Source: a virus. Taken from it: 64,000 nt of DNA. The stretch is from IMG/VR virus record IMGVR_UViG_3300018481_000001, positions 115,935 through 179,934 of that record; one strand, given 5' to 3'. The notes under the pieces were generated by a model. The model saw only the letters and a list, made by a program, of their open reading frames with translations, had not been told where the DNA came from and did no database searches. Below are positions 1 through 64,000 of this stretch, piece by piece (within the stretch, counting starts at the first letter, position 1; the number at the start of each line of letters is the position of its first letter). The position numbers and the translations under genes were made by a program.

Positions 1-554
1 AGCCGAACTTGGCTCAATCGATGAAATCATCCGAAGAGCTATACGTGCTCGGTTACGCCGGCAAGACTTTGCGTGTTGTGTATGAAAGTCTCGCGGGGCT
101 AGACGTATTGCACAGTTTTACACAAGACCGCTTCGAGCGCGTAATGGCAGGTAATATTTTGGTACGCGGATTTATACCTGTATATTTAGCAATGACGATT
201 CCTTATCGTCTCAAGAGTACTGCCAAAACAGCCATTGATGAGCTGGCGTTACGACAGTCCATTGTGGACATGATCAATGCGTTTAATCCACACGATATTG
301 TCGATATTTCTGATGTCTCGCAAACTACGCGCCAGTTTAGTGATCAAATCGGTTCCGTGCTCCCTTTTGAAATTACATACACCATTCTCACGCCTGATGG
401 CCGGGAGCTCGAGTTCAAAACGTCCGATGAAGTAAAACTGACGTCTGACTATACAACGGGCATTTTGACAGACCCGTTGTCATTGGGCATTAGCGATCGA
501 ACCGTTCGCTATTTCTCATCGTTGTCGCGTGTACTCGTCAACGAACAAAGTTAA
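1..554 (+). CDS. baseplate wedge protein, C-terminal part (5' truncated by window)
   Basis: The reading frame is open to the window edge (codons from base 3), so this is probably the 3' end of a longer gene; the first possible internal starts are TTG at 9 and ATG at 21. The visible 180 or so residues have the alternating strand and helix pattern seen in C-terminal parts of J-like or gp6-like baseplate proteins: a stretch on how the protein reaches its partner (V-R-G-F-I-P-V-Y), then a helix, then a strand-rich end. It lies 2 bases before a very large structural gene and upstream of a tail-fibre gene, which supports a baseplate role. The assignment rests on context and general look, not on a decisive motif. 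Confidence 0.5.
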   Translation, partial: PNLAQSMKSSEELYVLGYAGKTLRVVYESLAGLDVLHSFTQDRFERVMAGNILVRGFIPVYLAMTIPYRLKSTAKTAIDELALRQSIVDMINAFNPHDIVDISDVSQTTRQFSDQIGSVLPFEITYTILTPDGRELEFKTSDEVKLTSDYTTGILTDPLSLGISDRTVRYFSSLSRVLVNEQS

Positions 555-556
555 TT

Positions 557-3500
557 ATGAGCCAGCCTTCCCAAAAAATACGCGGCATTCTAGAAGGTCT
601 GTCTGATTTTTGGTTGTTGTACTTCCAAGACATTGACCAACTCAAAGCGCTGTACGACGGCACGGATACGTTAGTAGGGCAGTCGTATTTAGATCTACTT
701 TCATCTCTCCTGCACAACAGCTTGCAGGATATGCCGCTGTTCGATAAGAACTATTATAAAATTGTACGTATTAAAGAAACGGAAATACGGTTTCTTCAAA
801 AGACTAACGCTGCGCAAAACTGTTATGTTTATGTGGCAGAGGATAACATTGTCCACACGCAGGTCTTGCAGAATAAGGTTTTAGACGTTTCTGCATTACT
901 CGAGAATGGTCTCGATTTTCATATCTCTACCCAGCGTACTTTTGAATTTAAGCAGGATCCGCTAAACGCGTATCAGATTGCAACGTTTGGCGGACAGCGC
1001 TCGGCATTCTCAGTGCGGACGCGGCAGCCGTTGCAAGGACGCTTGAAGCTGTGGCTGCACGATACGGGGATTCATCCTCCTGAGCTGCAGCTGACCCAAG
1101 ATGAGTCGTGCATCGTGGTGTCTTACGATGGGCCTGCGCACACGGGGTACAGCACTGCGCGCGTGGTCGTCAGTGCATTAAACCTGCACCCGCAGATGGG
1201 CAGCATCGTCCGTGCGGCCCTCCTGATGGAAGACGCAGGGGATGTGCCGCCCACCGGGACAGCGGGCCCTGTGGTGCTCGCACGGCAGGCAGTGAGCCCC
1301 CTGGATGGCTATGCCGTACGGCATTTGCAGGAGCGTTTCGCGGGTTGCTTTCAGGCGCCGCGCGCAGGCAACTGGGTCGATAGCGGTGTCGAAAAAGGAG
1401 ACATCCTTCGACTTATCTCAGGGCCCACCGTGGGCACTGTGCACGAATATGTGATTTCGGTAGTGCGCCCCGATGCCCTGTACCTCGAGCCGGGCAACGG
1501 TGTGTTAAATCTGCGCGCTGGAAATCAAATTGATTTTTCAATTCTACGCGAACCAGAAGCGGCCATCGTCGAAAACGAAGCCATTCAAACTTCGGGAAAA
1601 ATAACCCAACAGGGCGCACAAGCAGAAGTGCACGCAGAGACACGCACGCTCTTTGCTCCTACAGGCAATTTTTCAAAACTCCATAAAGATGATGTTGTTG
1701 AGCTTATTGGGCTAAAAAACAAAGCGATTGTTCGAATTCTAGAAGTGCTCGATTCACGAACACTTTTGCTGGCTAGCGCAACTTTGGCAAATGAACTGCC
1801 CGTTGCTTGGAAACTGTATTCAACACTGACGAGCACATTGTTTTGGACGGATGCCTCGCTCGAACATGACTCAGAAACCACAGCCAAACTCACAGTTTCT
1901 CAAGAGACCTTTACAACTCCGGTAGCAGGTACCGCTATTAAATGGATGCGTAATGGACAGCTGCAAATTGTACCTGTCCTAGAAGCGTATTCGGCCTACG
2001 AAGTGGTGGTTGCGACGACCGTAACAGAGCCCGAAACCATCGCGCTGTGGGGCTGGGCTGATTATATTGCGCCTGTTTCTGAATTAACCTTTCCATTTAT
2101 TAAATCAGGGTCCATACAAATTAATGCCCGACGGCTATGGGATCAACACCTTGTGGTTGAAGGCGTTGATTACGTTATTCACGAGGACCACGGACAGCTG
2201 CAGCCTTTAACTGTTTGGCGTGCAGACGTAGGTCTAGCAGTTACGTACCAATATCGCTTGGAGCTCGCAGGCGGTTCGCGACCGGTGGCGCTCGGGCACT
2301 CCGGCGAATTTCTGGCAACAACCGCTGGGTTGTTTAGAGATTTGCAAGCCAATTTTACGTACCAGGATCGCGACCAAGCCGTCGAGGTATTTGGCGTCGG
2401 TACATTTATTATTAAAACAGTGCACTCTTCGACTACGGTCGAGTTTTATACCGATCAAAGACTTTTTGATAAAGTCGGTTCGCTTAGCCGCTTTGCTTGG
2501 CGGCTGTATGCACGCGGTACCCTTCTTACTGAAAATGTTTCTGCCAACATTCAAGAGATTGCATTTTGGGCAGCGGATGTATTGGTTGACAATTTCAATC
2601 TGTACCATTCATTTGGTTACTTAATTCAAAAATTCCAAGCCTCGAGTGAGGCGTACCGTTCTCTCATTCGAGGTGTGTTTCAGCTTTTTATGCTGGGGCC
2701 AACCCTCGAGCGCCTTGAGTCTGCGGTCAACACCGTAGTAGGGCTTCCTGTAATTCGTGAAGATGGTGAAATTCTTCTCGGGTATAAATCAGGAGCGGAT
2801 GCTCAAGGTACAGACGGATTTTTGGTAGCAGAAACGCGCGGATTCACGAGTGCGTCAGCACGTTTCACAGAGAGTTCTCGAACATACAGCCTGTTTATTA
2901 AGACAGGCCTCAACGACAATAAACTCTACAAAATTGAGTCGGTTGTGTCGCCTACGTCCGTAGTGCTTGACGCAGCTGTTACAACGGATGGTCCAGTTTC
3001 TTGGGAATTGCTGCAGACACCTGAACAACAGGTAATCACTTCACGCACTACGTATAAATTCCCACGCACCATTCCCCTGCGCGCTGCAGTTATGGATTCT
3101 GCAAACATCGGTGTAAAACTGTTTCGCGCCTTTGAAGTTTTGACTGATGTATTCAACGTAACGGATTACGTTGAATCTCCAACGTGGTGGGAACGTATTC
3201 AAATCCCGGAAGCGCTGTGGCCCGGCACAACTGCAATTCGTCGACAATCCTCGCCCCAGTTGGTTGAAAACGTTATTGGTGCAGTCGACCAGGCGTGTAT
3301 TGGGGACCCTGGCTTTTTGATTGGAGCTGACAGCACAGGGTTTATCCCAGACCCGTCCACGGGCATCTTGCCGCTGCGCCACAACATTGCATTTGTTGTT
3401 TTGGACACGTGGCTTAAACACCATCTATTTTACGTATCCTTTAGCTCTAAACTTGTCGGTCATTTATCAGCCGAACTCATTCGTGATTTGGAAGCGCTGG

Positions 3501-4066
3501 TTTTTGTCGCGAAACCCGCGTACACGTATATTATTTTGTCACCTACATCAGCATTTAGTGAGATCTTTTCTGTAGGAGAGGCTTTTGCATACACTGCGCG
3601 CAGTCGCTTCGAGGAAATGATCGAAGTATTTACACCGAGCGAGTTGACCATTGGGGGTGGTTGGCAAATTGGTGGATGGTACCGAAGTCTTCACCTGTCA
3701 GGCACGTTGCCAGGGCCCCTCAGTTCTACCAAGTACGTGTTGTATCCGTCAGGCTCGCAGGCCAACAAGCAGAGCTATTTGACCAACATTATTTTTACGA
3801 ACTTGGAGTTGCCCCGAACTGCGATTACCGTCGAAAATGACGGTGTCGTATTGGATCTCACGGGCGTTTCAGTTCCCAATACGGATGTAACGTATGATGC
3901 GTACGGGGTTCTTGAGCCCCAAGACGCATCAGAGGGGGACTATTCGGCGGAGCTCGGCGACGTCTACTATGCCCTTGGCATGTCCGATCCGCGTACCCGT
4001 TTTCCAACGGACCAAAACACTCTCTTTGAGCATCCCGTTCAAATCACCCGTCGGCAGGCCCCATGA
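557..4066 (+). CDS. large tail/baseplate structural protein (1169 aa)
   Basis: A protein of 1169 residues with no catalytic motif that I can see. It is rich in beta strands and repeated short segments that look like small beta-barrel or jelly-roll modules (for example around residues 250-420 and 560-720), with a more helical central part around 690-740. It starts 2 bases after the preceding stop and its TGA overlaps the next ATG (ATGA), so the three genes are translationally coupled. Position between a baseplate-like gene and a tail-fibre gene suggests a baseplate or tail-hub component. The function is inferred from context only. Confidence 0.5.
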   Translation: MSQPSQKIRGILEGLSDFWLLYFQDIDQLKALYDGTDTLVGQSYLDLLSSLLHNSLQDMPLFDKNYYKIVRIKETEIRFLQKTNAAQNCYVYVAEDNIVHTQVLQNKVLDVSALLENGLDFHISTQRTFEFKQDPLNAYQIATFGGQRSAFSVRTRQPLQGRLKLWLHDTGIHPPELQLTQDESCIVVSYDGPAHTGYSTARVVVSALNLHPQMGSIVRAALLMEDAGDVPPTGTAGPVVLARQAVSPLDGYAVRHLQERFAGCFQAPRAGNWVDSGVEKGDILRLISGPTVGTVHEYVISVVRPDALYLEPGNGVLNLRAGNQIDFSILREPEAAIVENEAIQTSGKITQQGAQAEVHAETRTLFAPTGNFSKLHKDDVVELIGLKNKAIVRILEVLDSRTLLLASATLANELPVAWKLYSTLTSTLFWTDASLEHDSETTAKLTVSQETFTTPVAGTAIKWMRNGQLQIVPVLEAYSAYEVVVATTVTEPETIALWGWADYIAPVSELTFPFIKSGSIQINARRLWDQHLVVEGVDYVIHEDHGQLQPLTVWRADVGLAVTYQYRLELAGGSRPVALGHSGEFLATTAGLFRDLQANFTYQDRDQAVEVFGVGTFIIKTVHSSTTVEFYTDQRLFDKVGSLSRFAWRLYARGTLLTENVSANIQEIAFWAADVLVDNFNLYHSFGYLIQKFQASSEAYRSLIRGVFQLFMLGPTLERLESAVNTVVGLPVIREDGEILLGYKSGADAQGTDGFLVAETRGFTSASARFTESSRTYSLFIKTGLNDNKLYKIESVVSPTSVVLDAAVTTDGPVSWELLQTPEQQVITSRTTYKFPRTIPLRAAVMDSANIGVKLFRAFEVLTDVFNVTDYVESPTWWERIQIPEALWPGTTAIRRQSSPQLVENVIGAVDQACIGDPGFLIGADSTGFIPDPSTGILPLRHNIAFVVLDTWLKHHLFYVSFSSKLVGHLSAELIRDLEALVFVAKPAYTYIILSPTSAFSEIFSVGEAFAYTARSRFEEMIEVFTPSELTIGGGWQIGGWYRSLHLSGTLPGPLSSTKYVLYPSGSQANKQSYLTNIIFTNLELPRTAITVENDGVVLDLTGVSVPNTDVTYDAYGVLEPQDASEGDYSAELGDVYYALGMSDPRTRFPTDQNTLFEHPVQITRRQAP

Positions 4067-4590
4067 GATACACGCAACAAATACCGCTACGTGGCGATTT
4101 GCGCATTACGCGTTTTGACGCTGTCACGCATCAGATTTTGTATTTGTGGGAAAAGAAAAACGTAATTACGTACGGCGGTACGGACGCGCTCATTAAGCTT
4201 CTAGCCCCGAACAATGCCTTTGGTGCCAATGTTCAATTGGAAAACCAAATTAGGTCTATGCGCTTCGGGCTCAATAATACGCAGCCACAGCGCACAGACA
4301 CCGGTTTGCTCAATGAGGGCATCGTTAGCAACGAACCTGTACGTGTGACACTTGAAGATTCACAGCGGGTCGTGGGTGCTGCAGGCACGGTTGAGTACGT
4401 GGCAACTTTGGCTGCTGCGATGGGAAATGGGCTCACGTACCGCGAAGCAGGCTTGTTTACGCGGGGTACGGAAGACTCGCCCATCACGACGACCAGTTCC
4501 GTTATGTTCTCCCGTCAAGTTTTTCCTGACCAGCCCAAATCAAGCTCGGTCGAACTCGAGTTCCGCTGGCGCCTCACCATCGCGGTCTGA
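4063..4590 (+). CDS. small baseplate/tail-associated protein (175 aa)
   Basis: The 175-residue product starts inside the stop codon of the upstream structural gene (ATGA overlap). It has a C-terminal pattern that I associate with phage baseplate or fibre-attachment proteins: L-T-Y-R-E-A-G-L-F-T-R-G followed by a short M-F-S-R-Q segment and a strand with F-R-W-R-L near the end. No enzyme motif is visible. Its place immediately before the tail-fibre gene suggests that it helps connect the fibre to the baseplate; this is inference from order. Confidence 0.45.
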   Translation: MRYTQQIPLRGDLRITRFDAVTHQILYLWEKKNVITYGGTDALIKLLAPNNAFGANVQLENQIRSMRFGLNNTQPQRTDTGLLNEGIVSNEPVRVTLEDSQRVVGAAGTVEYVATLAAAMGNGLTYREAGLFTRGTEDSPITTTSSVMFSRQVFPDQPKSSSVELEFRWRLTIAV

Positions 4591-4602
4591 AAAAGGTATC
4601 CC

Positions 4603-7600
4603 ATGGCTGAACAAAAAGCATTTCTCGATTACCGCACAGGTGGCGACACAGGGCAGTCGGATGCCGCGTCGATTCAGCCATTTAACAATGGTGAAGCGGC
4701 CAATCAGTTGGTGTTGGGTCGGCCGTCAGAAAATCTGCGGCTGCGTACCGAGACAATTCGAGACAATCTTCAAGACCTATTTTATCACCGTGATTTCAGT
4801 AAACTAATTTACGAACTCACACCCGGTGGGAGCATTGCTTGGGGTGGTCCCCTCAATGCGGGGGGTACTGGAATTGTTACGGTTACAGGCACAATTAAAG
4901 TATCCCCTATTTTGTCGCCTACCGCGCCTATCCGTGGCGCACTGGCAGTGGGAACACAAGGTTCCAATCTAATTACGTATGCTGCGTCATCCCAGAGCTT
5001 TGCATCACAAGGGCTCAATGCCGTCACGATCGAGCATCGTGCGTCTCCGGGAAAAACGTTAGCAGTGAGTATTTCGGGTACACCGGTGTCCCGTGTATTG
5101 GTTGAATTTGATGCGGGAAATTCTGGGCACACGCCGTCCGCAGTTAAAACTGCATTCGACGCAGCGGTAGTAGGCAACAGTGCACTAGCTGGAAAATTGT
5201 CGGCTACCATTTCGGGCGCCGGTGTTGTGAGCGCTCTTGTCGAGACACCCCTTTCAGGTTCTGTAGACGATGAGTCTCACTGGGTCGCGGGAACGCTCAT
5301 TACGGCAGCTACAACGGCGCGCAAGCTCAACCTCGGCGATGGCTTGGCCATTTGGTACAAGTACGTTGTCGAGGCGACTGCGGACGCCTCAGACCCTAAG
5401 GGCTCTGTAGCCGGTGGGCGCGGTGAATCGTCTATTACGCGTGGCAACAGCAGCGTGCCCGCAGGTTCTATTTTCGTCACTTCGGACAGCGCGCGTAAAA
5501 TCCCAGGTGCCATTCCACTATTCCGCGTCGGATATGGCGGCCAGCTCATCTTTGCCGATGGGTCGCGAATTGCAGCGGGTGAAACTACGTCATTTCAGAG
5601 CCCAGCGACAATCGTCACAGGCCTTTTGAATTCGTACAATACCGGAACGGTTGTACCGCAGACGACTGCAGCAATCGACGCTGTCCAAACACAGCTGACC
5701 GCAGCGTACCAAGCAGCTATTAGCAATTCGGCCTCTAATACATCGCAGGCCATCACCTCGAATTATACGACGGCGATTACCAACGCCATCAGCAATAGCC
5801 GGTCTACGATCACGGCTGAGTACAATACTGCAATCAACAATGCCGTAAGTGGTATCAATCCAGGTATTACACTTGCGCAGCTGGAAAATGAAATTGACTC
5901 AGCCCTGGCTGCACTCCCCGCGTCGAATAAGTATGCGACAGCAGCAATTAAATTTGCAACTGGTGGGGATCACAATGGCATTAATGGACTTAATGTGCTG
6001 TTTGACGGCACGTACCCCGGTGGCGGTGATTTCTTCGTGGGTACAGGTGCTTACAACCTGACGGTTGACGCCGCCTCTACGTCAGCGCCGCGCCGTGTTT
6101 CTGCAGAACTCCTAGCCGGCGGGTATACGTCACTGACCAATACCACAACCTTTACGGTGCATGACATCGAAGGTGAGTGGAATGGTTTTGAATTTAAATC
6201 TAACGCAGGCGGCGGGTTCAGAGCTAAAAATAAACTCGTTCTACGTAACTGCGCCATTGATGCCAACGCCTTTACCATTGCTGATGGCGCTACGTTACTT
6301 TTTGAAAATGTGGTCATCACCGGTACACGAAATACGGTACTGACAGCTGACGGGTTAACAATTCCTCCGAATTGCAATCTCATCTTCAATAACGTAACCA
6401 TTAAAACGGTTACATCAGGTGCTGTCGTTCGTGGCGGCCTCTTGCGTATTAAAGGGCCGAGCACAGACTACGCTTTGCGCCAATTTAATAATTGTACATT
6501 TACGGGAGGCACCGCTGCATCAGGTCAACCGACGCACGCATTGTTGGTTACTGATGAAAACAACGTTGGCAGCTTTCACATGACGCAGTTTAATAACTGC
6601 CATTTTCATGCGACGTGCAGTGCCAGCACGGCAATGTCTACGGCACGCGTGTACAACTCACTGGGCGTCGTATTCAATAATTGCAAGTTTTTTGGTTTCG
6701 GAGGACAAATTCTCGACCACGACACTTCCAATGCAAAGTACAACGATTGCATTTTTGAAGGTTCGCAAAATGCAGGACAGGTGTCGGTAACGTCTCGTCT
6801 AATTCAAGTGACGACAGCTACGGACACAACCGTATTGCCGTACGCCTTGGACAACGGTACGTACTTTTCGCGCTGCTTCGTTCGAATTTGTGAAGAAACT
6901 CGAAAAGCAACAAATCTGCAGCCTGTTATTGAAATGGGTCGCGAACCACTGACAGGTACACCCGAAACTTCCCGCGTACAGTGTCCGATTTTTGTAGACG
7001 GTCTTTACGTTACGTATGCAGGAACCAACCTACCTGCCATTGCGAAAGAACATCTTCTTTTGCGTGGAGGGTTTGCAGATCCTGTAGACGTACACAACGT
7101 ATACAAAAATATTGTTCTGGATATGCGCGGCTGTTACACGTCTACGGTAGCCAATTTTTCGCTAATTTCGATCAAAGGAAGAAACGCGCAGCCTATTACG
7201 CCAGTAGCTGACGACAATGTCACAAACGTAGAAGTTGAAAATCTACAGCTTTGCAATGTTACGTCTCCCAGCATTGCAAATAGTACGGTTGCGTTTCTCA
7301 CCTTTGATGCTGTCAATGCACGGAATGTAACCATTCTCGGCATTCCCAGTGTTCAGACGCTAGCGGCATCCTTGGGGAGTTTTTGTTCCTTTGGAACCAG
7401 CTCAATTGTCGAAAACTTGGTGATTAAAGGCGCCAAGTATTTGTACACAACACAATACCTCATCGTGCTCATTAGCAGTGCTGACACCACGTTTGCAGGG
7501 ACGCGGCTACGTGGCGGCAAAGTAATTGGACTTCCGAATTATGCTATTCGGGCATTGCTCGGAATAGGCCCGGATTGTGATGTAGGAGATTACGATATTC

Positions 7601-7911
7601 AGTGCGCAGAGGCCTTTACACAAGTCTACCCAATTCTTCGTCTAAGCGATGGTGCGGGGGTAAACGGCTGCAAAGTACGCATGCCTGCGACGCCACAAGG
7701 TACCACCCACCCGATGGTAACCGTGGCAACAACCGGCGCAAACATTAAATTTACGCACAATAGTATAATTGGCAGCTCTACAGCGCAGGTTTCTATTGCC
7801 CTGGGTACAGCCAACTTGGGCCAAATTTACCAAGGGAACCATTTCAAGAATTTGAGCTCCGGGGGCACGTCAATTACCCCCGTCGAAGCCACGACAACAA
7901 ACAACGCCTAA
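4603..7911 (+). CDS. tail fibre / tailspike with parallel beta-helix domain (1102 aa)
   Basis: Probable receptor-binding fibre or tailspike on the virion surface. The first 100 residues look like an attachment domain. Residues about 330-450 are a low-complexity segment rich in Ala, Ser, Asn and Thr with alternating helical repeats (T-A-A-Y, S-N-Y-T-T-A-I), typical of a trimeric coiled stalk. From about residue 460 to the end there are many short repeats with N-N-C-x-F, F-N-N and V-x-G steps, the signature of a right-handed beta-helix as in pectate-lyase-like tailspikes. I see no clear catalytic residues, so binding rather than depolymerase activity is as likely. Its TAA overlaps the convergent minus-strand gene at 7908. 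An SD-like GGTA precedes ATG 4603. Confidence 0.75.
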   Translation: MAEQKAFLDYRTGGDTGQSDAASIQPFNNGEAANQLVLGRPSENLRLRTETIRDNLQDLFYHRDFSKLIYELTPGGSIAWGGPLNAGGTGIVTVTGTIKVSPILSPTAPIRGALAVGTQGSNLITYAASSQSFASQGLNAVTIEHRASPGKTLAVSISGTPVSRVLVEFDAGNSGHTPSAVKTAFDAAVVGNSALAGKLSATISGAGVVSALVETPLSGSVDDESHWVAGTLITAATTARKLNLGDGLAIWYKYVVEATADASDPKGSVAGGRGESSITRGNSSVPAGSIFVTSDSARKIPGAIPLFRVGYGGQLIFADGSRIAAGETTSFQSPATIVTGLLNSYNTGTVVPQTTAAIDAVQTQLTAAYQAAISNSASNTSQAITSNYTTAITNAISNSRSTITAEYNTAINNAVSGINPGITLAQLENEIDSALAALPASNKYATAAIKFATGGDHNGINGLNVLFDGTYPGGGDFFVGTGAYNLTVDAASTSAPRRVSAELLAGGYTSLTNTTTFTVHDIEGEWNGFEFKSNAGGGFRAKNKLVLRNCAIDANAFTIADGATLLFENVVITGTRNTVLTADGLTIPPNCNLIFNNVTIKTVTSGAVVRGGLLRIKGPSTDYALRQFNNCTFTGGTAASGQPTHALLVTDENNVGSFHMTQFNNCHFHATCSASTAMSTARVYNSLGVVFNNCKFFGFGGQILDHDTSNAKYNDCIFEGSQNAGQVSVTSRLIQVTTATDTTVLPYALDNGTYFSRCFVRICEETRKATNLQPVIEMGREPLTGTPETSRVQCPIFVDGLYVTYAGTNLPAIAKEHLLLRGGFADPVDVHNVYKNIVLDMRGCYTSTVANFSLISIKGRNAQPITPVADDNVTNVEVENLQLCNVTSPSIANSTVAFLTFDAVNARNVTILGIPSVQTLAASLGSFCSFGTSSIVENLVIKGAKYLYTTQYLIVLISSADTTFAGTRLRGGKVIGLPNYAIRALLGIGPDCDVGDYDIQCAEAFTQVYPILRLSDGAGVNGCKVRMPATPQGTTHPMVTVATTGANIKFTHNSIIGSSTAQVSIALGTANLGQIYQGNHFKNLSSGGTSITPVEATTTNNA

Positions 7912-8177
7912 ATTTTGTCTTCAGTCATGACCTGCGAAATATCCATAAGCGTTGCAAGCAGGGGCGTGGGCGTTGCGTCATCCAGGGGCACCACGCTCGC
8001 AATTTGCGATGTAAACCCAGGGTAGCTGTGTCGCACCGACCTGCTTTGCACGTCCTCTTCATTGGTCGCGGCCATAACACTGTGCAGTTTAAGGCGAATG
8101 GTTCGCGCAGGCTCGCGTGCCTCTTGCGGCACTTGACGTGAAATGGTTACGTCGTGTGTAATGAGAAAATACGGCAT
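7908..8177 (-). CDS. hypothetical protein (89 aa)
   Basis: Last gene of a four-gene minus-strand run that begins with the RuvC-like gene. It starts one base into the stop of the gene before it (TAATG) and its end overlaps the convergent tail-fibre gene by 4 bases. The product is strand-rich at the N-terminus with no recognisable motif, cysteines or membrane segment. I do not recognise the family. Confidence 0.6.
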   Translation of the reverse strand: MPYFLITHDVTISRQVPQEAREPARTIRLKLHSVMAATNEEDVQSRSVRHSYPGFTSQIASVVPLDDATPTPLLATLMDISQVMTEDKI

Positions 8178-8473
8178 TAGAGCGGCTCCATAATTTTGAG
8201 AACACTGTCACCGCCGGCCCCAATTGTCCGGCAGCCAAATTCAACCCAACGGGCTTTGTGTTCTTTTTGGTAAAAAGATACAACAAAACCTACTGACCAT
8301 TCCATAGGGTCTTGGGGGTTTTGCATAAAGTCGTATAGCTTGCTAACGACGACTTTGTCAAAGTGCGGGTGGTCAGGAAAATACGTTCCTTCTCCTAACC
8401 CCAAATAGTACGCGGCGCGGCGCAACAAAATGGGCGTAATGCCCATCAGGCGATCTTCAACGCTCGGATTCAT
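8177..8473 (-). CDS. hypothetical protein (98 aa)
   Basis: A 98-residue product with a helical N-terminal part (R-R-A-A-Y-Y-L-G) and a more strand-like C-terminal half. No catalytic or metal-binding motif is seen. It lies between two small genes in the same operon as the RuvC-like resolvase and overlaps the following gene's start by one base and the preceding gene's end by 17 bases. The family is not recognised. Confidence 0.6.
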   Translation of the reverse strand: MNPSVEDRLMGITPILLRRAAYYLGLGEGTYFPDHPHFDKVVVSKLYDFMQNPQDPMEWSVGFVVSFYQKEHKARWVEFGCRTIGAGGDSVLKIMEPL

Positions 8474-8696
8474 GCGTATCGCGGAAGACTTCGATGCCTT
8501 GGCCCTGCAAGGGCTTGAACCAGCCCGTCGGCTTGTCGCGTGTGAACGTCATGCGAATGGTTTTAATATTTTCCTGGGCTGCTTTACTGATAACACCGAT
8601 GATTTTACCGTCTTGGGTAATCAAGATGGCGTTATCTGTGTCGCGGTCCGCTTTAATATCGACAGTTGTGCCGCTCATCATGCATTCCATTTTCAT
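8457..8696 (-). CDS. hypothetical protein (79 aa)
   Basis: A 79-residue product that starts at the stop codon of the RuvC-like gene (1-base overlap TGATG), so it is almost certainly co-translated with it. It has a short beta hairpin-like segment (A-I-L-I-T-Q-D-G-K-I-I-G-V) and several Met residues at the start, any of which (residues 1, 3, 6 or 7) could be used. Function unknown; the pairing suggests a small accessory to nucleic-acid processing, but nothing in the protein shows it. Confidence 0.6.
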   Translation of the reverse strand: MKMECMMSGTTVDIKADRDTDNAILITQDGKIIGVISKAAQENIKTIRMTFTRDKPTGWFKPLQGQGIEVFRDTHESER

Positions 8697-9259
8697 CAGA
8701 TGGCTCCTTTAAATTGTCGGGACAGCGGAGGTTTTTTGGCACTTCCTGCCGTCATTAACGTTCCACGAATTGCGTTGACAACATCGAGCTGGTGTCTCTT
8801 TGTCGTGGTGGTAACGACAAGCTCTTTTGCAATATGTGAAAGACCATATGCATCAGCAAGGTTGTCGTTTTTAATTTCGATACCCCACTGCGCTTTAATG
8901 GCTTTCATCACATCTTCTTTGGACGCCGAGCCCTTTTGTGTGACAAACAATTTGAGCTGCTTAGGTGCCGCAATATAAACGCCCTGACACGTGTCGAATA
9001 GCTCGAGTTTGACCACGGCGCCGACTTCTCCCAGATCGAATTTACGGTTGATGCTGCCCATGGAATACCCTTCCAAAACGCCTGCCGCGAAGCGCACGCC
9101 TTGGAAAATTGATCGCAGACCATCCCGGATGTACGCAAGCCGTTCATGGCCAGTGCGTTTTTTTGGCTCGATGAGCGCATGCTGAATAAGCGCGCTCTTT
9201 AGGTCGATGATGCACAGACCGGTGTGGTTCAGGGATTGGTCGACGCCAACGAAGTGCAT
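8696..9259 (-). CDS. RuvC-like Holliday junction resolvase
   Basis: A 187-residue RNase H-fold nuclease of the RuvC type, expected to resolve branched DNA made during phage replication and recombination before packaging. Visible features are the first acidic strand G-V-D-Q-S-L-N-H-T-G with D7, the second acidic strand G-V-L-E-G-Y-S with its Glu near residue 63, and a C-terminal D-N-x-A-D-A helix near residues 152-157 that supplies the last two acidic residues. The length is close to bacterial RuvC. It is the first gene of a minus-strand unit, divergent from the plus gene at 9287 with only 27 bases between, so the two promoters share a very short region. Confidence 0.85.
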   Translation of the reverse strand: MHFVGVDQSLNHTGLCIIDLKSALIQHALIEPKKRTGHERLAYIRDGLRSIFQGVRFAAGVLEGYSMGSINRKFDLGEVGAVVKLELFDTCQGVYIAAPKQLKLFVTQKGSASKEDVMKAIKAQWGIEIKNDNLADAYGLSHIAKELVVTTTTKRHQLDVVNAIRGTLMTAGSAKKPPLSRQFKGAI

Positions 9260-9286
9260 CGCGTCACTCTAAACTAAACTCCGTGT

Positions 9287-9670
9287 ATGGGCACCCCCGT
9301 TGACATCAAGGCCATCTTCACGCGCCAAATCCTGGAGCCAGGGTCTTTCCGTGTGACGATGGAAGTTATCGACGCCACGAACATCGACCTCGATGTGCTC
9401 GTGTTTGAAACGGAGAATTTTCGCTTCTCACGAGTCGCATCTCTCTACGACATGGAGACATGGCCCGCTGGTCAAGAACTCGCAGACTATAACAATATTG
9501 CGTATTTTAGAGCACGTGCGGGGTATATTGAATATCCCGACCTACAGGACGCCATTCATTTTGAGACAATAACAAAACAACGTTTGAAAATACTGAGCGA
9601 CCTCTGGAGCCAGCGCACGGATAATTTCCAAGGCGCTCTCGTGTATACTGCCAGTTCATACATACGCTAA
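9287..9670 (+). CDS. hypothetical protein (127 aa), probable virion accessory
   Basis: The 127-residue product is strand-rich at the N-terminus and ends in a helix. No motif is recognised. It is followed after 8 bases by a coiled-coil protein that starts with a similar strand-rich domain (both have a segment of the type I-D-A-T / V-T-A-G followed by D-I/L and a phenylalanine-rich strand), so the two may be related. There is no Shine-Dalgarno sequence ahead of the ATG; a TAAACT hexamer sits 6 bases before it (9275-9280), which fits a leaderless start. Confidence 0.6.
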   Translation: MGTPVDIKAIFTRQILEPGSFRVTMEVIDATNIDLDVLVFETENFRFSRVASLYDMETWPAGQELADYNNIAYFRARAGYIEYPDLQDAIHFETITKQRLKILSDLWSQRTDNFQGALVYTASSYIR

Positions 9671-9678
9671 GGACCCGC

Positions 9679-10665
9679 ATGCCTGGAACTGAAGTGAACA
9701 TGGTGCGCAAGACCTATCTCAGGTCTGATGCGTATACCTACGAAATTACCGTGAACTGTGTAACGGCGGGGTCGTTGCCGGATATTTGTATTTTCCTGTT
9801 TAAAATTACGGATGAATCTGATCCTAAAGACGATGAGTTTTTGCGCGTCGTTGCCCCCGGCGACTTCACCTATGCAGCTACGCGTGATGGTGCGCTAGTA
9901 CGTAAAGAAGTGTTCTGGCGAGACAGCATTGCAATATTTAATTTTGATGATCTGGAGACTGCCAATGCGGCCTGGAAAGAGCTATCTGCACGCATTAATG
10001 CTCTGGTTCAGCAAAACGATGTTTTCCTCGCGGACTTTGAAACCGTTGATGATGGAGTGGTACTTTCGTATCCTATGGTGGCGGAGACTGTTCGTGATTC
10101 CCTCATCCAAAAATACGATGAGGCCAATAATTCCTTGTCGAACGCCATTTCCGCTCGCGATACAAAAATCACAAGTTGTTCCGGACACGATGTTGCGATT
10201 GCGGCGGCGCAAGCGCGCATTGATGCCGCCGACGAAGACCTAAAAAATTACCTCACCACCCAGGCCGCGCTGACGGGTCTTCAGGCTACATACGTCAGCC
10301 TGGTAGCACTCTTGGTGGCAGGTAATTCTCAGTTGTCGGGGCTCAATAGCTCTTCCGATGCGACCGATGAACAAAAAGCAGGCTTAAGCACCCAGCTTCT
10401 GTCGGACAGGACAAATTTGACGCTGCTTGGCACCCAGAACGCCGCCTTTGGCAGCCTAGTAACAGGCAGCGTGGCAGGCGCCATTGCAGCGCTCCAGACG
10501 CGTCTGGCGACGCTCCAACAAGAGAAAAACAACCTCGTGTCGGAGCTCAACTTGTGCACGCAGGACATCGCGCGGCTCGAGGCCCAGGTTACTGTGGCCG
10601 AAGAAGTCCGCGATGATGCGCTCGAGAGCGTGTTGGCCGTGTGCCCTGATTTTGAGGCCGCTTGA
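9679..10665 (+). CDS. hypothetical protein with long coiled coil (328 aa)
   Basis: The first 110 or so residues are strand-rich and resemble the product of the gene before it; residues about 130-320 are Ala, Leu, Gln and Glu rich with heptad spacing (for example Q-A-R-I-D-A-A-D-E-D-L and L-Q-T-R-L-A-T-L-Q-Q-E-K), predicting a long coiled coil. This layout fits a small fibre or a structural spacer, but no family is recognised. Its TGA (10663-10665) lies inside the -35 box of the following toxin-antitoxin promoter. Confidence 0.6.
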   Translation: MPGTEVNMVRKTYLRSDAYTYEITVNCVTAGSLPDICIFLFKITDESDPKDDEFLRVVAPGDFTYAATRDGALVRKEVFWRDSIAIFNFDDLETANAAWKELSARINALVQQNDVFLADFETVDDGVVLSYPMVAETVRDSLIQKYDEANNSLSNAISARDTKITSCSGHDVAIAAAQARIDAADEDLKNYLTTQAALTGLQATYVSLVALLVAGNSQLSGLNSSSDATDEQKAGLSTQLLSDRTNLTLLGTQNAAFGSLVTGSVAGAIAALQTRLATLQQEKNNLVSELNLCTQDIARLEAQVTVAEEVRDDALESVLAVCPDFEAA

Positions 10666-10697
10666 CATCGTTATAACGAAACGTTATAACGCGGCGT
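10662..10697 (+). promoter_or_regulatory. sigma70-type promoter with palindromic operator for the toxin-antitoxin pair
   Basis: A consensus -35 box TTGACA (10662-10667), a 17-base spacer and a -10 box TATAAC (10685-10690). Two copies of the self-complementary 10-mer CGTTATAACG lie at 10669-10678 and 10682-10691, separated by AAA; they cover the spacer and the -10 box. This is the arrangement expected for autorepression by a dimeric AbrB/MazE-type antitoxin. The -10 box ends only 7 bases before the antitoxin ATG at 10698 and no ribosome binding site fits, so the transcript would start at or next to the ATG. Confidence 0.85.
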
Positions 10698-10928
10698 ATG
10701 TCTATAGCACTCAAAATAATAACGGTCGGCAATAGCGCGGCGCTCATCCTCAATAAGGACGCGCTGCGTATTCTTCGCGCAGGAAAAGGCGATACCCTCT
10801 ACCTCATTGAAACAGCAGAGGGTGGCGCGCTTGTACCCAAAGATCCGGATGCACGCGCAGAGCTTGATGCGCTCAGCAGCACCATGGATGACCACCGTGA
10901 AGTGTTGCGCGTATTGGCTGGACGATGA
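10698..10928 (+). CDS. AbrB/MazE-type antitoxin
   Basis: A 76-residue antitoxin. The N-terminus has the SpoVT/AbrB swapped-hairpin pattern (K-I-I-T-V-G-N-S-A-A-L-I-L-N-K-D-A-L around residues 6-23, then a G-D-T-L-Y-L strand), which binds DNA as a dimer. The C-terminal 25 residues are acidic and helical and should wrap the toxin. It overlaps the Doc toxin gene by 4 bases (ATGA). The paired palindromes over the promoter are the likely operator. Antitoxins of this fold are a common partner of Doc/Fic toxins. Confidence 0.85.
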   Translation: MSIALKIITVGNSAALILNKDALRILRAGKGDTLYLIETAEGGALVPKDPDARAELDALSSTMDDHREVLRVLAGR

Positions 10929-11299
10929 AACTCCTCACGTTACGAGGAGTGATTGCTGCGCATGACCGACAAATTGAAGAACACGGTGGCGGCACAGGCA
11001 TGCGCGACCAGGGGTTACTCGAAAGTGCCCTTGGGCGCGTAAATATGCATGTTGAATATGATCCAGATGATACGGATATATTCTTTGTTGCTGCCGTGTA
11101 TCTTTCTGGAATTGCGAAAGCACATGCGTTTGCCGACGGTAACAAACGTACAGCTATCGTGGCTGCACTGGGGTTTTTACGCCTCAACAAAACCGAGATA
11201 CGCATCACACCCGCCGAGATTCTTGCGCTTGCGCAAGGCGCTGCAACAAGCCTTAGTCTGGATGAAATCGCCGACTGGTTTCGTACCCGTGCACGCTAA
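10925..11299 (+). CDS. doc: Doc-type Fic toxin
   Basis: A 124-residue Doc/Fic protein. The family motif H-A-F-A-D-G-N-K-R (residues 67-75) is complete, including the catalytic His67 and the G-N-K-R anion-binding loop. Doc of phage P1 phosphorylates EF-Tu and stops translation; the same reaction is likely here. The length matches P1 Doc. The start overlaps the antitoxin stop, as expected for a coupled pair. In a lytic phage such a pair could stabilise the genome, act in superinfection exclusion or have been adopted from a mobile element; the sequence does not decide among these. Confidence 0.9.
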   Translation: MKLLTLRGVIAAHDRQIEEHGGGTGMRDQGLLESALGRVNMHVEYDPDDTDIFFVAAVYLSGIAKAHAFADGNKRTAIVAALGFLRLNKTEIRITPAEILALAQGAATSLSLDEIADWFRTRAR

Positions 11300-11302
11300 T
11301 TT

Positions 11303-12748
11303 TTAGTCTTTGGCGAGAGCCCAACCGACATACGGGTCACTGTTTTCGCTCGGGTCGGTAAGCATTTGTTCTACGTCAGCGAGTTGGCCCGGCCAGAGCA
11401 ATCGAAATAGCTCTGCCTGGGGATCGCGCCAGCGATACCGTATGGCTGTGTGCCAGCGATTATTGTGCTGAACCAGCATGCTGACACCGTCACGATCATG
11501 TGAAATGATCCAGGGTTCTCCTTTTCCAAATTGGTAAAAGCCGTATCTACGATTAAACGAAGCTGCGAATACCGCATGCGCAATTGAGAGCGAAAGGTCC
11601 ATTTCAGTCGCCACTAATTGATGTGACGGCGGAAGTTTGGGTACTGCAGCACGCAGTGCAGCGTAACTATTAAAGGTGACGCGTCTGCCAAGGTTACCTT
11701 TGGCAGCCGCTACGGCATATTTTAGATTTGTGGTATATCCTTCGACAAAGAATCCTGCGAGTCGCGCAGCAATGTTACGTGAACCATTGCCCAACAACGT
11801 CGTGGCGCACTCCTTTCCCGCGTGCGTCATGAGATAAACCATCTCTGCTTTGGAAAACCCTTCGGACCCTTCTGAAAAGGGTGTGGCACCGTAATACCAG
11901 TTTTGAAGGGCTTTCTCTACGTCGCTTTCAACTGCGTGTTTGATGCAGCGGTCAATGCTCCCGCAATCGAGAACACTGTATTCGTTGCCGCGCTTAAAAA
12001 CGCACTGCGCGCACTCTGCTTTTCGGAAGTTGTTTTTGACAACAATACTTTTCCCGCGATCTCGGAACTCTTTTTCACGCTCAGGAATGAGCGCAAAATC
12101 GTAGTTGTCCCATGGACGCAAGGATTCCACAAACGCTGCATCGACCATATACAAACCTGGTTTGTAGTCGTAGCCCGCGATGTTTTTGTAGCGCTGTACT
12201 TGGTGTGCGGCAGTTTCGACGGGTGAAAAGTCTGCCAGGTCCATTTCTGGCATGGTTCGAAAGAGCGTAGATGTAAGGCACGTGCCGTCTTTGATGCGTG
12301 GGCACGGACAATGGCCGGTGCTGCGTTCTAACTGCAGGCAGCTGTCATACATCGAGTCATAATCGACCGCTTCGACGTTCGTGGCAGGGTCACGAATATT
12401 TGCAATAAGCCAACCTTTCGGCTGAGTTTTGCTAATCCATTCATACCCTTCGTCATTAGAAATGCCCTTAACAATAGCAATGGGTTTAACAATACTCTGG
12501 GTATTGAACGACGCCATGACCGTATTGTCATCGATTCGGATTGCCCATACCGAGCGAGCATCGTCGTAAAGACCAGAAAGAACCCACATGGCACGATGTA
12601 CGCTCTCGAACGCCGTGAGACCTTCGGTGTTGTGAAACAAATACCCAGTGCCCGCATCACGGTAGACGTAATTAAACTCTTTATTGCGGGTGCTCTGACG
12701 GCTCTGAACCGACGGCGTCGCTATGCACTGTGTGTAGTATTTCGCCAT
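11303..12748 (-). CDS. unknown protein next to the retron-type reverse transcriptase (481 aa)
   Basis: This is the last gene of the minus-strand chain VWA, 215-residue protein, reverse transcriptase, this gene. Its ATG lies 68 bases inside the 3' end of the reverse transcriptase gene, so it is translated from the same transcript. The product has three cysteine-rich spots: C-L-Q-L-E-R-S-T-G-H-C-P-C-P-R near residue 137, A-E-C-A-Q-C near residue 246, and C-G-S-I-D-R-C near 263. These could bind zinc or an iron-sulfur cluster. I recognise no family. In retron loci a neighbouring gene is usually the toxic effector, which makes this a candidate partner, but it could equally be an ordinary phage protein. 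Confidence 0.65.
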   Translation of the reverse strand: MAKYYTQCIATPSVQSRQSTRNKEFNYVYRDAGTGYLFHNTEGLTAFESVHRAMWVLSGLYDDARSVWAIRIDDNTVMASFNTQSIVKPIAIVKGISNDEGYEWISKTQPKGWLIANIRDPATNVEAVDYDSMYDSCLQLERSTGHCPCPRIKDGTCLTSTLFRTMPEMDLADFSPVETAAHQVQRYKNIAGYDYKPGLYMVDAAFVESLRPWDNYDFALIPEREKEFRDRGKSIVVKNNFRKAECAQCVFKRGNEYSVLDCGSIDRCIKHAVESDVEKALQNWYYGATPFSEGSEGFSKAEMVYLMTHAGKECATTLLGNGSRNIAARLAGFFVEGYTTNLKYAVAAAKGNLGRRVTFNSYAALRAAVPKLPPSHQLVATEMDLSLSIAHAVFAASFNRRYGFYQFGKGEPWIISHDRDGVSMLVQHNNRWHTAIRYRWRDPQAELFRLLWPGQLADVEQMLTDPSENSDPYVGWALAKD

Positions 12749-13757
12749 GACATAAATCCAGTTGTTTTCTTAAATTTAATGCTTTGTCAGGGTTAATCAT
12801 TTGATAATAGGCAATCATGCCCTCAATTTGGGAACGCAGTAGCGCTCCCGAGGCCACGCCCATTTGTGTAGCTACATGATCAAATCCCTGATACCGGCAC
12901 TGATGTATACGAGCGCGGAGCGCGCGATATTGAAGACGCATCACATTCGGCTTTTCGTTGATCGTCATGCCCAACAAACGTTGCTGGGTATTGGATCGCC
13001 CTACCCGCAGTTTGCGCCGATTTACTCGGTAGCCCGCTGCGTGAATAATGTGTGTGACTTCATGAATAAACTCACTGACCTTTTTTCGATCATACAAAGT
13101 ATTCGAGGAAAATGCCAGGTCATCAGCATAGCGGGTGTAAGACATATCCCATGCCAGGCACAATTCGAGTATTCGTTTATCGATTCGGTTGTGAGCTACC
13201 CAGTTACAAATAGCTCCACTGGTTGGAGCACCTTGCGGTACGACATACCTTTTCCCCCTTTCTGTAAAGATAGGAACCGTTGCTAGGTCAGAAATGGCAC
13301 TTGCTACTTCGTAGCAAAAACCAAACTCGTCTTGCAACATGCAGCGCACCCAAGAACGGCGCGTGCTTGGGAAGAATTCTTTGAGGTCAAGAACGATGAG
13401 TACCTTTTTGCCGCTGTGCTGCTCGGCACTGAACCGCGTCGTACGCTCGGGCACGTACGCAGTGATGTGTTTCGGATATTCAATATTAGTAAAAAAGCGT
13501 TTGAGCAGCCGCGTCTGCACAAATTTTAGCCGTTTACTTGGTGCATGAATAATCCGTGTACCGCCCGATTTCTTTTTAATCCGAAATTCTTGATACAATG
13601 CTGCACGGTCTACAATAACACCCATGAGCGTGCGATTACGTACCCCCATGTGGTGTGCGAGCGTCATCGTATCAATGCACCACGGAACGCCAGCGGGCGT
13701 TTGAGAGAAATCAAGGGAGTCGATAATCGTTATTGTCGTCTTGTTGTACGCTGGCAT
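12681..13757 (-). CDS. retron-type reverse transcriptase
   Basis: A 358-residue reverse transcriptase with all core motifs: K-K-S-G-G-T-R-I-I-H-A-P near residues 62-73 (RT1), the first catalytic Asp in L-D-L-K-E-F-F (D124), Q-G-A-P-T-S-G at 175-181 (RT4) and Y-A-D-D at 210-213 (RT5). Features that point to retrons rather than DGR or group II enzymes are A-E-Q-H at 111-114, where retrons have N-A-x-x-H, and the segment Q-R-L-L-G-M-T-I-N-E-K-P-N at 259-271 followed by R-A-L-R-A-R-I-H, where retrons have Q-x-V-T-G-L-x-V-N. The VTG itself is replaced by LLG. I chose ATG 13757 because A-A-G-G-A lies 5 bases upstream; an in-frame start at 13805 is also open. The gene overlaps both neighbours. Confidence 0.9.
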   Translation of the reverse strand: MPAYNKTTITIIDSLDFSQTPAGVPWCIDTMTLAHHMGVRNRTLMGVIVDRAALYQEFRIKKKSGGTRIIHAPSKRLKFVQTRLLKRFFTNIEYPKHITAYVPERTTRFSAEQHSGKKVLIVLDLKEFFPSTRRSWVRCMLQDEFGFCYEVASAISDLATVPIFTERGKRYVVPQGAPTSGAICNWVAHNRIDKRILELCLAWDMSYTRYADDLAFSSNTLYDRKKVSEFIHEVTHIIHAAGYRVNRRKLRVGRSNTQQRLLGMTINEKPNVMRLQYRALRARIHQCRYQGFDHVATQMGVASGALLRSQIEGMIAYYQMINPDKALNLRKQLDLCHGEILHTVHSDAVGSEPSEHPQ

Positions 13758-14358
13758 CACTGTCCTTAATGTCGGCGAAATTGAGACTGCGATAGCAAAT
13801 CTCATCGCCGGGAGTGCACTCTCCTTGCAGTTGCAAAAGCATGCGCGGACATATCATGCAAATGGGTGCAATTTTATTTTGCGGCGCAGGTAGTGGCGTC
13901 GCTAAATAAGCAAATTCATCGTAAGCAGTGACTATGGGACTCGTCATTGCTTTCTTTCTGGCTCTTTCCCATTTTTTAGACGTCAAATAACGTGGACGGA
14001 CAGCATGCCGCGCCTTGGTTGTTAAAACAGGGATTACAGCCAAACGCTGGGTTAGGTCATGTTCTTTGACGAACGCTTCCCACCAACTTTTGGCAGTTAC
14101 GACATCCACGCCGCTAGGTTTCTTGAGGTCTACGTCTTTGCGTTTATGATGCCGCAAATGAATGACTTCAGGCACTAGCGTGCACAGGAGGTCCAACATG
14201 ACTTTGCGCAAAGGCAAAACCATGGCGTACTGAAAAATATTTCCAATAAACTCGGCGTCTGCCTTATGAACAAGGTAGAGTTTATCGAATGGAAATACTT
14301 TACCAACTTTGGAGCGTTGAATATGAATATCAATGATATTATATTTCATCATCCGCAT
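13711..14358 (-). CDS. unknown protein upstream of the reverse transcriptase (215 aa)
   Basis: The gene overlaps the VWA gene by 20 bases at its start and the reverse transcriptase gene by 47 bases at its end. Starts at 14358, 14352 and 14349 are all possible. The protein has a helical N-terminal half, a basic middle (T-S-K-K-W-E-R-A-R-K-K) and a C-terminal cysteine group I-C-M-I-C-P ... G-E-C-T ... I-C-Y, which may bind metal. No family is recognised. It occupies the DNA where a retron would normally encode its msr-msd RNA. Confidence 0.6.
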   Translation of the reverse strand: MRMMKYNIIDIHIQRSKVGKVFPFDKLYLVHKADAEFIGNIFQYAMVLPLRKVMLDLLCTLVPEVIHLRHHKRKDVDLKKPSGVDVVTAKSWWEAFVKEHDLTQRLAVIPVLTTKARHAVRPRYLTSKKWERARKKAMTSPIVTAYDEFAYLATPLPAPQNKIAPICMICPRMLLQLQGECTPGDEICYRSLNFADIKDSDASVQQDDNNDYRLP

Positions 14359-16051
14359 CTTCGAGTTGGTAGTTCTTCATTTTGATCGTGATGTGTCCAG
14401 CTTCTTTCATAACCACGCGGCTATTGGGCGTAAGTAACCAAACGGTGGGAATGGGCAATTTGGTCGAGGGCGGCGGGGCATACCCATCCGTGCAATACAC
14501 CAGAATATCGGGGGCATCGTCTTGTTTGCGGCACATCTCAAGAACGTGTTTGAACCCCGGTTCGAAGTCTGTGCCACCCCGGCCAGTGAGTTCCCAATCG
14601 AGCTCATCGTTGGCGTTAACCCAGTATTCTTTGCTGACGCCCGTATCAATGTAAATGACACAAATACGCACGTCAGAATCAGATTTCTGAATATGCTGGA
14701 GTTCCGACAAACCCTCGCGCAATTCTTGGGTGCCCATCGATCCCGAAGTATCCAACAAATACACAATTGTGAATTTGTTGCTGTGTTTGATACCCGGAAA
14801 CACAGGCATTTGCCGCACGTGGGCATAACGCCGAAATCGCTGGTCATCGTCTTCTTCGGCTTTGGCAGCGTAGACCTTGAGAGCTGCCAATTTTTTAGAG
14901 GGTCGCGACATGCCACGAGATTTCTTCGTTTGCCGTGTGCGCTGCACAATATCGTGCAAAAACGTCGTCCAGTGCACCGTGGGTGGCATGAGCATATTGC
15001 GGATAAGCTCTATTAAATAACCCGGTAATGTACCGCGTGATTTGTAGGTCGAGAGCGTCTCTTTAATAAGCTGCCTGGCGTGCTCCATGAGCTTGTGAAC
15101 TTCTCCCTCGTCGCCGGGCGTCTGGTCCCAACCTAGATGGGGTGCGGAAGCATGCGTAAGCATTTTGACGAGGTTTTTCTCGAGCTCATCCATGGGATCG
15201 CCCGAGCCTCCGCTATGCTGCTCTTTTTCTTCTCCCTTTTCTCGTGATTTACCTTTTCCCTGCCCCTGGCCGGAACCGGTTTTGTCAGACGGTTGGCTGC
15301 CTTCGCCATCACCATCGCCACCCCCGCCGCCTTCATTCTCGGATTCTTCGTCCCCGCCGCCCTCGCCTTCTTCTCCGGGCTCGCCTTTTCCAGGTGACTT
15401 TTGTCCCTTTCCACCCTGCCCCTCGAGCGCTTTTTTGACAGCATCCTGCTGTCCCTTGAGTGCTTCACAAACTGCCTTTTCAACACGCTTGGCCATGTCT
15501 TTGGAGCGACTCTTAAAGAGCGCTAACAACATGGCTTGATAGTCCTCGTAGGACATATCGTTAGGCAGCGGCGGATTGAACCCTTCGGGAATTACCCAAT
15601 AGCCAAGCGGTTCTTTGGGGTCTTTTATCTTGGGCCACGCCTTACACAACATTTCATTGGCCGCGAGATCCACCGCCAAGTTGTTGGTCATGTCGATGAT
15701 TTTTTTATCTTCCTCGAGTTCTGCAATTTTCCGCTTTTGAATATATCGCGGAATGTGCTCGAGAATGAGGTGCAGCACTTCATGTTCGCAGGTGGCGCAA
15801 ATTTCATCGAAACTAACGCGTGCTGCAAACAGCGGGTCGTAGATGAAAATATACTTTCCGCGATGCACCGAAACACCCATCGTCCCAAGGCCTGGAACCA
15901 TGATGCGATCCATCAGGTTGATGACGCGGGCATAGAAGTTTTGGATTTTGACGCTGGTCAGATACGTCAGCGCATCGGCCACGCTGTCGCGGCCTCGAGC
16001 AATCGCCTCTTCCGTACTTTCTGAAGAGACTTTGGGTGCACCTGTTCGCAT
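14339..16051 (-). CDS. DUF2201-type putative metallopeptidase with VWA domain
   Basis: A 570-residue protein with the two parts of the DUF2201 family. The N-terminal domain carries H-E-V-L-H (residues 90-94), a HExxH zinc-peptidase motif. Residues about 200-300 are a low-complexity linker of Gly, Glu, Lys, Asp and Ser. The C-terminal VWA domain has an intact MIDAS: D-T-S-G-S-M at 434-439, the Thr of G-G-T-D-F near 494 and T-D-G near 521-523. Such proteins work with MoxR-type AAA+ ATPases in remodelling or metal insertion, and a MoxR gene lies at 18265-19527. The gene diverges from the plus gene at 16081. Its actual substrate is unknown. Confidence 0.8.
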   Translation of the reverse strand: MRTGAPKVSSESTEEAIARGRDSVADALTYLTSVKIQNFYARVINLMDRIMVPGLGTMGVSVHRGKYIFIYDPLFAARVSFDEICATCEHEVLHLILEHIPRYIQKRKIAELEEDKKIIDMTNNLAVDLAANEMLCKAWPKIKDPKEPLGYWVIPEGFNPPLPNDMSYEDYQAMLLALFKSRSKDMAKRVEKAVCEALKGQQDAVKKALEGQGGKGQKSPGKGEPGEEGEGGGDEESENEGGGGGDGDGEGSQPSDKTGSGQGQGKGKSREKGEEKEQHSGGSGDPMDELEKNLVKMLTHASAPHLGWDQTPGDEGEVHKLMEHARQLIKETLSTYKSRGTLPGYLIELIRNMLMPPTVHWTTFLHDIVQRTRQTKKSRGMSRPSKKLAALKVYAAKAEEDDDQRFRRYAHVRQMPVFPGIKHSNKFTIVYLLDTSGSMGTQELREGLSELQHIQKSDSDVRICVIYIDTGVSKEYWVNANDELDWELTGRGGTDFEPGFKHVLEMCRKQDDAPDILVYCTDGYAPPPSTKLPIPTVWLLTPNSRVVMKEAGHITIKMKNYQLEDADDEI

Positions 16052-16065
16052 GAGTTCGTACTTTC

Positions 16066-16080
16066 TGCTATATTTTATCT
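16066..16080 (+). promoter_or_regulatory. candidate extended -10 promoter for the 330-aa gene
   Basis: TGCTATATT (16066-16074) has the TGn plus -10 form of an extended -10 promoter. It ends 6 bases before the ATG at 16081, and no Shine-Dalgarno sequence is present, so the mRNA may be leaderless. TGCTATAT recurs before the terminase gene at 19527. No convincing -35 box is visible. Confidence 0.35.
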
Positions 16081-17073
16081 ATGAATATCATCGACCAATA
16101 CCATGGCGACCCTCTGTATGCAGATCTCCACGTCTTGACGCGTGAGTACCCTGAGGCGCGCAGCTTGCTAAAAACAGCGAGCTTTGAAGAGAATAAGACA
16201 AAAATCGCACACCTGCCATCGCATGCATTTGCGTGGGAAAGCGAGCGACGATTTCCACTTCACACGCGTGAAGATACTCTTGCTAGTCTCTTTTACCGCA
16301 GTAAGTGTGCTTTTCACGTCCCCACGGATGTGGATGATAAACTCATCGCTGCAGCACAGATTTATAAAATTGATTCCAAATTATTTTCAAAGGTAAAGGT
16401 CGCGAGTACAACGCCGCCGGACTATGCGCTGCCTGAAGAACAGCGGCTGCCGCTGATGGGCGTAGCACAGGTCAAGATGGCAGAAGAAGTTCTCATCCGA
16501 GACCTGGACGTTTTGACGTTGGAGAAGCGCGCCGAAGCCTTTCAGAATTTGTTCAAGGCAGCACGCAGATTCCAGGTACAGCTGGAGCCCCTGTCGCTCA
16601 AGCTGGCCGGTGTCACAGGCAGCGATACCCAGTTCGTGCGGGAATGGCTTGAAGCGCGTGCGGCAGTCGCTCCTGAGGGCACACAGCGCGACGGCTACGA
16701 CAAGTTGGCCCAAGCGGTTGGACAGCTCCCCCGCCACGTGTACGAGCGCCAAACGCTGGTCAAGTTGGCGGGCACGATCGCGACGCTCGATGCGCATGCA
16801 GGGCTTAATCAATATTACGGCCGTAAATTGCCTGACCCCCTATTGACCGTTTTCAACATGGAAAAAGAGGCCGAAGAGACCTGCGATGTCGCAGGCGCTC
16901 AGGTGCCAGTTTCCACATTAATGGGGCTTCCTCCGAGCGTCTGGCAGCAAGTCGATGCACCCGAATTGGGGCCTGTGGCTGCCTCAGGAGATTCGGAGCA
17001 ATTCGCCCAAATATTTAATACGTTGCCTGCGGACTTGAAATACACCATCCGTGATTACGTCTCCAATGCCTGA
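16081..17073 (+). CDS. hypothetical late protein rich in K-x-A motifs (330 aa)
   Basis: A mostly helical protein of unknown family. It contains at least six short hydrophobic-x-K-x-A type motifs (L-L-K-T-A, Q-V-K-M-A, S-L-K-L-A, Y-D-K-L-A, L-V-K-L-A, M-E-K-E-A) that recur in the head-module proteins further along, which suggests that it is a virion or assembly protein even though it is placed apart from that module. No membrane segment, signal peptide or cysteine cluster is present. Its end overlaps the next gene's ATG by 8 bases. Confidence 0.6.
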   Translation: MNIIDQYHGDPLYADLHVLTREYPEARSLLKTASFEENKTKIAHLPSHAFAWESERRFPLHTREDTLASLFYRSKCAFHVPTDVDDKLIAAAQIYKIDSKLFSKVKVASTTPPDYALPEEQRLPLMGVAQVKMAEEVLIRDLDVLTLEKRAEAFQNLFKAARRFQVQLEPLSLKLAGVTGSDTQFVREWLEARAAVAPEGTQRDGYDKLAQAVGQLPRHVYERQTLVKLAGTIATLDAHAGLNQYYGRKLPDPLLTVFNMEKEAEETCDVAGAQVPVSTLMGLPPSVWQQVDAPELGPVAASGDSEQFAQIFNTLPADLKYTIRDYVSNA

Positions 17074-17761
17074 ACGACAAAAGGCTGCGGCACGGGACGC
17101 ATTGTCCAAAGAAATTACTTGCGCGGGCGTTTGTGCGCACGCCATGGAAATTTTATTTAACAATGCATGGCTCCTTTGGGAACCAGAAACGCTATGGATA
17201 GAGCTGAACCACATGGGTACAGAGGTGCCTCCGGGAAACCGAGGCCAAATCATGGCTGCCCGCAGTCTTCTTACTACCGGGCGTTTTTGGTACGACGCGC
17301 ACGCTTACGCGGCTACGTGCATTGCTTTTAATAATGAAGAAGCCGTGCACGTAAGTATCGAGGATGCCCCGGTCGTATACATGAATTGGGCTGTGTACGA
17401 AGCTTCTACAATTATCAAGGATTTAGGTGAGGGAGAAACGCCGCCGGCCTTTGAACACGAAGCTATTGCGTACACCGCTGTACAGCTCGTGCGTGAAGGA
17501 TTTGCTATCTCACCTAAATATTTAGATTTTGCAGACCATGAATTATCGCGGCTATACCCTAAAGAAAATCAAAAACTAAGAGACCAAGTGCGCGAGGGCT
17601 GGCTTTCAGCTCCGAAAACAGCTTCGATGATAGAAGCACCGTTTCCAGAGTCTGCACCAGGAGTCCAACTCGCACGCTTGGCCGCTGTTCAGGCGTATTT
17701 TGATATGCGGGAACAGCGCCGTATCAAACAGTTGTTGGCGCTTAAATCCATGTCTCGATAA
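17066..17761 (+). CDS. hypothetical protein (231 aa)
   Basis: The start ATG at 17066 overlaps the upstream stop (TGA 17071-17073); a GTG at 17051 in the same frame is a less likely start. The product is helical with many Ala, Trp and aromatic residues (N-N-A-W-L-L-W-E-P-E and F-W-Y-D-A-H-A-Y-A-A), and a basic C-terminus. The family is not recognised. Location after a K-x-A-rich late protein and before the terminase gene suggests a structural or head-completion role, unproven. Its 3' end overlaps a convergent gene by 20 bases. Confidence 0.6.
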   Translation: MPERQKAAARDALSKEITCAGVCAHAMEILFNNAWLLWEPETLWIELNHMGTEVPPGNRGQIMAARSLLTTGRFWYDAHAYAATCIAFNNEEAVHVSIEDAPVVYMNWAVYEASTIIKDLGEGETPPAFEHEAIAYTAVQLVREGFAISPKYLDFADHELSRLYPKENQKLRDQVREGWLSAPKTASMIEAPFPESAPGVQLARLAAVQAYFDMREQRRIKQLLALKSMSR

Positions 17762-17990
17762 TCACGGGGTCGTCGTTTTCATCACGTGGAACGCACGCCA
17801 AATCGACACTCTGTTCGAGCTCAAGCCGTGCGGCCTCGTAGGTGTCATATTCAACGTGATAATTTGTAGGTAACGGATTAGGATTTCCAGGAGCGACAAT
17901 CCATCCGCGCACGACCACTTTTCCCGGAATATCTCTGGGATTTTTCGTTACTACATAATGCCACCGTGAGCCTTCGGGAATAGGGTTCAT
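17742..17990 (-). CDS. hypothetical protein (82 aa)
   Basis: A small strand-rich protein at the end of the MoxR operon, overlapping the preceding gene by 4 bases (ATGA) and the convergent plus-strand gene by 20 bases. Patterns such as R-W-H-Y-V-V and Y-H-V-E-Y-D-T-Y-E-A-A suggest a small beta domain with one helix. No known family is recognised. Confidence 0.55.
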   Translation of the reverse strand: MNPIPEGSRWHYVVTKNPRDIPGKVVVRGWIVAPGNPNPLPTNYHVEYDTYEAARLELEQSVDLACVPRDENDDPVIIETWI

Positions 17991-18268
17991 TCCTTGATCC
18001 TTTGGCGTATTTTCAGCGCAACTGTTCGGATATCCAGAACGAGCTTGGCGCTGTTGTCATTGATGACTTTAACCATATCGCGCTCGAATTCATTGACCAA
18101 GCGCTCACAAGCAATTTGCACCGCCATGCCACAATGGCGCGCAATGTCAGTGGCTATGCCCGTTACAGCTTCGGGATCTGGCTCTTCCTCCGATGCACTC
18201 AAGTAATTGCAAATGGATTCAGCGAGTTCTTCATCCGCAGGCGTCGGCACATAGACTTCTTTGCTCAT
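17987..18268 (-). CDS. hypothetical acidic helical protein (93 aa)
   Basis: The 93-residue product is acidic at the N-terminus and helical after residue 30, with two cysteines but no metal pattern. It sits between the MoxR ATPase gene (4-base overlap) and a small unknown gene, so it is co-transcribed with the ATPase and may be a cofactor; nothing in the protein proves it. Confidence 0.6.
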   Translation of the reverse strand: MSKEVYVPTPADEELAESICNYLSASEEEPDPEAVTGIATDIARHCGMAVQIACERLVNEFERDMVKVINDNSAKLVLDIRTVALKIRQRIKE

Positions 18269-19527
18269 TGCTTCTCGAGGCTCTCTTTGTAGGCCTTCTG
18301 CGCTTCCTGCATATACTTCATTTTCTCTTTGTATGCAGGATGGCCCGCCAGCGCGGTCGATAGTTTGTTGAGGTAAGTTCTTCCAGACTCGCCCTTGTTA
18401 CGACTTTCTTCGCCCAGATACTGAGCAGCAAAAGCCATTACGAGTTCGTTTGGAATGTCTCCCAAGTAGAGTGCCAAGCCAGGTGCGCATTTCCTGGGAT
18501 CAGGCATGGCACTAAATAGCTCAATGGCAATGCCACGATTGAGCTCGTTGATAACGCTTGCGCTGTTCCGTTGGTCAGTTTTCTGGACAAACCGCAGCGT
18601 GGTCGCATCGACGGTGCAGCCGAGAAGACTTGCTACTTTGCGTCGCGTCTCGGATTTTGTCGTATACCCATCGAGGATTTCCGAAGGCTGAATCAACGAG
18701 TTTTGATCAGCAACGAAACGCATGAACTTATCAGCTGCAATATTGCCAATTTGCCCCTCGACGAGCGTACGCACTGCGCTATCCGTGAGCTCAAGACGCG
18801 CTAGGCTCGCAGCGTTGAGAATGCTCGAGACCTTTTCCCAGTTGCTCGGGCAGGGAAATGCTTTGCCGGCATCACGCGCTCCCTTGTCGTAGAGATAGGT
18901 GCTCGAGGCCTTGATAAATGCGGGGACCAACGGATGAAAATCCGCTGTTTTTGTGTATTCAATCCAGGCTTGCAAGTCGTGCACGCAATACACAAAATTC
19001 AGGCGTTTGCGTACCGCGTGGTCTTTTTCTGCCTCATTGACCAAATACGAACCGTCAGAGGGATTCATGGCTGCAACGACCAACACGTTGTCATGCAGCA
19101 TGAAATTGTGAATACGGCGTTCGTCGGTCAACGTGAAGAGCGCATTGACCATGGCCTTGTCGCCACGGTTCCACTCATCTAGGAACAAGACGGCACAGCC
19201 TCGCTTGGCTGCCTCTTCATTGAGCTCCACGAGCCAGCGCGGGGGTACAAAGTCGAACGTATCGCCTTTCTCGGTGAACATAATCATCGAGACTTCTTCT
19301 TGCGTCATGTGACCGAAATTGAGCGGTCGCATGAAGCCTTTTCGCTTGGCGCACCACTGGTGCACCACGGGCGTTTTGCCGATGCCGGTCTCTCCGACCA
19401 GGCACATTGTGAGTTTGGGCTTCACATGCCAGAGCAAGTCGAGCAGCTGCGGGATTTGGCCCATGCCCGTGGGGCCGATGCCAAGCTTCTCCCACGTATC
19501 GACAACTTCTTTTTTGTCCGTAGCCAT
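18265..19527 (-). CDS. MoxR-type AAA+ ATPase
   Basis: A 420-residue AAA+ ATPase. The Walker A motif is G-E-T-G-I-G-K-T (Lys51) and Walker B is C-A-V-L-F-L-D-E-W-N (Asp117, Glu118). The sensor region has V-V-A-A-M-N-P-S-D-G, typical of MoxR/RavA-like proteins that use A-x-x-N-P. In this family the ATPase acts with a VWA protein; the VWA/HExxH protein at 14339-16051 is the obvious partner, although the two plus-strand genes at 16081-17761 lie between them. It begins a minus-strand unit divergent from the terminase gene. Confidence 0.88.
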   Translation of the reverse strand: MATDKKEVVDTWEKLGIGPTGMGQIPQLLDLLWHVKPKLTMCLVGETGIGKTPVVHQWCAKRKGFMRPLNFGHMTQEEVSMIMFTEKGDTFDFVPPRWLVELNEEAAKRGCAVLFLDEWNRGDKAMVNALFTLTDERRIHNFMLHDNVLVVAAMNPSDGSYLVNEAEKDHAVRKRLNFVYCVHDLQAWIEYTKTADFHPLVPAFIKASSTYLYDKGARDAGKAFPCPSNWEKVSSILNAASLARLELTDSAVRTLVEGQIGNIAADKFMRFVADQNSLIQPSEILDGYTTKSETRRKVASLLGCTVDATTLRFVQKTDQRNSASVINELNRGIAIELFSAMPDPRKCAPGLALYLGDIPNELVMAFAAQYLGEESRNKGESGRTYLNKLSTALAGHPAYKEKMKYMQEAQKAYKESLEKQ

Positions 19528-19543
19528 GCTATATCCCTTTTAA
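19527..19543 (+). promoter_or_regulatory. candidate extended -10 promoter for terminase
   Basis: TGCTATATC (19527-19535) matches the element before the gene at 16081 in eight of nine positions. It begins in the start codon of the divergent MoxR gene and ends 8 bases before the terminase ATG. No Shine-Dalgarno sequence is present before that ATG. Confidence 0.3.
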
Positions 19544-21217
19544 ATGACGATATCTGCGGGCACATCTATTGAAAATATCGCAATCCGTAGATCTGAATGG
19601 GTTACTACCTTATTATACCTCGACGGCAATCCATTTTCGCTTGATCATTTTCCGTTCTACGAACGTGTGTACAATGAGGTTTTTCCGGCGCTTTTGCTGA
19701 AGACCGCGCGACAGGTCGCCAAAAGCACCACGTTGGCTAATTTCTTGATCATGGAAGCGTGCTCCACGCCGCACATGAAGAGCTTGTTTGTCGCACCCAC
19801 GCAAGAGCAGACCCAAAAATTCTCTCAAACGCGTGTTGGAAAAACCATTTTCTATTCTCCCGATATTCGTAATCGCTGGGTGAGCAAAGAGCTCTCGAGC
19901 CGTGTCTACCAAAAGATGTTCACCAACGGCTCCGAACTAGCGTTCTCATACGCCAGTGACGATCCAGACCGTGTGCGTGGTGTCTCAGCTGACCGCGTCG
20001 CTTACGACGAGGTACAAGATATCTTATACGACGAAGTTATCCCGGTTATCAACGAGTGCATGGCCAACTCGGACAAGGCCTACGAGACATACTGCGGCAC
20101 GCCCAAATCGATGGAAAATACCATTGAACAGCTATGGCAGTGGAGCACCCAAACAGAATGGGTGATTAAATGCACAGCCTGCAATACGTACCAATTTTTT
20201 GTCGATGAGCGGTGTATTGGCAAAAAAGGTCCTATTTGCTTGAAGTGTGGCAAATATGTGAACGTGCGCAATGGCGAGTGGATCGATATGAACGTGTACC
20301 CTGATGATTTTGAGGGTAAACGCATCAAGGGATTCCACATCCCGCAGGTCATTCTACCCAAGAATGTTCCGGCATCGATGCCTATGGACCTCAAAAATCA
20401 GGAGATTGCTCAATCACGTTGGGACCGCATTAAAGCTAAGCACGCTATTTATCCCTCGGCGAAATTTCGCAACGAGGTGATGGGTGTCAGTGATGCTATT
20501 GGTACGCGGCTTGTTTCCAAAGATGAGCTTGAATCTCTTTGTGAGGATTATGAAATCACAGAAATACCCACACACAATTTACGCCTTTCGGATTTAAAAG
20601 GAATTGTCGCAGGCGTGGATTGGAGTGGTGGCGGTATGAACGCCACTTCACGCACCGTTTTGTGGGTTTGGGGTATCGTAGCCGGCGGGGGTGAGCATGC
20701 GTTTAAATTGCGCACGCTGTATTTCCGCGTTTACCCGGAAACAAATCCTATTTCGGGCGGCGTCATCGACCACGTTTGTGAAGTCTGCGATAATTACGGT
20801 GTAAGCTTGATTATGGGCGATGCCGGTGAAGGTGCACTGGCCAATGCAAACCTACGCGAACGCTTAGGGCCACAACGCGCTGTCCAAGTCCAATATCGTG
20901 GCACGGCGACTGCGAATACCAGTAGCCGTCCATTTTATTGGAATCGCGTGGACCGCTTTCTCGCGGAGCGCACCACCATGATCGACAATTTCATGATGTA
21001 TATTAAACGGCGTGGTGTGATTTATCCACACCTACGTCACATGACGTTGCCTATTCGTGACATTCTCAACGAGTATGAAGAAGTCACGCAACAAGGCCGC
21101 AAAGTATGGCGGCACGCTCCGTCTCAGCCGGACGATTGTTTGCATGCGCAAATATTCGGCTGGATGGCCGCCAAATTCAGCGTCGGCGATCCCATGTTTA
21201 CATACAACGGGAGTTAG
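19544..21217 (+). CDS. terL: terminase large subunit
   Basis: The 557-residue motor that packages DNA into proheads and cuts the concatemer. The N-terminal ATPase has a terminase-type Walker A, R-Q-V-A-K-S-T (residues 56-62), and Walker B V-A-Y-D-E (Asp155, Glu156). A zinc-ribbon-like insertion follows with C210, C213, C232 and C235. The C-terminal RNase H-type nuclease begins at G-V-D-W-S-G-G-G (Asp359), with I-M-G-D-A-G-E-G further on and a late D-D-C-L-H-A segment. The gene stands alone on the plus strand between minus-strand operons. No small subunit was recognised in the window. Confidence 0.93.
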   Translation: MTISAGTSIENIAIRRSEWVTTLLYLDGNPFSLDHFPFYERVYNEVFPALLLKTARQVAKSTTLANFLIMEACSTPHMKSLFVAPTQEQTQKFSQTRVGKTIFYSPDIRNRWVSKELSSRVYQKMFTNGSELAFSYASDDPDRVRGVSADRVAYDEVQDILYDEVIPVINECMANSDKAYETYCGTPKSMENTIEQLWQWSTQTEWVIKCTACNTYQFFVDERCIGKKGPICLKCGKYVNVRNGEWIDMNVYPDDFEGKRIKGFHIPQVILPKNVPASMPMDLKNQEIAQSRWDRIKAKHAIYPSAKFRNEVMGVSDAIGTRLVSKDELESLCEDYEITEIPTHNLRLSDLKGIVAGVDWSGGGMNATSRTVLWVWGIVAGGGEHAFKLRTLYFRVYPETNPISGGVIDHVCEVCDNYGVSLIMGDAGEGALANANLRERLGPQRAVQVQYRGTATANTSSRPFYWNRVDRFLAERTTMIDNFMMYIKRRGVIYPHLRHMTLPIRDILNEYEEVTQQGRKVWRHAPSQPDDCLHAQIFGWMAAKFSVGDPMFTYNGS

Positions 21218-21438
21218 TTCGGGTCTTTATTATCCGTTGATTTGTGTTCTGCGACAATGCGCTCTATCCAGCGCTCTAACTGAGCTGCTTGGTTTTCTAA
21301 AGCTACATTTTTTGTGACTGTGGTAAACGCAATGTCGAGATCTCCCCAGGGGGTGCGGAGACAGCAGCAGTGATAGTCGCTCGCACTGCTCTCAATCGAG
21401 CCCGTGCTGAAATGCCACTTGCGGAGCCATTTATACAT
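21214..21438 (-). CDS. hypothetical protein (74 aa)
   Basis: A small protein with a C-C-C run at residues 24-26 and a helical C-terminus (L-E-N-Q-A-A-Q-L-E-R-W-I-E-R-I). It lies at the end of the replication operon and overlaps the terminase stop by 4 bases. One base separates it from the preceding gene. No family recognised. Confidence 0.5.
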   Translation of the reverse strand: MYKWLRKWHFSTGSIESSASDYHCCCLRTPWGDLDIAFTTVTKNVALENQAAQLERWIERIVAEHKSTDNKDPN

Positions 21439-21439
21439 T

Positions 21440-22003
21440 TCATTTAATATAGGTTAATTCTGTTCCACCATAGCGCTCTTCGTGCGTGTGCAACGGTTTG
21501 GGTAAAGTCACACTAAACTTACCCATTCTTGATTGTAGAATAAAACCAGCATACGCCAACAAAAGCGGCTCTGATGGTGCTTGAATAGTGTGAATTGCTT
21601 GAGGTAATAACAAAAGCAAAGGTTGCCCATGAAAAATAGGGCGCAACACCAGTTGCTGGTCTTGATGTACCACTACGCAGGGGTTGGCTAACGTGCGCCC
21701 CCCTTCGGCACTGCGCTGTGGGTACTCCAGCCCCAGTAACGGACCATCGGCTGTCCCGTAGAGCCATATTGGGTAGGATGTGTCGTCTTCCTCGAGCATC
21801 GCATCCATGACCGTCGTGGTCTGTACGAAGTGCTCCGTAGGTTTCCAATCGATCTGGGGCTCGGTTACCATTACCCAATCAGACACGTTATGGATGACAA
21901 CGTGATATCGAAAATGCAGACCGTATTTTTCGAATTTGCGGGTGCGGTAAAAAGGCTCACGCAGCTTCGAAGGCGGCATTCCTGAGTTCGGTGAGGAGCT
22001 CAT
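21440..22003 (-). CDS. hypothetical protein (187 aa)
   Basis: The gene starts inside the 3' end of the DNA polymerase gene; Met9 (21979) is an alternative start. The product is strand-rich with a stretch of Leu and Pro (Q-P-L-L-L-L-L-P-Q) near residue 128 that is too short to be a secure membrane segment. No motif is recognised. Its overlap with polA implies co-translation in the replication operon. Confidence 0.55.
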   Translation of the reverse strand: MSSSPNSGMPPSKLREPFYRTRKFEKYGLHFRYHVVIHNVSDWVMVTEPQIDWKPTEHFVQTTTVMDAMLEEDDTSYPIWLYGTADGPLLGLEYPQRSAEGGRTLANPCVVVHQDQQLVLRPIFHGQPLLLLLPQAIHTIQAPSEPLLLAYAGFILQSRMGKFSVTLPKPLHTHEERYGGTELTYIK

Positions 22004-25000
22004 TTTCTTCCACTACACCTTCTTGCGCGAGCTCCAACGGGTACTTGGCCAAGTACTTATCAATGGACTGGCACTCCCCGTAATTTAGCCCAACCTCGAC
22101 GTCCGCCTCAAAAGGTACCGGGAGCCACTGATATTTCTCACGGACACGATCTACCGCGTAGTGTTTGACGAAGTCGCTAAGCTGCATAATTCTCTTCTTC
22201 GGAAATTGAAATACAATGGAATCGTGTACCGTCATCAACATGCGGCCACCAAAATCCGCACGAAGCGGCTCTTCCATTTCAATCAATTGCCCCAGAACGA
22301 TATCTGAGCTCGTAGATTGGATTTTAAAGTTGCGCGCTTGACGGTGCGCTCTACCCCGCATCCGGGAAATACCCGACAACGGAAACCGGCGACGGCGACC
22401 AAACTTGGTTTCGACAAACTGAAAACGGTCTACCTCGCGCTCGACTTCTTCAGCATAACGCTTAATGTCAGGGAACATTTGGTAAAGCATTTCGATAAGT
22501 GCGGTGGCGCGCTCAGCTGAAATACCGATAGTCTCAGCAATTTTATCTGGGCCTGCGCCATAAAGAATTCCAAATACAACACGCTTGATTTGGCTGCGCT
22601 CCATGTCAAGGAGTTTGCGAAGATTAACGTCGGGCACAACTTCGGGATTGAATCGGTTTTCGTAAACCGAATACTCCCGACGAAAGACCTTGGACGCGAA
22701 AAAGCTGTGCATGTCCATGCCATCATTGAGGGCCTGAATAAGCGCTTTGTCCTTGGCGTAGGCCGTGAAAACACGAACCTCGGCGCCCTTGTAATCGACG
22801 TTGACGAAAATGTAGCTATCGTCGTCGGGGATAAAGAGCTTCTTGAGATTCCAACCGGCCAAAAACTTGGGCAGGTTCTGGACATTCATATCTGAACTCG
22901 AGAGTCGCCCGGTACCTGTTCCATTGAGATGAAACTGGGTGTGCAGAAAGCCGTCGCGTCGACTCAGCGCACGGATATTTGCCAAAAATGTATTTCGCGC
23001 CTTGCTAGCTTTTCGGTATTTGAGCAAACGCTCGACAAACAGCGCTTCACGTACCGGGTGCTCTTTGGCTTCGTCATCGTACGCAACAAACGTACGAAGG
23101 AGTTTTTCTGACGTGCTTGGCTGTCCCTTGGCTGTGAACCCTGGGATGGTATAGGGCTCCATGCGCGTGCCGTCGGGGTGCTTCCAGCCCCAGTTGTAGA
23201 GCACGTTGCCGAGGGTCGCCGCGCCGTTTAGGTTCATGGGCTTGCCGCTCGGCGTCATCGAGCCAGACATCTCGTAAATCTCGTGTTCGGTCTGTGCGAT
23301 GACTTTACTCAGCGCGTCCTCGAGCACGTCGATGTAGGGCTGATCAATACGGGTACCATAATACTCCATGCGACCCAACACCCGCGAAGCAGGAATTGCA
23401 TGAGTTTTCATGAGACCCGTAACGTTCGATTTTTCAGCAACAATCCGCCGCTTTTGCAGGCCCGCGAGTTGTCGTGTTACATCAGCGTCCACGGCCCCAT
23501 AAATTTGGAGCTCATGAATAGGGATATTTTCGAACCCGGCGTCTTTACTGATTTGTTGCTCTTTTTTAGAGCGAGGATCTTTAGGTTTTTTAGGCTCTAC
23601 TAGCCGTGCCGGTTTGGCAGGCTTCTGAAACCACTTCGTAGGCTTCTTGGGCTTATTGCGGGCACCTTTTTGGTAATCCGCAACCGCAAGCGCCCAGACT
23701 GAAACGAGACCTGCTAAATGGCTCTTACAGAACAAGTAATCGTCGAGCTCCAAGTCATAGCGTCGATTACTATTCTTGAATGCCTCTTCCTCGGATTCAT
23801 ATTTTTCCAACTCCACCTTATATTCGTGGAGTGACTTTAAAAACTCTGGATGTTCTTCTTCGAGAATAGGCGTGAGCGATTCAATCTCTTTTTGCGCCTC
23901 ATCACTCTTAGAAATGTCCTCGGAACTCTCGAGCAGGTCGTAGAGTTTATCTTCATAACCACAATATTCCGGCAACAGGTTCGCAGTGAGAACCTTCAAG
24001 CCGTAATTGCCTTTTTTATCTTCATCCAGAAGATGCTCGCCAAGAAGGGTATCCCATACGACCGATGTGACGGGCGTGTCATACCGAAGTTCAATAAACT
24101 TTAAGTCGAACTTGGCATTGTGGAATATCTTTGGTTTTTTACTCTGGAGGATTTTTTTAATCCATACCCAAAGTTCAGGCAGCCGCGCCAGATACTCTTC
24201 CCCTGCAAAGGGATGCTCGTAGAGAATAGTGGCTGCTTTACGCCGGCCCCAACCAAAACAAAAGGCAATAATCTTCGACGTCGGCAAGTGCGAGTGGAGC
24301 GACGTGGTCTCTGTATCGACGCTCAGCGGCCAAAGCTCAAGCGGCAGCGGGTCTTCTGTAAAATCGAGAATACTTTTGCAGACCGCAATCGCGTCTTCGA
24401 TGGTTTTGGGCGTTGCATAGTTCTCTGAGATTTGCTCTAGAGAAGGTCGGACCAAATGCGCCTCGAGTGCGCGGTCGAAAATATTATGAAGGTTGAGTTT
24501 AAATGTCTCGAATACGCCGGGTGCCGCAATAAGTGCCTTTTCCGAAAATGACACGAAGATCGGCATCTCATACAAAAAATGCTTGAGGAACTTGTGCTGC
24601 ACCTCGGAAAACATTTGCCGAAACCCGAGCTGCTTGAGCGCCTGCGCGCCCATGGCAACAATGACCGTGGGTTTCATACGCTGAATAGTGCTGTGCAGGT
24701 GGGGGTTACACTGCTTGAGCGAGACCTTATCCGGAGGGGTATTGTCCGGAGAAGCGCACTGCACCGCGTACGTAAATGCGAGGTTGAGGCCCCGGTAATT
24801 TGCGTTGCTTTGGGTGAGGTGGTGAATAGCCGTTTGGACAATACGCCCGCCATGACCGCCGAACGCGTAGTTTTTGCTCGCGGACATGTCATCGGGTTGG
24901 TCGCCAACAAACAGCACGTGCACTTTTCCCTGTGTGGGAGTGACGCCACAACGAGGCAGGTCAAAACGCGGGCAGCCTTCGCACAACTGCCCTTTGGGTA

Positions 25001-25013
25001 TGGCGAAGGTCAT
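21957..25013 (-). CDS. polA: DNA polymerase I family replicase with N-terminal UDG-like domain
   Basis: A 1018-residue replicative polymerase. Residues about 1-190 resemble family 4/5 uracil-DNA glycosylases: C-E-G-C near residue 11, then V-L-F-V-G-D-Q-P, and two later cysteines (in Y-A-V-Q-C and K-Q-C-N-P) in the spacing of an iron-sulfur site. Next is a DnaQ/PolA proofreading exonuclease with D-T-E (Asp233, Glu235) and H-N-A-K-F-D near 296. A charged insertion occupies about 370-480. The polymerase domain has motif A D-Y-K-G-A-E-V-R (Asp740), motif B with K-R-V-V-F-G-I-L-Y-G, and motif C V-H-D-S (Asp931), where Glu of the usual H-D-E is Ser. A similar UDG-like domain on PolA is, from memory, known in SPO1-like phages. 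It overlaps the small upstream gene by 4 bases. Confidence 0.93.
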   Translation of the reverse strand: MTFAIPKGQLCEGCPRFDLPRCGVTPTQGKVHVLFVGDQPDDMSASKNYAFGGHGGRIVQTAIHHLTQSNANYRGLNLAFTYAVQCASPDNTPPDKVSLKQCNPHLHSTIQRMKPTVIVAMGAQALKQLGFRQMFSEVQHKFLKHFLYEMPIFVSFSEKALIAAPGVFETFKLNLHNIFDRALEAHLVRPSLEQISENYATPKTIEDAIAVCKSILDFTEDPLPLELWPLSVDTETTSLHSHLPTSKIIAFCFGWGRRKAATILYEHPFAGEEYLARLPELWVWIKKILQSKKPKIFHNAKFDLKFIELRYDTPVTSVVWDTLLGEHLLDEDKKGNYGLKVLTANLLPEYCGYEDKLYDLLESSEDISKSDEAQKEIESLTPILEEEHPEFLKSLHEYKVELEKYESEEEAFKNSNRRYDLELDDYLFCKSHLAGLVSVWALAVADYQKGARNKPKKPTKWFQKPAKPARLVEPKKPKDPRSKKEQQISKDAGFENIPIHELQIYGAVDADVTRQLAGLQKRRIVAEKSNVTGLMKTHAIPASRVLGRMEYYGTRIDQPYIDVLEDALSKVIAQTEHEIYEMSGSMTPSGKPMNLNGAATLGNVLYNWGWKHPDGTRMEPYTIPGFTAKGQPSTSEKLLRTFVAYDDEAKEHPVREALFVERLLKYRKASKARNTFLANIRALSRRDGFLHTQFHLNGTGTGRLSSSDMNVQNLPKFLAGWNLKKLFIPDDDSYIFVNVDYKGAEVRVFTAYAKDKALIQALNDGMDMHSFFASKVFRREYSVYENRFNPEVVPDVNLRKLLDMERSQIKRVVFGILYGAGPDKIAETIGISAERATALIEMLYQMFPDIKRYAEEVEREVDRFQFVETKFGRRRRFPLSGISRMRGRAHRQARNFKIQSTSSDIVLGQLIEMEEPLRADFGGRMLMTVHDSIVFQFPKKRIMQLSDFVKHYAVDRVREKYQWLPVPFEADVEVGLNYGECQSIDKYLAKYPLELAQEGVVEENELLTELRNAAFEAA

Positions 25014-25183
25014 CGCCCGTCTTCTACTTTCACCAGATGAACGTCACTTAATACTAACTTTGTTTCATCATGGAGTTTTCGCGACATCTCTGCTGACGTA
25101 AGAAAACGCATTAATAAAACAGTGACATCTTCTTTTAATGGGTCATGCACGAAAGTGCATTCGATTCTAAATTTGGTAAACAT
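25010..25183 (-). CDS. small protein between primase and polymerase genes (57 aa)
   Basis: I take ATG 25183 as the start; it lies 7 bases after the primase stop. The frame continues upstream into the primase gene, but that part is unlikely to be translated. The 57-residue product has a pattern of two strands and one helix (C-T-F-V-H-D-P-L-K-E-D-V-T-V-L-L-M-R-F) and ends by overlapping the polA start (ATGA). Unknown function; coupling suggests a replication accessory. Confidence 0.55.
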   Translation of the reverse strand: MFTKFRIECTFVHDPLKEDVTVLLMRFLTSAEMSRKLHDETKLVLSDVHLVKVEDGR

Positions 25184-25190
25184 GCGGCTC

Positions 25191-28100
25191 CTAAAGCCCC
25201 GGCATAACGTCTTCCGCAGGGGTGAAATCCGGGGTGGCATTTTGCGCAGTAACGGCGCGTTCCACACGATCCAAAATACGAGATTTAACGGTTACAATAC
25301 TTACGACTTCTGGCGGGTGGACCAGGCCTACGGCCAGCAATCTATCGTAGATACCACTAGCTTGCGCTTTCTCAAGCGAGACAACCCAGTCTCCAGCAGA
25401 CTGCAGGTCGAATATCAAAGCAGAAGCATTCTTTTTTAGCGCCGGGTGCCGGAAATAGGTTTTAATTTCGGGCCATGCCAGTGCCAAGCAATGTGTCGTA
25501 GCGTCGTAGTAAATACCTGTTTTGCTCTGATTTATCTTCTCGCGTTGGTTGCCGCTGAGCAGCATGTGTTTAATGGTTGTCTGGTTGTTGTCCTCATCTT
25601 TATCGACAATCGGTGTCGACAAAATGAGGTCAAGCAGCATGTGACCGGCGGTAGTAACGCCACGTTCGACTTTTTGCTTTGTGCGTGAGGCACGGTATTG
25701 GTCGACATACGCAGCGCCCTCGCGGCCTACTACATCTAAAATGGCGCCGAGTGGCAGCAAGTTTTCGGCCGCACGGTCCAACACGTTGTTGACGTCGCCA
25801 ATGGCCGGACGTTCCGAAAACGTCTCGTGCAAATTACGGTGCGCTTTGAGCACACGCGGCGCCATGGCCACACTGTGCAAAAATATAGAAAGTCGCAGTT
25901 GTGCGTATTCTGCAGGTGAATACAGTTTTCGCAACACGCCACGCACGTTCGAACGGTTGCCATCTTTACGCAGGAAAATCGTATTAAATCGACTCTCATC
26001 CATTTCGTTGTGGATGATATTTCCTGACGCCGTAATAACCGAGGTGCGTAGACTGTATTGTCGACCTTGACCGTCTTGCGTACCCTGAGAGACGCTGGCT
26101 TGGCCGCTGGTCGCAAGAGAACGACATTTTGCGTAGAACTCTTTTTTCTTTTCCGAATCCCGCGAGTTGTCGTTCAAATCGTTCATTTCATCGAGGGCCG
26201 CTACCAACCGCGTATTGGCAAACATTTGGTAGAAGCCAGCTTGCGTGAAACTGTCGATCGCGTGCGAGTGGTCGCATAGAGACCATTCTTGTAGCTGTGC
26301 GTGATTGGAGGTCACAGACAAGAGCGATGTTTTTCCTGAGGAGTATTCCGCCGAGAAGTGGGTGAGCATGCGGCGGTTTTCGAATATATCATAAAGGTAA
26401 TTGTAAAACACCAACCCAGCGCAATACATAGCGTCAATGCGTTGATGGGTAAATCCGAAAGCGGTATCAATAATATTAAATACGCGATCAAATGTCTCTT
26501 CGGCGGAAAATGGTGGTGGCTGGAGCAAGTCTTGCGCATTGGTAAAGAGCTTAGTCCAGCCGTCATCCATGTTTGGCACGAGTACTGGCTTTCGTGACAA
26601 ATCGAAAACTACCGGTCCGTCAACGGGCCCAGGGAGCTGCGTTGCTTCGATCAGCTGTTCGCCAGTATCGTCCCAGAGCAGTTTGAATACACGGCGGCCA
26701 TTGACGATATAACCTGTGTTTGTTTTCCCGGCTTGGCTGAGGTGAATACCCTGCCCTTTAATGGCTGAGATATCTTCGCTGGCGCCAGGAATGAGCTCGC
26801 GGAGTGCACGGTGAATCGATTTCTCAATCGTATTTTCACAGCGTGCCAACACTGCTTCCGTTGCATCAAATGCTTCGGGGTTTGGCAAAAACCCTGGGAG
26901 TCCAATTTCCCCCTTGGCCCAGAAATACAACGACCCCGTGGAGAAGTCTTTGATGAGCTTGGGAATGCTCGCCGGGACATCGACCTGAACCGTGAGCGCT
27001 CGAGACTTCTGCAAGTGCCAGAGCGTGAGCTCGTTAGTGTGAGAATCCCACGTGGTGACTTGGTAGGTCTTACGAAACCACTCTCCGATACGGGCAGAGA
27101 AGCCCAAGGGCGAGTCCTGGTTGGCCAGCGCCGTACGGATGACCTGAGACGCTGCGATGTTCGGGCAGAGCTTTTCGAACTCCTGTGCAAATGCGAACTT
27201 CTCGCTCTCGTCGGTCAGGTACGCCGCGAACTCTTCGGCGATTTCCTTGAGAACACGGATGTTGTCGCCGCTGGTGCCCTGGACCTTCGCCTTGGCCGCA
27301 TTGAGCGCCCACGTGAGGGCAAAGACGTAGTTCTGGGGGGCGACGAAGGCCTCGAACGCAACGTCAAAGCCTCGAGCGCGTACGGCCTCGTCTGGGTCTG
27401 TTTTACCGCCCAGGGGCGCGCGTAGCGCCGCTGGCCACTGGAATACCTCGAAGTTGATGCGCGGGCTTTTGGGCAGCACCTTGGTCGGGTAAACCGACCC
27501 GGCGGCATCGTCGTCAGGGATGAGCCGACAGGATTTAAAACCCAGCGTATCCATGAAGGACAGGCCGTTGTGCCCATCCCCTCCGAGGGCAATGACAACC
27601 TCGCTCACCTGGCCGTAGTCAATTTGTCCGCAGTACAGCGCGAGCTGATCGTGCTCCCCTTCAACCGCCAAAAACCGCGTGCACTTGTCACTACCGTACA
27701 TTGGGTAGAAGGCCGGGGTCAGAACGCCAAAGGCACCAATTTCCCCCGTCTTATCGACTTCGAGGATTTTGATGCCCGCTTTGTCTGCCGTCGCCGGCCG
27801 CAGCTTGAATGCGGTAATGTATTCGGGTGCTGTCGCGTAAGTATAGACAACACAATCGGTGTACGCGTTATTGAGATATTCACCGATAAAACGCAGACAC
27901 CACTGCACGTCATCGTCGGTTGCTTTTTGAATCCGCAAGAGCCGCTCGAGAGTTGGCACGCGCGGCAAAATGCCCAGCGAGCCCAATCCCTGAACGTCTC
28001 GAATGCCTCTGTTCTTTAACCAAGCAATGGTTTTTTTGGCAGTCTCTGGCATCTGCTCAGCAGTCCAGAGGTCACACAAATATGAATAAAATGCTTCGTT

Positions 28101-28490
28101 GAGAAAATGAACGCGGCGCTGGATTGTATCCGCCAGGCTCAGCGTCTCAATGTCTAAATGCTTACCGCCTTCGAAAGAGGCTTTATACGTTTCTAGTGCT
28201 GCGCCATAACCGGCACCCGATACATTCGAGATGAAACGAATCGGGTCATAAATAAACTTGCCACAACCGAAGCATTTAAAATACCCATGCTCCGTATGCA
28301 CAAGCGCCGACGGGCTACTGTCCGGATGATACGGACAGCACATTTTAACCGTGGGGCCCTGCTCTGATAAACGAGCAACCCCCAGGGTACTTAGTAGATT
28401 GAGCCACTCTTTGGTACTGCGTCTCCAGAGTTTACGTAAATCGCTTTGCTCAATCTTTTGTTTTTCGGGCGCTGATTCCGACTTCGCCAT
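25191..28490 (-). CDS. primase with CHC2 zinc finger, Toprim and C-terminal ATPase
   Basis: A 1099-residue protein. The CHC2 zinc finger of bacterial DnaG-type primases is present: C52-P-Y-H55, then F-K-C73-F-G-C76. A Toprim domain follows around residues 270-340, with A-V-E-G-E-H-D and a downstream I-P-D-D-D-A-A-G. The C-terminal half holds a P-loop ATPase: S-A-E-Y-S-S-G-K-T-S (Lys near 720) and Walker B-like L-V-A-A-L-D-E-M. It is therefore likely to make primers and also unwind or load onto DNA, like other phage primase-helicases. Its start overlaps the nuclease gene by 41 bases. Confidence 0.88.
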   Translation of the reverse strand: MAKSESAPEKQKIEQSDLRKLWRRSTKEWLNLLSTLGVARLSEQGPTVKMCCPYHPDSSPSALVHTEHGYFKCFGCGKFIYDPIRFISNVSGAGYGAALETYKASFEGGKHLDIETLSLADTIQRRVHFLNEAFYSYLCDLWTAEQMPETAKKTIAWLKNRGIRDVQGLGSLGILPRVPTLERLLRIQKATDDDVQWCLRFIGEYLNNAYTDCVVYTYATAPEYITAFKLRPATADKAGIKILEVDKTGEIGAFGVLTPAFYPMYGSDKCTRFLAVEGEHDQLALYCGQIDYGQVSEVVIALGGDGHNGLSFMDTLGFKSCRLIPDDDAAGSVYPTKVLPKSPRINFEVFQWPAALRAPLGGKTDPDEAVRARGFDVAFEAFVAPQNYVFALTWALNAAKAKVQGTSGDNIRVLKEIAEEFAAYLTDESEKFAFAQEFEKLCPNIAASQVIRTALANQDSPLGFSARIGEWFRKTYQVTTWDSHTNELTLWHLQKSRALTVQVDVPASIPKLIKDFSTGSLYFWAKGEIGLPGFLPNPEAFDATEAVLARCENTIEKSIHRALRELIPGASEDISAIKGQGIHLSQAGKTNTGYIVNGRRVFKLLWDDTGEQLIEATQLPGPVDGPVVFDLSRKPVLVPNMDDGWTKLFTNAQDLLQPPPFSAEETFDRVFNIIDTAFGFTHQRIDAMYCAGLVFYNYLYDIFENRRMLTHFSAEYSSGKTSLLSVTSNHAQLQEWSLCDHSHAIDSFTQAGFYQMFANTRLVAALDEMNDLNDNSRDSEKKKEFYAKCRSLATSGQASVSQGTQDGQGRQYSLRTSVITASGNIIHNEMDESRFNTIFLRKDGNRSNVRGVLRKLYSPAEYAQLRLSIFLHSVAMAPRVLKAHRNLHETFSERPAIGDVNNVLDRAAENLLPLGAILDVVGREGAAYVDQYRASRTKQKVERGVTTAGHMLLDLILSTPIVDKDEDNNQTTIKHMLLSGNQREKINQSKTGIYYDATTHCLALAWPEIKTYFRHPALKKNASALIFDLQSAGDWVVSLEKAQASGIYDRLLAVGLVHPPEVVSIVTVKSRILDRVERAVTAQNATPDFTPAEDVMPGL

Positions 28491-29271
28491 TCAAATCACC
28501 CTTAAACGCCGACGGGCAAGTCTCTCGGAAATCGCAATACTTGCAGTGCCACCCAGGCGTTGCGATTCCGGTCTCTACACGTTCTGCCCGTCGTGTCAGA
28601 TAACTAATCAGCCATTGCCGTAGTAGTTTTTCAATATGAGATCTACGCACGGGATCGGACCATTCAATCCGCTGCCGAGCGACGTAATGTAGGGCAGCTT
28701 GGACCCCAACTAACCCCGGCAAGTGCGATAGTGCGAAGATGCTATAAATATCGAGCTGTGCCTTGTAGTACGCAGCGGGCCGTACCTTCCCGGTTTTATG
28801 GTCGATGATGACCACGTGTCCAGATTTAAGGAACAGGGCTAAATCTAGTATCCCCCGCATCATCACATGGGGGTCCTCGAAGGCACATGGTTCAAAGTTA
28901 TCTGTGATTCCCCATTTCTGTTCTAGCAAGATTTCTTGAACAGGGTATTTTTCACAGAAGGCATCGATACGTTTTTTAAACGCATCAATCGCCTCTTCGA
29001 ACAGCAAAATCCGATGCAGTGCCTCATCCGTAAGTGGATCGGTATTTTCGGCCAATGCTTTGGCGAGCGCTTGATTGCCTGAATGTGCACCGAGTAAAAC
29101 GAGCTCTTGAGCCCGGTGCACGATCACACCGATTACGCCATCCATTCCTTTTGGACCGGCTGGAATTTTATCGATATAACGAAATTTAAACGCAAGTGCG
29201 CATTGAGCAGCCAGATTGGCTTTGGATGGCGACCAAGGCACGTATTGCGAAAGAAGCTTTATTTTAGACAT
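28450..29271 (-). CDS. Cas4/AddB-like PD-(D/E)XK nuclease with 4-Cys cluster
   Basis: A 273-residue nuclease. PD-(D/E)XK residues: G-I-L-D (Asp143), I-I-D-H-K (Asp157, Lys159) and Q-L-D-I-Y (Gln172, Tyr176), with an upstream V-H-R-A His52. C24 together with C243, C246 and C252 (C-K-Y-C and R-E-T-C) gives the one-plus-three cysteine layout of Cas4/AddB proteins that hold a 4Fe-4S cluster. It lies directly upstream of the primase and polymerase genes, so a role in end processing or recombination during replication is likely. Confidence 0.85.
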   Translation of the reverse strand: MSKIKLLSQYVPWSPSKANLAAQCALAFKFRYIDKIPAGPKGMDGVIGVIVHRAQELVLLGAHSGNQALAKALAENTDPLTDEALHRILLFEEAIDAFKKRIDAFCEKYPVQEILLEQKWGITDNFEPCAFEDPHVMMRGILDLALFLKSGHVVIIDHKTGKVRPAAYYKAQLDIYSIFALSHLPGLVGVQAALHYVARQRIEWSDPVRRSHIEKLLRQWLISYLTRRAERVETGIATPGWHCKYCDFRETCPSAFKGDLNGEVGISARKTKD

Positions 29272-29288
29272 ATAACCAATACCTAAAG

Positions 29289-29327
29289 AAAAACAAACAC
29301 GGTGGGGGTACTACCGTGTTTGTTTTT
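29289..29327. terminator. perfect 15-bp inverted repeat, bidirectional-type terminator
   Basis: AAAAACAAACACGGT (29289-29303) and its exact complement ACCGTGTTTGTTTTT (29313-29327) flank a 9-base loop. Read on either strand the hairpin ends in a T run, so it has intrinsic terminator form on both. It lies after the minus-strand gene 29346-30383 and just before the nuclease gene 28450-29271. Confidence 0.9.
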
Positions 29328-29345
29328 GTGCCATCAGGTCAGTGG

Positions 29346-30383
29346 CTATATCTCCTGAGAGAAATCCAAAGCGTCCGTATTGGGCGCCGTATCAGGCTGG
29401 CCATTCAAGGCACCCGTAGGCGGTCCTCCGGCCTCGAGCTGGCGCTGCGAATGTGCGTTCTGAAGAATCACAGCTTTCTTGTGATTGGCTTCGAAATAGT
29501 CGCACAACGTGTCGCAGATTTTCCGCGTTTGTTCGCTGGTCTTTTCACCCACGCGCACGTTGAAGATGTAATACGCCGCCTTGGCACCTGTTTGTTGCTG
29601 TTTCTTTTCCACGCCGAGCTCAAACACTCTCGACCAGAGAGCGGGCTGCTGTGCGAGGGTTCGAATCTTCCTGCCCGCTGGTGCACTGGTTTTCAGAAAC
29701 TCAACCCGGAAAATAGAATCCAGGTCCGCAGTCGCTGCGAAATAGGCATATCCCGCACTGCACTCAGGACGCATTCCTTGCTGGAATTGGCCGTAGGGGC
29801 ATTGCGCGCAGGCGCCATATCGTGTGCCAGTGACTGCATCGAGTGACTCACACTCGACTCCGGCATTTCCACCGACTGCCCATTTCTTTCGCATGAGATG
29901 CGTGTAGATGGGCAAGATTTTCAAATGGTCGCCCACGTGCACACCCGAGGTGGTGTACATATTTCCGGCACGGGTTTCGGCCGGCACGGCATCCTGTGAG
30001 GTCATGGCCTGCATTAGGCGCAGGTCGGGTACCTTTGCCTCCCCCGGACCATCAATTCCACGAATTGCCGGGCTCGCCTGTTCGGCCAGCGCCATCACTT
30101 TATTTTGCAGATTTTCGTCTTCGATTGATTCCGCCAAATCAATCAACACGCCAGAAATAGCCTGGAGCTTTTCTTCATATACAGCGATAGAGGAAGCTGT
30201 ATTATCCGACAACTCCTGCGAGGGAGCGTTAGCAGCGACGTGCGCGGGGGCAGTCGTTGCAGCGGGTGCCGGGGCATTATTAGGGGTTGCTGCGGGCGCA
30301 TTATTTGCGGCAGTCCCGTTGGCCGGTTGACCGTTGGCTGTGCCGCCGTTCGAAGCAGTATCGGACTTAATTTCTTTGGTCAT
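29346..30383 (-). CDS. hypothetical protein with low-complexity N-terminus and Cys cluster (345 aa)
   Basis: I choose ATG 30383 because GGGAG lies 9 bases upstream; the frame also opens at a TTG 15 bases earlier. The first 70 residues are rich in Ala, Asn, Thr, Pro and Gly and are probably disordered. A cysteine group follows near residues 195-225 (C-E-S, G-A-C-A-Q-C-P-Y-G and P-E-C-S), then a strand- and helix-containing domain and a polar tail. It is expressed upstream of the replication operon, separated by a strong terminator. It could be a single-strand DNA-binding or recombination accessory protein, but no motif proves this. Confidence 0.7.
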   Translation of the reverse strand: MTKEIKSDTASNGGTANGQPANGTAANNAPAATPNNAPAPAATTAPAHVAANAPSQELSDNTASSIAVYEEKLQAISGVLIDLAESIEDENLQNKVMALAEQASPAIRGIDGPGEAKVPDLRLMQAMTSQDAVPAETRAGNMYTTSGVHVGDHLKILPIYTHLMRKKWAVGGNAGVECESLDAVTGTRYGACAQCPYGQFQQGMRPECSAGYAYFAATADLDSIFRVEFLKTSAPAGRKIRTLAQQPALWSRVFELGVEKKQQQTGAKAAYYIFNVRVGEKTSEQTRKICDTLCDYFEANHKKAVILQNAHSQRQLEAGGPPTGALNGQPDTAPNTDALDFSQEI

Positions 30384-30464
30384 GTTGTTGGCTCCCAAGG
30401 GCCTAGTGTTTGGAACGTGAGCTTACTGCCGTTTCCATACAAAACAATCGAAAAGGAGACAAAT

Positions 30465-31142
30465 ATGCAGCTTCGCAGTTCCGACGCATTAACGCGTTAC
30501 TATCGTGAAGTCGAGGGCACGAGCATGCTCAGCGCTGAGCGTGAGCGTGAACTCATATGCATTTACCAGGAAAAACAGTGCCCTCGTGCACGCGATCTAA
30601 TTATTAAAGGCGCTTTGCGCTATGTAATTGCTGAGGCTCGGAAACACCCCCGTAGTTTCAGCGAGCGCACAATTTTGGAAGATTTAATCGCCGCTGGCAA
30701 TATTGGTTTAATTCGAGCCCTCAATAAATTCGACATTTCCGCTGGCACACGATTTCTTACCTACGCGAGCTGGTGGGTACGCCACGAGATTCGCGAAGAA
30801 AGCCGCCGTCTTGGTTTAGTACATGTCCCCGCTCATGCACTTGCTCGCGGAACGCGACCTCCGATGACTTCCGAATTAACCGAAAACAGTGTAGCCGATG
30901 TGGTTTCGTATTTACAGACACCTTCGTTGGCTCTTGAAACAGCGCAGAGCCTTATTTATCTCTTCGAGTCAACGCAACTGACCACGCGTGAGATATTTAT
31001 TATCAAGACGTCGTTCGGAATTCACACCGGACAAAAGACGCTTAAACAAATTGGACGTCTCCTGGAACTGACCGGAGAACGTGTCCGGCAACTTCGAGAG
31101 ACGGCCATTTTCAAGCTCCGGGGTGCCGCTGCGGAGTGCTAG
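30465..31142 (+). CDS. sigma70-family transcription factor
   Basis: A 225-residue sigma factor. Region 1.2 is seen in D-A-L-T-R-Y-Y-R-E-V, region 2.2 in D-L-I-A-A-G-N-I-G-L-I-R-A-L-N-K-F-D, and regions 2.3-2.4 in G-T-R-F-L-T-Y-A-S-W-W-V-R-H-E-I with the Trp pair used for DNA melting. A short region 3 follows. Region 4.2 is K-T-L-K-Q-I-G-R-L-L-E-L-T-G-E-R-V-R-Q-L-R. It is shorter than housekeeping RpoD and lacks region 1.1, so it is like group 2/3 or phage sigma factors. ATG 30465 has AAGGAG 7 bases upstream; the frame opens earlier at 30240 but that part lies across the divergent gene. It probably directs either host or phage RNA polymerase to phage promoters. Its stop overlaps the convergent ParB gene. 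Confidence 0.9.
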   Translation: MQLRSSDALTRYYREVEGTSMLSAERERELICIYQEKQCPRARDLIIKGALRYVIAEARKHPRSFSERTILEDLIAAGNIGLIRALNKFDISAGTRFLTYASWWVRHEIREESRRLGLVHVPAHALARGTRPPMTSELTENSVADVVSYLQTPSLALETAQSLIYLFESTQLTTREIFIIKTSFGIHTGQKTLKQIGRLLELTGERVRQLRETAIFKLRGAAAEC

Positions 31143-32323
31143 GCTCTTTTACCTTCGACGATAGGATTTTTGCGGGGCCGCCCACGCTTCTTTTTAGGTG
31201 GCTCAGCAATCCCACGAATCTGCTGAGGTTCGTCGTCCTCGATGATTTCCGTAGTTTCCGCGTCGGCTTCATAGACCACGCGCGGCGTTTCAGTGTCGTC
31301 ATCCATGGCGGAAACGGCTGGTAGCGCGTAGGGGTCTTCTTCTGTCTGCTGCGTGTCGGCAAGGGCCTCAGCAATCGCAGCTTCATCGGTCTCGGCATCT
31401 TCCTCGGCCGCTTCGACACCCTCGGGAGTGTCTTCCTCGAGCTTCTTGGCCGCTCGCTTGTCGTAATCAGGGTCCGAGTACTTGTTCTTGTCCTCGAGCG
31501 CCTTGGGGTCGACCTCGGGATCACCTAACGCGATTCGCAGGCCTGCCGCAACACCGTTGAAGAACTTGCGCTCTTCTTTGGAGTATTGGGTCGATTCGGC
31601 CTGGAAACTGACCTCGCTGATGAGCGCTGCCATGTTTTTCGCGTTGGGACGGCCCTTGTTGCCGTACTTGCGGCGCTGGCCTGTCTCGCTGGTCTTGGCA
31701 GCCTTTTTGAGAAGCTGCTTGGCTTCGGCCTTGCTCTCGGCCTGCAGCACCTGGGTGACCAGGCCTTCCTGTTCCGCTTCAGGGATGTCGGTGATGTACA
31801 GGGCCTGGTCCATGGTGAGCTCGCCATTTTTCAGAGCGAGCGCTGCTGAAGTACCGAGCTTGGTTGCGACCTTGTGGTGGTAGCTGACCCAGCTTTGATT
31901 TCGACCGAGCTTGACGCCAATGTCGTGTTGGTCAAAACCCGCCAATACCATGCGTTTAATCTGCTGGCTGATTTCGTACGCGGAAAGACTCTCGCGTTCG
32001 ATATTCTCCTTGAGGTTGCGGATACGCATTTCCTCAGAGGTGCCTTCGTTGATGACGACTTCGAGGACCGCGTAATAATCGTCGCCGTGGTCTTCGCGCA
32101 ATTTCTCTAGAGCGCGGTAACGACGAAACCCGTAAACCAAAAAATACTTGTCTACGCCATCATCTTGCGGCTTGGTGGTAACGCCGAGTGGCTGGAGCAA
32201 TCCATCTTCGAAAATGGACTGCGCAAGCTCAGAAATCTTCGTGTATTCCTTACGGCAGTTGAAGCTGTCGTCCACGATAATGTTCTCGAACGGAACCTGA
32301 ATAACACGCTTTTTTACGGGCAT
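31139..32323 (-). CDS. ParB/Spo0J-like DNA-binding protein with AT-hook-like tail
   Basis: A 394-residue protein. The N-terminal ParB/sulfiredoxin-fold domain has G-F-R-R-Y-R-A-L-E (the GxRRxRA box) and L-K-E-N-I-E-R-E-S-L-S (the ENxxRxxL-type box). A helix-turn-helix follows at about 130-160. The C-terminal 120 residues are acidic and probably disordered, ending in a basic K-K-K-R-G-R-P-R-K-N-P, a good AT-hook core. No ParA partner was found in the window. Roles in genome partition, replication or transcription control are possible; ParB-like phage proteins include both nucleases and regulators. Confidence 0.82.
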   Translation of the reverse strand: MPVKKRVIQVPFENIIVDDSFNCRKEYTKISELAQSIFEDGLLQPLGVTTKPQDDGVDKYFLVYGFRRYRALEKLREDHGDDYYAVLEVVINEGTSEEMRIRNLKENIERESLSAYEISQQIKRMVLAGFDQHDIGVKLGRNQSWVSYHHKVATKLGTSAALALKNGELTMDQALYITDIPEAEQEGLVTQVLQAESKAEAKQLLKKAAKTSETGQRRKYGNKGRPNAKNMAALISEVSFQAESTQYSKEERKFFNGVAAGLRIALGDPEVDPKALEDKNKYSDPDYDKRAAKKLEEDTPEGVEAAEEDAETDEAAIAEALADTQQTEEDPYALPAVSAMDDDTETPRVVYEADAETTEIIEDDEPQQIRGIAEPPKKKRGRPRKNPIVEGKRA

Positions 32324-32485
32324 GGCTATTTCCTTAAATCCAGCTGGAGAGCCAGCTTATGGCATTGCTAACTATCCGTGGTACGAATAAATTAACAATT
32401 TCAACCAGTATAATGCAGACGAGAACTGACAAAAGCTCTAGAAGTCTAGTCTCAGACGTACCCGGTGCAACTTCTTCCTCATCGC

Positions 32486-32734
32486 CTACTCGATACGCTC
32501 GCGCAACCATGCAATTTCCTCTTTAACCTTGGCACGGTCAATAAAGACCAGCTTGAGCTGGGACAATTGGACGCCTTCCAAAACGTCGCCCACAGCTTGG
32601 TGGAATTCCGCATGTACATCTTCCCGTGAACCGGGCGCGGCGATACTGACAATATAAAGTGCCCGAATCGTGCTCGACCGTTGCGTGATGAGCGCGTTTA
32701 CGGACCTTACAAGGTCATTTCTCTTTGGAAGCAT
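32486..32734 (-). CDS. hypothetical protein (82 aa)
   Basis: I take the ATG at 32734 as start (a second ATG in frame lies 4 codons upstream). The product is a small alpha/beta protein with no recognised motif (R-S-V-N-A-L-I-T, then V-F-I-D-R-A-K-V-K-E-E-I-A-W-L-R). Its start overlaps the end of the zinc-ribbon gene before it by 20 bases. Confidence 0.5.
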   Translation of the reverse strand: MLPKRNDLVRSVNALITQRSSTIRALYIVSIAAPGSREDVHAEFHQAVGDVLEGVQLSQLKLVFIDRAKVKEEIAWLRERIE

Positions 32735-32867
32735 CGGTGGCTTCAAAAGGCTCGGAGCCGTGGTCAGGGCACAGCAACAGTTTCCCGTGCCTATTTAATG
32801 TCTGTCCGCAACGTGGACAAGTTTCGCGGTCCAAATTCTGCGTCTCTTCAACGCCAAATTTTTCCAT
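32715..32867 (-). CDS. small zinc-ribbon protein (50 aa)
   Basis: Start ATG at 32867 with AAAGG 5 bases upstream. The 50-residue product contains C-P-R-C-G and, after 13 residues, L-C-P-D-H-G, so C-x2-C ... C-x2-H is a plausible zinc site. Role unknown; it begins the small-gene operon. The DNA between this start and 33086 (about 220 bases) holds no gene that I can support. Confidence 0.55.
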   Translation of the reverse strand: MEKFGVEETQNLDRETCPRCGQTLNRHGKLLLCPDHGSEPFEATDASKEK

Positions 32868-33086
32868 GCATGCCTTTGAAACACGCGGTGCAGCGGGTGA
32901 CAACTACTTTTACCAAAAATAGCTGGGTATTTATATTTCCTGCGAAAAAGGGGGAGGACTGCTCAAATATTTGCAACACCAAATACGAACGGTAAATTTA
33001 TTGAATGTAAGAGCCGCCTGCGTACCTAAGTAGGACTAGAAACGACAATTCTCACGTAGTCCCCAACGCCGGGTACCGTGAGCTCC

Positions 33087-33512
33087 TTATTTCTTAGTGA
33101 TTCCGTCAGGATACGAGTGAAGCGTGTCCGGTTGTTTCTGATTGATGACATCAGAAAGCACGTCTTCCAGACAGCCACCTACCTCGACGAACGCGTGGAT
33201 CAGTCCGGCAATCACCGTCCGCGCATGGTTCGCCGTCATGACGACACTGGCCGCTGGAATGCGCCCGGAAAAGTCATTGAGGTCAATCTGCACCCCGTCA
33301 CTTGCGATCATGGGGTCGTTGGTTGAATTAACGTAATAGGGTGCAACGTTTACACGTCCATTGGGGTGGACGTAAGTTTGGCTCTGGAAAATGCACACAA
33401 GTCCATAAGTCTCGGCAACCCGCAGTGGCAGCGGGGTGGTAATGCGTTCGCGCTCCAAGACAGGCAGACGCGAGAGGTTGGGCTGCGGTCCTTTTGTCGG
33501 GTCCCAATTCAT
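33087..33512 (-). CDS. hypothetical protein (141 aa)
   Basis: ATG 33512 overlaps the stop of the DUF1653 gene (ATGA), which makes it the likely start. The protein contains a strand-rich segment with Q-T-Y-V-H-P-N-G-R-V-N-V-A-P-Y-Y-V-N, then M-T-A-N-H-A-R-T-V-I and a C-terminal helix. The family is not recognised. Confidence 0.6.
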   Translation of the reverse strand: MNWDPTKGPQPNLSRLPVLERERITTPLPLRVAETYGLVCIFQSQTYVHPNGRVNVAPYYVNSTNDPMIASDGVQIDLNDFSGRIPAASVVMTANHARTVIAGLIHAFVEVGGCLEDVLSDVINQKQPDTLHSYPDGITKK

Positions 33513-33859
33513 TTCTCGACACCCCTTTCTGCTTCCACAAGCGGGGTAAACCGGGCGCGAAGAACACCGTCGGGCCAAACCACCGGCTCATTAAACATGA
33601 GCCATGGGCGGACCCAGACGTGCCGTGTTTCGTGCGAGAAATACACAGCCATACGTTGTGTGCGCTCTTCGCTGTTTGCCGCCACCCAGAGCAGTGTGTA
33701 CGTCCCGCCCTTATAGTGCCGGTAAGGCTGCAGCGATGTAGGCAGGACAGCTTCCAAAAGCCGTAACAGCAAAGCAGGTGCAACCACGGCATCGATGCCT
33801 TGTTGCGCGGCCTCCTGTGCCTTCTCCCAGACGTACTGCCGTGCTTCCTCGAGTGTCAC
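33509..33859 (-). CDS. DUF1653-domain protein
   Basis: Residues about 46-108 fit the DUF1653 pattern: Y-R-H-Y-K-G-G-T-Y-T-L-L, a Glu-Arg turn, M-A-V-Y-F, V-W-V-R-P-W-L-M-F-N-E, a Gly turn and a final R-A-R-F. DUF1653 is a small beta-rich domain common in bacteria and phages without an agreed biochemical role. The first 40 residues form an Ala- and Gln-rich helix. It overlaps the next gene by 4 bases. Confidence 0.8.
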   Translation of the reverse strand: MTLEEARQYVWEKAQEAAQQGIDAVVAPALLLRLLEAVLPTSLQPYRHYKGGTYTLLWVAANSEERTQRMAVYFSHETRHVWVRPWLMFNEPVVWPDGVLRARFTPLVEAERGVEK

Positions 33860-33867
33860 AGAGTCTC

Positions 33868-34752
33868 CTAGCGGTTACGCCCACGGCAATCGTGCCAGTA
33901 CGGACACCATGCCGCGCTGCACCACCAATTTTCGGGATTTGTTTTACGAAATCGTCCCTTGGCAATGTCATCGGCCACTTCACTCACAACATCGAGTGCG
34001 TGGAGAATTTCATTCTTATCGCGCACAGCTTCAGTGCGGATATAACGTACGGGGAGCCGCTTCGTAGGCTTAATAAGTTGATCCAACCGCACATGCGGTT
34101 TGTTGGTCATGTGCGAATACAGACTCATTTGCAAGCTGTCATCGACCTCCCCTTGCGATGCAGCTTTCTTTTTCGTCTTTAAATCAGAAATTGAATTTTC
34201 TTCTTCAAGGTCGATGACGCCCGTGAACGGCAGAGCTTCCCCGTCCGGCGTGATGATCTCAGTATGAATGATGCGCTCTGCAGCCACTGGCCGAAGAGCT
34301 GGAATAAATTGATTGTTGTCGGGATTAATCTCCAGGCCCATCGCAACATTGTGATACTTGCGGGTGAGCTGGATTCCGATATCTTTAATAGCTCCGAGGT
34401 CCGGAGGCCCATCGACCAAGTCGACGAGACTCATGTCGATATCCTTAATTTCCTGGTCGTGCAAGTCGGAATACACCGCAACCATTTCGTCAGCACTCAT
34501 CGTTGCCCCATCTATGAGGTAAAGATGAAGTTTCTCAGCGGCTTTGTGCACGCCCCGCCCCTGGACCTGGTAGTAGGTCGAGGGCGAGGCTTTATCGAGC
34601 ACGTATTTGTGATAATACGACTCTCCACATTTCATGTACATCCCGACTTGGGACACGGACAAGTAGCCCCGTGGCAGGCGGTCTTTAAATCGATTATCCG
34701 CAGCACTTTTTGGGAGTCCTGCAATTTCTTCATTATCGATTTCTTCATTCAT
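33868..34752 (-). CDS. second Cas4/AddB-like PD-(D/E)XK nuclease
   Basis: A 294-residue nuclease of the same kind as the one at 28450-29271, but not closely similar in sequence. Key residues are G-V-H69, F-T-G-V-I-D (Asp181), S-D-L-K (Asp190, Lys192) and Q-M-S-L-Y (Gln208, Tyr212). C42 with C278, C283 and C289 gives the one-plus-three cysteine layout of an iron-sulfur cluster. Located in the small-gene region on the minus strand, it may process DNA ends or degrade host DNA. Two such nucleases in one region suggest different roles. Confidence 0.85.
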   Translation of the reverse strand: MNEEIDNEEIAGLPKSAADNRFKDRLPRGYLSVSQVGMYMKCGESYYHKYVLDKASPSTYYQVQGRGVHKAAEKLHLYLIDGATMSADEMVAVYSDLHDQEIKDIDMSLVDLVDGPPDLGAIKDIGIQLTRKYHNVAMGLEINPDNNQFIPALRPVAAERIIHTEIITPDGEALPFTGVIDLEEENSISDLKTKKKAASQGEVDDSLQMSLYSHMTNKPHVRLDQLIKPTKRLPVRYIRTEAVRDKNEILHALDVVSEVADDIAKGRFRKTNPENWWCSAAWCPYWHDCRGRNR

Positions 34753-34759
34753 ACGAAAC

Positions 34760-35032
34760 TCAGTTGATTTCGATCGGGTCTTCGTAATGCTCGACTTCGT
34801 ACAACGTCACGAGGTCATCGGGCTCGCTGGTCGAGGAATCACAACCCTCTACCCATCGTAGTACTTCTACCACAGATAGCCGCTCATTCTCATTGCTGTC
34901 CAAATGCTGCGGAATGTGTGCAAGTACTTCTGTCAGTTCGTTGCCGCTTTCACAAACCAAAAACCCTCCTGTGCGAAGGGCAAAACGTCCGATGGCGAAG
35001 CGATCTCCCTCGACGTATTTCTTTTGACTCAT
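34760..35032 (-). CDS. hypothetical protein (90 aa)
   Basis: A small acidic protein, strand-rich in its first 30 residues and ending in a run of Asp and Glu. It overlaps the upstream gene's stop by 4 bases (ATGA). No motif is recognised. Confidence 0.55.
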   Translation of the reverse strand: MSQKKYVEGDRFAIGRFALRTGGFLVCESGNELTEVLAHIPQHLDSNENERLSVVEVLRWVEGCDSSTSEPDDLVTLYEVEHYEDPIEIN

Positions 35033-35511
35033 TTCATGCTTTCCTTTGCAAAAACAATAAGGCCCTTTAGACGCTCTGGCAGCGTGTCAATAGGGCCCGC
35101 AGTAAATAAGTCTTCCAACGCCGCCACAAATGCGTGGCACTCTACCTGCTGCCCTAAGGCGTAACCTTGCGCATGTGCGTCGCGCAATTCCACATGGGTA
35201 ATCAGGGGCTGCGACAATGCTTTTGCGATTATGTGGTAATCGCTACGTTTTGGCTCTTCGCCTGCCAACCAGCGGTCGACGACTTCTTTGAGCACCTCGG
35301 GGTCTTCCTGTTGACGAAGCGCCTGCTCGCGGTCCGGAGCATCGAGGACCCCTAAGCGTTTGTCTTCGGCCCATTGTTCCTGGGGCGTTAATTTTTCATA
35401 AATAGTTTGATATCCGCAATCACAGCAATAACCATCTTTGTCAAAATCTTTACCGTGGTTGGGGCAATTGTCCCGCGAGTTGCTGAAAGGCGTCGAGTTC
35501 ATCGGTCGCAT
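35029..35511 (-). CDS. hypothetical zinc-ribbon protein (160 aa)
   Basis: The N-terminus has C-P-N-H-G and, 10 residues on, Y-C-C-D-C-G, a plausible zinc-binding site. The rest is helical and acidic with two further helices near the end (H-A-F-V-A-A-L-E-D-L and L-P-E-R-L-K-G-L-I). Met4 (35502) is an alternative start. The first 60 bases overlap the end of the arginase-like gene. Confidence 0.55.
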   Translation of the reverse strand: MRPMNSTPFSNSRDNCPNHGKDFDKDGYCCDCGYQTIYEKLTPQEQWAEDKRLGVLDAPDREQALRQQEDPEVLKEVVDRWLAGEEPKRSDYHIIAKALSQPLITHVELRDAHAQGYALGQQVECHAFVAALEDLFTAGPIDTLPERLKGLIVFAKESMK

Positions 35512-36355
35512 CTACCTTGGGATCTTCCCATGGACGAATTTCACAAGCGTGCGGTTGATTCGAATTTCCGGATACAATGCAATCCATGCACGTTAGTTCT
35601 GGTGCGCTCCACATACGCGTAAATTCCTCGAATTGTTTGTCAAACCAAGGAGGAACCCACGCACCCGATCGCGCAATGTGAATATCTACGACTTCAATGT
35701 TTATCGGGGGTGCTTTACACCACGCATCCCACGTCGTAAATGCAACATCATAGTCACAGAGATGCTCTAAATTAGAGCCTTCTTTTTCCACAAGCCCGCG
35801 CCAGTTGGGGTACACCACTTGAACGGATTTTACGATTCCTGTATCCAGTGCTGCGTAGAGCCAGTCCTCAGCATCGTAAACCTTATTTTTACGGTTGGCG
35901 TATTTACGTTTTCCGTACCCGAGATCGTGGTGCGCATCGAAATGAATCACATGAACGGGAGCTCCCGCGTTCTGTGCTGCGTCGTCCATGGTATAATAAG
36001 CATGGCGATGTGAATCAGAGATATTCACATTCGCATCTTTAACACCAAGCGCCTTCATCACAAACGCATTAAACGCGTCGGGGTCTGTACACCCAAACTC
36101 TTTGTTAATGCCCGCAATAACATACGGGTCGAGTCCTTGGCGTGTAAAGTCGAGGAACCGCACATGCCATAGAAGTGTTTGCAGACCACCTCCTTGGGTT
36201 TCAGAGTGCCCCCAGTCAAAGAAACCCCACAACGAAACGGGTCTCCCATTGACTTCGACGGTCTTTTTTACGTCTTCTGCTTCCAGTGCGCGAAAGAAAA
36301 AGAAATCCCAGTCGATCGACAAAACTGTTCTAATTTTTTCCTGCGGCATATCCAT
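35450..36355 (-). CDS. arginase/deacetylase-like or UPF0489-like protein
   Basis: A 301-residue protein. Near residue 135 it carries V-I-H-F-D-A-H-H-D-L, the F-D-A-H-x-D type metal-binding box of ureohydrolases and related folds, and near the start it has L-S-I-D-W-D-F-F. UPF0489 proteins have similar N-terminal acidic and H-x-D boxes. Cysteines are present but not clustered. A metal-dependent hydrolase is therefore likely, but the substrate is unknown. The gene overlaps both neighbours (26 and 62 bases). Confidence 0.55.
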   Translation of the reverse strand: MDMPQEKIRTVLSIDWDFFFFRALEAEDVKKTVEVNGRPVSLWGFFDWGHSETQGGGLQTLLWHVRFLDFTRQGLDPYVIAGINKEFGCTDPDAFNAFVMKALGVKDANVNISDSHRHAYYTMDDAAQNAGAPVHVIHFDAHHDLGYGKRKYANRKNKVYDAEDWLYAALDTGIVKSVQVVYPNWRGLVEKEGSNLEHLCDYDVAFTTWDAWCKAPPINIEVVDIHIARSGAWVPPWFDKQFEEFTRMWSAPELTCMDCIVSGNSNQPHACEIRPWEDPKVDATDELDAFQQLAGQLPQPR

Positions 36356-36713
36356 TGGATTTTTCTCTAATCTTTCTTATTTCCGCCGCGTCGCGCTCTT
36401 CGTCTTCACGCGTACGCATGGTCGGGTCCATTAAATCGGTGAACGACAAAACGCGCTCCTCGATTGGCTCTTCCAGTACTTTTACCTCAGGTTCGACACG
36501 TCTTTCGATTACGAGGGGTGCGTCATTTAGCTCGTCGACGGGCTCTTGCGGCACATCCACGATTTCTGCTTGGACGACCAGCCCGCCAGGGAACGCTTCG
36601 CCAAATTGGGCGCAGAGCTCATCCAGATTTTTTACCCGAAACCCCAGATTACCAAAATAACTTCCAAGCATCTCTTCGAGGTCGTGCCGTTCGAATTCGA
36701 GTTTTATTTTCAT
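36330..36713 (-). CDS. hypothetical acidic protein (127 aa)
   Basis: A 127-residue product with an alternating acidic/hydrophobic middle (V-E-P-E-V-K-V-L-E-E-P) that is probably extended, and a helical charged C-terminus (R-T-R-E-D-E-E-R-D-A-A-E-I-R-K-I). No family recognised. It overlaps the arginase-like gene start by 26 bases and the preceding gene by 4 bases. Confidence 0.5.
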   Translation of the reverse strand: MKIKLEFERHDLEEMLGSYFGNLGFRVKNLDELCAQFGEAFPGGLVVQAEIVDVPQEPVDELNDAPLVIERRVEPEVKVLEEPIEERVLSFTDLMDPTMRTREDEERDAAEIRKIREKSNGYAAGKN

Positions 36714-36910
36714 GGAAGCCCCGCGAGGCGCATTGCAGCAGCCGCATTTTTTTGTGGGACGGTTGCTACGATACGCGCTGTTGTTTTGGTTGATTTAACG
36801 TCCACGTCAGCATGTAGTTCCAAGAGCAGCCCAACCAAGCGAAACATCGGTTCTTTGGGGCCCGATAGTTTCATAATAAAGGGCGGGTCCTCTTCAATTT
36901 TGCGCGGCAT
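36710..36910 (-). CDS. hypothetical protein (66 aa)
   Basis: A short product with the order strand, helix, strand, helix (M-F-R-L-V-G-L-L-L-E-L, then A-R-I-V-A-T-V). It overlaps its neighbours by 4 and 17 bases. No motif is visible. Confidence 0.5.
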   Translation of the reverse strand: MPRKIEEDPPFIMKLSGPKEPMFRLVGLLLELHADVDVKSTKTTARIVATVPQKNAAAAMRLAGLP

Positions 36911-37136
36911 CAGGTGGTTGCCTTGGGTTTTCTTTCATGCTGTCCCACATCAATTCAGTCCACGCGAGATAGTCTTCTTTGGAAGAGCCCTCGCTGCGCG
37001 CCACATTCATCGACGCCATCAACAATGCGGTGCTGCTAACTCGATCTGGATAAATCTCATTTGTCTCTAGTAACGTCAGAAGCTTCTCATAGCGATAATT
37101 TAATAACGCCAAATCAATCCAGGTTACTTTGTGCAT
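36894..37136 (-). CDS. hypothetical protein (80 aa)
   Basis: A helical 80-residue product with aromatic residues (W-I-D-L-A-L-L-N-Y-R-Y and Y-L-A-W-T-E-L-M-W). Overlaps the gene before it by 23 bases and the gene after it by 17 bases. Family not recognised. Confidence 0.5.
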   Translation of the reverse strand: MHKVTWIDLALLNYRYEKLLTLLETNEIYPDRVSSTALLMASMNVARSEGSSKEDYLAWTELMWDSMKENPRQPPDAAQN

Positions 37137-37377
37137 CGTGCTCCTCCAGGCGTTGTACGAGCTCCTTTAGCGCGTCGTGTCCTTCGGGGCTTACACGAAT
37201 ATCTGACGTACGCATAATGATATCGAACAGCTCACCTGCAGAACGCGGGACCTGTCGGCGCGGCGCACGTCGCCGTATAATTGCGACGAGCGCGTCGATG
37301 ACACGCGTTTTGGGTTCCATATTTTCTGAAATACGGACATGCCGTTCTTCTTCGTCGTCAAGTTCCCAATCTTGCAT
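37114..37377 (-). CDS. hypothetical protein (87 aa)
   Basis: A charged helical product; the middle has R-R-R-A-P-R-R-Q-V-P-R, a basic patch that could contact nucleic acid. It begins at the last base of the previous gene's stop region (1-base overlap). Family not recognised. Confidence 0.5.
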   Translation of the reverse strand: MQDWELDDEEERHVRISENMEPKTRVIDALVAIIRRRAPRRQVPRSAGELFDIIMRTSDIRVSPEGHDALKELVQRLEEHDAQSNLD

Positions 37378-37760
37378 TAATCGATCTCCGCTTCCGCGCT
37401 GGATTCAGGAATCACAATTCCTGCGCTACGAAAAAATGGAATCACTGCATCAGGATGCGCGGTGAACCATGGCTCGAAAATGCATCCAAACTTCTCACCG
37501 AGATAATTCACCCGGTACTCAAAGAAAGGCATCTTGATCGTTGAGCCGTTGTGCGCGTTGATCATAGTGAAATCAATATCAGCCGCCAGCGCATCGCGGC
37601 AGAGTTGGATGTACTCATTCATAAAGCCACAAAACTCAATAAACGTGTGCACGCCGGCTTGCTGGGCCATCATGTAAAACACGTTTGTTGTGGCTTCCAT
37701 TTTGCTGATCTGCTCTTTAAGCAGGGCACGATACTCTGGGTCTTTGGGAGAATAATTCAT
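37377..37760 (-). CDS. hypothetical protein (127 aa)
   Basis: A mixed alpha/beta protein with many aromatic residues (Y-M-M-A-Q-Q-A-G, F-F-E-Y-R-V-N-Y, F-E-P-W-F-T-A-H). No catalytic pattern or cysteine cluster. Seven bases separate it from the preceding gene. Confidence 0.55.
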   Translation of the reverse strand: MNYSPKDPEYRALLKEQISKMEATTNVFYMMAQQAGVHTFIEFCGFMNEYIQLCRDALAADIDFTMINAHNGSTIKMPFFEYRVNYLGEKFGCIFEPWFTAHPDAVIPFFRSAGIVIPESSAEAEID

Positions 37761-37767
37761 AACAGTC

Positions 37768-37968
37768 CTATTGTTCTAGAAATACTAGACGTGCGGTAAT
37801 ACACGCACCGTAAATACTGTTGAGTTGGTCCATGGTGCAATTACCCCATACAACAACGGGTACGCCTAAAGCACGTAAATTTACGTACTCTTGAAGATGC
37901 CCTGGCAATTCTTCAAAGGTTTTGCGTACGATTTGTTGCCAGCGTTCTTTGGTCACCGCGCAAACCAC
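37768..37968 (-). CDS. hypothetical protein (66 aa)
   Basis: Begins with GTG at 37968 inside the end of the preceding gene. The product has one long helix (K-E-R-W-Q-Q-I-V-R-K-T-F-E-E-L) and a strand-rich second half. Unknown family. Confidence 0.45.
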   Translation of the reverse strand: MVCAVTKERWQQIVRKTFEELPGHLQEYVNLRALGVPVVVWGNCTMDQLNSIYGACITARLVFLEQ

Positions 37969-38240
37969 CAGTATTTTTTCGCCTCTTCGCGCATCTGCTG
38001 CAGCCGCAAAAGTAAGTCATCGCGCGGCCCATCGCAGCTGCTGCATACAAACGGATTGCCGCTAAGCCCCTTGCAAAGTGGTTCACCTGTATTCGTAAAT
38101 ATCCAGCGCGCAGTATCGCCTGCTTTAAAACGATGGCCGCACCAGCTGCAGCGAAAGTTGTCACCGTTTGTCATCCCACCCCAGGGGAGCGTGGGCATGC
38201 GCTCATCAACAATAAATGGTTTTTGATCAGTAAAGCTCAT
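37953..38240 (-). CDS. small zinc-binding protein (95 aa)
   Basis: Contains R-C-S-W-C-G-H near residue 30 and F-V-C-S-S-C-D near 64, two C-x2-C knuckles that should bind one zinc ion in a treble-clef or ribbon fold, plus a helical tail. Likely an early regulatory or nucleic-acid-binding protein; no specific family is recognised. Confidence 0.6.
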   Translation of the reverse strand: MSFTDQKPFIVDERMPTLPWGGMTNGDNFRCSWCGHRFKAGDTARWIFTNTGEPLCKGLSGNPFVCSSCDGPRDDLLLRLQQMREEAKKYWWFAR

Positions 38241-38256
38241 GGCAATTATTTAAATC

Positions 38257-38466
38257 CTATATACAGGGGGAGTAGCGCTCTAGGAAAGCCCAAGGAACCA
38301 TCTCCATCATAGGTTTATGTTTTCTCGTAAATCTAATAAAAGCTGTAGCGGCAATCACCGTGACCACTTCGCCAGTTTCATCATGTTTCCACTGACTGGG
38401 CACTTCAAAATTAACGGTATCGTAGCCATTAGGGACCCCATACCCCAGGCCCGTATTACGTTTCAT
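38257..38466 (-). CDS. hypothetical protein (69 aa)
   Basis: ATG 38466 overlaps the stop of the SNF2 helicase gene (ATGA), so I take it as the start although the frame is open upstream. The product is strand-rich (D-T-V-N-F-E-V, then E-V-V-T-V-I-A-A-T-A-F-I-R-F). Unknown function. Confidence 0.55.
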   Translation of the reverse strand: MKRNTGLGYGVPNGYDTVNFEVPSQWKHDETGEVVTVIAATAFIRFTRKHKPMMEMVPWAFLERYSPCI

Positions 38467-40373
38467 GGCAATGCCTTTATCGTGGCAGTCTCCCGCTTCA
38501 TCTCGCGGTCGAACTTGCATAGTTCATCGTACAACTTTATGTTATATTTATGACAACGAGTGTAGTAGTCGTCGCACGTAGCGCATATCGCACTGCTCGT
38601 TACCAGTTGCGCAAAATCTATTTTTTGATCCAACGCTTTTGCTTTGGATTCATCCAAGGTGCCCCGGCCAATAAGCCGGTACACTACAACCGGTCGGTTT
38701 TGTCCGATGCGATAATTACGATCCATGGACTGCAGATAATGCTCAAGGCTCCAGGGTAAATTGTAATAGACGGTGTAGTTGGCCGCATTGAGCGTAATAC
38801 CAATGCCAACAGCCACCTGTCCCAGGAACACGCGGCAGTCCGGATCTTCATTAAAGCTCTCCATTTTTTCTTGGAGTGCGGAACGCGTACATCCGCCTTG
38901 CAGTCGAACGAACTTGATGCCAAGGCCTTTTACCACTTTTTCAATATCATTTAGTTCAGTAATAAAATTAGCCCAAATAATAACCTTGTTGGTGTACTCC
39001 TGAAGAACAGTCTCGAGAAGGTCATGGCATGCCTCAAGTCGGGCATTTTCCGTCAAGCGCATCACATGCACAGGTAAATCTTTTTGAACCACCGTGCAGG
39101 CTTTGGTATACGGCTTAATGCGTTGCACGCTGCAGTTGGAAACACTCGGGCAGTCGTTGCAAATACCGGGGTTTTTACGCGTCAAATTAACAAAGCCGCT
39201 CGACGCCTGGTCAACTTTATTGAGCAGCGTTATGGCTTCATCAGCCACGATGTATGGCTCAAGCTCCGGGCCCGTGTTGACCGTGAGCTTTCCCTCAAGG
39301 ATTTGTTGCCGTACAACAGCACCTGCCCCCAAATGCTTGTCATTGACCAACTGATTGTAGACGCGCTTTTGAGCATCTTCGACGGTAAATGGCACATCGA
39401 TAATTTGTTGCAGCGGCAGATCCAAGCATTCTTCCTTCGTTTTCCGCAAACCAATCAACTGCACACGTTTATTAAGCAAATCGAAATTCTTGTAGCCGAG
39501 GAGGTTTCGGGGCATGGCTTCTTCGGCTTCATATTCATAAAAGAGCCCAAACTTTTTACGAAACTCCCAGTAGTTTTCTGGCGTGAGATATTTCGCTAAA
39601 AATTTGAGTTGGGGGTAGAGATCATAAGGAGAGCCTAACGAAGGAGTGCCCGACAACAAAATACGGCGATAGGCACGCTGTGCGAGATGGATCGCGCTGA
39701 GGGTTCGTTTCGAATCGTGACTTTTAAGTTGGTGTGACTCATCGGCAACAATGCAGTTGTACTTGATGGCCAAAATCTCGTCGGCATACAGCGCAGCAGT
39801 GGCGTACGTGACGACCGTGGCGATGGGCGTGTGGGCCTGCGCCTGGGCAATCTTGGCCAGCTTCTCTTCTTTGCTGCCCTCCAAGACAACGACATCCGAG
39901 ACGTCGCCGTGCTTCTGGAACTCCTCTGCCCAGGTTGTGAGCATCACACGAGGACAGAGGATGAGCAGCCGGTCGTCCGTGTACCTCTGTAGGTCGACCG
40001 TGATTTTGCACTTCCCCAGACCTGGAGCATAGAAAAGACCCGCGCGCGGGCAGCGCAGAAGATGAATGACGCCGTCTTTCTGGTGCTGGTAGGGCGAAGT
40101 GACAAAAGTAAAGTTGTCGGGCAGAACGACGGGTTGCTCTAGCTGTGTCACATGCGCCGAGGCACGGGAAGACAACTGCAAATTGGGAAAAGCTTCACGC
40201 AGCGATTTTAGAACCATTTTAAAAAATGGAAAAAACGCAGGAAAACGCCACGTCTGGTCTCCACCGAAGTATGTTCCGGCGTATACTTTCTTCACGGCGG
40301 CATCCGTGGTGCGCAACGAAAAGACCGGCGTGCCATATACATCACCGAGCTCAAGCAGAGGGTAGTTCGACAT
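38463..40373 (-). CDS. SNF2-family (SF2) DNA helicase/translocase
   Basis: A 636-residue protein with both RecA-like lobes of SNF2 ATPases. Lobe 1 has a Walker A of form Y-A-P-G-L-G-K-C (Lys121; Cys replaces the usual Thr) and motif II D-E-S-H (211-214). A cysteine group (G-I-C-N-D-C, S-N-C-S, K-A-C-T) lies between the lobes and may bind zinc. Lobe 2 has G-I-G-I-T-L-N-A-A-N, Y-N-L-P-W-S-L and R-N-Y-R-I-G-Q (motifs V and VI). Likely roles are remodelling protein-DNA complexes or branch migration. I place the start at ATG 40373, which overlaps the divergent portal ATG; ATG 40436 is also in frame but would extend into the portal gene. Confidence 0.88.
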   Translation of the reverse strand: MSNYPLLELGDVYGTPVFSLRTTDAAVKKVYAGTYFGGDQTWRFPAFFPFFKMVLKSLREAFPNLQLSSRASAHVTQLEQPVVLPDNFTFVTSPYQHQKDGVIHLLRCPRAGLFYAPGLGKCKITVDLQRYTDDRLLILCPRVMLTTWAEEFQKHGDVSDVVVLEGSKEEKLAKIAQAQAHTPIATVVTYATAALYADEILAIKYNCIVADESHQLKSHDSKRTLSAIHLAQRAYRRILLSGTPSLGSPYDLYPQLKFLAKYLTPENYWEFRKKFGLFYEYEAEEAMPRNLLGYKNFDLLNKRVQLIGLRKTKEECLDLPLQQIIDVPFTVEDAQKRVYNQLVNDKHLGAGAVVRQQILEGKLTVNTGPELEPYIVADEAITLLNKVDQASSGFVNLTRKNPGICNDCPSVSNCSVQRIKPYTKACTVVQKDLPVHVMRLTENARLEACHDLLETVLQEYTNKVIIWANFITELNDIEKVVKGLGIKFVRLQGGCTRSALQEKMESFNEDPDCRVFLGQVAVGIGITLNAANYTVYYNLPWSLEHYLQSMDRNYRIGQNRPVVVYRLIGRGTLDESKAKALDQKIDFAQLVTSSAICATCDDYYTRCHKYNIKLYDELCKFDREMKRETATIKALP

Positions 40374-42093
40374 GAGTCTAAATCCAGGTTCGGAATTTCC
40401 GGGGTCAAGAAATTTGGGGGGATATGCCAACCCCATGCACGACTATATCAGTAGTTTTGCACCTCGGCAGCTCAAGCAGCTTTTCCGCTGGGTCGAGTAT
40501 CTCTACTACAACTCGGCGCATATTTTCGCAGCTCTGAAGAAGTTCGCAGAATACCCCGTCACAAGTGTGACGATTGAATCGAGCGATGAGTCCCTCAAGA
40601 AGAATTGGGACCGCGTTCTTCATAAAAGCTTGAAGATTAAACATGTGTCGCTGGCATGCGGGCTTGATCTGCAGCTTTACGGCAATTCGTTTACGTCCAT
40701 GTATCATCCATTTAATCGCTTTTTGATTTGTGCGCACTGCAATGCACGCACAGGAATTAAAAAAGTAAAATATAAATTCAATTTAAAAGAGTTAGAATTC
40801 AAATACCTGTGCCCTGCGTGTAAAAAAGATACGACAGGCACAGTCCGTGACGAAAAAGCTGCTGACGAAAAACGGATGAACGTAATTCGTTGGGACCCCA
40901 AACAGATCGACATTAACCACAATACGATTACGAACGAGTCCAAGTATTACTACACCATCCCACAAGAGGATAAACAGAAGGTTGAAAAGGGCGACGCCCA
41001 TCTGCTTAATACCATGCCCTTCGAGTTCATCCGGGCCATTAAAGAGGACAAGGTCTTCGAGTTCGCTGACGGTGCCATTTACCACATGAAGATCCCGGCA
41101 CCTGCCGGTATTTCTTCTCAATGGGGCTTTCCACCGCTTACAACCACCATCAAGCTCTTCTTTTACACGGCAATCCTACGTAAGGCCAACGAAGCCGTTG
41201 CGTTCGAGCACATTCTACCTTTCCGTGTGCTCCACCCTGCCCCCATTAGCGGCGCAGCAGACCCCGCTACGACCATCAACCTCCAGCGCTTTCGCATGGA
41301 GCTTGAAGTCAATATTAAAAAATGGCGGCATGACCCCAACCACATTATGTTTTCGCCCGCAGCGCTGGGCGTCACCACGATGGGTGGCCAAGGGCGAAGT
41401 CTACTGACGCTTGGCGAAATTAAAGAAGCTGAAGAAGAAATCATTGCAGCCATGGGCGTGCCGCGTGAGTTTCTCTATGGCGGACTTTCATTTACAGGCA
41501 GCTCGATCACCCTGCGTATGCTCGAAAATCAGCTCGAGACGTATACCGGACAGCTCAACGAACAATTGAATTGGATTATCACACAAGCTGCCAAAGTACT
41601 CGGTTGGACGCCAGCGGAAGCCAAGTATACGCCCTTCAAGCTCATTGATGACACCATGCAAAAGCAGACGTTGCTCGGTCTTGCGCAAGCCACACAGCAA
41701 ATCTCGAACACGACGCTTTACGACATGAATGACATCAACATTAATGACGAGCGTAAAAAGCGCATGCAGGAAGCGCTTGACGAAACACGCTTCCAAATGG
41801 ACCTGCAGCGTGAGACGCAGAAAATCCAAACTTCTTTGGCACAACAAGCGCAATCTGAAGCCGGTGGAAATGCGGGGCTCAACTACAACCCGCAGCAAGT
41901 TTTGGCGCAAGCGGAGAGCGTTGTCGACCAGCTGTCGCAAATGGACCCTGGTTCGCAGAAGTCCATGCTTTCGCAGCTATCACAAGAAGACCCGGTTATG
42001 TATGCCGTCGTGAAAGACCGCTGGCAAACACGCCAATCGCAGCAAAAACAACAGGCCGTCGCTGCCATGACGACGGGACAAGCGGCACAGTAA
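40372..42093 (+). CDS. portal protein with zinc-ribbon insertion
   Basis: A 573-residue portal, the dodecameric ring at the head vertex through which DNA enters. Typical portal features are V-P-R-E-F-L-Y-G-G-L-S-F-T-G-S-S-I-T-L-R near residue 365-385, followed by a long helix (M-L-E-N-Q-L-E-T-Y) and a Gln-rich C-terminal tail. Unusually, residues 120-150 hold two C-x2-C pairs (C120, C123, C147, C150) that form a zinc-ribbon-like insertion. The start has AGAGGG 9 bases upstream. Overlap of its ATG with that of the helicase makes CATG serve both genes. Next gene starts at its stop (TAATG). Confidence 0.85.
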   Translation: MSLNPGSEFPGSRNLGGYANPMHDYISSFAPRQLKQLFRWVEYLYYNSAHIFAALKKFAEYPVTSVTIESSDESLKKNWDRVLHKSLKIKHVSLACGLDLQLYGNSFTSMYHPFNRFLICAHCNARTGIKKVKYKFNLKELEFKYLCPACKKDTTGTVRDEKAADEKRMNVIRWDPKQIDINHNTITNESKYYYTIPQEDKQKVEKGDAHLLNTMPFEFIRAIKEDKVFEFADGAIYHMKIPAPAGISSQWGFPPLTTTIKLFFYTAILRKANEAVAFEHILPFRVLHPAPISGAADPATTINLQRFRMELEVNIKKWRHDPNHIMFSPAALGVTTMGGQGRSLLTLGEIKEAEEEIIAAMGVPREFLYGGLSFTGSSITLRMLENQLETYTGQLNEQLNWIITQAAKVLGWTPAEAKYTPFKLIDDTMQKQTLLGLAQATQQISNTTLYDMNDININDERKKRMQEALDETRFQMDLQRETQKIQTSLAQQAQSEAGGNAGLNYNPQQVLAQAESVVDQLSQMDPGSQKSMLSQLSQEDPVMYAVVKDRWQTRQSQQKQQAVAAMTTGQAAQ

Positions 42094-42353
42094 TGCCTGA
42101 CCGTTTGCCCCTCTCGGTGGAAGAGGCCGCTGCCATCGCAGCTTTCAGAGCCTGCCCTTTTCCACCTAGAAAAATAATGATTGGCCAACTGCCCGAGGAA
42201 CGTCGGCTGTATGTGCTGATCGACTACGCCAATTGTTACGAAGAACGTTGGACACGGAGCCTGCCGGCAATTACTACAGCGGTGCGCGACACTGTGCCGT
42301 TGACCCATGAATTAGTTGTAAAAAAATATATTAAGGACGACCATGTCGACTGA
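42093..42353 (+). CDS. hypothetical protein (86 aa)
   Basis: Starts on the last base of the portal stop. A small alpha/beta product (R-L-Y-V-L-I-D-Y-A-N-C-Y-E-E-R-W) with no clear family. It overlaps the next gene by 11 bases. Probably co-translated with portal. Confidence 0.55.
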   Translation: MPDRLPLSVEEAAAIAAFRACPFPPRKIMIGQLPEERRLYVLIDYANCYEERWTRSLPAITTAVRDTVPLTHELVVKKYIKDDHVD

Positions 42354-42951
42354 TTTTTTAAAATCTATTGAGAATGCACATCGAGCACCAGATACATCAC
42401 GTGACGATGACAGCACGATTCCCAATATATTCTCACATCAACGCACAAAGCAATTAGCCAGCAAGGTTATCGAGGGTGTTGATGGTCAGATTCCTGGCGT
42501 TACGCAATACGATTTTACGTTCCACTGTGCGCGTCTAATCATGGGTAAAACCCAGATCGATTTTCAGAATGGTCAGGCTATTTATGAAGATAAAGACGAC
42601 GGCGAACGCTTGAAAGAAATCATGGACCAGTCGCTCGCTGGCAAATCTGTCATTAATAAAAAAGAAACTACTTTTTTAAAAGATGGCACAGTAGTGCTCT
42701 GGATTGAATGGCTCGAAAGAAAAGAGCCCGAGCAAGAAGACAACCCGTTCCTCACTGAGGAACAGTTGCGCTCGCCCGAGCGGATCACAGGAATTGACCC
42801 GGATGAGAGTGTAGAACTCGGGGCCGCCGAAACCGACGAAGACGACGAAGGCGACGGCCTACCTGATTTTAGTTCTGCAATTAAGCAGGAGGAGTTGGCG
42901 GACCCGGAGGAGCCCCAGAAGCTTCAGGATCCTGAGGAGCCGGACTTCTAG
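42343..42951 (+). CDS. hypothetical protein with acidic tail (202 aa)
   Basis: Folded part of about 130 residues followed by 70 residues very rich in Asp, Glu and Pro (D-E-D-D-E-G-D-G and repeated D-P-E-E-P), probably disordered. Downstream of portal, so a head or packaging accessory is possible. The 3' end overlaps the convergent gene at 42881 by 71 bases; both frames look coding. Confidence 0.55.
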   Translation: MSTDFLKSIENAHRAPDTSRDDDSTIPNIFSHQRTKQLASKVIEGVDGQIPGVTQYDFTFHCARLIMGKTQIDFQNGQAIYEDKDDGERLKEIMDQSLAGKSVINKKETTFLKDGTVVLWIEWLERKEPEQEDNPFLTEEQLRSPERITGIDPDESVELGAAETDEDDEGDGLPDFSSAIKQEELADPEEPQKLQDPEEPDF

Positions 42952-43321
42952 TGTCGTGGTTTCGGAAATCGAGGTCGGGTCGTCTGCCTGTTTGTTTTGC
43001 AAACGCTTCGATGGCCACGTCGTACTCCTGACGCCAACGAGGGTCATACGTCGCAAAACGTGTTTTCTCGCCCCCGTCAGTTTTCTCCATTGTAGGTGGG
43101 ACAGGCAGCTCATGGCCCCAGCCGGCGTACACCGTCAGGTTGGGCTCGTAGTCCTGCGCAAAGGCCATGCGTTTACGTTTGCCGCGCTCGACAAAACTGA
43201 CGTACACCGAACTCGGATATTGCGCCGATTTACGAAACGTAATCTCAACATCGCGCGCTTCGAGCTTGGTGGTGCCGAACGCACCAACGCGGAACAAAGT
43301 TGCTCGTTCGAATTTTGTCAT
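42881..43321 (-). CDS. hypothetical protein (146 aa)
   Basis: A basic, strand-rich N-terminal part (V-Y-V-S-F-V-E-R-G-K-R-K-R-M) and a proline-rich C-terminal tail that comes from the region overlapping the plus gene. The overlap is 71 bases, so the tail could have arisen by stop-codon loss. Its start overlaps the stop of the small zinc-ribbon gene (ATGA). Confidence 0.5.
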   Translation of the reverse strand: MTKFERATLFRVGAFGTTKLEARDVEITFRKSAQYPSSVYVSFVERGKRKRMAFAQDYEPNLTVYAGWGHELPVPPTMEKTDGGEKTRFATYDPRWRQEYDVAIEAFAKQTGRRPDLDFRNHDTRSPAPQDPEASGAPPGPPTPPA

Positions 43322-43521
43322 GAGAACCTAATCAATCCCATCAAGAGAATCTCTTCGGCACCGTACACTTTGTTGGCGCCGCACCCTTCACATTCGTATC
43401 CTCGCGCATCGGGTTCGACGCTGCCACCCGTCCACTCCTGGCATGCAGTGCAAAACCCATCGCTGTCGTTACAATGTTGGCGAAACTCTTCTTCGCTCAT
43501 TTTCTGAATATTATCGGCCAT
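43318..43521 (-). CDS. small zinc-ribbon protein (67 aa)
   Basis: Start ATG 43521; GAGAG lies 5 bases upstream. Two C-x2-C knuckles (F-C-T-A-C-Q and Y-E-C-E-G-C-G) separated by about 20 residues predict one zinc site. It leads a two-gene minus-strand unit whose promoter must lie in the 100 bases before 43621. Likely a small regulatory or nucleic-acid-binding protein; family unknown. Confidence 0.6.
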   Translation of the reverse strand: MADNIQKMSEEEFRQHCNDSDGFCTACQEWTGGSVEPDARGYECEGCGANKVYGAEEILLMGLIRFS

Positions 43522-43621
43522 GATGTCTCTCGGTATTGCGGTAAAAGTATCTAGAATAACGGTATCGGATCTGTGTGCATGACCATCTACTTTTACCACC
43601 TCCTACGGAGTATTTAGAACT
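43522..43621. promoter_or_regulatory. divergent intergenic region with 10-bp inverted repeat
   Basis: The 100 bases separate a minus-strand zinc-ribbon gene from the plus-strand AcrVA2-like gene. GGTAAAAGTA (43540-43549) and its complement TACTTTTACC (43588-43597) are placed symmetrically near the two ends, 38 bases apart. This is the layout of two divergent promoters or of two sites bound by one regulator. A small CTCC/GGAG hairpin (43600-43610) overlaps the ribosome binding site of the plus gene. No clear -35 and -10 pair is visible on either strand. Confidence 0.4.
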
Positions 43622-44533
43622 ATGTCACTCACAGACATATTTGAATCGTTAGATCGCAATGTGCTCCTCCGCTGGGCAGGCGGCATGCAGACATCCCTGA
43701 ATAAGTTTTATCAAACGATTCAAAATGCACCCGACGAAATCATGCAACGCTCGCTCATCGTTCTGTGGAACTGGGCCCGGCATGGTTATCAAAGCGTTGA
43801 AATGCCCCAGACGTATATGGCCGCACTCATGGCTACGGACGTAAGTCCTGAAATCATGAAAGACCAACAGCTGCCATGGCCTGCCATGGAAATTCAAATT
43901 CCGCCTGGTTTGATTACATCCAGCCACGGCGAAGTCTTTAGTCTGATGATTAGTGACATTCCAAAACAAGTAACGCTAGCAGGTCAAATCGCACGCGCGA
44001 AATATTTAATTACGTATACTGATTCTATCTCTACGGCGGGCCAAACCTACGAAAGTCTCGAAGAGCTAGCAAACCGACATACTCTTTTGGCCCCACACTG
44101 CATGGTTACTGATGAACTGTCCGCTCTCTACAATAAAGATTTAGAAGACCGTATTTGGACCATGCTGCTACGGCTGCTCGCAAATACAATTTTACTTATC
44201 AACACCGCACGTATTGACAAACCTACAGTTTTTCCAAAACTTGCGGCGCGCGCTCCGAAGCATGGAAAACCCCGTATTAATACGCACCGTATGGGTACGA
44301 CGCTTTCCATGGATTGTCGTCCGTCGATTCGAAATTTTATTAGCGGCAATACTCGAAATGAACCGTCCATCACGACTTTGGTTCGTGGGCATTGGCGTAA
44401 CCAGGCGCATGGGCCGAAGTGGTCCTTGCACCGTGCGATGTGGGTCCACCCTTTCTACAAAGGCACAGGCCCTCTCGCACCCCACGTGACCAAAATAAAG
44501 CCGCCCACAGACAACCCTGCTTCCGCTAAGTGA
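43622..44533 (+). CDS. protein with AcrVA2-like C-terminal V-R-G-H-W-R motif (303 aa)
   Basis: The C-terminal 50 residues contain V-R-G-H-W-R-N-Q-A-H-G-P (254-265) followed by a strand with R-A-M-W-V-H-P-F-Y-K-G. The anti-Cas12a protein AcrVA2 has, from memory, a very similar C-terminal end with I-R-R-G-H-W-H and a strand ending in R-W-Q-P. The N-terminal part is helical and then strand-rich, with P-W-P-A-M-E-I near 89, and otherwise resembles nothing I know. Homologues of this type occur in phages whose hosts may lack Cas12a, so an anti-CRISPR role is only a possibility. ATG 43622 has GGAG 11 bases upstream. It lies just before the RNA polymerase genes. Confidence 0.55.
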   Translation: MSLTDIFESLDRNVLLRWAGGMQTSLNKFYQTIQNAPDEIMQRSLIVLWNWARHGYQSVEMPQTYMAALMATDVSPEIMKDQQLPWPAMEIQIPPGLITSSHGEVFSLMISDIPKQVTLAGQIARAKYLITYTDSISTAGQTYESLEELANRHTLLAPHCMVTDELSALYNKDLEDRIWTMLLRLLANTILLINTARIDKPTVFPKLAARAPKHGKPRINTHRMGTTLSMDCRPSIRNFISGNTRNEPSITTLVRGHWRNQAHGPKWSLHRAMWVHPFYKGTGPLAPHVTKIKPPTDNPASAK

Positions 44534-44542
44534 TGTGCGGTC

Positions 44543-44554
44543 TATACTCCACGC
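44543..44554 (+). promoter_or_regulatory. candidate -10 element for the RNA polymerase genes
   Basis: TATACT (44543-44548) ends 6 bases before the ATG at 44555 and no Shine-Dalgarno sequence lies in between or just before it. The same distance is seen at 16081 (TATATT) and 9287 (TAAACT). It would give a leaderless transcript. No matching -35 box is visible. Confidence 0.3.
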
Positions 44555-47500
44555 ATGTCCGACCCCGTCACGCCTGTACTCCAATACCTCGACGACAGCC
44601 GTGGGCAGATCTACAAAAAGACTTTGGAAGGTCTCCAGGGTCTTTTTCCTATTTTAGGTAAAAACACCACCCTCGAGCTCAAAGACCTCAAGGTCAAACA
44701 AAAAGAATATTCGTCCAATGACGAAAAGGCTGCCTTGCTCAGCGGCCGAACGTTGCATGAGCCTGTTCAAGGCATGCTCACGCTGCGCGACAACAAAACA
44801 GGAAAGGTGCTCGACACCCAGCAACACACGCTGCTGCATCTACCCTACTACACGCCGCGTCGTAGCTTTATTGTGGGCGGGAACGAGTACAACATTCCCG
44901 CGCAGCTTCGACTCAAGCCCGGCGTATATACGCGCGAACGCAACAACGGTGAGTTTGAAGCGGCATTCAATCTAAGCAAGGGCCGCAATTTTCAAATTTC
45001 CATGGAGCCCGAATCCGGAAAGCTCCACATGGAATTTGAGAATTCCAAAATACCTCTATATACGGTCCTGCGTTCTTTGGGCGTACAGGACGTCGAAATT
45101 AAAAAGTTCTGGGGCGCCGGACTTCAAGAGCTCAATGCCAAAGCTTCTCGCGAAAAAGAAGAAGCAGTATTGGCCAAGCTGATTGGCAAAATCAAGCGCA
45201 CCAGCGAATCGATTCCCAACTCGCTCGAGGGGAAACGTAAATACGTACATGATTATTTTGCAGCTACACGTATGAGCGGCAAAGTTACGCAGCGTACCCT
45301 TGGCACGCATTACGATTCGGTCAGTCCTGAATCCTTGTTGGTCGCAGCCAAGAAACTCATCGACGTGCAAAAAGGCCATGCGCACGGAGACGACCGCGAC
45401 AGTCTAGAATTTAAGACGGTGCATTCCGTTGATGATTTTTTTAAAGAGCGCCTCGAAAAAGACGCAAAGCGCACCATTGTTCGAAAGCTCGGTTTGCGTA
45501 TGAATTACGCAGATAATCCTGTCATAAAAGAAATCGTGCCGAGTTCTTGCTTTACGAAGAGCATCAACGGTTTTGTGGTGCAGTCTGCGTTATCCAATCC
45601 ACCGACTCAAATTAATCCGGTTGAGATTGTAGACCAGACGATGAAAATCACGTCGCTCGGAGAAGGCGGCATCAGTAGTACACGCGCCGTTACCAACGAG
45701 TCTCGCAAGGTTCACAACACACACCTTGGGATCATCGACCCCGTGCGCACGCCTGACGGGGCCAAGGCGGGCATCGACGTGCGTCTGACTATGGCAGCCC
45801 ATCGTGATGCTGCGGGTAACCTCTACGCCTATGCACGGGACGCCCGCACCGGCAAAATGACCCATGTCGAAGCAACGCAGCTGGCCAAGAGTCACATCGC
45901 GTTCCCAGGTCAAGATGGACGCTCCCACTGGGATGTAATTCATGGAACCGAAGTCATCTCGGTTCCCAAAGCCAAGGTTGATTACATCATCCCCAACCCG
46001 GCGTTCATGTTTACGCCGACAACAGCGCTAGTTCCTTTTATTAATGGAATGCAGGGAAATCGCGCCATCATGGGTGCGAAATTTCAAACGCAAGCGCTGC
46101 CGTTGGTTGAGCGCGAAGCGCCTTATATCCAAGCCGGTGCACCTCGAGCTGGCCAAAGCATGGAAAAAGAAATCGCACGATTAGTGCTTCCTACAGCGCC
46201 TGTCGATGGGACTGTTGAAAAAATTGACGACGATTATATTTACATTCGCCCGCATGCCAAAACAGCCGCAGCCAAAAGCGATCTTATTAAATTGCGCTAC
46301 GACACCTATTTTCCTTTGGCATCCAAGACCTATTTGCACAATGACGTGCATGTCAAGGTAGGTGACAGTGTCAAAAAAGATCAAACCCTTGCCGAAAGCA
46401 ATGCAACCCAAGGGGGTGTACTGGCACTCGGTAAAAATATGTCCATCGCCTACATGGCGTATTACGGGAAGAATTCCAATGATGCCGTGGTCATCAGCGA
46501 AGGCGCTGCCAAAAAACTAACCTCTGAGCACATGTACAAAGAAACATTGCTCAAAGACGCAGAAACAGTGTTGGGTAAACATAAATATGGAATTTATTAC
46601 GGCATGCGTTTTACGGCGATGCAGCTGGCCAAGTTAGACGAAAACGGCATTGCCAAAAAAGGCGCCAAACTTGATTTCGGAGACCCTGTTATTTTAGGTC
46701 TTAGAAAATCAGCACCCACGCCCGAAATGCAACTCTTGGGCAATTTCAACAAATCTCTAGTCAAACCTTACCGAGACGTTGCCGTAACGTGGGATCGGCC
46801 CAGCATTGGTTTTGTGCAAGACGTCACCAACGCTGCTCGACAAGTTATGGTCACAATTCGTACGCAAGAACCTATGCGTATTGGCGACAAACTTGCCAAT
46901 CGGTTTGGCGGCAAGGGCGTGGTGTCCGAAATTATTCCCGATGACCGCATGATTCAAGACGAGCGTAAAAAGCCCGTCGATATTTTGTTTACATCAGCGG
47001 GTGTCGTAAGTCGCATCAACCCAGCACAAATTGTCGAAGCAGCCCTTGGAAAAGTCGTAGAAAAAACAGGCAAGCCTATTATCATCCCGCAATTTCAAGC
47101 AGGGGATAACGTACAGTTTGCAAAAAACCTATTAAAAGAACACGGCCTCAAAGACAAAGAAACCGTACACGATCCAGTTTCTGGTCGTGATATTCACAAC
47201 ATCTTTGTGGGTCGATCTTATATTCACAAATTATTTAAGTCGACAGATACAAATTATTCAGCACGCGGCGTAACCAACTACGACGCCAACATGCAACCTG
47301 TCCGTGGTGGTGACGAAGGTGCCAAGGGCCTAGGCAAAATGGAAATGAATGCCCTCTTGGCACACAACGCACGCAACGTGCTCAAAGAAGGTCTAACAAT
47401 CAAGGGTGAACGTAGCGATGCCTTCTGGCGTGCCTTTGAATATGGGCTTCCCACACCCCATGCTAAAAATCCATTTGTTTCTGATAAATTCGTTGCCATG

Positions 47501-48946
47501 TTGCAGGGCGCCGGAATTAACGTAAATAAAAATGGTTCCATGGTGTCACTCGCACCAATGACAGATCATGACATAACGCGCATGTCGTCAGGTGCCATTG
47601 GTACGCCGAGCCTTGAAAAATCAAAGAGCTTTATGCTCAACGCAAAAAATATGCAGCCTGAATCAGGCGGGTTATTTGACGCGAATCTTACAGGAGGTCT
47701 AAGCGGCACACGCTGGGCGCACATGGAATTGCCCGAGCCGGTGGTAAATCCTGTTTTCGAAGATCCCGTTCGTCGATTGCTTGGCTTTACCAAAAAAGAA
47801 TTGCGCGAAGAGACTGGTAGAGTAGGTGGGCAAGCAATTCGCGAAAAACTCAATGCGCTCAAGCTAGATACTTTAGAAAAAGAACTGTATCAAAAAACAA
47901 AAACTGCGCGCGGTGTCGAGCTTGACAATGTTGTCAAACAGCTCAAAGCACTGCGTGCATTAAAGTCCGGCGGGTTCAGTAAAGCTGGAGATGCTTATAC
48001 CCTTAGCCGCCTTCCTATCGTACCGCCCATTATGCGCCCTATCCTACCCTCACAGCGTGGGGGTGAACTACAGGTCGCAGACATTAATTATCTTTATCGT
48101 GATGTAGGACTCGCCAGTTCATCGCTACAGAGCAGCAAAGAAACAAATCTTCCAACTTTGATTTCGGAGGGTAGAAACCATCTAAATGACAGTATCAGTG
48201 CTTTATTTGGTTTAACCAAACCTACGAGCCCTCAACTGCAAGGACGCGACGTCAAAGGGCTTCTCGAACAGATTTCAGGCTCAGGCAGTCCCAAGCAGGG
48301 TTTTTTGCACCGTAAGATCCTCAAGCGCCAACAAGACTTGACCGGCCGTGCAACTGCAACACCCGACAACACTTTGGGGATAGACCAAATTGGCGTCCCC
48401 GAAGAAATGCTCTGGACCACCTACAACAAATTTATCATGCGTGGGCTTATTCATCAGGGCTACAAACCCTTGGATGCCAAGCAAATGATTGAAGACCGCC
48501 ACCCGGCGGCCAAAAACGTATTGAATGTAGAAACCAAAGTGCGCCCCATGTTTGTTAACCGGGCGCCGACACTACACAAACATAATTTTGTCGCAGCTTA
48601 CCCTGTCGCAGTGTCCGGGAAATCCCTGCGTGTCAATCCGTTTATGGAAGCCGGACAAAACCTGGACTATGACGGCGATACGATGCAACTTCACGTACCC
48701 GTCACCGAAAAAGCAGTCGAAGAGGCACGAGGACTAACACTATCGAATCTGCTCTTTGGGGACAAGCATCGCAATGATTTGATGATATTCCCACAGCATG
48801 AAGCCATCCTAGGTGCCTACCTCGGTTCCACGAAGACCCAAGGTGCCGTCCAGACGTTCAAGACTAAAAAAGATGCGCTGGACGCCTATCATCGGGGGAC
48901 CATTACTATGGCTAGTCCCATCTTAATTCAGGAGCTGGACGCGTGA
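44555..48946 (+). CDS. RNA polymerase beta subunit fused to N-terminal part of beta'
   Basis: A 1463-residue fusion. Residues 1 to about 995 correspond to the whole beta subunit: G-D-K-L-A-N-R-F-G-G-K-G-V at 777-789 and the C-terminal G-G-D-E-G-A-K-G-L-G-K-M-E-M near 918-931, which carry beta active-site contacts. Without a linker beta' begins: M-S-S-G-A-I-G-T-P at 1010 matches its start region, but the N-terminal zinc-binding C-x-C...C-x2-C domain is absent. The double-psi barrel contains N-L-D-Y-D-G-D, so all three magnesium-binding aspartates (1371, 1373, 1375) are kept. The protein ends soon after, before the bridge helix, which is on the protein encoded at 49489. The gene pair should transcribe phage genes independently of host core enzyme. 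No alpha or omega subunit was recognised in the window. Confidence 0.93.
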   Translation: MSDPVTPVLQYLDDSRGQIYKKTLEGLQGLFPILGKNTTLELKDLKVKQKEYSSNDEKAALLSGRTLHEPVQGMLTLRDNKTGKVLDTQQHTLLHLPYYTPRRSFIVGGNEYNIPAQLRLKPGVYTRERNNGEFEAAFNLSKGRNFQISMEPESGKLHMEFENSKIPLYTVLRSLGVQDVEIKKFWGAGLQELNAKASREKEEAVLAKLIGKIKRTSESIPNSLEGKRKYVHDYFAATRMSGKVTQRTLGTHYDSVSPESLLVAAKKLIDVQKGHAHGDDRDSLEFKTVHSVDDFFKERLEKDAKRTIVRKLGLRMNYADNPVIKEIVPSSCFTKSINGFVVQSALSNPPTQINPVEIVDQTMKITSLGEGGISSTRAVTNESRKVHNTHLGIIDPVRTPDGAKAGIDVRLTMAAHRDAAGNLYAYARDARTGKMTHVEATQLAKSHIAFPGQDGRSHWDVIHGTEVISVPKAKVDYIIPNPAFMFTPTTALVPFINGMQGNRAIMGAKFQTQALPLVEREAPYIQAGAPRAGQSMEKEIARLVLPTAPVDGTVEKIDDDYIYIRPHAKTAAAKSDLIKLRYDTYFPLASKTYLHNDVHVKVGDSVKKDQTLAESNATQGGVLALGKNMSIAYMAYYGKNSNDAVVISEGAAKKLTSEHMYKETLLKDAETVLGKHKYGIYYGMRFTAMQLAKLDENGIAKKGAKLDFGDPVILGLRKSAPTPEMQLLGNFNKSLVKPYRDVAVTWDRPSIGFVQDVTNAARQVMVTIRTQEPMRIGDKLANRFGGKGVVSEIIPDDRMIQDERKKPVDILFTSAGVVSRINPAQIVEAALGKVVEKTGKPIIIPQFQAGDNVQFAKNLLKEHGLKDKETVHDPVSGRDIHNIFVGRSYIHKLFKSTDTNYSARGVTNYDANMQPVRGGDEGAKGLGKMEMNALLAHNARNVLKEGLTIKGERSDAFWRAFEYGLPTPHAKNPFVSDKFVAMLQGAGINVNKNGSMVSLAPMTDHDITRMSSGAIGTPSLEKSKSFMLNAKNMQPESGGLFDANLTGGLSGTRWAHMELPEPVVNPVFEDPVRRLLGFTKKELREETGRVGGQAIREKLNALKLDTLEKELYQKTKTARGVELDNVVKQLKALRALKSGGFSKAGDAYTLSRLPIVPPIMRPILPSQRGGELQVADINYLYRDVGLASSSLQSSKETNLPTLISEGRNHLNDSISALFGLTKPTSPQLQGRDVKGLLEQISGSGSPKQGFLHRKILKRQQDLTGRATATPDNTLGIDQIGVPEEMLWTTYNKFIMRGLIHQGYKPLDAKQMIEDRHPAAKNVLNVETKVRPMFVNRAPTLHKHNFVAAYPVAVSGKSLRVNPFMEAGQNLDYDGDTMQLHVPVTEKAVEEARGLTLSNLLFGDKHRNDLMIFPQHEAILGAYLGSTKTQGAVQTFKTKKDALDAYHRGTITMASPILIQELDA

Positions 48947-49131
48947 TTGATGCCCACTACACACGAGGACAGCGCGCCGCGTTCCAAAAACTCGGTCTCG
49001 ATGTCGAAGATTTGCCTGACTATCTCGAAAATACAAAAAGACGGTTGCGGTTTCAAATACAGCGCCTCAATGCCGTAGCAGGTTTTCCAGCAGGTAGTCG
49101 TATTGAACTGCCTATCAATTATGAGGTTTAG
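48943..49131 (+). CDS. small protein between the two RNA polymerase genes (62 aa)
   Basis: Starts with GTG overlapping the stop of the beta-beta' gene, with AGGAG upstream. The product contains Y-T-R-G-Q-R-A-A-F-Q-K-L-G-L-D-V-E-D, a motif repeated in the next gene. It is mostly helical. It could be a spacer left from splitting beta', or an RNA polymerase accessory; neither is shown. Confidence 0.6.
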   Translation: MIDAHYTRGQRAAFQKLGLDVEDLPDYLENTKRRLRFQIQRLNAVAGFPAGSRIELPINYEV

Positions 49132-49133
49132 TC

Positions 49134-49487
49134 GTGCCTTTTAAGTCTCAAGCGCAACGCCGCAAGTTCTACGCTCTCAAGGCACGCGGCGAAATGTCGC
49201 AAAAGACCATTGATGAGTGGCAAAAAGAAACACCTAAAAAATTGCCCGACCGTATCAAAAAGCACGCCTATTGGTCAGGTCAACGCGCGGCACTTGAGAA
49301 GCTCGGGTTTGATGCAGAGAGCTTTGAAGAATTCGCACAAGCGGACCCTACAGCGGATGCGCTGCCTAACGGCAACAAGCTCGATTCTTCCGAAAGCGCC
49401 ACTACCAAGCAGGACAAGCTTATTAATCCTGCCTCCCCCTGGACCGGCGCTACCCCGTTTGTTGAAACAAAAGCCGTAGATATCTGA
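49134..49487 (+). CDS. small protein between the two RNA polymerase genes (117 aa)
   Basis: GTG start at 49134. The N-terminus has the S-Q-A-Q-R-R-K-F-Y-A-L-K-A-R-G-E pattern that I know from many phage proteins. Residues about 45-65 have Y-W-S-G-Q-R-A-A-L-E-K-L-G-F-D-A-E, nearly the same as the motif in the gene before it. The C-terminal 50 residues are polar and probably disordered. The beta' C-terminal gene starts one base after its stop. Confidence 0.65.
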   Translation: MPFKSQAQRRKFYALKARGEMSQKTIDEWQKETPKKLPDRIKKHAYWSGQRAALEKLGFDAESFEEFAQADPTADALPNGNKLDSSESATTKQDKLINPASPWTGATPFVETKAVDI

Positions 49488-49488
49488 C

Positions 49489-51300
49489 ATGGCAAAAACA
49501 CTCGGCCATTATCTTTTGGACGAAGCCATTCCCAAGGCTTACCGTCCGGCGGGTGCGTATAACAAAAAAGATTTGCGTGCCAATATGGTACGCCTCGCCA
49601 AAGACCGTCCGCAGGAATACACCGATGTCATTACCAAAGTAAAAGACCTCGGAGATCGCTTCGCTACACACATGGGGGTGTCCGTAGGGCTCGACGACAT
49701 TGAGCCTCTTTATGCGGCTCGAAATGCCATTACCAAGCCTGCGCTCGCCCAAGTTAAAAAGGCGCGCAGCATGGACGAGCGTCGTAGCATTATCAGCGAT
49801 ACCCAAGACAAATTAATTCAACACGCACTTGTGCATCCAGGAACCATGGGCATGATGGCCCGCTCAGGCGCTCGAGGAAGCGCCCTACAGCTCATGCGTG
49901 GCGTAGTCGCGCCTGCTGCGAGTGCAGACGAGCACGATCGCATTCAACCCTGGCTCACCATGCACAGCTACGCCGAAGGGCTCAAACCTTCCGAGTGGTG
50001 GGCAAACAATCGTGAAGCACGGATGGCACAAATTAAATCCCAAGTCGAAGTCATCGAACCGGGAGATTTGTCGAAAATATTGGTCAATAATACAAGTGAC
50101 CAAGTTATTACTATGCCCGATTGCGGCACGCGCAACGGCTTGAATATGAATATTACAGACCCTCATATTTATGATCGTTTTCTTAGCAAGACCCAAGGCG
50201 GGTTTGCACGCAATACCGTTGTTGATCAGCGCCTCTTGGCACAGTGTCAAAAAATAAAAATACAAAAACTGTGGGTGCGTTCGCCAATGACGTGCGAAGC
50301 ACGCACGGGCCTGTGTCAACATTGCGTAGGACTCGGCACTACCGGCGCCCGCGCTAAAATTGGCGACAATATCGGCATTCGCGCCAGCCAAGCTATCGGA
50401 GAGCCATTAACTCAGCTCGCACTCAATGCAAAACATGGTGTCCGTATTTCTGGAAAAAATCCCATGGACGTTTCAGGTCTTGAAGGATTTCGCATGATCC
50501 TCGAGAGCCCAGAAGCCTTCAAAAACAAAGCAACCTTGGCGCCCACAAGCGGTACCATTCGTAGTATTCAAACTGCGCCGCAAGGCGGCTATTACGTCAC
50601 CATTGCAGATGACAAACTGCACGTCCGCCCTGGACTCTTGCCCGTCGTTAAAGTCGGAGACCAGGTACACGCCGGAGATGTTCTATCCCAAGGCGTACCT
50701 AAACCCGAGGAAGTCGTAAAATACAAAGGGTTGGGCGCCGGTCGTGATTACTTGGTTAAAAAACTGCACCAAATTTATGAAGACAACGGCATAACCAGTG
50801 ACCGCCGTAATTTCGAAGTTTTAGCCAAGGCGACACTCAACCATGTACGCATCGAAGACGTGCATGATGACGATGCAGCCGAACACGGGTTGATGCGCGG
50901 AGATATCATTAATTACAACACTTTTAAAAATATTGTTGCAGGACGTGACGAAAATACACCGATTGGACAAGCGCATGGTAAATACCTGGCAGCCCCTTTA
51001 CTCTATCATCTCGTGGGCACGCGGATAACCGAACCCATGGTGACTGAATTTAAAGCAGAAGGTGTAAAACAGGTAAAAACTGCTATCAAAGCACCTACGG
51101 TCAGTGCCGTCATGGCACCGGCCACACAAAATCCACTCCTCAACCCAGACTGGCTTGTACGGCTAGGTCACCGTTATCTTAAGAAATCTATCGTTGAGGG
51201 TGCTCAAAAAGGTCAGCAGTCTGATATTCATGGCGCACACCCGCTACCCGGCATGGTGTTCAGCTCTGAATTTGGTGAAGGTGTGTCCGGTCGGTATTAA
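49489..51300 (+). CDS. RNA polymerase beta' subunit, C-terminal part
   Basis: A 603-residue protein that continues beta' from the bridge helix: M-G-M-M-A-R-S-G-A-R-G-S-A near 120-132. The second beta' zinc site is intact (C212 in D-C-G-T; C269, C276 and C279 in M-T-C-E-A-R-T-G-L-C-Q-H-C). The trigger-loop region is I-G-E-P-L-T-Q-L-A-L-N-A-K-H: the catalytic His is kept (His316), while the usual Met-Arg pair is Leu312-Asn313. The C-terminal clamp region with W-L-V-R-L-G-H-R-Y and a final G-E-G is present, so it is not truncated. Together with the upstream fusion protein it should form the enzyme core. Confidence 0.93.
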   Translation: MAKTLGHYLLDEAIPKAYRPAGAYNKKDLRANMVRLAKDRPQEYTDVITKVKDLGDRFATHMGVSVGLDDIEPLYAARNAITKPALAQVKKARSMDERRSIISDTQDKLIQHALVHPGTMGMMARSGARGSALQLMRGVVAPAASADEHDRIQPWLTMHSYAEGLKPSEWWANNREARMAQIKSQVEVIEPGDLSKILVNNTSDQVITMPDCGTRNGLNMNITDPHIYDRFLSKTQGGFARNTVVDQRLLAQCQKIKIQKLWVRSPMTCEARTGLCQHCVGLGTTGARAKIGDNIGIRASQAIGEPLTQLALNAKHGVRISGKNPMDVSGLEGFRMILESPEAFKNKATLAPTSGTIRSIQTAPQGGYYVTIADDKLHVRPGLLPVVKVGDQVHAGDVLSQGVPKPEEVVKYKGLGAGRDYLVKKLHQIYEDNGITSDRRNFEVLAKATLNHVRIEDVHDDDAAEHGLMRGDIINYNTFKNIVAGRDENTPIGQAHGKYLAAPLLYHLVGTRITEPMVTEFKAEGVKQVKTAIKAPTVSAVMAPATQNPLLNPDWLVRLGHRYLKKSIVEGAQKGQQSDIHGAHPLPGMVFSSEFGEGVSGRY

Positions 51301-51369
51301 TTATTAGTTGGTAATCACTCAAGTTTGCCACTACATTCCCTGTGTTTTCGTTCCCAGGAGCTTCCGCCC

Positions 51370-52554
51370 ATGACAAGTCCCCTTTTTAAGCGCGCGTTTG
51401 TGCGCGGCCTCAATGCTCAGCTCATCCGTGAAGGCGTCATCTTCTACCCCAGCAAAGAAGCTGCTGATGCGACAGCGGACTTTGTGGCGGACCAATCCAA
51501 CATGCCCGACCCTGCCACCGAGGGCGACAGGCTAGACATCAAGACGGCCGGCATTTTAGTGAACCATCTGATCGAAGGCGCTGAGTACCAGTGCAAGCAG
51601 GCGGGAAATCAATATAACCCCGGAGTAACCAAGACCGCCCAGGAAGCGACTCCCGAGTCGATCGCATATGCCGATGCGATTGCGCTGATGGAAAAGGCTG
51701 CTGAAGAGCACGGGCCGAACACCCTCCAAAATGCATCGCCCAACTCAGCGATTGCTGCGAGTGAACTCCGTGAGCGTCCGGAGAATTACGCCAACACCGG
51801 GCCCGGTATTTATGAGCCCTTCCCCTCAGCCGCGCAGGTGGGCATTGAAACGGAGCCCGAGGCTCCCGGTACCCAAGGCGTACCTGGTACCAATTCCGTC
51901 GTTGCCAAAAGTGCAGCGCTCCAAAGCATCGTCCGGCGCATTGCCAAGACAGCTGGAAACGATATTGGCGACGCCCCGCCGAATGACTTGCGCGCAGCAG
52001 CCAAAAATTCTGATGCCGCCAAAGAGGAGCTCGAGGCACGTCCCGAAGGGTACGCCAATCACGATGAGCATCAGGGCCGTACAGAATTTGACATTCCTGC
52101 CGCTGCCCAAGCTGGCGACGAAAAGAACATCACGCACAAGAGTGCATTTGACCGGTTGTTCGAAGCAACCGCCGAACGCATCTTGCCCTACCTCCCTGCC
52201 AAAATGGCTGATGAGCAAAAGGTCGCACATATCCGGCACACCATGGGTCTCGATACCCCGGAACGTGCCGCTTATCTCGGCAACATTTACCTGAAGCTCG
52301 GGGCAGCACAGGAAAGTGCGAAATCGGTTCATGACCATTTCCTTAAGGCCGCTTCCGAAGAAGAAGAAGAAAAGGAAAAAGAGCCGAAGAACGACGACGA
52401 GAACAAAGAAGCGGACCCCGATGACAAGGAAAAAGAGCCCGAGCTTCCGGCCTTTATCCAGAAGAAAGAATCGTCTGTCCGACCCGCGCCAACGCTCGCG
52501 ACACGAAATACTCTTCAAGGGATCGCATCGCGTCTGAAGAATCTGCATGCTTAA
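51370..52554 (+). CDS. K-x-A-rich head-module protein with internal repeats (394 aa)
   Basis: I choose ATG 51370, which has AGGAG 9 bases upstream. The product has an internal duplication: E-L-R-E-R-P-E-N-Y-A-N near residue 130 and E-L-E-A-R-P-E-G-Y-A-N near residue 220. Several K-x-A motifs occur (V-T-K-T-A, M-E-K-A-A, A-K-T-A). Residues about 325-370 are a run of Glu, Lys, Asp and Asn, probably disordered. The composition fits a scaffold or internal head protein, though this is inferred from location. Confidence 0.6.
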   Translation: MTSPLFKRAFVRGLNAQLIREGVIFYPSKEAADATADFVADQSNMPDPATEGDRLDIKTAGILVNHLIEGAEYQCKQAGNQYNPGVTKTAQEATPESIAYADAIALMEKAAEEHGPNTLQNASPNSAIAASELRERPENYANTGPGIYEPFPSAAQVGIETEPEAPGTQGVPGTNSVVAKSAALQSIVRRIAKTAGNDIGDAPPNDLRAAAKNSDAAKEELEARPEGYANHDEHQGRTEFDIPAAAQAGDEKNITHKSAFDRLFEATAERILPYLPAKMADEQKVAHIRHTMGLDTPERAAYLGNIYLKLGAAQESAKSVHDHFLKAASEEEEEKEKEPKNDDENKEADPDDKEKEPELPAFIQKKESSVRPAPTLATRNTLQGIASRLKNLHA

Positions 52555-52750
52555 TCGGCGTGCGCTGACCTATGGCGTCCAGCTGATTACGGAAAAACTA
52601 GCTGAGGTAGCTAGTATGTCGCCGTTTTCAGACATGGACGCTGACATGGAGCGCATTCCGAATCAGCAGGTGCCCAACGCCCTCGAAATGCCGTTTCATC
52701 GCTCGAATACTGCACGCGTTCGCCCGCCAAAAATCGTTACGACGCGTTAA
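52547..52750 (+). CDS. hypothetical protein (67 aa)
   Basis: Starts 8 bases before the end of the preceding gene. The product has one helix (A-L-T-Y-G-V-Q-L-I-T-E-K-L-A-E-V-A) and a polar, proline-containing tail. Unknown role in the head module. Confidence 0.55.
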   Translation: MLNRRALTYGVQLITEKLAEVASMSPFSDMDADMERIPNQQVPNALEMPFHRSNTARVRPPKIVTTR

Positions 52751-52764
52751 AGAAAGAAAGCCCC

Positions 52765-55700
52765 ATGGCGATTAAATCTGCTGTTATTTCGCCCGCCATT
52801 GCCGCGCAGCAAATGGGTGCGCAGCCGCAGGATGAAACTCATTTGTTCGAAGAAAAATTCGGACAAATGGCTTATCAAGCGTTCTCTTCTAAGTTTCCGG
52901 ATTTGGTACCGGACATCGTAACATTCAAAATTCTCGACACGCAGGTCGACGAGGGCGGGTGCTGCGGCGCATTTATTCTCGAGCAAGAGGGAGAATTTAT
53001 TTATATTCCTGTCGTGCTCGCAGAGAACGAACTCAAGCCTTTTGATTTGATGTATATAAAATCAAAAGATATTTTCTTGCCACTTACTAGCAAGTGGCTA
53101 GAAGAGGTTCAGAAAAATACCGTGGCTTCCCTGGGTACCGGCACCAAGTTACCCGACACAGTAGCCAAAGACGTAGATATTCGAAACGTCGTGGTGCCAC
53201 CTATGTCCGGCCGTGCCAGCTACGCCAGTTACGCAGCCGTTGAAGAAGCTCGCGCCACGGAACCACTAGGCCGGCGACTTCATAAAAATGCCGAACTAGG
53301 TAATTTCCCGGAAGCAGACGGCGCCGCTCAAACGGGTTTCGATCCGCAAATGTGGGCGGGTTTTGTACAGCAGTACCAAAGCACTCAAGGCGTTTCTCCA
53401 GGCCAAGCTTTGGATTCTGGTGTGATGGATATTGATTCCCTCAATAAACTATACAAATCCCACGCAAAAACTTGGTCTTCGCCGACACTGCCGACCCAAC
53501 AGGCACAAGCGCCCGCACCGCAGCAGGCGCAGCCTGGAATGCCGCCAAAAATGGCATCGGAAGTAACGACCATTGGCAAGCGCATCGACAAAGCCATTTC
53601 CAATGCCGTGCGCTCCGGTGCACTTGGCGCCGCGTCAGGCGGTGTTTGGAGCGCAGCTGACGGCGATTTTTCCGATATGCCCTCCGGCATGATGCGCGGA
53701 GCCATGGGCGGCGCTCTCATGGGGCCGCTTGGAAATTTGGCCGGCGAAGAAATCCACGCACGCTGGCCTACGAAAGCCCCCCTTTCTGAAGCACGTTCTT
53801 TGGGACGTGGCGCTGGCTCTGCACTCGGGGGTATTTTGGGTGCGGATTCTGAGCCGATGCAAGTACAAATTGTACCGCGTTACGGCGAAGACCCCGGTAT
53901 GTTTTCGCGTGCCGCGTCGCTCGTCATGCCCGCTGGATTGTCTATGGCGGGACTCTCCATGATGCGCACAGCAAGCGACTACCAGTCTGGTTTGCGCGAT
54001 ATGATTAAACACGCTTTGGCAGTTTCGTCGTATCAGCCTTTTTTGCCCCAGTTTCTCAATGACGCACCAAATGCCATTAAAAAAGCATTTGTACAAATTC
54101 TAGATAAACACCCGCCGCTTCTCAAAAAAGCAGCGGACTTGTATGGCGAAGAAACGCTCGTTGCGTGTTTGCAGCCTCACGCAGAAAAAACTGCGGGCTC
54201 TATGGAAATCAAGCGCCGCTTGAATGTCGCAGACCGCGACACAAAGCCCGGCGAGTATCGAGATTATTTTGGAGAGGGCGCTCCCTTTGCCTACCAAAAT
54301 GTACTCAAGCGTGGATATTACTACGAAGACCAGCGTCCCAACCTCAAAATGGCGATGCAGGTTCAGGGGTACCATGATTTCCAAAACACGCTGCAGTCGG
54401 GTTTCTATCGGCTATTTACAGCAGAGAGTACGCCCGAGCCCGCGCTAGTAATTGTTGAGCCTCTCGACTTGTTCGGAACCGACCGTGCAACATTTCCGCA
54501 CGATTATGAATCCCGTGTAAAACCCGTACGCCTTCGTATTCCAAAGACCGATTGGAATGTGGAGCCCTACGCACTAACACGCAGCGATTTCGAAGATACC
54601 AAGGGACCGTCGGCACAGCAACGTGGCCACACTTTTCGTCGCCTCGCCATTCTGGACGACCGTCGTTACGTGGTAACAACCAACTTGTACGGCGAACAAG
54701 TTGCTCAAGGTTTTATTCGCGGCTCGAGTCTGGCCAACACACTCGACGATGCAAAAGGAAAACCGCGTCAAGGCAAAGGCGTTTGGGTCGGACAAATTCG
54801 TGGTGGTTGGGCAGCCACCATGCCTGTCGAAGTCCGTAGCGTTAGCGAGGGGTCTAACGGAATTGTTCGTGGCAAAATGACTGACGAAGCAGGATTTGCC
54901 GACAAGCCGTTTATTATCGATTACAGCTCAACACGTAATCGTATTATGCGTCCTGTTGATGGTCCCGTCATTATTCCGAGCAATTGGCGCTGGGTTCCCC
55001 TTTCTACAAAAATGGATGTGGACGATTTTATTTCGGATCCCGGTGCGCTGCAGGAAGCCGCAAATCAACAATTTGCCAAAGACCCGAGCATCAAAGTAGC
55101 CACCATCCGTAAAGACCCCAGTGGCCTATTTACGCTTGGTCAAGAATCTCGCGCTCACGCACGCAGCGACGCTTTGCAGAAGCTGGCCCTGGCACACGAC
55201 ATCCATGCGAGCGCTGCGGAGTCCATGCTTAAAATCGCTGACGTCTACGGGGTCTGCCGCGCCTACGTAATGACGCCCGCGCAGGCACAGCGTGCGCAGC
55301 TGCGAATGAAAATTGCCCAGGGGGCTCTGCCTCCTCAGGTGCCCCAAGGCATGCCGCCCGCTATGGCCGCCCCTGCCCCTGCACCCATGCCTGCGCCTAT
55401 CGAAGCTGCGCCGCCGGCCCCGCCACCACCTTCTCCGGTGGACCAGGCCTTTAGCGAGTCTATCCAAGGTCTATCTCAGCAAATGTCCGAGCTCCAAGCG
55501 CAGCTCAGTGTGCTGCAGTCTGTGCAGCAGCGCGCAATGGAAATTGAGTCGGGCCAAGGTGCTCCTCCAGGTGCAGGTGCAGTCCCTGGTGCCGCTCCGG
55601 CAATGCCACCTCAGGGTGCCCCGCCCGATCCCGGAATGCAGGCAACGGACCCGGCCATGCAGGGTGCAGGCGCTCCTGCCGGCGCCGGAATGGCTCCCGT

Positions 55701-56139
55701 GGACCCCAATGCTGCGATGGGCATGCAAGACCCCAACGCAGCACCGCCCGACATTCAGCTGCCAATTATGCGCACCGAAGAACCTTCTTCGGAGGAAATC
55801 GCGCAACAAATCAACCCTGATTTCCTGGCATCTGCAGGACAGCTGCACGAAACGGGCGCGTTCGACGCCGCCACGATCGCCTCCTTGGCGCAGTCCAACA
55901 GCCGCAGTTTCAAAAGTCTCACGGGTCAATACGCAGCCAATTTGGAAAACAGCGTCGATGACCTGGGACGCACTCTACTCACGCTCTACATGCAAGAAAG
56001 CAAACTCAAGACGCAATTGGGCGATGAAACGTACTTGGATCTTGAAACCCAACTGCGGGACACCTTTCATGGTTTGGGGCGCTTAGTATTGGCAATGACC
56101 CATAATTCGGCCATGCTCGAAGTTGATGCGACGTCCTGA
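52765..56139 (+). CDS. large virion-module protein (1124 aa)
   Basis: The start has AGAAAG 9 bases upstream. After an N-terminal strand-rich domain, residues about 275-330 are a Gly-, Met- and Ala-rich segment (G-M-M-R-G-A-M-G-G-A-L-M-G-P-L) that could insert in membrane or pack tightly. The middle is a large beta-rich region. From about 850 to 1000 there is a linker of Pro, Ala, Met, Gly and Gln, with a coiled coil within it (M-S-E-L-Q-A-Q-L-S-V-L-Q-S-V). Many K-x-A motifs occur (L-H-K-N-A, M-I-K-H-A, A-E-K-T-A, L-Q-K-L-A, M-L-K-I-A). It may be an internal head or ejected protein; no family is recognised. Confidence 0.55.
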   Translation: MAIKSAVISPAIAAQQMGAQPQDETHLFEEKFGQMAYQAFSSKFPDLVPDIVTFKILDTQVDEGGCCGAFILEQEGEFIYIPVVLAENELKPFDLMYIKSKDIFLPLTSKWLEEVQKNTVASLGTGTKLPDTVAKDVDIRNVVVPPMSGRASYASYAAVEEARATEPLGRRLHKNAELGNFPEADGAAQTGFDPQMWAGFVQQYQSTQGVSPGQALDSGVMDIDSLNKLYKSHAKTWSSPTLPTQQAQAPAPQQAQPGMPPKMASEVTTIGKRIDKAISNAVRSGALGAASGGVWSAADGDFSDMPSGMMRGAMGGALMGPLGNLAGEEIHARWPTKAPLSEARSLGRGAGSALGGILGADSEPMQVQIVPRYGEDPGMFSRAASLVMPAGLSMAGLSMMRTASDYQSGLRDMIKHALAVSSYQPFLPQFLNDAPNAIKKAFVQILDKHPPLLKKAADLYGEETLVACLQPHAEKTAGSMEIKRRLNVADRDTKPGEYRDYFGEGAPFAYQNVLKRGYYYEDQRPNLKMAMQVQGYHDFQNTLQSGFYRLFTAESTPEPALVIVEPLDLFGTDRATFPHDYESRVKPVRLRIPKTDWNVEPYALTRSDFEDTKGPSAQQRGHTFRRLAILDDRRYVVTTNLYGEQVAQGFIRGSSLANTLDDAKGKPRQGKGVWVGQIRGGWAATMPVEVRSVSEGSNGIVRGKMTDEAGFADKPFIIDYSSTRNRIMRPVDGPVIIPSNWRWVPLSTKMDVDDFISDPGALQEAANQQFAKDPSIKVATIRKDPSGLFTLGQESRAHARSDALQKLALAHDIHASAAESMLKIADVYGVCRAYVMTPAQAQRAQLRMKIAQGALPPQVPQGMPPAMAAPAPAPMPAPIEAAPPAPPPPSPVDQAFSESIQGLSQQMSELQAQLSVLQSVQQRAMEIESGQGAPPGAGAVPGAAPAMPPQGAPPDPGMQATDPAMQGAGAPAGAGMAPVDPNAAMGMQDPNAAPPDIQLPIMRTEEPSSEEIAQQINPDFLASAGQLHETGAFDAATIASLAQSNSRSFKSLTGQYAANLENSVDDLGRTLLTLYMQESKLKTQLGDETYLDLETQLRDTFHGLGRLVLAMTHNSAMLEVDATS

Positions 56140-56863
56140 GCCAAACCCACGCCATTGCTATGAAGCTCTGCAAGCGCGTACGCGAGTTCCAGAGACCGAA
56201 CAAGAGCGTTCGCTGTACGTCCTGTTGCACGGTGCCAAAGCGCTCAACCAAGTAGTTCCGCATCGTCCGTGGTCATCGACTAGCATTATCGAGCCGAGCG
56301 TTGAGTATCCATTTATGGTTTACACAGCGCAGTCGGTTCGTGTGGTTTTGGAAGCATTCTTGCTCGCTTCTAAAGATAATTTCGCTATTTCTGAAGCACT
56401 TGAAATGGCTGCAGACGAAGTAGATAATTACCGCACACTATTTTTCGATACACGCGTATTCCGGACACAACTCGAACGCATTGTGTTCATGAGCGGTATT
56501 CCTGACGATCACCCGCACAAAAAATTGTACGATATTGCTTTGCGGCAGGGCCTCGGCGCACTGCAATGGCATTATTGTCAAAAAAAGGGCGCAGTCGAAC
56601 CGGAAGATGTTCTCAAGACCATCATGACCGATTCATATTTTCGGTCTCTCGAGCATCGCGGATTGAACGCTACGAGCAAACAAGCACGCGAAGCGGCCAA
56701 GTACGCCAAGATCTCCATCGAGTGCGCACGGACGCTCTTTGCCAAGAGCGAAGCGTTGGATGCCAATACCGAGCAGCTTCGTCTGAAGTTCGAAGAAGTT
56801 CGTAAAAATCGAACGATTAACGACCTGCACAACGAAGTAGGCACTGAAAGAATCATACACTAA
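56126..56863 (+). CDS. hypothetical protein (245 aa)
   Basis: The ATG at 56126 lies inside the end of the preceding gene (14-base overlap). A helical protein with a conserved-looking R-P-W-S-S-T-S-I-I-E-P-S-V-E-Y-P and a long helix at the C-terminus (A-N-T-E-Q-L-R-L-K-F-E-E-V-R). It has no K-x-A motif cluster. Probably a virion or assembly protein by position. Confidence 0.55.
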   Translation: MRRPEPNPRHCYEALQARTRVPETEQERSLYVLLHGAKALNQVVPHRPWSSTSIIEPSVEYPFMVYTAQSVRVVLEAFLLASKDNFAISEALEMAADEVDNYRTLFFDTRVFRTQLERIVFMSGIPDDHPHKKLYDIALRQGLGALQWHYCQKKGAVEPEDVLKTIMTDSYFRSLEHRGLNATSKQAREAAKYAKISIECARTLFAKSEALDANTEQLRLKFEEVRKNRTINDLHNEVGTERIIH

Positions 56864-56887
56864 AGCCACACGCCTTTAGGGGGACGC

Positions 56888-57664
56888 ATGGGCTACGTCA
56901 CAGAAAACGACTACAAAAAACTGGCAGACGCGGTCGCTGACGATCTCGTGCTCAACAAAATTCCCCTCAACGACAGCATCAAAAAACTCGCCAGCGTTCA
57001 AGGCCTCAACCAAGAACAGGTGCGCCGGCTGTGCGAGGCGACCAACAATGTTACATTTAATAAACTGTTTTCAGCGCGGGACAAGACGGCTGCCGACCGT
57101 GTGATTGAATTTGATGTTGCGGATCCCAGCGTAATTTTGGGTTCTGCCATTAAAGAGGCCGCCGTAAATTACGACGAACAACTGTCTTCTGACACAATCC
57201 TATTGTCAGAGTTTCGCTCTCTACGACCTGAAGAAAAGACCGCCGCTGCTCCTGCTGCAGACCTCGCCGACCCCCCAACGCGACCTGAGTATGATCGCCG
57301 CACGCTTCGAAAAACACGTGACCATCTGCATTATGAAAAACTCGCAGCAGAAATGTGTTACGCCGATGCGCTCGAAAGCGTGCGCGGACAATTTCGCCGA
57401 CTCTATGCCGATACAACCTTTACGGCTTTTGAAAAACAGGCGATCGCACTGTACGCAGACCGCGCAGTCCAGCCTCTGACCGATTTGCGGAAAACCCTGC
57501 GCATGCCCGCCGTGAATTACAACATTCCTGCGCTGCAGAAGACGGCGGGTTATGTTGATGATTCTTCGTTTATTTTTACACTGTTTAAAACAGCACTCGC
57601 GCATTCCGATAAAATTGCATCGATCAACCTAGGCCTCGCCGAGCTCAATAAGCGCGTCGGCTGA
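56888..57664 (+). CDS. K-x-A-rich head-module protein (258 aa)
   Basis: GGGGGA precedes the ATG at a good distance. The product is helical and carries seven K-x-A motifs (I-K-K-L-A, R-D-K-T-A, A-I-K-E-A, Y-E-K-L-A, F-E-K-Q-A, L-Q-K-T-A, L-F-K-T-A), the densest set among the proteins here. No known domain. A structural or scaffold role is likely by location. Confidence 0.6.
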   Translation: MGYVTENDYKKLADAVADDLVLNKIPLNDSIKKLASVQGLNQEQVRRLCEATNNVTFNKLFSARDKTAADRVIEFDVADPSVILGSAIKEAAVNYDEQLSSDTILLSEFRSLRPEEKTAAAPAADLADPPTRPEYDRRTLRKTRDHLHYEKLAAEMCYADALESVRGQFRRLYADTTFTAFEKQAIALYADRAVQPLTDLRKTLRMPAVNYNIPALQKTAGYVDDSSFIFTLFKTALAHSDKIASINLGLAELNKRVG

Positions 57665-57674
57665 GAAATGCGAT

Positions 57675-58004
57675 ATGCAAGTATTCGGTCCAAAACCTTG
57701 GGGTGCCGCGATCGATCACCCTGAAATGATGACACCAACGCCTGTTGGTAATGCCTGTATTTGGTGCGAAGAGCTTATCGCAGACAATGATTCGGGCCTC
57801 GTGACGCCGTACATATACGATGCAACGCATGTATCCATCTGCATATGGCATCGCGAATGCTATATGCGAGATATTCTTGGTTCTATAGGGCATCAGCGTG
57901 GGACTTGTTCGTGTCGCGGTGGGGATGAGGATGACCCACCCGAAATGTCCAAACGAGAAGCAGCGCGCGCTGCATGGGCATTTGCACTTAAACAAAATGT
58001 CTAG
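57675..58004 (+). CDS. small Cys/His-rich protein, possible zinc finger (109 aa)
   Basis: Contains C-I-W-C-E near residue 28, then H-V-S-I-C-I-W-H-R-E-C-Y near 52-63 and T-C-S-C near 77. This spacing of Cys and His is that of a treble-clef or RING-like zinc fold. It is unusual among the surrounding virion genes. A regulator or DNA-binding role is possible. The next small gene starts within its last codons. Confidence 0.6.
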   Translation: MQVFGPKPWGAAIDHPEMMTPTPVGNACIWCEELIADNDSGLVTPYIYDATHVSICIWHRECYMRDILGSIGHQRGTCSCRGGDEDDPPEMSKREAARAAWAFALKQNV

Positions 58005-58158
58005 TTCTTTTGAAGAACGCATCGTGCGCGCTGCCTTAGAACTGGAATGCGCCTATGGTCAAAATGATATGACCGCGATGGTTTCAGCTGTTGTAGATAT
58101 CATTTCAGCGGCTAAAGACTTGCGTGAATGTCGCCAGCCGCAACAGGAGTCCCAGTGA
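57997..58158 (+). CDS. small helical protein (53 aa)
   Basis: ATG 57997 overlaps the preceding stop by 8 bases. The 53-residue product is a helical hairpin (E-E-R-I-V-R-A-A-L-E-L-E and M-V-S-A-V-V-D-I-I-S-A-A). Earlier Met codons exist in the frame but would overlap the preceding gene by more than 100 bases. Confidence 0.5.
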   Translation: MSSSFEERIVRAALELECAYGQNDMTAMVSAVVDIISAAKDLRECRQPQQESQ

Positions 58159-58733
58159 CCGATTTTAAAAAGACGGTTGAAAAGATTGCCGCGTCTCCTT
58201 GGAAACGGGGGATTTTTTCGATTCTGCCGCAGCTGCTTTATAAAGAGGCAGGTTTCGGTTCCACGGCTGAACGTATTTTTGGTGAGGGTGGCGCACAATC
58301 AGTTGCCAAAAATGTTGCTTCTGGGGCCGCCACAGCAGGCGTATTGGCACTTGGTGGTTATGGCGGTGCGCGTCTTCTCGGTGATTCCGATGCGCAGTCT
58401 GATCGTATAAAGGGCCGCCAGTCGACATTGGGAAAACTTGAAGGGGAGCGTAAATGGCGTGACGCTGCCCTGTCGAAACTCCAGCCCATGCATGAATCAA
58501 CCTTTTCAGGTCTTCAAGCCGACCCCATTTTGAGCAAGGCGGACCCCGCGCTTATCAATTCGTCCTACGAGACGATGAAACGCTTTGCGCCTAATCTCGC
58601 CGCCGACCCCAACGCCACGCGCGCGTTTCTGCAGGAGTCAGCCGTGTATGGAAAGGGACCGAGCTACGCCACACTCAAGACGCTCGCGGACGCCGAGCGC
58701 GCGGTTCAACAAACCCAAGGCTATGGAGCTTAA
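58155..58733 (+). CDS. conserved-type phage protein with membrane-like segment (192 aa)
   Basis: I choose GTG 58155, preceded by AGGAG at 6 bases and overlapping the previous stop; an ATG at 58128 is in frame. Residues about 55-80 are a Gly- and Ala-rich hydrophobic segment that could span a membrane or form a glycine zipper. The C-terminal half has D-P-I-L-S-K-A-D-P-A-L-I-N-S-S-Y-E-T-M-K-R-F-A-P and G-P-S-Y-A-T-L-K, a pattern I have seen in other large-phage proteins. K-x-A motifs (V-E-K-I-A, L-Y-K-E-A) are present. Role unknown. Confidence 0.6.
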   Translation: MTDFKKTVEKIAASPWKRGIFSILPQLLYKEAGFGSTAERIFGEGGAQSVAKNVASGAATAGVLALGGYGGARLLGDSDAQSDRIKGRQSTLGKLEGERKWRDAALSKLQPMHESTFSGLQADPILSKADPALINSSYETMKRFAPNLAADPNATRAFLQESAVYGKGPSYATLKTLADAERAVQQTQGYGA

Positions 58734-58735
58734 CC

Positions 58736-58963
58736 ATGGATGAAAATTCTCTTCGCAAAATCGCTCAAAATGTGATTATCCAAGACACGTTGCAGCGCGT
58801 ACGCGAGGTGGGCTTGCACAAGGTTGCCGCCAAGCTCGAAGGGTTACCTGAAATTAACCTCAAGACAGCAGCCACACACCTCGGCACTGCACTATTGCAT
58901 CACCACGCTAAGTTTCAAAAAATTAACAGCGGCCTCGATGCACTACAATTTTTAGAGGATTGA
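58736..58963 (+). CDS. small K-x-A protein (75 aa)
   Basis: A helical 75-residue product with three K-x-A motifs (L-R-K-I-A, L-H-K-V-A, N-L-K-T-A). Two bases separate it from the preceding gene and it ends just at the protease start region. Function unknown. Confidence 0.6.
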   Translation: MDENSLRKIAQNVIIQDTLQRVREVGLHKVAAKLEGLPEINLKTAATHLGTALLHHHAKFQKINSGLDALQFLED

Positions 58964-58965
58964 AA

Positions 58966-60804
58966 TTGCCTACGAAGATTATCACCCTCGACGACCACTT
59001 TGCGACGGGAGAGCCCACCGTACAGCTCGTCTCGACGTGGGGCCGTAACGGTCGTGTTCTGCGTGAAGCTACGAGCCTTCACAAAGTTGCGAGCACTGCC
59101 AGCCCTGCCTTGGATTATATCAAAAATATCCAACCTGAGCCCGGCAAGAGCATTGTGCTTGTTGTAGGTCTCGGTGGTTCTGAGCATTACGGCTGCAATC
59201 GCAATGGTGATAGTTTTCCTGAATTTCCCGTGCGTGGTAAAATTGCTTCAGACGAAGTTCTGACCAAGCACTATCAAACATATGACAAAGCAAATGTTTT
59301 TGAGCACCACGTAAATTCTGACCCTGCCAAAGCTATTGGACGCGTAAAAAAAGCCTTCTGGAATCCAACCATGCATCGTGTAGAGCTGGTTGAAGATTTC
59401 ATTCACGCCAAGGCACCCCATTTGCTCGAGAAGATTGCGGCGGGTGAATACCCGAGTAAGAGCATGGGATGCAGAATAAAGCACGACGTTTGTACAAACT
59501 GCGGAAATAAAGCACGTACACGCGCCGAATATTGTGATCATTTGAAATATGCCATGAGTCGCATCGACCCTGGCACCGGACTACAAAATGCAGCGCTCAA
59601 CCCGAGTCCTGTGTTTTTTGACTCTTCCTGGGTTTTGCGCCCGGCTGACCGCACGGGTTACATGCTCAAAAAGGTCGCGCACGAAAACCCGTACGACGTA
59701 CGTTTGGGCAGCTATGCGCTAGGTGAAGAAGTTACCGCACTCCACCAAAAGGCTGCGGAAATTGGTAAGGGAGCCGATATTGAAAAGCTCTTGCGCGGCG
59801 AACCTGTCGCATCTGTTTCCGCACTTGATAAAGGTGACGCCTCATTAATTAATAAATACGTTACGGAATGTGCACAAGAATCAAAGCCATCGCCGCACAA
59901 TGACCGCGCTGTGACGCTGATGATTTCTTACAAACCTTCCGAAGCCGTCGATACCGCAGCATCGTCCGGTTTGCCTCTTGGTATTCGAGAAATAATTTCT
60001 TATTTTATGCAAAAACTTGCACCAGAACTAGGAGGTGCTCCTGTTTCAGATGACTTGCTAAAATCAGCAAGTGATCACTTGGGCCTTGTCTATTCTCTCT
60101 ATGCAAAATACCCACGATTTTACTCAGAAGTTATAAAAGAAGCAGGGCTCGATAAAACGTTAAGTATCAATCAACAGTTACTCGAGAAACTAGCCACAAC
60201 ACCTACCACCGACTATCTCTCGAGACAGCTGCTTCCCGAAGGCGTACAAAACCAGCGCCCTCTCACGGATATGGTGACGTGGACCGACCCAAACAACGGT
60301 CAACGCTATCAAACCAATTACGGCAACGTTCAAAAGACTCATGACGCACTCATTGCCCAGGGGCTGCAACAAAAAGCCATCACAAGCGGGAGCTTGTTAG
60401 GTGGGGGCGCTTTGTTAGGCGGCGCTGCCTACGGCATGCGACATTTCCCCGGTGCAAAACCGGGTCGCGTTGCAGCAGGGCTCGTTGGCACAGGCCTGGG
60501 TTTGATGGGTGCAAAAAAGCTGACAGATCCGACCCCTATTGCCGGACCCAAAATCGTTACTGACCAAGGTGAGACCATCTCCGGCTGGACTGAGATGACA
60601 CCTACACAAAAATTTGGCTTTGACTACGTCATTGCCCGCGCAAGCGAAGCGCCCCGAAAATTAAACCCTCAAGCTACTGAGGCTTTTTTCAAGCAGACCA
60701 AGCAGGCCGAAATACACGACGAGCTGAGTCCATACCTTGGACCTTCTTTAGAGTTTGATCGTACTGCGGCACTACTTGGTAAATTAATTTGTGCTAAGTC
60801 ATGA
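58966..60804 (+). CDS. prohead protease (with Cys cluster and long C-terminal extension)
   Basis: A protein of 612 residues counted from TTG 58966 (AGAGG 8 bases upstream; TTG 58960 is the alternative). The N-terminal domain looks like an HK97/U35-type prohead serine protease: H-H-V-N-S-D-P-A-K-A-I-G-R-V (His near 114) and P-S-K-S-M-G-C-R (Ser near 166). Just after the Ser are C-T-N-C-G and Y-C-D-H, which may bind zinc. The C-terminal 380 residues are unlike simple proteases and include a Gly-rich, membrane-like segment near 475-520 and several K-x-A motifs. It would cleave scaffold and other head proteins during maturation. It lies four genes upstream of the decoration-like and capsid genes. 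Confidence 0.72.
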   Translation: MPTKIITLDDHFATGEPTVQLVSTWGRNGRVLREATSLHKVASTASPALDYIKNIQPEPGKSIVLVVGLGGSEHYGCNRNGDSFPEFPVRGKIASDEVLTKHYQTYDKANVFEHHVNSDPAKAIGRVKKAFWNPTMHRVELVEDFIHAKAPHLLEKIAAGEYPSKSMGCRIKHDVCTNCGNKARTRAEYCDHLKYAMSRIDPGTGLQNAALNPSPVFFDSSWVLRPADRTGYMLKKVAHENPYDVRLGSYALGEEVTALHQKAAEIGKGADIEKLLRGEPVASVSALDKGDASLINKYVTECAQESKPSPHNDRAVTLMISYKPSEAVDTAASSGLPLGIREIISYFMQKLAPELGGAPVSDDLLKSASDHLGLVYSLYAKYPRFYSEVIKEAGLDKTLSINQQLLEKLATTPTTDYLSRQLLPEGVQNQRPLTDMVTWTDPNNGQRYQTNYGNVQKTHDALIAQGLQQKAITSGSLLGGGALLGGAAYGMRHFPGAKPGRVAAGLVGTGLGLMGAKKLTDPTPIAGPKIVTDQGETISGWTEMTPTQKFGFDYVIARASEAPRKLNPQATEAFFKQTKQAEIHDELSPYLGPSLEFDRTAALLGKLICAKS

Positions 60805-60825
60805 CGCTTGTTTCAAAAACAGGCG
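60805..60825 (+). terminator. hairpin after the protease gene, possible terminator or processing site
   Basis: CGCTTGTTT (60805-60813) pairs with AAACAGGCG (60817-60825) over 9 bases with one G-T pair and a 3-base loop. It begins directly after the stop codon. It is not followed by a T run, so it may be an mRNA processing or stability element rather than an intrinsic terminator. Confidence 0.4.
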
Positions 60826-60863
60826 CCACCTAAGATTCACCGTCAACGCCCGCGAGGAACGCC

Positions 60864-61454
60864 ATGGCTGAGAGTGCTTTTCAACGTATTTTGTCTAATC
60901 TTGATGCCGCAGACGCGGGTGTAACAGAAAAGACCGCGTCGGATGCGGCGCCACCTGCAGGTCCCGATGCCGCCCAACGCATGTTGAGCACGGTCCGTTC
61001 GGTGTCCAGCGCACTCAAGACCGGCACGAAGACCGCTGCCCCGGCCGCTGCCACAACACCCTTGGCGCCTGAGCTTCGACGCATGGCCAAAGAAGCCAAG
61101 GACGCCGAAGCCGAGCTGATGGAAAAGCAGGCGCATACGATGGGCTCTGCCATCTGCGATGGTTTCATGGAGCGCTTTGCGCAATACGACGCAGCACTCG
61201 GTGCTCTTGGTGTAAAGACCGCACAGAGTATTCCCGGTATTCCCGGTGTTACCGTCGACTCTACGGAGCTCGAAAAAGCTGCGCAGTACGGCTACAGCAA
61301 AGCCGTCGAAGACATGGAGAAGAATGCCGCTACTGAATATGAGCGCGGCTACGATGAGACGCTCGAAGCCGTTTATAAAACGGCGAGTGATATTCATTAT
61401 GTCGGACAGCAAGCGGCGCATGAATTGATTCAGCAGGCCCGTAAAACACCATGA
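60864..61454 (+). CDS. K-x-A-rich head-module protein, possible scaffold (196 aa)
   Basis: GAGGA lies 5 bases before the ATG. The product is Ala-rich and helical with seven K-x-A motifs (T-E-K-T-A, M-A-K-E-A, M-E-K-Q-A, G-V-K-T-A, L-E-K-A-A, M-E-K-N-A, V-Y-K-T-A). Size, composition and position between protease and capsid fit a scaffold or assembly protein. The stop overlaps the next ATG (ATGA). Confidence 0.55.
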   Translation: MAESAFQRILSNLDAADAGVTEKTASDAAPPAGPDAAQRMLSTVRSVSSALKTGTKTAAPAAATTPLAPELRRMAKEAKDAEAELMEKQAHTMGSAICDGFMERFAQYDAALGALGVKTAQSIPGIPGVTVDSTELEKAAQYGYSKAVEDMEKNAATEYERGYDETLEAVYKTASDIHYVGQQAAHELIQQARKTP

Positions 61455-61981
61455 GTCGGTTTACGAACATTGCGGCGCTCGCAGACGACGTACTCGCTAC
61501 GGTCGTCAACGAAGCGCGCATGAAAACCGCTAACGCAACAGTCGCGACGGCGCCCAAATACATTGTTCCGACAGCACAAGAACTACGCAAACTTGCAGCG
61601 GACCTTCGTGCACACCCGGACGACAGTGATGAAGCTACGCCCGAGGACCTCGCAGCGCTGCAAAATGATCCTGAAGTTGCTGACCTCTTGACGCTACTCG
61701 AGCAACACCCAGAAATGCTCGAACAGCTCATGCAACCAAATAATCTCGATGCCCCCGGCGTCGAAGAAGATGAACCCGAGCCAGCCCTGCCTGCGGTTAT
61801 GGCAGAAGGTGACCCTTCAACACCCCCGGTAAAAGCTGCCCACGCCAGCGCTGATTTGCGAAAACTTGCCCAAGTTTTGCGAAAAAGTGCAGACGTCAAT
61901 CTCCCACGCCGACGCGTACAGGCGGCTGCGATGCTGCACGCTGCTACCGGAATTCAGCACCTGCTAGGAGTCACAAAGTGA
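61451..61981 (+). CDS. K-x-A-rich head-module protein (176 aa)
   Basis: Four K-x-A motifs (R-M-K-T-A, two L-R-K-L-A and L-R-K-S-A) lie in helices around a central acidic, Pro-rich segment (E-E-D-E-P-E-P-A-L). Overlaps its neighbours by 4 bases on both sides. Possible scaffold component; no family recognised. Confidence 0.55.
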   Translation: MSRFTNIAALADDVLATVVNEARMKTANATVATAPKYIVPTAQELRKLAADLRAHPDDSDEATPEDLAALQNDPEVADLLTLLEQHPEMLEQLMQPNNLDAPGVEEDEPEPALPAVMAEGDPSTPPVKAAHASADLRKLAQVLRKSADVNLPRRRVQAAAMLHAATGIQHLLGVTK

Positions 61982-62334
61982 GCATCACTCGCCAAAAGCT
62001 CGCTGAGGTGATCGACGCATTAGCCGATTACGTCGAAGACGTTGAATTAAAAAAGTTTGCTGCAGAGAAATCTGAGCGTACGGTGCGCGTCGATAAAATC
62101 GCACAGCGCTACGAGCAAACGACCGGCGAGAGTCTGCCGGAACCTTTGCGAATGAAGCTCAGCCAAGTGGACCCAGAAATTCTGGACCACTGGATGCGCA
62201 CTGCACAGCACACGGGTGAAGAGCCTGACTCACTCGGCCAGCCCGGAGAGGTGCACGACAAAGCGCAACCTCGGACTGTCAAAGAAGCTGCGAGCCAGGC
62301 CGAGGATAGTTTTCTCAGCTGGATTGTTTCCTAA
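61978..62334 (+). CDS. head-module protein (118 aa)
   Basis: GTG start overlapping the previous TGA (GTGA). A small charged helical protein with V-D-K-I-A and Q-K-L-A motifs and a polar C-terminus ending in a short aromatic strand. Position before the decoration-like gene suggests an assembly role. Confidence 0.55.
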   Translation: MSITRQKLAEVIDALADYVEDVELKKFAAEKSERTVRVDKIAQRYEQTTGESLPEPLRMKLSQVDPEILDHWMRTAQHTGEEPDSLGQPGEVHDKAQPRTVKEAASQAEDSFLSWIVS

Positions 62335-62355
62335 AGTGTGTGAGAGGAATTAAAA

Positions 62356-62823
62356 ATGGCCGCCGTCAACGATAAATTCGACGTTCTACGTGGTTGGGAA
62401 CCCGGCGGCGATGCTGGCATCGATCAGTCGCTGCCGCCTGTCAAGGTGGGAGGGGTCCCCGTGGCCCTTTTGCCTGGCTTCATTGTCGCGCTCAACTCGC
62501 AGACTGAAGTCAATGTCGCAACCTCCCCCGTGAGCGTGGCCCTGGGCACGGCTCAGAAGCCGCAGGTCTACATCGTCATCGAGGGCAACGGTGTCGATAC
62601 CGCGCCACGATTTGTCGAAAAGGTCGTTTGCCTGCGCGGCAAGCTCACCGTTAAAACCGATAAACTCGGACCGTCACAGGCATTTCCGGTTAACGGAAAA
62701 ATCTCGTACTCGGCCGGTCTTTTGGTCGATGCAGGCCCCACGGCCACTACTCACGTCATTGGTACGGTCATCGCCAATGACCTCGCTGCAGATGGAACAA
62801 TCACGGTCGAGCTCGACCTCTAA
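62356..62823 (+). CDS. putative capsid decoration protein (155 aa)
   Basis: GAGAGGA lies before the ATG. An entirely beta-rich product with Val- and Gly-rich strands (V-A-L-L-P-G-F-I-V-A-L, V-Y-I-V-I-E-G-N-G and G-T-I-T-V-E-L-D-L), a composition and size usual for head-decoration proteins. It lies 23 bases before the major capsid gene, the usual place for such proteins. No cysteine is used for folding. Assignment is by fold-like look and position. Confidence 0.6.
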   Translation: MAAVNDKFDVLRGWEPGGDAGIDQSLPPVKVGGVPVALLPGFIVALNSQTEVNVATSPVSVALGTAQKPQVYIVIEGNGVDTAPRFVEKVVCLRGKLTVKTDKLGPSQAFPVNGKISYSAGLLVDAGPTATTHVIGTVIANDLAADGTITVELDL

Positions 62824-62846
62824 TTACTACGTAAGAAGGAATTAAC

Positions 62847-63776
62847 ATGTCGAACGCGCTCGTCCGTACGGAGACCGAAAAGGTCTCGGCTCAATTCATC
62901 AACAGCAATTTCGTTCGCAAGCTTGACCAGGGTCTGGTCAAAGAGGCGACCGAGGCTGGCTCTGCTTTCATCCGCACCAAGCTCCGTCAGGAGAGTTTCG
63001 TGCGTGAGATTCTGCCGCCCATTTTGCTCGCGGACGATGAAATCGATCGCGACGAAAATACCGACCAGCCCAAGAAGATTGTCGAAAAGGAGCCGGATTC
63101 ATCGGCGACTTTCGTACCCTTCTACGGCACCGGGACGCGCACGATTTTTAAGGGTCCTCGCTATGCCGTCTATTTCGGCAAAATCGAGACCCAGCGCTTC
63201 CGCAAGTCGAAGTTCGAACTGATGACCTATCAGAACGATATTCGTAAAATCCTCGCGGACAACGCCGTCAAAGATATGGCTGACCAGGAAGACCGTAAGT
63301 TCATCGATACGGTCAACCAGATTTTGGCCACTGCACCTGACCAGGTGGTTAAAGCCACCGGATTTCACTCGGGCGCCTTCAAGGCAGGTTTCCAGAATCT
63401 CTCCAATCGGCGTACGCCCATTGGGCGTATCGTGATGACTAAATCTACGTTTTATGAAGCGTTGGATTTGCCAGCCACCACGGTCGGTGACGATATTGCC
63501 TCCGCGCATTATCGTGATGGTGTGGAAAAGGAAGAGCGCCTTTGGGGCTTCCCGGTGACCACCACCATCAAGAACGATATTCTCGTTCCACAAGACAATG
63601 CATCGGCGTCCATTTACCTCTTCGCGCCGGAGAATTTCCTCGGCAACTTCTTCCTGCTCCAGGATGCCACTCTTTATATCAAGCAAGAGGCGGACATCAT
63701 TTTCTTTCACAGTTATGAAGCACTTGGCATGGGTATTGGTAATACCGCTGCCATTACGCGCATCGACATTGCCTAA
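62847..63776 (+). CDS. major capsid protein
   Basis: A 309-residue protein with the features of an HK97-fold capsid: a charged N-terminal arm, a long helix region (D-I-R-K-I-L-A-D-N-A-V-K-D-M), a strand-rich A-domain in the second half and a final T-R-I-D. AAGGA lies 7 bases before the ATG. The place after decoration-like, scaffold-like and protease genes is the standard order. Unlike its upstream neighbours it has few K-x-A motifs (V-K-E-A near 33 and V-K-A at 170-172). Confidence 0.82.
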   Translation: MSNALVRTETEKVSAQFINSNFVRKLDQGLVKEATEAGSAFIRTKLRQESFVREILPPILLADDEIDRDENTDQPKKIVEKEPDSSATFVPFYGTGTRTIFKGPRYAVYFGKIETQRFRKSKFELMTYQNDIRKILADNAVKDMADQEDRKFIDTVNQILATAPDQVVKATGFHSGAFKAGFQNLSNRRTPIGRIVMTKSTFYEALDLPATTVGDDIASAHYRDGVEKEERLWGFPVTTTIKNDILVPQDNASASIYLFAPENFLGNFFLLQDATLYIKQEADIIFFHSYEALGMGIGNTAAITRIDIA

Positions 63777-63817
63777 CGGCGTCTACCTAGTTTTCATCTA
63801 AAAAGGGGGGCGCGGCC

Positions 63818-64000
63818 ATGGCCAATCACTATCTCCGACTCACTCGTGCAAGTATTTTCAATTTTCCTCAGTTTACGGACGTCAACAATCAACCGTTGGC
63901 GTTCAATCCTGGCTCTCCGCTCGTCACCGTCGGCGATGACGTTTTGCAAGACGAGGTCATTCAGCTCTACTTGGCCCAGGGCACCCTGGTCGAAGTCAAC
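63818..64000 (+). CDS. hypothetical protein after the capsid gene, 3' truncated by window
   Basis: Frame is open from ATG 63818 to the window end (61 codons). GGGGGG precedes the start. The visible part is helical then strand-rich (P-L-V-T-V-G-D-D-V and E-V-I-Q-L-Y-L-A-Q-G). A gene here after the capsid often encodes a head-tail connector, but too little is visible to say. Confidence 0.6.
   Translation, partial: MANHYLRLTRASIFNFPQFTDVNNQPLAFNPGSPLVTVGDDVLQDEVIQLYLAQGTLVEVN

Follow-up and report, generated by a model that had tools for sequence, protein, structure and literature searches.

The RNA polymerase genes and their setting

The window, by which we mean the whole 64 000-nucleotide stretch of viral DNA that was analysed, carries two plus-strand genes for an RNA polymerase (RNAP), separated by two small open reading frames (ORFs). 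The first gene (44555..48946) encodes chain A, a protein of 1463 residues in which a complete β subunit (residues ~1–995) passes seamlessly into the N-terminal part of β′ (residues ~1000–1463). The second (49489..51300) encodes chain B, 603 residues in length, which corresponds to the C-terminal part of β′ from the equivalent of the TTxGR motif (KTLGHYLL) onwards. Chain A occurs once in the 179 934 bp virus record that contains the window.

Against Pfam, chain A matches Rpb2 domains 2, 3, 6 and 7, followed in the same chain by domains 1 and 2 of Rpb1. A search of the PDB assigned residues 66–982 to β (1iw7_C, E = 1e-67) and residues 1089–1458 to β′ (8i23_D, E = 2.5e-41), and Foldseek matched an AlphaFold2 model of residues 560–1463 (pLDDT 86.0) to both β and β′ chains of the PDB. 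At the junction the last β strand, GINVN... (LGINIE in bacteria), leads directly into the β′ N-terminus MTDHDITRMSSGAI, which aligns with bacterial ASPEMIKSWSHGEV. The β active-site motif GDKLANRFGGKG (GDK..KG; residues 777–788, 46883..46918, plus strand) and the catalytic NLDYDGD of the β′ double-psi barrel (residues 1369–1375, with DYDGD at 1371–1375; 48659..48679, plus strand) are both present, and GDK..KG and DYDGD are conserved in an alignment of nine members. NADYDGD or NADFDGD takes the place of NLDYDGD in 38 of 90 distinct relatives. With DxDxD in β′ and the conserved lysines in β, chain A holds the two double-psi barrels of a cellular-type enzyme.

Chain B gave a strong Pfam match to Rpb1 domain 5 and a weak one to domain 4. 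The PDB search identified it as β′ from upstream of the bridge helix onwards (E = 1e-36), and its AlphaFold2 model (pLDDT 87.7) was matched by Foldseek to β′ chains. Model and alignment together place the bridge helix, 36 residues in length, at residues 167–202 (49987..50094, plus strand) and the trigger loop at residues ~295–335 (50371..50493, plus strand); the presence of both is again characteristic of cellular-type two-barrel enzymes. The trigger-loop histidine is retained, and the adjacent TMR motif is altered in the cut forms shown in the alignment. Between these elements lies the second β′ zinc site (50122..50325, plus strand), formed by Cys212, Cys269, Cys276 and Cys279. The four cysteines are conserved in the nine-member alignment and invariant in one of 61 members, and the C-x6-C-x2-C part is kept in 88 of 89 distinct members. 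The β′ clamp helices are also retained in the phage forms aligned.

Other parts of the bacterial enzyme are missing. Bacterial β′ reads GLFC...FGP, then a four-cysteine zinc domain, then GHIEL; in the aligned phage proteins GLFDANLTGG runs straight on to WAHMEL (47678..47728, plus strand, in the window), and a CxxC at the position of this first zinc domain was found in none of 90 distinct members. The β flap tip is absent from the cut and uncut phage forms aligned. Profile searches, with positive controls, gave no match above the family cut-off for α in 40 genomes or for ω in 25, a result from which divergent functional equivalents could escape. The enzyme therefore falls outside the bacterial core as defined by α, ω, the β′ N-terminal zinc domain and the β flap tip.

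These results agree with the preliminary description of the locus, made by reading the sequence, which had proposed a β–β′ fusion without a linker that continues through NLDYDGD, a separate protein with the bridge helix, zinc site 2 and trigger loop, the loss of the N-terminal β′ zinc domain and no recognisable α or ω in the window. The profile searches might have placed chain A on β alone; they recovered β′ domains as well.

The RNAP genes are accompanied by genes for structural proteins and a sigma factor. The portal gene (40372..42093, plus strand), the product of which is 33% identical to the Gp204 portal of Salmonella phage Arash, lies upstream and the major capsid gene (62847..63776, plus strand; 42% identical to Arash Gp226) lies downstream, which puts the RNAP genes inside the head module. 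A sigma70-family factor with regions 2 and 4, homologous to Arash Gp196, is encoded at 30240..31142 on the plus strand. Sigma70 region 2 was detected in 19 of the 20 cut-form genomes examined and in eight of 20 with an uncut form. A further sigma-like protein is divergent in sequence and homologous to Arash Gp10; it matches Sigma70_r3 above the cut-off and region 2 weakly. It was present in all 27 genomes tested, of both the cut and the uncut kind; in the genome of the window it maps to positions 112414–113085 of the record, outside the window.

Relatives of the enzyme and its place in the virion

Scans of IMG/VR and of a phage collection recovered the fusion together with the cut in 95 distinct loci, among them the cultured Salmonella phage Arash and Vibrio phages D69 and D181, with a single apparent exception, L082. 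This locus was rejected as an unfused case: it is a single 2024-residue frame interrupted by four TGA codons, all at positions where relatives have tryptophan. In L193 an uninterrupted frame of 2010 codons is found in the standard code. Profile scans built on these two loci recovered 108 distinct single-chain loci from viral contigs, typically ~2000–2170 residues long, and all four probes fell in one ORF in 100 of them. At least four further loci are one chain if TGA is read as tryptophan, since the breaks in L192, L194, L195 and L247 are TGA codons (11 of the 13 align with tryptophan), and the breaks in L428 and L434 also lie within one frame.

Bacterial genomes served as a control: with this method rpoB and rpoC were separate genes in 77 loci, and the only fusions were in two Helicobacter. 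Host DNA seems to account for many phage-collection records in which rpoB and rpoC are separate (Acinetobacter phage MD-2021a, for example, where they lie beside ribosomal protein genes), and such matches were used only as a bacterial outgroup. The fusion with its cut is thus not private to one genome but fixed in a large clade of phages, cultured isolates among them. Hundreds of related viruses carry the enzyme, either cut or as a single uncut protein. Given these uncut relatives, the combination of fusion and split in the window amounts to a single-chain enzyme cut once.

Arash (Gp206 and Gp216) and Vibrio phages D69, D181 and D148 resemble the window in the fusion, the cut and the loss of the zinc domain, with the portal gene upstream, structural genes downstream and chains A that are 34–36% identical. 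They differ in detail: Arash has a 4.7 kb spacer with opposite-strand genes, and a homing endonuclease gene is inserted in chain A of D181. Insertions inside chain A were also seen in a few other loci, with LAGLIDADG and intein domains in L122 and L092 and LAGLIDADG in L073.

In purified Arash virions, Gp206 (chain A) was detected at 100% coverage with 3516 spectra, more than any other protein, the major capsid protein included; Gp216 (chain B) gave 1210, the sigma-like Gp10 467 and Gp217, an SNF2-like helicase encoded directly after chain B, 1148 (PMC10585845). Per residue this corresponds to 2.3 spectra for A and 2.0 for B, a rough estimate that fits a 1:1 pair. Around the RNAP genes, Arash and the window have in common the portal, the major capsid protein, the sigma factor and further structural genes, and on this homology, with 36% identity between the two chains A, packaging in the phage of the window and hence a virion RNAP is the best reading here too.

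The Arash authors noted that abundant enzymes could be carried over from infection, and the same preparation contained 116 proteins, many of them metabolic (PMC10585845). The enzyme might accordingly be non-virion, used for the transcription of middle or late genes and present in the particles as a contaminant. We consider this unlikely, since chain A tops all proteins in purified particles, above even the major capsid protein, and the genes sit in the head module, with the portal gene on one side and the capsid gene on the other. The recoded L082 provides a further argument. Its RNAP sits among plus-strand genes that contain in-frame TGA codons. Most of the larger opposite-strand ORFs contain none, as would be expected if the polymerase is a late gene.

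The order of fusion and cut

In a tree with a bacterial outgroup the phage enzymes form one clade. The cut forms are a single clade nested within paraphyletic uncut forms (FastTree support 0.992; IQ-TREE PMSF SH-aLRT 100). Constraining the uncut forms to monophyly cost 4 log units (AU test, p = 0.31), so that cut and uncut forms as sister groups are not rejected and the order of events rests on parsimony and the best tree. We favour, without regarding it as proven, the more parsimonious order in which the fusion would have come first and the cut second. In the reverse case the cut form would be ancestral and the single-chain forms would have arisen by re-joining. The AU test leaves room for this in allowing sister clades, yet in the best trees the cut forms are nested within the uncut ones and, because bacterial β′ is uncut, an ancestral cut requires one event more, at precisely this site; we judge it improbable.

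Chain A ends at about the equivalent of bacterial ...lhskIkV, and the start of chain B, KTLGHYLLDEAIP, aligns with bacterial TTVGRxxFNxxLP. In the uncut L193 protein a few residues (WTEEFKLNGKPMTIGQYMINSDLP) link the equivalents of the two chains, and the cut site is contiguous with the uncut chain. The alignment thus places the cut just before the TTxGR motif, in the loop that follows the β′ catalytic barrel and precedes the approach to the bridge helix.

In the window the intervening DNA holds an ORF of 62 residues (48943..49131, plus strand), which overlaps the end of chain A by 4 nt and has no Pfam or PHROG match, and one of 117 residues (49134..49487, plus strand); both carry the motif GQRxAxxKLG. 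Across the 95 cut loci the spacers range from 0.5 to 5.7 kb and contain differing genes, some on the opposite strand.

Chains A and B might be exons or halves that are joined after transcription or translation, by way of an intron or a split intein, the working enzyme then being one chain. The homing endonucleases and inteins inside chain A of L122, L092, L073 and D181 lend this some colour. It is nevertheless very improbable: an Rfam search of 43500–52500 found no intron, the members aligned have clean stop (A) and start (B) codons, typical members lack intein domains flanking the cut, and the spacers are wholly different among relatives, with opposite-strand genes in that of Arash. That the split is an artefact of one real β–β′ gene (a sequencing frameshift, an assembly error or an in-frame stop), as might be suspected from the existence of uncut relatives and from L082 and L192, whose apparent breaks are only TGA codons read as tryptophan, can be dismissed: in the window two small ORFs separate genes A and B, which do not share a reading frame, a cut at the same place is common to 95 distinct loci whose spacers vary, and the Arash products are annotated and detected separately. 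Frameshift, assembly error, intron and intein were accordingly rejected as causes of the cut, and the split stands as genuine, as had originally been proposed.

Comparison with known RNA polymerases and implications

The preliminary description had contrasted the enzyme with those of phiKZ-like phages, and the contrast holds, since the latter consist of four or five pieces (PMC7598289). The virion and non-virion enzymes of phiKZ/AR9-like phages resemble that of the window in having two barrels, in lacking α and ω and in a β′ cut after the catalytic barrel; the non-virion enzyme has a dedicated specificity subunit. They differ in that β is cut too, there is no β–β′ fusion and no sigma factor is recognisable. 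Furthermore, phiKZ-like genomes encode two enzymes each, while the 180 kb record has one chain A, with an intact, fused β. Compared by eye, the β′ cut of AR9 appears to lie upstream of that in the window and the cut of YerA41 downstream.

Fusions and cuts are also known in bacteria. The Helicobacter β–β′ fusion, recovered here as a control, has the same order as that of the window, and Wolbachia also has such a fusion. The cyanobacterial rpoC1/rpoC2 split lies in the same general region, the γ chain running ~64 residues further than chain A. All these bacterial enzymes keep α, ω and the first zinc domain, unlike that of the window. The cuts of the window, cyanobacteria, AR9 and YerA41 all fall in the segment that connects the catalytic barrel to the bridge helix.

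The single-subunit RNAPs of crAss-like phage phi14:2 (gp66), YonO and P23-45 have both barrels in one chain, as here, and gp66 and P23-45 gp96 are virion enzymes. RNAPs of the crAss/YonO type form a second clade of two-barrel enzymes that is highly divergent (PMC10770324). By sequence this clade cannot be aligned with bacterial β and β′, to which the enzyme of the window, in contrast, gives strong matches and with which it aligns readily over most of its length. A deep-branching clade of phage RNAPs, mReC, is recognisable by β and β′ profiles (PMC7481178). That paper speaks of β and β′ subunits, mentions no fusion or cut for the group and contrasts it with the fused crAssphage enzyme (PMC7481178). 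Its motif filter, NADxDGD together with COG0085 and COG0086 matches of at least 800 residues, would drop the NLDYDGD of the window (PMC7481178). The capsid protein of the window, with a weak match to PF05065, does not match PF07068, the family of the mReC major capsid protein. One mReC metagenome, 3300017989, also yields a single-chain locus (L262/L360), so that the mReC and single-chain sets may overlap.

In the literature on phage RNAPs one finds jumbo enzymes made of many pieces, single-subunit enzymes that are divergent and, in broad outline, fused-barrel derivatives (PMC7598289, PMC7824862, PMC10770324), and the Arash paper labels the two proteins β and β′ without mention of the fusion (PMC10585845). 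A non-exhaustive search turned up no publication that describes phages with a full-length β–β′ chain of the bacterial type, whether cut or uncut. The enzyme is a new architectural form of phage two-barrel RNAP, some members of which have already been named in print without description of their architecture.

Taken overall, the best explanation, in which we place considerable confidence, is a virion-packaged two-barrel phage RNAP without α or ω, in which β and β′ would have been joined into one chain that was later cut once, after the β′ catalytic barrel and before the stretch that leads into the bridge helix. Homology and anatomy suggest that chains A and B fold together as a catalytically active β–β′ core free of α and ω, the covalent link replacing the α dimer that normally holds the two subunits together. 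The first β′ zinc domain and the β flap tip would have been lost, and the barrels, bridge helix, trigger loop, zinc site 2 and clamp helices retained. The enzyme is probably made late, packaged in the virion and injected with the genome, with the sigma-like factor of the phage supplying promoter specificity. An injected polymerase with its own sigma-like factor would make early transcription independent of the host polymerase, and a host-independent, virion-packaged RNAP is most likely what the two genes encode.

We are evenly divided over a broader proposal, namely that throughout a large clade of tailed phages early transcription is carried out by a self-sufficient RNAP of one chain, or one chain cut once, free of α and ω and packaged in the virion with a conserved factor of sigma regions 2–3, the form of which would match the loss of the flap tip, on which sigma region 4 docks. 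Such an enzyme would be the simplest known of the bacterial β–β′ type and sister to the bacterial RNAPs.

The recurrence of a β′ cut in the same inter-domain stretch in cyanobacteria, phiKZ-like phages, YerA41 and the clade of the window points to a structurally tolerant site. Surveys that treat phage β and β′ as separate genes can miss the fused architecture. Cells use four or five subunits for a task that the phage machine appears to perform with one or two chains. It may therefore offer a minimal bacterial-type RNAP that can be purified from one or two genes, and the dispensability of the α dimer once β and β′ are one chain becomes testable. Since cultured hosts and phages exist (Salmonella phage Arash and the Vibrio phages), the biology of the enzyme can be tested directly.

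TGA codons and insertions in the polymerase chain

In genes encoding beta and all of beta' as a single chain (loci L082/L192, from IMG/VR 3300009703_000014; L194/L197/L257; L195; L247), 11 of the 13 in-frame TGA codons occupy tryptophan positions. Judged from the sequences, TGA at these positions is stop-codon recoding. The L082 genes with in-frame TGA lie mostly on one strand.

The longest ORF for chain A, the fusion of beta to the N-terminal part of beta', is 2831 amino acids in length. The beta part in L021 (9001-13791) and L122 (14-8506) holds an inserted inorganic pyrophosphatase domain (PF18823; E 9e-35 and 2e-32). The fused chains of L122, L092 and L073 contain LAGLIDADG domains, those of L122 and L092 also intein-splicing domains, and that of Vibrio phage D181 (L003) is broken up by a homing endonuclease gene (9800-10417).

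Genomic surroundings

A chain A-like gene is also present in L273 (contig JAFQXE010000002.1, binned in a Thermoguttaceae MAG), which is probably a phage contig placed in the same bin as its host.

SNF2-type helicases are encoded near the RNAP genes in the window (38463-40436, minus strand) and in the Salmonella phage Arash, where the gene for Gp217, plentiful in virions, lies immediately 3' of that for chain B, the remainder of beta'. They recall the RNAP-linked SNF2 helicase of jumbo phages (PMC7824862).

A shared short motif

Seven ORFs of the window phage's genome, against an expectation of 0.3 in shuffles, share the motif GQRxAxxKLG(F/L/M), frequently near the N-terminus. Two lie between the chain A and chain B genes (window 48943-49131 and 49134-49487) and five at record positions 1798, 10469, 23037, 23636 and 24028. 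The motif is possibly a virion sorting tag.
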